This document shows positions 1 through 21,678 of a DNA stretch of 21,678 nt, in pieces. Where the stretch lies: positions 2,398-24,075 of the IMG/VR virus record IMGVR_UViG_3300000212_000005. One strand, 5' to 3'. The translations under genes and the position numbers were made by a program. The notes under the pieces are model-generated. The model was not told the origin of the DNA. It saw nothing but the letters and a program-made list of their open reading frames with translations, and did no database searches. This stretch comes from a virus. Within the stretch, counting starts at the first letter, position 1. Every line of letters starts with the position of its first letter.

Positions 1-849
1 ACCGGTCAAAAACAAAATTTATCAGAATTTTTCATATGTGAAGGTGTATTACAATATGATAGTTATAATAATTTTGATATAGCAATAAAATCAGGTAAGT
101 TTATAGTTATTAATGGTGATGAATATGATGGTTATGAATCAGGATATGATATTAATGAAACTATTGAAGAATTACAAAATTGTAGTAAAGATGTAATAAC
201 CACAAGCTTTACTTGTTTAAAAAATGCAGGTGTAGTAGTATCTGACATGCAAGTAATTGATATTACCCAAGATAGATCTAATTACACAACACCAAAAAAG
301 AAGAATTTTAAAAATTTTGAAAAGACAGTTCCTCAAGGTGCCACATATAAAGAGCGCAGAAACTTTATTAAAAAAACAGGAAAGCCTAGTGGTGCAATTT
401 ATGAAAAATCATATCATATTGCAGGAAGTATGTTAATTAAGTATAAAAATTCTAGTTATATATGTGGTATGGATGATGACAGTTATTTTATATCTAAGTT
501 AAAGACCAATCCTAAAAGTGTTGATGCTGCATTCAAATCTCTTAAACCTAGAAGAGTTTTAAAGTATGAAAAGGATAGTGGTAAATTTGCACAAAGACAA
601 GGTGAATGGTTCTTTATACCTAGTGATATTAAATTAGATCCAGATTCATTTTCTTTTCATAATGTTGATTTACCCAAAGAAAAAGGTGGTAACAGTCACA
701 CAGTAAATAAATATATCTTGTATAAAGGTAAACACTATTGTGAATCTTATGTTTCACATAAGGAACATGGAACATTAACACTAAATAGTGTATGTGAAGC
801 TATACAGAATACAGCTTTAGCCAGTTGGTCAGTGGTTGGTGTAGATTAA
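1..849 (+). CDS. Phage protein of unknown function (5' end missing)
   Basis: The frame is open from the first base of the window, so the true start lies upstream; 282 residues are visible, ending with TAA. An internal ATG at 247 exists but has no clear SD. I do not recognise a named family. The visible C-terminal part has a motif RQGEWFFIP (codons near 595-625) followed by a segment rich in His, Tyr and Gly with YKGKHYCESYVSHKEHGTL and a Trp near the end. From memory, similar RQGD/E-W-FF-IP plus V-x-HxEH patterns occur in uncharacterised phage proteins, so this is probably a conserved phage protein of that type, but this is recall, not a search. No signal peptide or membrane segment is seen in the visible part. 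Confidence 0.75.
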   Translation, partial: TGQKQNLSEFFICEGVLQYDSYNNFDIAIKSGKFIVINGDEYDGYESGYDINETIEELQNCSKDVITTSFTCLKNAGVVVSDMQVIDITQDRSNYTTPKKKNFKNFEKTVPQGATYKERRNFIKKTGKPSGAIYEKSYHIAGSMLIKYKNSSYICGMDDDSYFISKLKTNPKSVDAAFKSLKPRRVLKYEKDSGKFAQRQGEWFFIPSDIKLDPDSFSFHNVDLPKEKGGNSHTVNKYILYKGKHYCESYVSHKEHGTLTLNSVCEAIQNTALASWSVVGVD

Positions 850-978
850 TTTTTAATGAGATATTATTATGTTACATAAACTTATTCAATTTATGGAAAG
901 TTTATCAAGTTTTGAACAGTCAGTAGTTTTTTAATAGTTGTTTTTATATTTATAATAATATTATAAAGGAGTTGTATT

Positions 979-1083
979 ATGTTGTATAGATTTGTTAATC
1001 TTTTTTATGGTAGGTCAAGTGGTGAGTGGTTAGTTATTTTTTCAATAGTTGTTGTAGGAACTGTGGTTGCTTTTAATTGTTAA
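979..1083 (+). CDS. 34-aa single-pass membrane peptide
   Basis: A small gene with ATG at 979 preceded by AAGGAG at 965-970, TAA at 1081-1083. The product is 34 residues: a short N-terminus MLYRFVNLFYGRSSGEW followed by a strongly hydrophobic stretch (LVIFSIVVVGTVVAF) and a C-terminal Asn-Cys. It is probably a single-pass inner-membrane peptide. It lies 27 bases before the membrane coiled-coil gene at 1111, so the two may act together at the host membrane. No function can be assigned. Such tiny membrane peptides in phages are sometimes lysis or superinfection factors, but nothing here shows that. Confidence 0.6.
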   Translation: MLYRFVNLFYGRSSGEWLVIFSIVVVGTVVAFNC

Positions 1084-1110
1084 TTTTTTTTTAATTTTAT
1101 GGAGGATATT

Positions 1111-1539
1111 ATGAACAAAGAACTTAAATCAGTAATAATTACCTTGTCTATAATTTTAGCTTTTATTATTGGTATTGTATCAGTATCTATGTATGTATTT
1201 CCAAAATATAGGATATACAAGCAGGACTTGAGAGGTCAAGCTGAGTTGAGAGAAAAGGAATGGACAAAGAAAGTTCTTGTAGAAGAAGCAAAAGCTGAAC
1301 GAGATAGTGCATCTTTATATGCTGAAGCTAGTATTGTGAAAGCTACAGGTTGGGCTAATGCAGAAGTTGAAAGAGCAAAAGGTGTTGCAGAAGCCAATGA
1401 GATTATAGGTGAAAGCTTGAAAGAAAACGAAGAGTATTTAAAGTACCTATGGGTTAAAGGCCTACAAGATGGAAGTAGTGAGGTTATTTATATTCCTACA
1501 GAAGCTAATATGCCTATTTTAGAAGCTGGAAAGAGGTAA
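1111..1539 (+). CDS. Membrane-anchored coiled-coil protein, Band7/SPFH-tail-like
   Basis: The chosen start is ATG 1111, which has GGAGG at 1101-1105; an in-frame ATG at 1099 sits on top of that SD and is less likely. The product is 142 residues: a membrane anchor at about 8-29, a charged Glu/Lys/Ala-rich helix at about 35-105 with the repeated pattern AEA..A.A..EVERAKGVAEANEIIGE, then EEYLKYLWVKGL and a C-terminal segment VIYIPTEANMPILEAG. That C-terminal half resembles the region after the SPFH domain in prohibitin/HflK/stomatin-type proteins, while the SPFH domain itself is absent, so it is far shorter than those proteins. Phage proteins of this type are often labelled membrane protease subunit. 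It may sit in the host membrane and form oligomers; a role is not shown. A hairpin follows the gene at 1555-1585. Confidence 0.7.
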   Translation: MNKELKSVIITLSIILAFIIGIVSVSMYVFPKYRIYKQDLRGQAELREKEWTKKVLVEEAKAERDSASLYAEASIVKATGWANAEVERAKGVAEANEIIGESLKENEEYLKYLWVKGLQDGSSEVIYIPTEANMPILEAGKR

Positions 1540-1554
1540 CTTATTTTTATAATT

Positions 1555-1585
1555 GGATGCTGTTGGTATAATGCTAACAGCATCC
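1555..1585 (+). terminator. Hairpin after the membrane gene, possible terminator
   Basis: Perfect 10-bp inverted repeat GGATGCTGTT (1555-1564) and AACAGCATCC (1576-1585) with an 11-nt loop, starting 15 bases after the stop of the Band7-like gene. It is followed by ATTCTTACAGG, which is not a proper T-tract, so it may be a weak terminator or an mRNA 3'-end stabilising hairpin. The loop contains TGGTATAAT, which also looks like an extended -10 element; this is probably chance in such A+T-rich DNA. Confidence 0.45.
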
Positions 1586-1782
1586 ATTCTTACAGGAGAA
1601 TATAATATTTTTGTTCTAAAATCTGTATGAAAAGATTTAATGATTTAATGATTCTGAGTATACTGTAATAAAATAAGTGTGTACCTTTCCTAAATTAAAT
1701 GATGACTTTTTAAAAAACTTATTTTAAAATTTAATTTTTTATGTTATAATATTTTTATTTTAAAAACTAAATTTTGATGTGA

Positions 1783-1829
1783 TTTTTTTAGCTTCCATTC
1801 ACTACGTTCATTCAAAAAAGCTAAAAAAA
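1783..1829. repeat. 12-bp inverted repeat with 23-nt loop
   Basis: Arms TTTTTTTAGCTT (1783-1794) and AAGCTAAAAAAA (1818-1829) are perfectly complementary. The loop holds CCATTCACTACGTTCATTC. The 3' arm's A-run is, on the minus strand, the T7 tract that directly follows the palindrome at 1830-1847. No T-tract follows the right arm on the + strand, so it is not a standard + strand terminator. Confidence 0.6.
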
Positions 1830-1847
1830 TAAGAAACAAGTTTCTTA
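1830..1847. promoter_or_regulatory. 18-bp palindrome at the minus-strand start site
   Basis: TAAGAAACAAGTTTCTTA is a perfect 8-bp inverted repeat with a 2-nt centre. It covers about +2 to +20 of the minus-strand promoter at 1884-1856, a usual place for a repressor operator. Its right part, AACAAGTTTCTTAAAA (1835-1850), recurs with one mismatch as AACAAGTATCTTAAAA at 1861-1876, inside the promoter spacer. On the minus strand the palindrome is followed by T7, so it could instead be an early terminator hairpin; its stem is A+T-rich and therefore weak. Confidence 0.5.
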
Positions 1848-1855
1848 AAAGATTA

Positions 1856-1884
1856 ATTATAACAAGTATCTTAAAATGTGTCAA
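1856..1884 (-). promoter_or_regulatory. Full-consensus sigma-70/A promoter on the minus strand
   Basis: Read on the minus strand, TTGACA (1884 to 1879), a 17-nt spacer (1878 to 1862) and TATAAT (1861 to 1856) give a perfect match in both boxes and in spacing. Predicted start is near 1849. No gene on the minus strand follows, so it would make a leftward non-coding or antisense RNA towards the genes at 979-1539. The spacer contains a half-copy of the operator-like palindrome at 1830-1847. Confidence 0.65.
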
Positions 1885-1937
1885 GCATATTTTAGATAAC
1901 ACCTCATTTTACAGGACTTATGACAACTATATTTCAC

Positions 1938-1963
1938 TTGACATACAGATTGAATTATGTCAA
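1938..1963. repeat. Inverted repeat of TTGACATA boxes
   Basis: TTGACATA (1938-1945) and TATGTCAA (1956-1963) are exact inverted copies with a 10-nt spacer, 31 bases before the gene at 1994. Neither copy has a good -10 box at 16-18 nt, so they look more like protein-binding half-sites than a -35 element. Together with TGTCAA at 1879 and TGACAA at 1921 there are four related boxes in 85 bases. Confidence 0.45.
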
Positions 1964-1993
1964 CAACATTCTTAGTTTTGCAGGAGATGAAAA

Positions 1994-2248
1994 ATGAATA
2001 AATATAAGGTAAATATTAGAAAAATAGGTGATAAAAAATGGGAAGAATTTACAGGTTCTTTCAGTGAGAAAAAAGGTTATACTATAGAAAAGGTTAAAGA
2101 TCATATGGTTGAATTTTTCTCATCACCACAGTATAGTTGTTATGAATTTAGTATATTTCAGAAGAGGTTAGGAATAAAAACAATTAAATATGATTACTTG
2201 TATGTGTTAGATCTACCTACGATTACACCTTTTAGTAACTTAAATTGA
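1994..2248 (+). CDS. Hypothetical protein, 84 aa
   Basis: ATG 1994 follows AGGAG at 1982-1986 at good spacing. The product starts MNKYKVNIRKIGDKKWEEFTG and alternates charged and hydrophobic residues in a way that suggests a small mixed alpha/beta protein; a C-terminal stretch YDYLYVLDLP is beta-like. No motif, Cys pair or membrane segment identifies it. It is the first gene after the non-coding region and its stop overlaps the TTG start of the first mini zinc-ribbon gene (TTGA), so it is the head of the replication-block operon. Function unknown. Confidence 0.75.
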   Translation: MNKYKVNIRKIGDKKWEEFTGSFSEKKGYTIEKVKDHMVEFFSSPQYSCYEFSIFQKRLGIKTIKYDYLYVLDLPTITPFSNLN

Positions 2249-2445
2249 GTGTGTATAAATGTGCGTGTTGTGGATCTATACATGATCCTAATATACATGA
2301 TCCTAATATACATGATCCTAATATACATGATCCAGATCTTCTTCCACAATATTGTAATATTTGTTTTTATTCTATACCTAAACATATACCTTTAGAACAA
2401 CATGAAAAATATTTAATATCTTTAAAAAAGGAAAATTATGATTGA
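2245..2445 (+). CDS. Mini zinc-ribbon protein 1, with IHDPN repeats
   Basis: Read from TTG 2245, which overlaps the upstream stop as TTGA; GTG 2251 is an alternative. TTG is preferred because it puts the first Cys at residue 6, as in paralogues. No clear SD is seen, so translation is probably coupled. The 66-residue product has C6-x2-C9 and C37-x2-C40, a likely four-Cys zinc site, then the family tail with IPKHIPLEQHEKYL. Between the two Cys pairs lie four copies of a pentapeptide, IHDPN three times and IHDPD once, coded by a 15-nt tandem repeat at 2278-2337. Paralogues lack this expansion. It overlaps the next gene by 8 bases. Function unknown; nucleic-acid or protein contact is a guess from the zinc-ribbon form. 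Confidence 0.75.
   Translation: MSVYKCACCGSIHDPNIHDPNIHDPNIHDPDLLPQYCNICFYSIPKHIPLEQHEKYLISLKKENYD
2278..2337 (+). repeat. Four 15-nt tandem repeats (coding IHDPN)
   Basis: The unit ATACATGATCCTAAT occurs exactly three times in a row (2278-2322), followed by a fourth copy ending CAGAT (2323-2337). The period is a multiple of three, so the frame is kept and copy number can change without breaking the gene. The near-identity of units suggests recent expansion by slippage. Confidence 0.95.
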
Positions 2446-2617
2446 TAAATGTAAAGGTTGTGGTGAAAATCATATTATAAAAACTGGTATGTGGTTAGCT
2501 TTGTATTGTAATAAATGTTTTAATTTAATACCTATAGACCACATTCCACCAGAACAACATGAGAAATACATATTAAGCAAATTAAAAGCTAGGAGGATAA
2601 ATGGCTATAAAGGGTAA
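2438..2617 (+). CDS. Mini zinc-ribbon protein 2 (59 aa)
   Basis: ATG 2438 has an AAGGA-type SD (AAAAAGGAAAATT just upstream) and overlaps the previous gene; TAA is at 2615-2617. The 59-residue product has C5-x2-C8 and C24-x2-C27 followed by NLIPIDHIPPEQHEKYILSKLK, the same layout and tail as mini zinc-ribbon protein 1: the segment PEQHEKY is nearly identical to LEQHEKY there. Its 3' end carries the AGGAGG (2591-2596) that serves the gene at 2601, so the two overlap by 17 bases. Probably a zinc-binding phage protein from a local gene duplication; function unknown. Confidence 0.8.
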   Translation: MIDKCKGCGENHIIKTGMWLALYCNKCFNLIPIDHIPPEQHEKYILSKLKARRINGYKG

Positions 2618-3026
2618 ATTTTTAACTAAAAGAATAAGAAAAACATACTGTAAATATGAAAATTGTGGTAGAGAGCTACTTACCAGATCATCCAATAAAC
2701 AATATTGTCGTAAACATAGAGAAATCATATGTAAGGAAACCAGAAAACTAGCAAGTGAAAGCAGAAAAAGTTCATATATTCGTACTGAAAAATCTATATC
2801 TCCTAGAGATATAGTTAGAGAAAAAAGAAATTGTTTGAAGTGTGGTGAGAAATTTAGTAGCTTATCCACACATAATAGGGTATGCTATGATTGTTCTGTA
2901 GTAAATGAAAGATGTAAAGAAGGACATAGTATACATTTTGGTGATTTTGGTGTAGACTTTAGAGAATGTGAAGAAATAACACAAATATCTTTAAACTGTA
3001 GTGATTGGATTCCTTATATAAAATGA
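2601..3026 (+). CDS. Two-module Cys-rich zinc protein, 141 aa
   Basis: ATG 2601 is preceded by AGGAGG at 2591-2596. Two likely zinc modules are seen: an N-terminal C17-x4-C22-x13-C36-x2-H39 in a very basic context, and a C-terminal ribbon C78-x2-C81 ... C95-x2-C98 with the sequence CLKCGEKFSSLSTHNRVCYDC, a form common in small phage and bacterial zinc-ribbon proteins. A Lys/Arg/Ser-rich linker (about 40-75) joins them. The basic charge and zinc modules suggest nucleic-acid binding, for example as a regulator, but no specific family is recognised. The gene stop overlaps the ATG of the next gene (ATGA at 3023). Confidence 0.75.
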   Translation: MAIKGKFLTKRIRKTYCKYENCGRELLTRSSNKQYCRKHREIICKETRKLASESRKSSYIRTEKSISPRDIVREKRNCLKCGEKFSSLSTHNRVCYDCSVVNERCKEGHSIHFGDFGVDFRECEEITQISLNCSDWIPYIK

Positions 3027-3190
3027 GAATATTAAAATGTAAATGTTGTGGAGAAGAAAAACAAGTCTATGAATATACTGAACAAATAGTAGGTTATTGT
3101 GTAGATTGTGTTAATAGTGTACCTAGTCATATAAATGTTTATCAATTAAGAAAGTATTTATTATTTTTAAGTGAGAAAAATGAAAACTAA
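3023..3190 (+). CDS. Mini zinc-ribbon protein 3 (55 aa)
   Basis: The start is taken as ATG 3023, which overlaps the upstream stop (ATGA); an upstream TTG at 3005 in the same frame lies inside the previous gene and is less likely. The product has C6-x2-C9 (with an extra C8) and C26-x2-C29, then NSVPSHINVYQLRKYLLFLSEK, matching the family tail pattern IP-x-HI-x4-Q-x2-KYL. Likely a four-Cys zinc fold with a helical tail. Translation is probably coupled to the 2601 gene. Function unknown. Confidence 0.75.
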   Translation: MRILKCKCCGEEKQVYEYTEQIVGYCVDCVNSVPSHINVYQLRKYLLFLSEKNEN

Positions 3191-3356
3191 AACTTGTACA
3201 GTATGTGGACTTAATTATGAGTACGATTCTTGGGAGTTTAATATAGAATCAGAGAAATTATGTTGGGGTTGTGTTAGTACAATACCTCTACATATACCAG
3301 ATGTTCAAGTAAAAAAATACTTATTAATGAAAAAGGAGAGATATGAGAAAGTGTGA
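3180..3356 (+). CDS. Mini zinc-ribbon protein 4 (58 aa)
   Basis: ATG 3180 overlaps the end of the previous gene; an in-frame GTG at 3171 is an alternative. The product has C6-x2-C9 and C28-x2-C31 and the tail STIPLHIPDVQVKKYLLMKKERYEKV, the same layout as its three neighbours. The last 14 bases overlap the start of the DNA polymerase gene and carry its SD (AAGGAG just before 3343). Coupled expression with the polymerase suggests a replication-time role, but this is inference from position only. Confidence 0.75.
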   Translation: MKTKTCTVCGLNYEYDSWEFNIESEKLCWGCVSTIPLHIPDVQVKKYLLMKKERYEKV

Positions 3357-5667
3357 TAAATGTCACTTAGGAAAAAATAGTAGAAATAAAAGAATGAATC
3401 ATTGGATTATGGGTGAAGGTAATACTGATAATAAGATAATGTTTGTTGGTGATGTTATTGGTCAACAAGATGCTGTATATGGGTCACCCATATCTGGTGT
3501 AATAGGTATGTTATTGTCAGAGTGTGTAGAGAAGGCAGGTTATAAATTAAATGATGTATATAGGACTACACTTTTAAAATGTATGCAATTATCTAAGGGT
3601 AATCCTAAACCACCTGAAGTATTGGCATGTAAGGATTATTTAGAAGATGAAATATTTGAAATTAAACCTAAAGTTATTGTCCCTTTAGGTGCAGTAGCTA
3701 CAAAATATTTCTTAGGTAATAAGAAAATATCTGATGTGAGGGGGTATGTGTTTGATGATATTAGGGAAGGTATAAGAATAATGCCTACATATCATCCTAG
3801 TTCTTTGATTAAGAGACCAGCTAATTTGTTTGAGTTTCAATCAGATATATATAAGGCGTTTCGTGTACTAGAAGGTAAATATAAACCTATACCAAGAAAA
3901 TACATATATACAGAAGATTTTCAAAAGGTGTATAATTTGGTAAGTAAATGTAATTCATATGCTTTTGATATAGAAACTACTGGTCTGAATACATATAATG
4001 ATAATATAGTAACTTGTAGTTTCTCTTTTGCTGAAGGTTCATCTATATGTATACCTTTTAATCAAGAATGGTATAAGAAGATATTTGCATTAAATATAAG
4101 ATCTGTATCACATACCAAGTTTGATGTTTTGTTTCTTAAAAATAGGTATGGTATAGAAGTACAGAATTGGTATTTTGATACTTATGCTGCAATAGGTATA
4201 TTAAACGACAATGTAAGTCATGGTTTAAAGACGCTTGCATCAGTATATACAGATGTACCTTATTATAATTTAGAAAGTAAATTAGCTTTAGATAAAGAAG
4301 ATATAAATAAGGTAGCATTGTATAATAACTTTGATACTGATGTAACATTTAGACTGTATAATATATTCAAGGATTGGATAGTGATAGATGGTTATGAAGA
4401 TTTGTTCTTTAAAACTATTATGCCTGTTAATAGAATGCTTATAGATATAGAATCAACAGGAATAACTATAGATATAAATAGATTAAAGAATTTAAGTTTA
4501 AATAAAAATCTTGAATGTGTTAGAATAAAAAGAAAACTTAATGATATATCACCTATAAATTGGAACTCAACAAAACAAGTTGGTGAAGTATTATATAAAG
4601 ATTTGAAATTAAAATGTCCATCTAAAACACCTACTGGTGCTCCTTGTACAAACGAGGCAGCATTAAAAATACTAGAAAATAAACATGAAGCACCTAAATT
4701 ATTATTAGAACTGAGACATTTGGTTAAAGGTTTAGGAACATATCTTACAGGTGTGATTAATAAGAAGGAGTATTCTAAAGTTGAGTTAATTAAAACTGAG
4801 TTACAACTTTTAGAATACTCTGAAAACTTGAGTTCATATACACCGGATTATAATACAGATCTATTTAAGTTATTACAATATGATGGTAAAATTCATAATT
4901 CTAATAATATTAATGGAACAGTTAGTGGTAGATTAACATCACCTCTACATACAATACCAAGAGAAGGTGGTTATAGAGAACTGTTTACTACAGAACAAGG
5001 ATTTATGTTTGTTGGTATGGATTATAAACAGTTTGAATTAAGGATCGCTGCGTACTTAGCAAAGGAAAATAAATTAATAGAGATTCTAGATTCACCAGAT
5101 GTAAAGCAACAACTCACAAAGATGATAATTAACTTAGATTATACAGAAGATATATGGACACAGATTAAAGGTGTTATTTATGGTGTATTATATGGTAGAG
5201 GATCTGAAAGTATTGCGATAGAATTTGACATGGAAGCAGAGTTTGCAGAAGAGTTAAAGAAAGGATTCTTTAGGAATTTTAAAAATGTAAAGAAAATGTT
5301 AAATGGGTTTAGAGATGATGCATTATTTAATGGTGAAATAGTTGATATTGTAGGTAGGAAAAGAAGGTTCATAACTAAACAGTATAATATATTTGATATG
5401 GACGGTGATATATTTAGACAATCTGTTAATTTTCCTATTCAAGCTGGTAGTTCTGCAATATTTTGGCCAAAGGTATTAGATTGTCATAACTATCTTAAAT
5501 ATAAAAAGAGTAAAGTAATACATACTAAACATGATGCTGTGTATTTTAAAATACATCAAAGTGAAGAAGATTTAATAGAGAAATGTAAGAGTATATTAGA
5601 GAAAAATACATTAATAGGTGATGTATTAGTTGATGTAAAGGTTGGGAGAAACTGGGGTGAATGTTAA
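3343..5667 (+). CDS. DNA polymerase, family A, with N-terminal UDG-like domain
   Basis: 774 residues; ATG 3343 has AAGGAG upstream. Residues 1-180 look like a family 4/5 uracil-DNA glycosylase: C4-x2-C7, C80 and C96 fit the Fe-S ligands, and YHPS (150-153) fits the C-terminal motif. The usual GEAPG..ED..G.PF motif reads GDVIGQQD..GSPI, so the stacking Phe is Ile and glycosylase activity is doubtful. Residues about 190-345 are a 3'-5' exonuclease: DIETTGL (D209, E211), D261, and Y327-x3-D331. The polymerase follows: motif A DYKQFELR (D560), motif B K609 with Y613 before GVLYGRG, and motif C HDA (D731). Tyr at 613 matches T7 polymerase; the Arg four residues before K609 is Trp605. SPO1-type phage polymerases also carry a UDG-like N-terminus. 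Replicates the phage genome. Confidence 0.95.
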   Translation: MRKCDKCHLGKNSRNKRMNHWIMGEGNTDNKIMFVGDVIGQQDAVYGSPISGVIGMLLSECVEKAGYKLNDVYRTTLLKCMQLSKGNPKPPEVLACKDYLEDEIFEIKPKVIVPLGAVATKYFLGNKKISDVRGYVFDDIREGIRIMPTYHPSSLIKRPANLFEFQSDIYKAFRVLEGKYKPIPRKYIYTEDFQKVYNLVSKCNSYAFDIETTGLNTYNDNIVTCSFSFAEGSSICIPFNQEWYKKIFALNIRSVSHTKFDVLFLKNRYGIEVQNWYFDTYAAIGILNDNVSHGLKTLASVYTDVPYYNLESKLALDKEDINKVALYNNFDTDVTFRLYNIFKDWIVIDGYEDLFFKTIMPVNRMLIDIESTGITIDINRLKNLSLNKNLECVRIKRKLNDISPINWNSTKQVGEVLYKDLKLKCPSKTPTGAPCTNEAALKILENKHEAPKLLLELRHLVKGLGTYLTGVINKKEYSKVELIKTELQLLEYSENLSSYTPDYNTDLFKLLQYDGKIHNSNNINGTVSGRLTSPLHTIPREGGYRELFTTEQGFMFVGMDYKQFELRIAAYLAKENKLIEILDSPDVKQQLTKMIINLDYTEDIWTQIKGVIYGVLYGRGSESIAIEFDMEAEFAEELKKGFFRNFKNVKKMLNGFRDDALFNGEIVDIVGRKRRFITKQYNIFDMDGDIFRQSVNFPIQAGSSAIFWPKVLDCHNYLKYKKSKVIHTKHDAVYFKIHQSEEDLIEKCKSILEKNTLIGDVLVDVKVGRNWGEC

Positions 5668-5905
5668 TAAATGTCATTTCTGTGGAGAAGAGTTAGATCT
5701 TAATAATGCTATTACTTATTCATGTTGGGGTTATACTAATTTAAACTACGTAAGATGTAAGTTATTTGTTTGTTCTAAACATTGGAGAATGTTGTATGAA
5801 ATATCATACTCACTAAATGTTGAATCATTTATTCCAGAACGTCAAAGAGAATATTTAGGTGTAAAAAGATTAGAGGAGGAATTAAATATAAAAGATAGAG
5901 TTTAG
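5657..5905 (+). CDS. Mini zinc-ribbon protein 5 (82 aa)
   Basis: GTG 5657 is the chosen start, with GGGAG at 5643-5647 nine bases before it; it overlaps the polymerase stop. TTG 5642 in frame is an alternative. The product has C6-x2-C9, then C34 and C39 with a longer insert containing an aromatic-rich stretch (YSCWGYTNLNYVRC), and a tail ESFIPERQREYLGVKRLEEEL that matches the neighbours' IP-x4-Q-x2-KYL pattern. It is the most divergent and longest family member and the only one after the polymerase. It ends the operon: a strong terminator starts 17 bases after its stop. Confidence 0.7.
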   Translation: MNVNKCHFCGEELDLNNAITYSCWGYTNLNYVRCKLFVCSKHWRMLYEISYSLNVESFIPERQREYLGVKRLEEELNIKDRV

Positions 5906-5922
5906 AATTTATTGTAAAAAGA

Positions 5923-5959
5923 CCCTGCAACAGTTTAAATATTGTTGTGGGGTTTTTTT
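5923..5959 (+). terminator. Rho-independent terminator of the replication operon
   Basis: Arms CCCTGCAACA (5923-5932) and TGTTGTGGGG (5943-5952) pair over 10 bp with two G-T wobbles, 10-nt loop, followed by T7 (5953-5959). It is closely related to the terminator at 9700-9740, including the bases after the arm (TTGTGGGG, T7, ATGC). Confidence 0.92.
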
Positions 5960-6007
5960 ATGCCTACTACTAATTGTCAAGTGAATTTCTGTTGTTCAAA
6001 TATATGT

Positions 6008-6035
6008 TTGACTTTTTACAGAAAATGTGTATAAT
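6008..6035 (+). promoter_or_regulatory. Promoter of the recombination operon
   Basis: TTGACT (6008-6013), 16-nt spacer, TATAAT (6030-6035); five of six and six of six matches to consensus. Predicted start near 6042, 26 bases before ATG 6068. It follows the terminator at 5923-5959 by 48 bases. Confidence 0.8.
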
Positions 6036-6067
6036 ATAGAAAACGATTAATTTTATTGGGGGTGTTA

Positions 6068-6466
6068 ATGCTTAAAAAAGATTTTAATGATAGTGTTAGA
6101 AATTTGTATAACATTAATCCTGATAACCTAGAAGATGAATACATCAATGTAGTTAAAGCTTTTTATCTTTATTCACGCCTAACAACAGAAGCATACTCAG
6201 ATCAATTAATAGCAAAAGACAAAGTTAAAAAAGTCTCTGCAAAGATATTTCTAAAATCAAAGATGTGTGGTGACACTGATAAGAAAGCTGAGAATGTAGT
6301 AAGTGCTGATGAAGGTGTAGTTCAAGAAGCTAAGAAAGATTATTTTGAGAAAGTTAGAATATGGGAGGGATATAAAAACAATAAAGAAAGTGCTGTAATG
6401 AAGCATGATGTATTGAAGTCTATTGGTTTTAATCGTAAAACCGATTCTAATATTGATAAAGATTAA
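6068..6466 (+). CDS. UvsY-like recombination mediator (putative)
   Basis: ATG 6068 follows GGGGGT at 6057-6063; TTG 6056 would lie on the SD. The 132-residue, highly charged, mostly helical product has the length of T4 UvsY (about 137). Order of features also agrees: an N-terminal acidic helix, LYSRLTTEAY with a following Lys-rich helix, then a short Gly/Asp turn (CGDTDKK), then NVVSADEGVVQEAKKDYFEKVRIWEGYKN, then a closing helix with SIGFNRK. T4 UvsY has VLSADKDV and RGFAIKHI at matching points. UvsY loads the recombinase on SSB-coated single strands. The location, two genes before a gp32-like SSB and three before RecA, supports this strongly. The similarity was judged by eye, not by alignment tool. 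Confidence 0.65.
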   Translation: MLKKDFNDSVRNLYNINPDNLEDEYINVVKAFYLYSRLTTEAYSDQLIAKDKVKKVSAKIFLKSKMCGDTDKKAENVVSADEGVVQEAKKDYFEKVRIWEGYKNNKESAVMKHDVLKSIGFNRKTDSNIDKD

Positions 6467-6476
6467 GGAGGAAGCA

Positions 6477-6692
6477 ATGGAATTATTTGATGAAAATAAA
6501 GATTATTACACAAAGAGTGATTCTTTTAAAAGAAAGAATTATAGGGAGTATTTATTGACTTTAGATCAAGATGCACTAACAAAAGAGTTGTCTGAAAAGA
6601 TTGTTGGTTCTAAACTAAAGATAGGTAATTGGGAAATGAGACAGTTAGCAGATCATCTAGTTGATATTAAATATGGTAAAGAAGATGATTGA
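6477..6692 (+). CDS. Hypothetical protein, 71 aa, in the recombination operon
   Basis: ATG 6477 has AAGGAGG just upstream (6465-6471), ten bases after the stop of the UvsY-like gene. The product is charged and helical (MELFDENKDYYTKSDSFKRK..., then WEMRQLADHLVDIKYGKEDD) with an acidic C-terminal end. No motif is recognised. Because it sits between the mediator and the SSB genes it may take part in recombination or replication, but nothing in the sequence shows how. Confidence 0.75.
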   Translation: MELFDENKDYYTKSDSFKRKNYREYLLTLDQDALTKELSEKIVGSKLKIGNWEMRQLADHLVDIKYGKEDD

Positions 6693-6756
6693 CTAATAAG
6701 TACTAGAAGATTTAGTGGTTATCGTTATATTAATTTATAATTCATAAGGAGGTATT

Positions 6757-7560
6757 TTGGCTAAAAGAACAATATATAAGGTAAATTCAAGTAGAGCAAA
6801 AGAAACAAAGCAAAGGTTGCAGGAGGAAGCACAAAGGAATCTATTACCCATGTGGAAGATACCAGAAGGTAATAGTAAGATTAGAATACTTCCACCTTGG
6901 AGTGAAGCTGGTGATATAGCTTTTGAGTGTAGGTCACATTGGAATATACCACCTAATGATAGAATGGTTAATTGTCTTACTGTTATTAATAAAGAATGTC
7001 CTTTGTGTGAGCTTACTAAAGAGTTGAGAGGTCGTGGTAAAGATGCTTTAGCTAGTAAGTTTAGTGCTAAGAAGAGTATTTATTACAATATTATTGTAAG
7101 AGGTGAAGAAGAAAAAGGTGTGCAGATAATGCGTTCTGGTATTCAACTTTATGAAAACATTCTTAGTTATTTGTACGATGAAGATTACGGTGATATTACA
7201 GATGTTGATGAAGGTAGAGATGTAACTATTGAAAGAACTGGTCAGAAACTAGATACAAGTTATGTTGTAAAGGTATCACCTAATAATTCTACACTGTCTG
7301 ATGATCCTAAACAGTCTGATGCTTGGATAGATGGTATGTTTGAACTAGATGGTATTATGGATTTCAAAGATGCTTTTGAATTGAAAGATGTCGTTAATAA
7401 TATTACAGGTGAAAAAACTAATGAAGTTCCTAATGAAGTTCCTACACTAATTGATACATCTGCTAAAGAGGTAGATAATGTTGAAGAAAATAAAGAAGTT
7501 GATGTTAGTGCCGAAGATAGAAAAGCAAAATTGTTAAAAGAATTAGAATCACTTGTTTAA
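6757..7560 (+). CDS. Single-strand DNA-binding protein, gp32-like
   Basis: Starts at TTG 6757 with AAGGAGG at 6746-6752; no ATG is better. 267 residues. A zinc site H61-x11-C73-x7-C81-x2-C84 (HWNIPP...NCLTVINKECPLC) matches the H-C-C-C site of T4 gp32 (His64, Cys77, Cys87, Cys90). It is preceded by the core entry KIRILPPW and followed by YYNIIVRG and a beta-rich stretch, as in the gp32 core. The basic N-terminal arm (MAKRTIYKVNSSRAKETKQR) fits the cooperative-binding arm, and residues about 215-260 form an acidic tail used in this family for contacts with replication and recombination partners. A 6-residue repeat (NEVPNEVP) lies in the linker. It coats single-stranded DNA and works with the polymerase, mediator and RecA. 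Confidence 0.87.
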   Translation: MAKRTIYKVNSSRAKETKQRLQEEAQRNLLPMWKIPEGNSKIRILPPWSEAGDIAFECRSHWNIPPNDRMVNCLTVINKECPLCELTKELRGRGKDALASKFSAKKSIYYNIIVRGEEEKGVQIMRSGIQLYENILSYLYDEDYGDITDVDEGRDVTIERTGQKLDTSYVVKVSPNNSTLSDDPKQSDAWIDGMFELDGIMDFKDAFELKDVVNNITGEKTNEVPNEVPTLIDTSAKEVDNVEENKEVDVSAEDRKAKLLKELESLV

Positions 7561-7569
7561 GGGGTTACA

Positions 7570-9642
7570 ATGAACCAAGATAAAATATATGAAGATTTAT
7601 TAGATACATTTGGAAAATCTGGTTCTATGTTAAAAGAGAAACCACTACCAGAACATAAATTAGGATTTCTTAGTACTGGTAGTGGTGCTCTTGACTATTC
7701 TTTAGGTGGTGGAATTCCTTATGGTAGATTAACAGAGATATTCGGGTGGCAAAGTACCGGAAAAGCACTACCAAATGATACACCAGTTATGACACCTGAC
7801 GGATGGTCAAAAATATCAGATTTAAAGATAGGTGATTATGTATTTTCAAAAGATGGTAGTAAAACTAAGGTGACAGGTGTATTTAATAGAGGTAAAAGAA
7901 AGTGCTATAATTTTATATTTGATGATGGTTCTGAAATTGAATCATGTGAAGATCATTTGTGGTATGTAAAAGGTAGAAGAGAAAGATTAAAAGAGAAGTT
8001 AGGTACAGGTAAAGTTTCTAAAAAATATGGAACTTATAAAGTTATGTCTACTAATGATATAATTGATTATGGTGGTTTAATACCAAAAGAGAAATATCGT
8101 GTAGAAATACCACTAGTAGAACCTATTAAATTTAATAAACAAAAAGTTAGTATTGATCCTTATTTATTGGGATTGTTAATAGGTGGTGGTCATTTAGCTG
8201 ATTACAAAAAGAAAGATAGTACAGGTAATCAGTGCGTTGTAAAACTAACAACTGCTGACGTAGAAATACCTAAGTTTCTTGGTAGTATATGTAGAAAGGA
8301 TGCTTGTGGTAAGTACTCATATACTATTTCAGGTATGTGTGATAAACTTAGAAATGTTGGTTTGCTAGGTAAGAAATCATATGAAAAATTTGTTCCTAGA
8401 GAATACTTATTTAATAATATTAATGTTAGGTTAGAAATTCTTAGAGGATTAATGGATTCTGATGGTCATTGTTCTGTTAGTGGTTTTATGGAATATAGTA
8501 CAACATCAAAGCAATTGTCAGAAAATGTAAAATTTATTGTTTTGTCTCTTGGTGGTAAGTGTAAAGTAACAAGTAGATACACTTTCTATACGCATAAAGG
8601 AGTTAAGAAACGTGGTAGATTAAGTTATCGTGTTATAATTAATTTCAATAATCTAGTACCATTCAGGTTAAAAAGAAAAGTTGACAGATATAAATTTTAT
8701 AAAAGAGGTTCTAATGGTAGAAGGTTACAAAAAATTGTATCTATTAAGAACAAGAAAGAAGTAACTTGTATATCAGTAGCACATAAAAGTAAACTTTTTG
8801 TTACTAAAGATTTTATAGTAACACATAATAGTATATTTGCTGCAAATTTATTAGCATCTTGTCAGAAGAATGGTGGCGTTGGTATAATGCTAGATACTGA
8901 GAATTCTATGTTATCTGGTTGGTCTAAGAAATTAGGTATAGATGATTCTAAATTGTTAATACTTGATTCTGATTATCTTGAAGATGCTTTTGATAAAATA
9001 GAATTAGCTTGTGAATTTGCTAAAAGGAATAAAGTACCTGCTTGTTTAGTTGTAGACTCATTATCAGTATTAGGATGTAAGAAACAATTTGAAGCTGGAA
9101 AAACAGAAGATACAAAAGCATTAGCGTCAGAAGCAAGGATTGTCTCTACTGCATTAAGAAAAATTAATAAGTTAATATGGAATAGTAAAGTAGCATTGAT
9201 ATTAGTATCTCAAGTAAGAGAAAAAATAGGTATTGTATTTGGTAATCCTGAAACAACACCACATGGTAATGCTGTAAAGTTTTATTCTTCTGTTAGATTA
9301 AAGACAGCTAATACAGGCTTTATACATCCAGAAAATAAGAAATCTGAAGATCCTATTGGTATGAGTTGTAGAGTATCAATAGTAAAGAATAAGATGGATA
9401 GACCACGTAGTCCTGTAGAAGTAGAAATATCTTATTCACATGGTATTGATAAAGTTATGGATACTATAACTTTAGGTATTAAACTTGATAGTATAGTGTT
9501 TCATAAGGGTGGTTTTTTCGAGTACAAAGGTCAAAAGTTAAGAATTAAACAGTTTAAAGAATATTTTAACAAAGAGTTAGAAGACGGTTCTATGTTAAAA
9601 GATATAACAAAACCTAAAGTTGTAGAAGAAGAAAAGAAGTAG
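7570..9642 (+). CDS. recA: RecA recombinase precursor containing an intein
   Basis: ATG 7570 follows AAGGGG nine bases after the SSB gene. The 690-residue precursor is RecA interrupted by a 355-residue intein (residues 66-420). Joined exteins give a 335-residue RecA: N-terminal LGFLSTGSGALDYSLGGGIPYGRLTEIFG, Walker A GWQSTGK+S (the insertion falls between its Lys and Ser), Walker B CLVVDSLSVL, and the DNA-binding loop region with ILVSQVREKIGIVFGNPETTP followed by NAVKFYSSVRL, typical of bacterial RecA rather than T4 UvsX. An acidic/Lys tail ends it. It is somewhat shorter than cellular RecA (about 350). It catalyses strand exchange and pairs with the UvsY-like and gp32-like proteins. Without splicing the P-loop is broken, so activity must depend on intein removal. 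Confidence 0.95.
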   Translation: MNQDKIYEDLLDTFGKSGSMLKEKPLPEHKLGFLSTGSGALDYSLGGGIPYGRLTEIFGWQSTGKALPNDTPVMTPDGWSKISDLKIGDYVFSKDGSKTKVTGVFNRGKRKCYNFIFDDGSEIESCEDHLWYVKGRRERLKEKLGTGKVSKKYGTYKVMSTNDIIDYGGLIPKEKYRVEIPLVEPIKFNKQKVSIDPYLLGLLIGGGHLADYKKKDSTGNQCVVKLTTADVEIPKFLGSICRKDACGKYSYTISGMCDKLRNVGLLGKKSYEKFVPREYLFNNINVRLEILRGLMDSDGHCSVSGFMEYSTTSKQLSENVKFIVLSLGGKCKVTSRYTFYTHKGVKKRGRLSYRVIINFNNLVPFRLKRKVDRYKFYKRGSNGRRLQKIVSIKNKKEVTCISVAHKSKLFVTKDFIVTHNSIFAANLLASCQKNGGVGIMLDTENSMLSGWSKKLGIDDSKLLILDSDYLEDAFDKIELACEFAKRNKVPACLVVDSLSVLGCKKQFEAGKTEDTKALASEARIVSTALRKINKLIWNSKVALILVSQVREKIGIVFGNPETTPHGNAVKFYSSVRLKTANTGFIHPENKKSEDPIGMSCRVSIVKNKMDRPRSPVEVEISYSHGIDKVMDTITLGIKLDSIVFHKGGFFEYKGQKLRIKQFKEYFNKELEDGSMLKDITKPKVVEEEKK
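7765..8829 (+). mobile_element. Class 3 intein with LAGLIDADG endonuclease domain
   Basis: Codons 66 (Ala) to 420 (Asn) of the recA frame; the +1 residue is Ser421. The start ALPNDTPVMTPDGW and the end FIVTHN followed by S are intein splice blocks. Residue 1 is Ala, not Cys/Ser. The three residues diagnostic of class 3 are present: Trp131 two after the block B His129, Cys400 in block F (EVTC), and Thr418 in block G (VTHN). Class 3 inteins start splicing from that block F Cys. The middle holds the two LAGLIDADG helices: LLGLLIGGG at 199-207 and LRGLMDSDG at 291-299. The first lacks the catalytic Asp (G206), so the endonuclease is probably crippled. Confidence 0.9.
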
Positions 9643-9665
9643 ATTAGTATTTTTCATGGTTGTGC

Positions 9666-9689
9666 TTGTTAGATAATCGGGTCTAACAA
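9666..9689 (+). other. Hairpin between recA and its terminator
   Basis: TTGTTAGA (9666-9673) and TCTAACAA (9682-9689) form an 8-bp stem with loop TAATCGGG. It is followed by TTCCTCCTTA, which is complementary to an SD, then by the terminator at 9700. It may be part of the 3'-end structure of the recA mRNA; no T-tract follows it directly. Confidence 0.5.
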
Positions 9690-9699
9690 TTCCTCCTTA

Positions 9700-9740
9700 C
9701 CCTGCAATGGTAAATAAAATTATCATTGTGGGGTTTTTTT
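9700..9740 (+). terminator. Rho-independent terminator of the recombination operon
   Basis: Arms CCCTGCAATG (9700-9709) and CATTGTGGGG (9724-9733) pair over 10 bp with two G-T wobbles, 14-nt loop, then T7 (9734-9740). The stem base and tail are the same as in the 5923-5959 terminator. Confidence 0.92.
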
Positions 9741-9783
9741 ATGCACTTTTCTAATTCTAAAAGATGTAATTAGATAATGTATA

Positions 9784-9812
9784 TTGACAACATATTGAAA
9801 ATATAGTATTAT
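9784..9812 (+). promoter_or_regulatory. Promoter of the late (packaging and head) operon
   Basis: TTGACA (9784-9789), 17-nt spacer, TATTAT (9807-9812): eleven of twelve consensus bases with ideal spacing. Predicted start near 9819, so the leader before the GGAGG at 9832 is very short. Follows the recombination-operon terminator by 43 bases. Confidence 0.85.
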
Positions 9813-9831
9813 TAATAAAATAAATAAAAAT

Positions 9832-9846
9832 GGAGGTTATATTATC
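9832..9846 (+). promoter_or_regulatory. SD with non-AUG start (AUU/AUC) for terS
   Basis: GGAGG (9832-9836) is followed at 4 nt by ATT (9841) and at 7 nt by ATC (9844), then GCT AGG CCT (Ala-Arg-Pro). No ATG, GTG or TTG occurs in this frame between the predicted transcription start near 9819 and the first ATG at 10009, which has no SD and would remove the HTH domain. ATC at 9844 gives the common phage start Met-Ala-Arg and better spacing; ATT at 9841 has spacing like the SSB gene. Confidence 0.7.
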
Positions 9847-10350
9847 GCTAGGCCTAAAGATACTGAAAGAAGAAAAGAAGCATTTAAATTATATAGAGGT
9901 AGGAATACTTTATCTAGTATAGCTGAAGAACTTGGTGTTACACAACCAACTCTTTCTAAATGGAAAGTTGAAGATGGTTGGGATGATAAAATAGAAAAGC
10001 TACAAGGTATGCTTAAAGCTAGATTAAGTATAAAAGAACAATCAAACAATACAATAATATTAGAAGAAGATGAAAAACAATTAGGTATATTAACTAGTCT
10101 AGAAGATATGATTCTAGAGAAGATATGTTCTGAAGAAATAGAACCTACATCTTGGAGTGATGTTGTTAGTACTATTAGATTAGTTAATGAACAAAGGAGA
10201 TTGATACTTGGTAAACCTACAGTTAAAACAGAAACAACAATAAGTGTAGATTTAAAGGGGTTGGATGATGGAGAACTTGACACAAAACTCAAGGAAACTC
10301 AAAGAGCACTTACTCTCATTGAACTTGGAGAAGATAAGACAACGAGCTAG
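9844..10350 (+). CDS. terS: Terminase small subunit, non-AUG start
   Basis: Read from ATC 9844 (or ATT 9841), about 168 residues. The N-terminal half is a classic terminase small subunit DNA-binding domain: ARPKDTERRKEAFKLYRGRN, then a helix-turn-helix at about 21-41 (TLSSIAEELGVTQPTLSKWK) and EDGWDDKI. The middle and C-terminal part is helical (oligomerisation) and ends in acidic residues. It recognises the packaging site on phage DNA and loads the large subunit. Its 3' end overlaps terL by 86 bases. A first ATG at 10009 would give only 113 residues without the HTH, which is not credible. It is the first gene after the late promoter. Confidence 0.88.
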   Translation: MARPKDTERRKEAFKLYRGRNTLSSIAEELGVTQPTLSKWKVEDGWDDKIEKLQGMLKARLSIKEQSNNTIILEEDEKQLGILTSLEDMILEKICSEEIEPTSWSDVVSTIRLVNEQRRLILGKPTVKTETTISVDLKGLDDGELDTKLKETQRALTLIELGEDKTTS

Positions 10351-11752
10351 GAGAGATCCTTTTGCTTTTTCTCAGTATATGGCAACTGATTTTGAATGTC
10401 CTCTGTCTAATATGCATCAAGAGTGGCATAGTCATATAACTGATAACATATATACTGTTATTACTTCTCCTAAAGATCATCGTAAAACAACTACAATAAG
10501 TGTAGAGAGATGTTTATGGGAGTTAGGAAACAATCCAGATATACGAATTAAGATTATAAGTCATTCTGATGACTTATCTTGCAAGATATTACAGGAAATA
10601 AAAGGTCATATATCAAAAGAGGGTGGTAAGTTTCATGATATATTTCCAGACATAACAGATGAAGGCGCACCTCTTTGGTCTGCATCTAAAGTTAGATTAG
10701 CTGGTACTCATGTTAGAAAGGATTCATCTATAGAAGCTTGTGGAGTATTAGCTTCTGCTACTGGAGGTAAAGCTGATTTAGTTTTATTTGATGATGTTGT
10801 TTCTTTTAAGAATGCTATTCTTAACCCTAGTATGAGACAACAAGTTATAGATGCATTCTTTGGTAACTGGATGGATATTAAATCTGGTCCAAAAGCTAGA
10901 ATTATATATGTTGCAACACCTTGGCACAAAGATGATTTAACTGCAAAGTTATTAAAGACACCAAAGTTTCAATCTTATAAGTATTTTATAGATGAGGACT
11001 TTACACCAGTTTGGGAAGAACGGTGGCCTAAGGAAGCACTTATAGAAGAATTTAAATTTAGAGGTGCAATATACTTTAATCCAGCCTTTCGTGGATTAAT
11101 GATGTCTGATTTTGATAAAGTATTTAATAAGGATAATATTAAAGCTTGTTGTGTTTCAAGACAAGATATGCCTTATATAGATAATCTAGAAAAATTTATA
11201 GGTGTTGATTTAGCAATAGGTCAAGGTAAATCCTCTAAGTATACTGTACTATTTGGTTTAGCTTTTGATGAAGAGAAGAAAATTAGATATCCTATTGAAA
11301 TACGTAGAGGTAAGTTTTCTTCACCTGATACTGCAAGAGAATTAATAGATATGTATAATGAGGTAGCACCTGTAGCTGCTGTAGTTGAGAATAACTTTTA
11401 TCAACAAGCTATAATAGATTGGTTAGATGATCTACAAGGTGTAGAAATGAACATAGAACCTTTTACTACAGGATCTCAACAGAAGAAAAGTTTAGATTTT
11501 GGTGTTCCTGCTATGGCAACTGATTTTCAAAATGGTAGGTGGGTTATACCAATGGAAGAAGATGAGTATGATTGGGAATTAGAAAAAGGATGTGGTTGTA
11601 ATATTTGTCATTGGATAACAGAACTTCTACAATATCCTTATGGAACATATAGTGATGCTGTAATGGCTTGTTATTTAGCTGTTCAAGGAAGTAAAAAATA
11701 TTCTAATGAAGGAGTTGGTAAAGGTGGATTTGCTAGTTGGCAGATGGGATAA
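10265..11752 (+). CDS. terL: Terminase large subunit (packaging ATPase and nuclease)
   Basis: ATG 10265 or the next codon ATG 10268 follows AAAGGGG at 10254-10260. 495 residues. ATPase domain: a P-loop variant SPKDHRKTT at 68-76, in which the Gly before Lys74 is Arg; Walker B LVLFDD (172-177); coupling motif VATPW (216-220). RNase H-like nuclease domain: GVDLAIGQ with D315, VVENNF with E375, and YSDAVMA with D464 as the likely metal ligands. A Cys-rich stretch CGCNICHW (443-450) lies between the last two and may be a local metal site. It cuts concatemeric phage DNA and pumps it through the portal. Downstream portal starts 4 bases later. The arginine in the P-loop is unusual, yet PR-x-H-x-K-[ST] variants are known in terminases. 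Confidence 0.93.
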   Translation: MMENLTQNSRKLKEHLLSLNLEKIRQRARRDPFAFSQYMATDFECPLSNMHQEWHSHITDNIYTVITSPKDHRKTTTISVERCLWELGNNPDIRIKIISHSDDLSCKILQEIKGHISKEGGKFHDIFPDITDEGAPLWSASKVRLAGTHVRKDSSIEACGVLASATGGKADLVLFDDVVSFKNAILNPSMRQQVIDAFFGNWMDIKSGPKARIIYVATPWHKDDLTAKLLKTPKFQSYKYFIDEDFTPVWEERWPKEALIEEFKFRGAIYFNPAFRGLMMSDFDKVFNKDNIKACCVSRQDMPYIDNLEKFIGVDLAIGQGKSSKYTVLFGLAFDEEKKIRYPIEIRRGKFSSPDTARELIDMYNEVAPVAAVVENNFYQQAIIDWLDDLQGVEMNIEPFTTGSQQKKSLDFGVPAMATDFQNGRWVIPMEEDEYDWELEKGCGCNICHWITELLQYPYGTYSDAVMACYLAVQGSKKYSNEGVGKGGFASWQMG

Positions 11753-11755
11753 TAT

Positions 11756-13219
11756 ATGAGTGAAAAAAATGGTAATGGGTTTCGTGTTTTAGATCATGAT
11801 GGTTCAGAGATATCAATGGACTTTTCAAAAGCATTAAATCTAGTTGGAACTTATTCTGCAAAAGTTGTTGGTGATAAAACTATTCAATTAAGTTCCGATT
11901 TAAAAGATGGTGACGGATTCAGTATTAATCGTGGTTGGAGAGATGACCACAATACAAATTCTCAGGCTTGGTCGTATTCTTCTCAGAATATGGAGAGAGA
12001 TTCTCTTTTATCTTTTGATACATTAAGAGAGATTTATAGAAGAAGTTCTCATGTTAGACCAGCAATAGATTCAATAGTTAAAGAAGTAGCACATTTACCT
12101 ATAAGGGTAGATGGTAAAAAGAGTAGTGTTAAAGCTGTAGAAGAATTTATAAATAGACCTAATATATCAAAAGAGACATGGCCTAGTATTATACAGAAAT
12201 TTCTTACTGATTTGTTAGTATTAGATCAAGCTGTTATTGAAAAAGTAAGAAGTATAAATGGTAATATTGTAGAAATATATGCTCGTGATGCTACACAGTT
12301 TAGACCAGTTCTTGACTCTTCACGTTCATACATAACATATTTTAAACAGATACTAACTGACAGAGCAGGTAAGGAAAGATTAGTAATACCTCATAGTGTT
12401 GATGATATTATATGGACAATACAATTTCCAAGAACTTATTCATCTTATGGTACACCTATAATAGAAACAATTACAAATGAAGTATCTGCTTTAATGTATT
12501 CATCTCAGTCTATAGCTAAACATTTTATAGATGATGAAATACCACCTGGAGTTTTATATCTAGAGCAGATTGGTAAAAAGGCTTATGAAAGAGCTAAAGC
12601 ACAGTTTGAAGCAAGTAGGGGTGAGGGTGGAAAAAGACAATTAAAAGTATTAGACAATGTTGGTAATGCTGGATGGATAGATTTCACAAGGCCTTTTAGG
12701 GAAATGCAGTTAGCAGAATTAACACTTATTATTCAGGAAACAGTTAATAGAAATTTTGGAGTATCTTCTGTAGATTTAGGTAATGCTGATGGACTAACAA
12801 GATCAACAACTGATGCATTATCAAAGAATACAAAATCAAAATTATTTAGACCTTTAGTTAATCTTATAACATTAAAATTAAACAATGAACTAATAAGAGA
12901 AATTGCACCAGATGCTTCTTTAAGATTTGTGATAGATCCTGTTGTTGATGCTAGTACTGGTAAGGAATTAAGTGATGCTGGAATTATAACAAAGAATGAA
13001 GCAAGAAAAGTTCTTAACTTTGATCCAGTACCAGGTGGGGATAGGTTAGCCGTGAGAATTGGTAATCAATATCTTGTATTAGATGACATGGGTATGCCTA
13101 ATGGCATGTCAGATACAAATACATCAGATGCCAGTTCTACAGTTGATAAAGATAAGAACTCAGTAGATGAACAAACTATTGAAGATGCAGAAACTAAGAA
13201 GAAAAAGAAAGTTGTATAG
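11756..13219 (+). CDS. Portal protein
   Basis: ATG 11756 lies 4 bases after terL; the SD is weak (GGGA). 487 residues, normal for portals. Typical portal pieces are seen: the wing-entry helix DTLREIYRRSSHVRPAIDSI, the following VKEVAHLPIRV, the DDIIWTIQFP and YGTPIIETI segment, then LEQIGKKAYERAKAQFE, and the clip/stem region with NRNFGVSSVDLGNADG-type sequence before a long helix. The C-terminal 60 residues are low-complexity (Asp/Ser/Thr, then a run of Lys). It forms the dodecameric ring at the head vertex to which terminase and connectors bind. It is directly followed by the first copy of the repeated leader. Confidence 0.88.
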   Translation: MSEKNGNGFRVLDHDGSEISMDFSKALNLVGTYSAKVVGDKTIQLSSDLKDGDGFSINRGWRDDHNTNSQAWSYSSQNMERDSLLSFDTLREIYRRSSHVRPAIDSIVKEVAHLPIRVDGKKSSVKAVEEFINRPNISKETWPSIIQKFLTDLLVLDQAVIEKVRSINGNIVEIYARDATQFRPVLDSSRSYITYFKQILTDRAGKERLVIPHSVDDIIWTIQFPRTYSSYGTPIIETITNEVSALMYSSQSIAKHFIDDEIPPGVLYLEQIGKKAYERAKAQFEASRGEGGKRQLKVLDNVGNAGWIDFTRPFREMQLAELTLIIQETVNRNFGVSSVDLGNADGLTRSTTDALSKNTKSKLFRPLVNLITLKLNNELIREIAPDASLRFVIDPVVDASTGKELSDAGIITKNEARKVLNFDPVPGGDRLAVRIGNQYLVLDDMGMPNGMSDTNTSDASSTVDKDKNSVDEQTIEDAETKKKKKVV

Positions 13220-13230
13220 AAGTAATAAAA

Positions 13231-13312
13231 ATTAAGGGCTAGAGTAGATCGCTCGAAAGCTACATTCCTAGTAGTCGCCCTTATACATTTTCATAGGAAA
13301 TTATTCAAGGAG
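13231..13312 (+). promoter_or_regulatory. Structured 5' leader, copy A (before HNH gene)
   Basis: About 82 bases that recur at 16080-16162. Proposed structure: stem TAAGGGC (13233-13239) with GCCCTTA (13277-13283); inside it a hairpin GCTAC (13259-13263) with GTAGT (13271-13275) and loop ATTCCTA; the loop bases TTCCTA can pair with TAGGAA at 13294-13299, just before the SD AAGGAG (13307-13312), making a pseudoknot. No T-tract is present, so it is not a terminator. Known riboswitch signatures were not recognised. Confidence 0.7.
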
Positions 13313-13318
13313 AATAAT

Positions 13319-13879
13319 ATGAACAAAGAAGATAGAGTAAAAGAATTAATTGCTTGTTGTCGTATGAAAGATGGTAGAAGATTTTGTAGTTTTTCAATAA
13401 TACATGATGGAGTAAAGTATTATGCTTCTGTTATGTTAGCTAAATCTATTTGGAATCTTTATAATCCAGATAATAAAGTAGTTTACGGTGATGGTTGCGT
13501 TATACATCATATAGATGGTAATAAATTAAATGATAATATTAGTAATTTAATAAAATTAACTAGAAAAGAACATGGAATTTGGCATAGTACTGGTAAAAGA
13601 AATGCTATGTATGGTAAAGAAATAACAAATGAGCATAGGAAGAATTTATCTTTATCACGTACAGGAGAAAAGAACCATATGTATGGAAAATTTGGTAAAG
13701 ATGCTCCTAACTATGGATTAAAAAGATCTAAAGAAACAAAAAATAAAATATCTAAAGCTGTGAGTGGTGAAAGCAATTATAATTATGGTAGAAAATGGTC
13801 AAATGAAAGAAAAGATAGACATTCTATTATGCTAAAAGAATCGTGGAAAAAAAGAAAATTACAAATTGTTAAAAATTGA
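13319..13879 (+). CDS. HNH homing endonuclease with NUMOD3 repeats
   Basis: ATG 13319 with AAGGAG at 13307-13312 supplied by the repeated leader. 186 residues. The HNH nuclease motif is VIHHIDGNKLNDNISNLIKLTRKEH (about 61-85, with His-His, Asn and His ligands/catalytic residues). It is followed by DNA-binding NUMOD3-type repeats with the pattern G-x2-N-x-MYGK / NYG / YNYGRKWS and Lys-rich helices. This layout is standard for free-standing phage homing endonucleases, which cut a matching site in phages lacking the gene and spread by repair. It stands between portal and protease genes without breaking either, so it is an intergenic insertion, not an intron. Its end overlaps the next gene by 14 bases. 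Confidence 0.92.
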   Translation: MNKEDRVKELIACCRMKDGRRFCSFSIIHDGVKYYASVMLAKSIWNLYNPDNKVVYGDGCVIHHIDGNKLNDNISNLIKLTRKEHGIWHSTGKRNAMYGKEITNEHRKNLSLSRTGEKNHMYGKFGKDAPNYGLKRSKETKNKISKAVSGESNYNYGRKWSNERKDRHSIMLKESWKKRKLQIVKN

Positions 13880-14747
13880 TTCTTATTATTTAAAACAGAA
13901 ACAATCCTTACCATTACAAGCTAAGATTATGTTTTCTGAAAGACGTATTGAAGAATTTTATAGGCATTATAATGGAAAAGTATATGTATCATTTTCAGGT
14001 GGTAAAGATTCTACTGTTCTTTTAGATATAATTAGAAAGAAATATCCTAATACTAAAGCTATGTTTTTAAATACTGGCTTAGAGTATCCAGAGATTATTA
14101 AATTTGTAAAAAGTGTAGATAATGTAGTTTGGGTAAAACCTAAAATGAATTTTAAAGAAGTATTAAATCATTATGGTTATCCTATTGTATCTAAAGAAGT
14201 TAGTCAAAAATTATTTGAAGTTATAAATACAAAATCTGATAAGTTAAGAAACAAAAGATTATATGGTGATAAAAATAAGTCAGGTAAAATACCAGAAAAA
14301 TGGAAGTATTTAATAAATTCTAATTTTAAAATAAGTTATAAGTGTTGTGATGCATTAAAAAAATGGCCTTCACGTAAGTTTGAAAAAGAGTATGGATTAT
14401 TACCGTTTATAGGAACTATGGTTTATGATAGTGCTTTAAGAAAACAGAAGTATTTAAGAAAAGGTTGTAATATTTTTGATGGTAAAAAGAAAGAATCATT
14501 ACCTTTATCTATTTGGTTAGAAAAAGATATTTGGGAATACATTAAATTAAATAATTTAAAATATTCTAGTATATATGATATAGGTTATAAAAATACAGGT
14601 TGTATGTTTTGTATGTTTGGTGTTCATTTAGAGAAACCAAATAAATTCCAGATTATGAAAAAAACTCATAATAAGTTATATAAATATTGTATAAGTAATT
14701 TAGGTATTGGTAAAGTTTTAGATAAAATAGGAGTTAAATATGGGTGA
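13866..14747 (+). CDS. PP-loop (PAPS/APS reductase-like) protein with Fe-S cysteines
   Basis: Read from TTG 13866; SD is weak and no nearby ATG exists before 13929, so the start is uncertain. 293 residues. The PP-loop SFSGGKDS (42-49) binds and activates a nucleotide (adenylyl chemistry), followed by FLNTGLEYPEI typical of PAPS reductase family proteins. Cys160-Cys161 and Cys246-x2-Cys249 reproduce the CC...CxxC pattern that binds a [4Fe-4S] cluster in APS reductases, while the C-terminal ECGLH catalytic motif of true reductases is not seen. It is therefore likely a phage member of the wider PP-loop ATPase group with some sulfur or nucleotide-transfer role rather than an assimilatory reductase. 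It sits as a non-structural gene within the head operon, next to the HNH gene. Confidence 0.82.
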   Translation: MLKIDSYYLKQKQSLPLQAKIMFSERRIEEFYRHYNGKVYVSFSGGKDSTVLLDIIRKKYPNTKAMFLNTGLEYPEIIKFVKSVDNVVWVKPKMNFKEVLNHYGYPIVSKEVSQKLFEVINTKSDKLRNKRLYGDKNKSGKIPEKWKYLINSNFKISYKCCDALKKWPSRKFEKEYGLLPFIGTMVYDSALRKQKYLRKGCNIFDGKKKESLPLSIWLEKDIWEYIKLNNLKYSSIYDIGYKNTGCMFCMFGVHLEKPNKFQIMKKTHNKLYKYCISNLGIGKVLDKIGVKYG

Positions 14748-15075
14748 TGTTTATAGGGGTTCTGGTTTAAGTAGTTTATTAAATTCTAAAATAGATTCCA
14801 AAGTATCTGATACTAAGTCAAAAGGCGATATAAAAGATTCTATGGGTAAAGCTGCTGGTATATCATCTGCTACTGTTAATAATATACTGAGTGGAAATAT
14901 TAATTGTCCACCTATAGAACGTCTTAGCGGTTTTGCTAAAGTATTAAATGTAAGTTTAAAAAGTTTAAAGGATGCTGCTAAACGTGATGGTTGTAAGTAT
15001 TCTGATGAAAGATCTATTTGTGAATTTACTAATCCAATTGATAAATTAGATTTTATTTTAGGTATTGAGAGGTAA
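14740..15075 (+). CDS. XRE/Cro-type helix-turn-helix protein in the head operon
   Basis: ATG 14740 with AGGAG at 14729-14733; overlaps the previous stop. 111 residues. After a Ser-rich N-terminus comes a Cro/CI-like HTH: IKDSMGKAAGISSATVNNILSGN, then INCPPIERLSGFAKVLNVSLKSLKDAA. The C-terminal part (ERSICEFTNPIDKLDFILGIER) is separate. It could regulate late genes, but HTH proteins at this place in head operons of low-GC phages may equally serve as DNA-binding morphogenesis factors. The gene is followed after 3 bases by 15079, so they are one transcription unit. Confidence 0.75.
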   Translation: MGDVYRGSGLSSLLNSKIDSKVSDTKSKGDIKDSMGKAAGISSATVNNILSGNINCPPIERLSGFAKVLNVSLKSLKDAAKRDGCKYSDERSICEFTNPIDKLDFILGIER

Positions 15076-15078
15076 TTT

Positions 15079-16077
15079 ATGGGATATAAGTTTTTAAAAG
15101 AACAGTATGAAAAACTAAATAGGGATGCATCTGTATACGAAGAAGTTGATGAGGAGATGCCTGACACATTTGATCTAAGTGCTAGTGTTACTGTTGCTGA
15201 TTTAGATGATGCTGAGTTACTTTTTAGAGAATCTATAATTAAAGCATTTTATGAAATTACTGTAAGAACTGGTAAACATGTTTATGGTTACAGTAAAGAA
15301 GATTTAGAGAAAATGCAAAATGAAATTATAGAGGAGTTTGAACAAAGAGGTAGAAGATATGATGTTCCTCTAGATAGAAGTGGTAATGGATGTGACATAA
15401 AGAGGGGTAAGGATGGAGCACCTGATATTGGAAATGCACCTAAAGAAGCTAAGAGTATTGTATCTAAAGCATATAATAAGTGTATAGAAGATAGAAGTAA
15501 TAAGAAACCTAGTGATGTAGATAACAACTCTACACAGTCTGCTTGTACAAATGTTGCTATGAAAGCATTAACAGATGCTGGTTATGGTATTGATAATGAT
15601 GGGGAATGGAAAAAGAGAAGTGTGTCTAAGACTAAACAGTTTTTTAGGTTTATTACAGATCCAGAAGTTAGACTAAGACAACATGATTTTGAAACTGGTA
15701 AGTGTGAATATTGTCAGTATTTTCATGATATGAGATGTAGAGTACTAGAACATATGGTATCTGCTGAACAAGTTTGTGACGCATATTCAGGTGGTTATTA
15801 TTTCTCAGATGATAGTGGTACACGTAAGTATACTATTGAAAATTTTAACAAGTTTATAAGGGGTCTTGTTGACAATAAAATATTACAAAATACTGTTATT
15901 AGAAGTTTAGATACTCCTGTTGGTATTCTTATTATATTTAAAGATAATATGAAACCTGATCCACATTACTTCTCTATATCAGTTGGTGAGTTCATTGAAA
16001 GTACAATAAGTAAGAACCATTGGATGCAATCGGAGGTGGATGCGATATCTAATACAGGTGGATTCATTAACGAGTAA
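15079..16077 (+). CDS. ChaB-like and Cys-motif head-operon protein, 332 aa
   Basis: ATG 15079 with GAGAGGT upstream. N-terminal 1-110 is acidic and helical. Residues about 115-180 (DIGNAPKEAKSIVSKAYNKCIEDR... then ACTNVAMKALTDAGYGIDNDGEWKK) resemble the ChaB fold seen in phage head proteins. Then a four-cysteine motif C209-x2-C212-x7-C220-x12-C233 (CEYCQYFHDMRCR...VCDAYSG) resembles the high-potential iron-sulfur-like or zinc motif common in phage head-operon proteins. The C-terminal 100 residues (IRSLDTPVGILIIFKDNMKPDPHYFSISVGEF) form a beta-rich domain. The domain labels are by eye and moderate in certainty; the role is unknown, though position between portal and protease implies head assembly. 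Confidence 0.65.
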   Translation: MGYKFLKEQYEKLNRDASVYEEVDEEMPDTFDLSASVTVADLDDAELLFRESIIKAFYEITVRTGKHVYGYSKEDLEKMQNEIIEEFEQRGRRYDVPLDRSGNGCDIKRGKDGAPDIGNAPKEAKSIVSKAYNKCIEDRSNKKPSDVDNNSTQSACTNVAMKALTDAGYGIDNDGEWKKRSVSKTKQFFRFITDPEVRLRQHDFETGKCEYCQYFHDMRCRVLEHMVSAEQVCDAYSGGYYFSDDSGTRKYTIENFNKFIRGLVDNKILQNTVIRSLDTPVGILIIFKDNMKPDPHYFSISVGEFIESTISKNHWMQSEVDAISNTGGFINE

Positions 16078-16079
16078 GA

Positions 16080-16162
16080 ATTAAGGGCTAGTGCCTATAA
16101 CACGAAAGCTACATTCCTAGTAGTTGCCTTTATACATTTTTTATAGGAAATTATTCAAGGAG
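16080..16162 (+). promoter_or_regulatory. Structured 5' leader, copy B (before protease gene)
   Basis: Matches copy A along its whole length except an 11-base block (16092-16102 against 13243-13253) and a few single changes. Stem TAAGGGC (16082-16088) with GCCTTTA (16126-16132) keeps pairing through one G-T; hairpin GCTAC (16108-16112) with GTAGT (16120-16124) and loop ATTCCTA are identical; TAGGAA (16144-16149) can pair with the loop; SD AAGGAG at 16157-16162. In this copy CCTATA (16094-16099) could also pair with TATAGG (16142-16147), a competing fold. Confidence 0.7.
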
Positions 16163-16169
16163 TATTCTT

Positions 16170-17366
16170 ATGAGTAATAAAGAAGTAAAATTTGATGCAA
16201 ATATTGATGTAAAGAGATTTGCAGATCAAGAAGGTAAATGGATTATAGAAGGAATTGCCACTACTGCTGATCTAGATGTAGATGGTTTATATATTTCTGA
16301 GGAAGCATTGATAGGTGCAGAAGATGATTTAAAGAAATATACTACATTACTTTATAATCATGATAGGGATAAAGAAATAGGTAAGATTATTGATGTTAAA
16401 TATATGCCTGAACAAAGAGCTTTATGGATAAAGTGTTTAATTTCAAAAACTGTTCCTGATATTTGGCAGAAGGTCCAAGAAGGTGTTCTTAGTAAATTCA
16501 GTATTAGTGGTACTGCATTGGATTTTACTGAGAAATTTATTAAAGGTTTAGATAAGGTAGTACAGTATGTAAACCAGATGAAAATATTTGAAACTTCATT
16601 GGTAACAATACCAGCAGATGCTAGTGCAAGAACATTAGCATTTTATGTTGAGAAGTCAATGAAAGAATTTAGTGAGGAGAATAGTATGGCTAATAAAGCT
16701 AAAACTAAAGAAAAGAAGATTGAAAAGAGTCAAGAGGAAACTATTGATAGGGATGCTAAACAACTTGAAATTCTTGTTACTTCTGTAGAAGATGCTTTGA
16801 GTTCAGATGCAGATGGTGTTAAGGTTGACACACTTAGAAGTGTACTTGATTTTTTGAAAGCACTTGAAGCAACATCACCAGATATAACTGAAGATGTATC
16901 TAAAAGTTCAGTTAGTATAGATGATATTACAAAGGCTATTAATGATTCAATAGGTAATCTTATTGGTGAAATTAAAGAAACAGTTACAGCACTTTCAGAA
17001 GTTGTTGTTGATGTATCAAAGTCTAAAGTAGCTGATGAATCAAAGAAGGAAGATATTTCTAAGTCTGTTGATGAGAATAAGTATGAGAAGAAAGAAGATG
17101 AAACTAAAGAAATTTCTAAGTCTGTGGATGAAGATAAAGAAATTCTTGAAATAAGAAAAAGTCTTTCTGATTTGAAAAGTATGATTTCTAATAATCTTCC
17201 TATAAGAAAAGGTGTTGGTTTTGATGAACATAAGGAAGATGAGAGAGATGTTGAGAAGAATTTGAGTGAGAAGGAAAAGTTCTTAAGATCTGATAAATAT
17301 AAAGAAGCAGCACCTGGAGATAAGTTAGGTATGTTGATGGATTTTAATGCATCTCAAGTAAAGTAA
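16170..17366 (+). CDS. Prohead serine protease fused to a scaffold domain
   Basis: ATG 16170 with AAGGAG at 16157-16162 at the end of leader copy B. 398 residues. Residues 1-165 are a prohead protease of the HK97/herpesvirus type: LYNHDRDKEIGKI with His64, VLSKFSISGTA with Ser111, then ETSLVTIPADASARTL as the third conserved segment. Residues about 170-398 are Lys/Glu-rich, coiled-coil and low complexity with near-repeats ISKSVDE (two copies near residues 297-320), ending SEKEKFLRSDKYKEAAPGDKLGMLMDFNASQVK: a scaffold that guides capsid assembly and is then digested. The capsid gene follows 31 bases later. An internal start at 16686 may give the scaffold alone. Confidence 0.85.
   Translation: MSNKEVKFDANIDVKRFADQEGKWIIEGIATTADLDVDGLYISEEALIGAEDDLKKYTTLLYNHDRDKEIGKIIDVKYMPEQRALWIKCLISKTVPDIWQKVQEGVLSKFSISGTALDFTEKFIKGLDKVVQYVNQMKIFETSLVTIPADASARTLAFYVEKSMKEFSEENSMANKAKTKEKKIEKSQEETIDRDAKQLEILVTSVEDALSSDADGVKVDTLRSVLDFLKALEATSPDITEDVSKSSVSIDDITKAINDSIGNLIGEIKETVTALSEVVVDVSKSKVADESKKEDISKSVDENKYEKKEDETKEISKSVDEDKEILEIRKSLSDLKSMISNNLPIRKGVGFDEHKEDERDVEKNLSEKEKFLRSDKYKEAAPGDKLGMLMDFNASQVK
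16686..17366 (+). CDS. Nested in-frame scaffold protein (putative internal start)
   Basis: Within the protease gene, in the same frame, ATG 16686 is preceded by a strong SD GAGGAGA (16674-16680) at 6-7 nt. Translation from it gives 226 residues starting MANKAKTKEKKIEKSQEET, exactly the scaffold half without the protease. In lambda, the scaffold Nu3 is made in this way from inside the protease gene C. The position of the SD at the domain boundary makes the same arrangement likely here, supplying many scaffold copies and few proteases. Confidence 0.6.
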   Translation: MANKAKTKEKKIEKSQEETIDRDAKQLEILVTSVEDALSSDADGVKVDTLRSVLDFLKALEATSPDITEDVSKSSVSIDDITKAINDSIGNLIGEIKETVTALSEVVVDVSKSKVADESKKEDISKSVDENKYEKKEDETKEISKSVDEDKEILEIRKSLSDLKSMISNNLPIRKGVGFDEHKEDERDVEKNLSEKEKFLRSDKYKEAAPGDKLGMLMDFNASQVK

Positions 17367-17397
17367 AATTTAATAAGTTTAATAGAAGGAGATTAAT

Positions 17398-18330
17398 ATG
17401 GGTAATAATTGGCAAAATGAGATTAAGAGGTCTCTTGATTATAGTGCTACAGGTGGTGTTCTTATTCAGCCAGAGGTTGATAAGATTATAGCAGAAATCA
17501 TAGAGTATAAGAATCCTCTTAGACAAAACATTCCAAGGAAACAGAGAAGTTCTGATTCTTGGTTGTTAAATAGGCGTAGTGCTGCTGCTGCAAATACAGT
17601 TGCACAGTGGGTAAGTGATCTTACTGAACCAGATATTGATAGAAGTGAATCAGCTAGGGTAACATTTCAGTTCAGAACATTGCTTGCTAGAGGTAAAGTA
17701 ACAAGGTTTGCACAGGATGCAGGTAGAAGTTATAAGGATTTGCTTTCTGAGGAAATTGAAACAAGGTCTAGGGCTTTCAGAGATAAAGAAGAGTTAGCAA
17801 TGTTTTATGGTGCTACAGCTAATCTTGAGCCTGATGGTTTAAATACACTTATCACAGGTAATCAGAGAATTGCACAGGCTACTACTCTTGGTGGAAGTGC
17901 TTTCACTGTAGCTAAGATGGATGAAACTATTGATGCGTGTGCAGGAGCACCTGATGTTATGATTACATCTAAGTCCGGTAGACGTAAGATTAGTGCTGCA
18001 TTGCAGTCACAACAGAGATGGGTTGACTCAGTAGAAGTAAAAGGTGGGTTTAGGGTTATGTCTTATGATGAGATACCTGTATTTGCATCTACTAATGTAC
18101 TGAATACATTCTATTTTGATGGAACTAATCAGCTTGGTGCTACTGGAAGTACTACTAATATTTTTGTAGTAGATACTAGTGAGTTTTGGGTAGGTTATAT
18201 GAATGATGTAACTGTTACTCCTTTGAGTAAAACCAGTTCACAGTTTGATCAGTTTGACATTTATGCGGATGAAGCTTTTGTGATGCGATCTACTATACAC
18301 CACTCAACTTTAGAAGGTGTAACTGCTTAG
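17398..18330 (+). CDS. Major capsid protein, HK97-fold
   Basis: ATG 17398 with AAGGAG closely upstream (GAAGGAGATTAAT). 310 residues, less A+T-biased in codon choice than flanking genes, as expected for a highly expressed protein. The order protease-scaffold then capsid is standard. Sequence pieces agree with the HK97 fold: GGVLIQPEVDKIIAEII at the N-arm start, a middle segment RTLLARGKVTRFAQDAG, ELAMFYGATA with EPDGLNTLI in the spine/loop region, APDVMITSKSGRRKISAAL, then VMSYDEIPVFAS and a C-terminal beta tail. No long N-terminal delta domain is present, in agreement with a separate scaffold. It builds the icosahedral head. Confidence 0.88.
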   Translation: MGNNWQNEIKRSLDYSATGGVLIQPEVDKIIAEIIEYKNPLRQNIPRKQRSSDSWLLNRRSAAAANTVAQWVSDLTEPDIDRSESARVTFQFRTLLARGKVTRFAQDAGRSYKDLLSEEIETRSRAFRDKEELAMFYGATANLEPDGLNTLITGNQRIAQATTLGGSAFTVAKMDETIDACAGAPDVMITSKSGRRKISAALQSQQRWVDSVEVKGGFRVMSYDEIPVFASTNVLNTFYFDGTNQLGATGSTTNIFVVDTSEFWVGYMNDVTVTPLSKTSSQFDQFDIYADEAFVMRSTIHHSTLEGVTA

Positions 18331-18375
18331 TATTAAAGTACTTATGGTAATAACTTTATTATTACATAATGTATG

Positions 18376-18404
18376 TTTACAAGATTTGTGATCCCTAGTA
18401 TAAT
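18376..18404 (+). promoter_or_regulatory. Promoter after the capsid gene
   Basis: TTTACA (18376-18381), 17-nt spacer (18382-18398), TATAAT (18399-18404): eleven of twelve consensus bases. Predicted start near 18411. The spacer's last 11 bases are the left arm of the inverted repeat 18388-18446. It would drive the surface-protein and tail genes separately from the late promoter. A weak A+T hairpin (GTAATAA at 18347 with TTATTAC at 18359) lies between capsid gene and promoter. Confidence 0.75.
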
Positions 18405-18446
18405 AAGTTTGATATTTAAAATGTTAAATTTTTATCTAGGGGTCAC
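18388..18446 (+). repeat. 11-bp inverted repeat overlapping promoter and leader
   Basis: GTGATCCCTAG (18388-18398) and CTAGGGGTCAC (18436-18446) pair over 11 bp with one T-G wobble. The left arm abuts the -10 box, the right arm lies in the leader about 25-36 bases after the predicted start and holds the GGGG that would act as SD for the mini-ORF at 18450. No T-tract follows. It looks like a two-half-site operator. Confidence 0.6.
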
Positions 18447-18449
18447 ATT

Positions 18450-18485
18450 ATGTTGAAAATTGTAGAATTAGAAAAGAAGATTTAA
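18450..18485 (+). CDS. Possible 11-codon leader peptide
   Basis: ATG 18450 follows AGGGG at 18438-18442 at 7 nt spacing and reads MLKIVELEKKI then TAA at 18483-18485. The next gene (ATG 18505) has no visible SD, so this mini-ORF may bring ribosomes to it by re-initiation. It is in another frame. It may also be chance; there is no coding evidence in so short a frame. Confidence 0.3.
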   Translation: MLKIVELEKKI

Positions 18486-18504
18486 GTATTAAAAAATATA
18501 GAAT

Positions 18505-18930
18505 ATGACACACAAAGCTAGAATGGGACAAATACAAGATACATATCTTGTTGATGAAAATGATAATAATATAGGTTCATTTGAAAGTCCTATTCATGTT
18601 CAAGGAATAGTTGGAATTACTATTACTGTTAGTGTTGATCCTGTAGAGATGACTGATGTTGAAGGATTAGGAGATATATCAGTAGGTACTTCAGAAGTTC
18701 AAATATCTATAACTGGAACACCAACACAAATAATAAGAATACAGGCAGATGATAAAAATACTGGTTTAATATTTGTTGGTAAATCTGGTATATTAAGTGA
18801 TAAAACAAATGATGTGTTTAGGTTAGAAGCTACAGAGGAAGCAATAATTAGTTATAATGATGTTAGTAATGCTTTGTATGCTATAAGTAATTTAGCAGGT
18901 CAAACTATTAATGTTGGGGCTTTATTATGA
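18505..18930 (+). CDS. Virion-associated beta-rich protein, 141 aa
   Basis: ATG 18505 is the first start after an in-frame TAG at 18499; ATG 18523 is an alternative, giving MGQIQDTYLV. Neither has a good SD. The C-terminal part IRIQADDKNTGLIFVGKSGILS...VFRLEATEEAIISYNDVSNALYAISNLAGQTINV follows a pattern frequent in small phage virion proteins (Ile-x-Ala-x3-Asn-Thr-Gly-x-[IV]-x-VG-x-SG, then Leu-x-Ala-x-E, then LYAI). It is therefore probably a head decoration or adaptor-fibre protein. It overlaps the next gene by ATGA at 18927, so translation of the two is coupled. Confidence 0.7.
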   Translation: MTHKARMGQIQDTYLVDENDNNIGSFESPIHVQGIVGITITVSVDPVEMTDVEGLGDISVGTSEVQISITGTPTQIIRIQADDKNTGLIFVGKSGILSDKTNDVFRLEATEEAIISYNDVSNALYAISNLAGQTINVGALL

Positions 18931-19919
18931 GTTTAGTATCATCTATAAGACGAGCTATTAAAATAGAAAGTAGAATTATAAATTCTACTGTTGGTAGTGT
19001 TTTGTTTATAGGTACTGATGGTAAATTACAACAAGACAATTCCAATTTGTTTTGGGATGACACTAATAAAAGGCTTGGAATTGGTACAGATGCACCTGGA
19101 GCACATCTTGAAGTAGAAGACGATACTGATGTAACTGCAATACAAGTATCAAACTCTGCCACAGACGGGGATCCTATACTTGCTTTTGCATTGTCTGGTA
19201 CAAAGATATTCACAATGGGAGTTGATGACGGTGACGGAGACAGCTTTAAGATAGGAACGAGTGCGATAGGTACTAATACACGATTCAGAATAGATAGTGA
19301 TGGAGTGATGTCATTACCTAAATCATCAGGGAAAGGTATTAAAATAGACACTACCACACCAACATTTGGTTGGAGAGATATAACTGGTCAAATTAGAACT
19401 AGGGGTGTTGGTTCTACAGATCCTACTGATGCAGTATATAGGAACGGTATAAAAGGATTTCAATTTGCAGTAAACGATGAGTCATGGATGGAGTTTCATA
19501 TTCCACATGATTATGTTCCTGGGACTGATATTCATATACATTGTCATTGGAGTCATAATGTTACAACTGTTACAGGAGGGACTACAGATTGGTCATTTGA
19601 AATTATATATGCAAAAGGTCATACACAATCTGCTTTTCCTGCATCTGTTACTGTAGTTGCACAACAAACAGCAAGTACTACCCAGTATATGCATCTTATC
19701 AATGAAGTGCAAGCATCTGTAAGCGGAGGTTCTGGTACTCAAATAGATACAGATTTAATAGAACCAGATGGTATACTTTTAGTTAGATCATTTTTATCTG
19801 CTAATGCTATGACAGTGTCAAGCGGACCTGTCCCTGATCCATTTTGCCATTTTGCTGACTTGCATTATCAATCAACAAATATAGCCACTAAAGATAAGGC
19901 TCCAAATTTTTATACATAA
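18927..19919 (+). CDS. Tail-fibre or surface structural protein
   Basis: ATG 18927 overlaps the stop of the upstream gene. 330 residues. The N-terminal region has DGKLQQDNSNLFWDDTNKRLGIGTDAPGAHLEV; the piece LFWDDTNKRLGIGT-x2-P-x4-L is a recurrent element of phage tail fibres and related surface proteins. After a linker, the C-terminal domain (about 165-330) contains FAVNDESWMEFHIPHDYVPGTDIHIHCHWSHN, a His-rich beta sandwich signature I have seen in phage structural proteins, and ends DPFCHFADLHYQS. By eye, the stretch 19130-19340 is less A+T-rich than neighbours, which suggests acquisition from another phage. Likely host contact or decoration; not a proven receptor binder. Confidence 0.75.
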   Translation: MSLVSSIRRAIKIESRIINSTVGSVLFIGTDGKLQQDNSNLFWDDTNKRLGIGTDAPGAHLEVEDDTDVTAIQVSNSATDGDPILAFALSGTKIFTMGVDDGDGDSFKIGTSAIGTNTRFRIDSDGVMSLPKSSGKGIKIDTTTPTFGWRDITGQIRTRGVGSTDPTDAVYRNGIKGFQFAVNDESWMEFHIPHDYVPGTDIHIHCHWSHNVTTVTGGTTDWSFEIIYAKGHTQSAFPASVTVVAQQTASTTQYMHLINEVQASVSGGSGTQIDTDLIEPDGILLVRSFLSANAMTVSSGPVPDPFCHFADLHYQSTNIATKDKAPNFYT

Positions 19920-19927
19920 GGGTATTT

Positions 19928-20058
19928 ATGAGAAAATAGATAGTCAAATAGTGAATTTAACATAACTTATAATTAAATTACAGTCAGAAAAAGATTCGTT
20001 GGTTGCTAGTAGAATAGTTGCTAATTTAGAATCTAGAAAGATGGAATTAAATGGATGA
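19928..20058 (+). pseudogene. Decayed small coiled-coil gene
   Basis: After SD AAGGG (19918-19922), ATG 19928 reads only 3 codons to a stop. One base later the frame reads EKIDSQIVNLT, TAA (19963-19965), LIIKLQSEKDSLVASRIVANLESRKMELNG, TGA (20056-20058). Adding one G after the ATG and changing TAA to CAA would restore one 43-residue helical protein with a normal SD. This fits a gene with a one-base deletion and a C-to-T nonsense change. The final TGA overlaps the next gene's ATG. Sequencing error in the first lesion cannot be excluded. Confidence 0.45.
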
Positions 20059-20239
20059 TATAAATTTAGATGTTAATACTATAAAAGAAATACAAGAATC
20101 TAAAAAAGAAATATTATATATTGAAAGAAATATAATTAAATTAGTTACAGGGTTTTGTAATGCAAAAGGTAAAGATGTTAGTAATTATCAGTTTGATAAA
20201 ACTTTTACTAAATTAGAGTTGGTTAATAAAAAGAAATAA
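20051..20239 (+). CDS. Hypothetical protein, 62 aa, helical
   Basis: ATG 20051 overlaps the stop of the decayed frame before it; no strong SD is present, so it may once have been translationally coupled. The product is charged and helical: MDDINLDVNTIKEIQESKKEILYIERNIIKLVTGFCNAKGK..., with a Lys-rich end. There is no transmembrane part or known motif. It precedes the holin-like gene in the same unit. Function unknown. Confidence 0.6.
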   Translation: MDDINLDVNTIKEIQESKKEILYIERNIIKLVTGFCNAKGKDVSNYQFDKTFTKLELVNKKK

Positions 20240-20259
20240 ATTAAATAGGGGTGAATGTT

Positions 20260-20445
20260 ATGAAGAATTTTTTTGGTAGTGGTAAGTCAGTTAGCGGTAT
20301 GATTATATGTGCTTCTGGAGCAATTGCAGGTTATTTTGGTTTAGACCATGCTACTGTTTTACTAATAGAAAGTCTTGGTTGTGCGTTGTTTGGTGTAGGT
20401 GTATCACATAAAGTACAAAAGTTAATTTCTAAAACTAAATCTTAA
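20260..20445 (+). CDS. Small holin-like membrane protein, 61 aa
   Basis: ATG 20260 with AGGGG at 20247-20251; the GTG at 20251 overlaps that SD and is unlikely. The product has a short basic start MKNFFGSGKS, two hydrophobic stretches (about 11-27, MIICASGAIAGYF, and about 33-50, VLLIESLGCALFGVGV) separated by a turn with Asp-His, then a basic tail HKVQKLISKTKS. Size, two membrane spans and basic ends fit class II holins or small phage membrane proteins of the kind ending ALFGVGV-x-HK. No endolysin gene is adjacent in the window, so the lysis role is inference from form only. Confidence 0.6.
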   Translation: MKNFFGSGKSVSGMIICASGAIAGYFGLDHATVLLIESLGCALFGVGVSHKVQKLISKTKS

Positions 20446-20457
20446 TTGGGGGTTTTT

Positions 20458-20709
20458 GTGGATAAGAAGAGATTTGAAGTAAAGTGTCCTACTATGTGGT
20501 CTGAAATAAACAATTTTGAAGAAAGTACTTATGATGAGGTTGTTAAAATAGAAAAAGGTATTGGATATTGCTCAAATGTAAATAGTGCTGAAAGATTAAA
20601 AAAATTAGGTTACACAGTAAGAGATTTAAATCTAGTAACTAAAGTAAGTAATGAAGATAAATTAGGTTACACAGTTAGAGATTTACAAAAGAAGAAAAGA
20701 ATAAATTAA
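20458..20709 (+). CDS. Hypothetical protein with internal LGYTVRDL duplication, 83 aa
   Basis: Read from GTG 20458 (TTGGGGG at 20446-20452 acts as SD); TTG 20446 is less likely. The product is soluble and charged. Two copies of KLGYTVRDL, 19 residues apart, are coded by a near-perfect 27-nt direct repeat (20602-20628 and 20659-20685). The unrepeated N-terminus has KCPTMWSEINNFEESTYDEVVKI. No family is recognised. It precedes the tail-fibre gene by 18 bases. Confidence 0.6.
   Translation: MDKKRFEVKCPTMWSEINNFEESTYDEVVKIEKGIGYCSNVNSAERLKKLGYTVRDLNLVTKVSNEDKLGYTVRDLQKKKRIN
20602..20685 (+). repeat. 27-nt direct repeat, two copies
   Basis: Copies at 20602-20628 and 20659-20685 differ at one base (A or T in ACACAGT[A/T]AGAG). 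The 57-nt offset keeps the frame, so the protein carries a duplicated KLGYTVRDL element. Confidence 0.9.
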
Positions 20710-20727
20710 TTTAAAGAGGTGTTATAA

Positions 20728-21678
20728 ATGTCAAATAAAGCATGGGGAGCAGTTGGACTTACTGGTGGTGGTACTGGTTCATTAGATAGAACTGAGTTAG
20801 ATGGTGATCTACTTACAGATAAAGATTTAGCATTAGTTAATACTACTAATATTCTATATCCATATTGGTTAGATTCAGATAGTGGAGCATCTGAAAGTCC
20901 TCCAACTGTGATATCACCTGATGCTAATGCTGGTACAAAAAGATGGATACTTCAATCAGCACATTTAGATTCTTTAACTCTTGAAAATAAGCTACCTGTT
21001 ACTCAAGGTGGTACAGGTGCTACTAATGCTACTGATGCTAGGTCTAATTTGGGAATAGTAGATAGTGGTGATGATGTAACTTTAGATACTACAAGTTATA
21101 ATTATTTAAGTTTGTCTGGTCAAACAATTACGTTAGGTCAAGTAGATATAAGTGATGATACAAATTTAGTAGCTGGTACAGGTGTAACATTAACAGGTGA
21201 TAGTTTATCAGTAGATTATGGTTCTTCATCATCAACTGCTTGTATAGGTGATGATTCACGTTTAAGTGATTCTCGTACTTGTGATAATACTTTTGATAAT
21301 GCTACAACATCTAAAACTAATCTAAGTTTAAATAATGTGGAGAATGTGGCAGTATCAACTTGGGCTGGTACTACTAATATAACTAATGTTGGTACAGTTT
21401 CAACTGGAGTTTGGAATGGTGATTCTATAGGATTGGGATATACTGACGCAAAAGTAACAAGTGTGGCTGGTTCTACTGGTGTTGTTTTAAATTCTGATAT
21501 AGATCATGATCAACTAACAAATTTTGCAAGTAATGAACATTTTACTCAGGCTAGTATAACTGCAACTGGAACTATAGCAACTGGAGTTTGGAATGGTGAT
21601 TCTATAGGATTGGGATATACTGACGCAAAAGTAACAAGTGTGGCTGGTTCTACTGGTGTTGTTTTAAATTCTGATATA
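20728..21678 (+). CDS. Tail-fibre protein, 3' end missing
   Basis: ATG 20728 with AAAGAGGT upstream (20713-20720); the frame stays open to the last base (317 codons), so the gene continues beyond the window. The N-terminus MSNKAWGAVGLTGGGTGSLD and the element VTQGGTGATNATDARSNLGI are frequent in phage tail fibres, as are repeats of the type NVGTVSTGVWNGDSIGLGYTDAKV. Low-complexity Gly/Ser/Thr/Asn beta composition also fits. The 3' part has a 177-nt repeat (see 21401-21678). It probably forms trimeric fibre shafts that reach the host surface. The receptor-binding tip would be downstream. Confidence 0.85.
   Translation, partial: MSNKAWGAVGLTGGGTGSLDRTELDGDLLTDKDLALVNTTNILYPYWLDSDSGASESPPTVISPDANAGTKRWILQSAHLDSLTLENKLPVTQGGTGATNATDARSNLGIVDSGDDVTLDTTSYNYLSLSGQTITLGQVDISDDTNLVAGTGVTLTGDSLSVDYGSSSSTACIGDDSRLSDSRTCDNTFDNATTSKTNLSLNNVENVAVSTWAGTTNITNVGTVSTGVWNGDSIGLGYTDAKVTSVAGSTGVVLNSDIDHDQLTNFASNEHFTQASITATGTIATGVWNGDSIGLGYTDAKVTSVAGSTGVVLNSDI
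21401..21678 (+). repeat. 177-nt period repeat in tail fibre, 101 nt exact
   Basis: Bases 21401-21501 and 21578-21678 are identical over all 101 bases, offset 177 nt (59 codons). The second copy is cut by the window end, so the identity may extend and more copies may follow. Exact identity shows a very recent duplication or ongoing correction between copies. Confidence 0.9.

Follow-up and report, generated by a model that had tools for sequence, protein, structure and literature searches.

An intercistronic leader associated with a phage HNH homing endonuclease gene, and a leader-only copy before the prohead protease gene

Introduction

Homing endonuclease genes need to be expressed without harming the operons they invade. 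HEARO RNAs (HNH endonuclease-associated RNA and ORF) are structured RNAs found beside genes with an HNH domain, and they are far larger than the leader analyzed here. For homing endonuclease genes of T-even and related phages (I-TevI, I-TevII, I-TevIII, segB, and mobE of Aeh1), RNA hairpins sequestering the ribosome-binding site (RBS) have been described (PMC2988022). Another phage leader with a defined fold is that of gene 32 in T4, where gp32 binds a pseudoknot whose T2 form was solved by NMR (PMC3014915). The leader of the present locus also lies directly 5' of a predicted homing endonuclease gene, a position that holds in both lineages where we found it.

Two copies of the leader

The window is the whole stretch of DNA analyzed, 21,678 nt of a marine phage (IMG/VR record IMGVR_UViG_3300000212_000005, positions 2,398 to 24,075). 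A preliminary description had reported two near-identical intergenic leaders in it, and both their sequences and their coordinates were confirmed: copy A ends with the SD that serves an HNH gene, copy B with that of the prohead protease gene, and they are identical at 70 of 81 positions (alignment columns 3-83, gap columns counted as mismatches). A repeat search ranks the pair second in length among the direct repeats of the window (66 nt without gaps, 85%). Within the window, a 21-nt core pattern allowing three mismatches matches copies A and B only, and it matches none of 100 shuffles. Each element first described is there: the outer stem (P1) TAAGGGC/GCCCTTA, the inner stem GCTAC/GTAGT with its loop ATTCCTA, and the TAGGAA box. 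The 3' strand of P1 reads GCCCTTA in A and GCCTTTA in B, a single change from G-C to G-U. The features are as follows.

13231-13318, + strand: leader copy A, whole, between the portal stop codon (13217-13219) and the HNH start codon (13319)
13233-13239, + strand: copy A, 5' strand of stem P1 (TAAGGGC), partner 13277-13283
13242-13245, + strand: copy A, 5' strand of stem P2 (GAGT), partner 13251-13254; the variable block of the preliminary description
13259-13275, + strand: copy A, stem P3 (GCTAC/GTAGT), loop ATTCCTA at 13264-13270
13294-13299, + strand: copy A, TAGGAA box, 6-bp complement to the P3 loop; candidate pseudoknot
13300-13318, + strand: copy A, SD hairpin (ATTATTC-AAGGA-GAATAAT), SD AAGGAG at 13307-13312 in the loop
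13319-13879, + strand: predicted HNH homing endonuclease gene (HNH_3 plus NUMOD3 in Pfam), the regular partner of the leader
16080-16162, + strand: leader copy B
16082-16088/16126-16132, 16091-16093/16101-16103, and 16108-16112/16120-16124, + strand: copy B, stems P1, P2, and P3
16113-16119, 16144-16149, and 16157-16162, + strand: copy B, P3 loop, TAGGAA box, and SD
16170-17366, + strand: prohead protease gene (Peptidase_S78), directly 3' of copy B

The leader accompanies an HNH gene

The leader was present 5' of the HNH gene in all ten HNH homologues found (eight window-type contigs, L066, and L067), and ten relatives without the HNH gene also lack the leader. These homologues were sought in viral contigs with two N-terminal peptide patterns, so that distant ones may be missed, and since L066 and L067 are 99.96% identical, the ten represent in effect two lineages. 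L175 and L177, two other HNH genes in records of phages of this type, have no leader and overlap or abut the preceding gene. P1 starts 13 nt behind the upstream stop codon in copy A, 4 nt in copy B, and 0 nt in L067, where the stop codon is within P1; the SD follows 23-24 nt past P1.

The HNH gene shares 77.6% nucleotide identity with that of L067, and its dS relative to the other lineage is 0.59, against 1.39 for portal and 1.28 for terL. Its synonymous divergence is thus less than half that of the portal and terminase genes, which indicates that the cassette probably moved between lineages; the leader and the HNH gene are likely to form the cassette that moved between these phage lineages. 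The preliminary description had assigned the leader to late head genes. Judged by its distribution among these genomes, the leader belongs with the HNH homing endonuclease gene, not with the head genes: it tracks the former, and the protease copy is an insertion missing from relatives.

Copy B lies in a recombined tract

Two further features emerge from the comparison with L016, a relative that lacks copy B and thus forms with the window-type contigs a presence/absence pair.

16070-16169, + strand: 100-bp insertion relative to L016, holding copy B; edges ambiguous by a few bases
15086-17883, no strand: recombination tract, with all 248 window/L016 substitutions of the compared stretch

The insertion is clean, lies at the overlapping junction between g332 and the protease gene, is flanked by GAGTAA repeats (16072-16077 and 16172-16177), and is missing from four relatives (L016, L017, L067, and L069). 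Around the 2.8-kb tract, about 2.9 kb of flanks are identical between the window and L016 (no substitution in 14398-15085 nor in 17884-20099). This comparison shows copy B to be a leader-only insertion inside a recombined tract. Copy B is as far from copy A as from the copy of the other lineage (69/81), and therefore is not a recent duplicate, which makes it unlikely that recent duplication alone, as first considered, accounts for the conservation. The position of this second copy, before a capsid-maturation gene, suggests that the control region of a selfish gene may spread to other genes.

Predicted fold of the leader

An 11-base block had been described as the only large difference between the copies. 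The block, in which 7 of 11 positions differ between A and B, forms a hairpin itself (GAG..CTC in A, GTG..CAC in B). Because this adds a third stem, the leader core is a predicted three-way junction (P1-P2-P3). RNAalifold, without the structure being supplied, finds the same three stems and the SD hairpin. Seven of the nine core substitutions between A and B are inside the apical hairpin of P2, where three of four pairs still form in B. Across the three independent sequences, two pairs changed on both sides: one in P3, which is A-U in A and B and G-C in L066/L067, and one in P2, with an A-U/U-A swap between A and the other copies.

When substitutions are placed at random, the 15 of 16 core pairs formed from A to L067 and the two both-sided changes have P = 0.012 and P = 0.021, respectively. 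When the substituted positions are kept and the bases randomized, P ranges from 0.07 to 0.31 for the pairs kept, and the both-sided changes are compatible with chance in within-column shuffles (92/500 for the junction, 124/500 for all helices). The fraction of cells paired is 95.2% versus 29-57% with slid partners, a control that favors structures derived from the same sequences. The folding z-score is -2.02 for copy A and -0.85 for copy B, and the minimum-energy folds of copy B and L067 are not the three-way junction (-11.1 versus -17.1 kcal/mol for the minimum in the 90 nt of copy B). L067 retains the SD hairpin of copy A; in B it is partly broken. In the predicted folds of copy A and L067, the RBS is not closed within a stable stem; the SD is in the hairpin loop, with an unpaired probability of 0.98-1.0 except for the last G. 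It is predicted to be mostly closed in copy B only, i.e., before the protease gene.

The leader is identical to that of L067 at 65 of 81 positions, which is not clearly higher than at third positions of HNH codons for the same residue (85/115, P = 0.39), so that a young transfer could explain much of the conservation, and is higher only than at fourfold sites (18/31, P = 0.03). The proposal of a cis-acting structured RNA thus gains modestly from a fold kept in a phage whose portal is 69% identical and from the two both-sided changes, within a set of three independent sequences; the stem covariation expected of homologues goes as far as these two changes and does not exceed within-column shuffles. 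That the leader acts as an RNA folding into a three-way junction is supported but not proven by these comparisons.

The pseudoknot suggested between the P3 loop ATTCCTA and the TAGGAA box fared less well. Six base pairs are possible, and the pairing is constant except in L066, which breaks one of them; a match as long is found in 13-20% of shuffles. Given no covariation, one contig breaking a pair, and this shuffle frequency, the pseudoknot is unsupported. The P3 loop is complementary to either the UAGGAA box or the SD.

Searches for further copies and known RNAs

In agreement with the earlier statement that no known riboswitch class is matched, the Rfam scan of the window gave nothing above the gathering score; a relaxed threshold around copy A gave one chance-like match (E 0.84) on the other strand. 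A hammerhead or other self-cleaving ribozyme, prompted by the GAAA junction, was dropped as Rfam gave no match. A small upstream reading frame, sought by eye, is not conserved across all copies, and there are no terminator-like sites in 11700-18600 (1.3 in shuffles).

With the covariance model R1, the known copies score 100.7-112.6 bits, in part because the model was built from them, and the best score elsewhere in the records of relatives is 24.2 bits. The weak matches (L099, 24.2 bits; L097, 16.6; L100, 15.9) were rejected on their alignments, in which P1 is missing or mispaired, or other pairs are broken. One viral pattern search returned nine stretches on eight contigs, all window-type. 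Another returned 42 stretches, of which 33 were new (L018-L050) and by eye are chance matches in unrelated sequence; eight of these were scanned with the covariance model and gave no match. Among 14 stretches of a third search, five were new and only L082 (the contig of L067) was genuine, and among 53 stretches of a fourth, the genuine ones beyond window-type contigs were L127 (the contig of L066) and L082, with L102-L141 scanned with the covariance model and inspected. Genome contigs gave seven stretches; in none did the P3 stem exceed 2 bp, and the covariance model detected none of them. Among annotated phages, short matches came from 13 records, the best at E 0.07 and none covering more than 29% of the query, and the HNH protein matched a single Synechococcus phage there (two records; 47.6% over 63 residues). 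R1 found nothing at E 0.001 in 398 and 198 bacterial genomes of two phyla, a result of little weight because just 10 and 21 candidates were scored per listed genome. The many homologues that would have strengthened the initial proposal were thus not found in the viral, genome-contig, annotated-phage, or bacterial-genome searches, and the leader copies are confined to one phage group in the collections searched.

Proposed explanation and alternatives

We give an even chance to the interpretation that this is a homing-gene-linked intercistronic translation leader of a free-standing HNH cassette, which would once have spread without its gene. Several neighboring genes in the window overlap and are therefore probably translationally coupled. 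With the leader, the inserted gene would have a start site of its own, set apart from the upstream gene by a fold; the 5' strand of this fold, beginning 0-13 nt behind the upstream stop codon or within it, may be in reach of the terminating ribosome. Access to the SD would then be set by the fold and by the passage of ribosomes, which would keep endonuclease production low or confine it in time. Two pairings are conceivable for the P3 loop (UUCCUA): one with the UAGGAA box would leave the SD free, and one with the SD itself (AGGAG) would close it. Recombination with a phage that carried copy B probably brought this copy to the protease junction, unless it is the remnant of a cassette from which the HNH gene was lost; it would now set protease initiation. 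A bolder version, which we consider unlikely, is that the leader is a regulatory module spreading alone, homing-linked recombination having copied it to the point where an essential head gene overlaps its neighbor, cutting the old translational coupling and placing the protease under the RNA control of a selfish gene. A small structured leader that moves along with a homing endonuclease gene, and that can end up in front of an essential one by being copied or left behind, would show how selfish genes import regulatory RNA and rewire phage operons.

It is also conceivable, if rather doubtful, that the leader has no RNA function and is simply the upstream flank and ribosome-binding region of the HNH cassette, taken along during homing, with copy B as a recombination by-product and conservation due to recent transfer. 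The similar divergence of HNH gene and leader from L067, the within-column shuffles, and an energy fold of copy B that differs from the junction would all fit, whereas the two both-sided changes in short stems, the unprompted recovery of the stems by RNAalifold, and the concentration of A/B differences in one apical hairpin that keeps most of its pairs argue for a structured RNA. The exact 100-bp insertion between GAGTAA repeats, missing from four relatives, could instead be a small mobile DNA element of that length, making a short target duplication and bringing a ribosome-binding site. We regard this as improbable: GAGTAA holds both the end and stop codon of g332 and the first codons of the protease gene, so that any tolerated insertion there must repeat it; a DNA search of seven records of the group found copies A and B only; the covariance model found no convincing extra copy in 15 records; and the insertion lies within the 2.8-kb recombined tract.

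No better a prospect is an operator that senses a phage protein or metabolite, e.g., the SSB that this phage encodes, through its three-way junction and pseudoknot and thereby switches SD access. The three-way junction, the candidate pseudoknot, the A+U-rich start region, and the two alternative partners of the P3 loop are in line with it, as is the precedent of the gene 32 pseudoknot operator (PMC3014915), but Rfam gives no match, the leader is known from a single phage group, the downstream genes are unrelated, and the pseudoknot is statistically unsupported. A late promoter common to the HNH and protease genes, i.e., a DNA element, is very improbable. Its position 5' of genes, the AT-rich TTATACATTTT block, and one weak sigma-70-like match (9/12) overlapping copy A at 13290-13318 would favor it. 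However, the block is TTATGTACATTTT in L067, there is no third copy in the window, including before the capsid gene, and the paired changes are left without a reason. A gapless pattern found copy A alone because B carries one extra T. Promoter-like matches, which also bear on whether a late promoter inside the structure might free the RBS as in T-even-type leaders, are not in excess (33 versus 39.1 in shuffles).

Comparison with known systems

The leader differs from HEARO: the window has no Rfam match at the gathering score, and Pfam finds only HNH_3 and NUMOD3 in the HNH protein. The T4 gene 32 leader, as described in PMC3014915, has a pseudoknot in phage mRNA 5' of an A+U-rich translation start region, a layout that the candidate pseudoknot would share, whereas here there is a 6-bp complementarity only and no protein is known. 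The seg43 hairpin of Aeromonas phage 25 is also a stable fold; it stands just 5' of a free-standing endonuclease gene's RBS and leaves that RBS uncovered, but it is a hairpin rather than a three-way junction, and a leader-only copy is not mentioned where PMC2988022 describes it. As in the T-even examples of that source, an RNA structure would lie just 5' of, or over, the RBS of an operon-embedded phage homing endonuclease gene. Those hairpins are described as sequestering the RBS, whereas here a predicted three-way junction stands 5' of a weak hairpin whose loop holds the SD, and another copy of the leader is found before a gene for head maturation.

Genome setting and leader copies

The window is a portion of a tailed-phage genome (the virus record has 24,075 bases) and encodes PolA, SSB, RecA with an intein, terminase, portal, an HNH endonuclease, a PAPS-reductase-like protein, an HTH protein, an unknown 332-aa protein (g332), the prohead protease and the major capsid. 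It has two leaders, each ending in the Shine-Dalgarno sequence (SD) of the next gene:

Copy A: between the portal and HNH genes
Copy B: between g332 and the protease gene

They are identical in 70 of 81 columns, counting gap columns as mismatches. Two longer records for this phage type (66.7 kb and 38.9 kb) contain no third copy; the former stops soon after copy A and is uninformative on copy B.

Elsewhere in the window, the DNA polymerase A gene (3343-5667) fuses an N-terminal uracil-DNA-glycosylase-superfamily domain to exonuclease and polymerase domains. RecA (7570-9642) is split by an intein-like insert, which carries a LAGLIDADG domain and is absent from all 8 relatives of about 80% terminase identity in which RecA is visible (the match skips from residue 67 to 421). 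A tail-fibre-like gene has an internal 128-bp repeat (91%) at 21374-21678.

Leader structure

The alignment of copies A and B with the leaders of two related phage contigs, L066 and L067, gives three stems, P1 (7 bp), P2 (4 bp) and P3 (5 bp), together with a hairpin that contains the SD. An 11-base block previously described as variable does vary, but it proves to be stem P2. RNAalifold recovered all of these elements unprompted, minus the outermost P3 pair. One pair in P2 and one in P3 changed on both sides and P1 has a single G-C to G-U change; L066 and L067 lack the outer P3 pair, and copy B lacks one P2 pair. With only 3 differences between L066 and L067 over 6,810 bases, the sample amounts to three independent sequences. 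The proportion of paired cells is 95.2% versus 29-57% with slid partners, a control that favours a structure read off the same sequences, and 92 of 500 within-column shuffles yield as many both-sided pairs. Between copy A and L067, the retention of core pairs has P = 0.012 when substitutions are placed at random and 0.16 when the changed positions are fixed; for the two both-sided changes, these values are 0.021 and 0.20. The leader core is thus likely, though not proven, to be a three-way junction.

This junction is the predicted minimum-energy fold of the copy A core (-15.6 kcal/mol). The minimum-energy fold differs in copy B (90 nt; -17.1 versus -11.1 kcal/mol for the junction) and in the L067 core (-13.9 versus -13.0 kcal/mol). 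The SD is predicted to be mostly paired in copy B, and open, except for its last G, in copy A and L067.

The P3 loop may form a pseudoknot with the TAGGAA box just upstream of the SD. Six Watson-Crick pairs are possible in A, B and L067, a match equalled by shuffled downstream sequence in 980, 672 and 675 of 5,000 cases, respectively; one pair is broken in L066. Allowing G-U, the loop could also bind the SD, by 5 bp in A and L067 and by 6 bp in B, so either partner is possible.

Association with the HNH gene

The leader lies directly upstream of the HNH gene in all 10 homologues from the protein search (8 window-type contigs, L066 and L067). The covariance model built from known copies finds none at the portal junction in ten relatives lacking this HNH gene after portal, which represent fewer than ten independent lineages, several being alike in the match map. 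Their best scores (at most 16.6 bits) lie elsewhere than the junction, which was assessed from the bases (L017, L065, L068, L069, L071), the ORF list (L156) or the match map (L070, L073, L074, L075). Six relatives whose available sequence stops short of the junction (L072, L076, L077, L159, L162, L163) were left out of the count. Two further HNH genes of this phage type (L177 1255-1845, L175 1321-2019) overlap or abut the preceding gene without a leader, which is therefore no general rule for HNH genes here. A third HNH_3 match lies within a 717-aa frame in L182. Where the window has the HNH, PAPS reductase and HTH genes, between portal and g332, L017 encodes a 205-aa protein (1328-1945) with a signal-peptide-like start and a PEP-CTERM-like end.

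Silent divergence between the window and L067 is lower in the HNH gene (dN 0.21, dS 0.59) than in the flanking portal (dN 0.24, dS 1.39) and terL (dN 0.13, dS 1.28), all rough estimates near saturation, as would be expected for a horizontally moved homing gene. The leader's conservation (65/81) is comparable to that of the HNH gene (77.6% of nucleotides).

Origin of copy B

L016 has a 92%-identical protease gene product whose start overlaps the stop of g332; at this junction the window is longer by exactly 100 bases. The short overlapping junction also occurs in L017, L067 and L069, which suggests that the absence of copy B is probably ancestral. In L156 (11448-13040), g332 and protease appear as a single 530-aa reading frame, and the region also seems short or fused in L068, L070 and L071.

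Recent duplication had been proposed as a possible source of the likeness between A and B. Yet B is about as close to L067 (69/81) as to A, and its P2 is closer to that of L067, so that a recent origin of B from A is unlikely. Between the window and L016 (14398-20099), all 248 substitutions fall within 15086-17883, surrounding the insertion, and there are no differences in the 688 bases before this tract or the 2,216 after it. Such a pattern is expected from recombination with a diverged donor, for example homing with co-conversion, and equally from ordinary homologous recombination. The L016 contig begins downstream of the HNH gene and is uninformative on copy A.

Possible function and relation to known systems

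P1 starts 13 or 4 nt past the upstream stop codon, which in L067 lies inside P1, and 6-7 nt separate the SD from the start codon. The leader would replace overlap coupling by a separate start site, access to which would depend on the fold, and terminating ribosomes would disturb that fold. No Rfam family reaches its gathering score in the window, in agreement with the preliminary description, which had matched no known riboswitch class. We found no report of such a leader in titles, the beginnings of abstracts and the parts consulted of PMC2988022, PMC3014915 and PMC2864571, which does not prove its absence in print. The homing genes of T-even phages are described as restrained by RNA structure at the ribosome binding site (PMC2988022, PMC3014915). 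A closed SD is a feature of those T-even leaders, whereas copy A and L067 are predicted to lack it.
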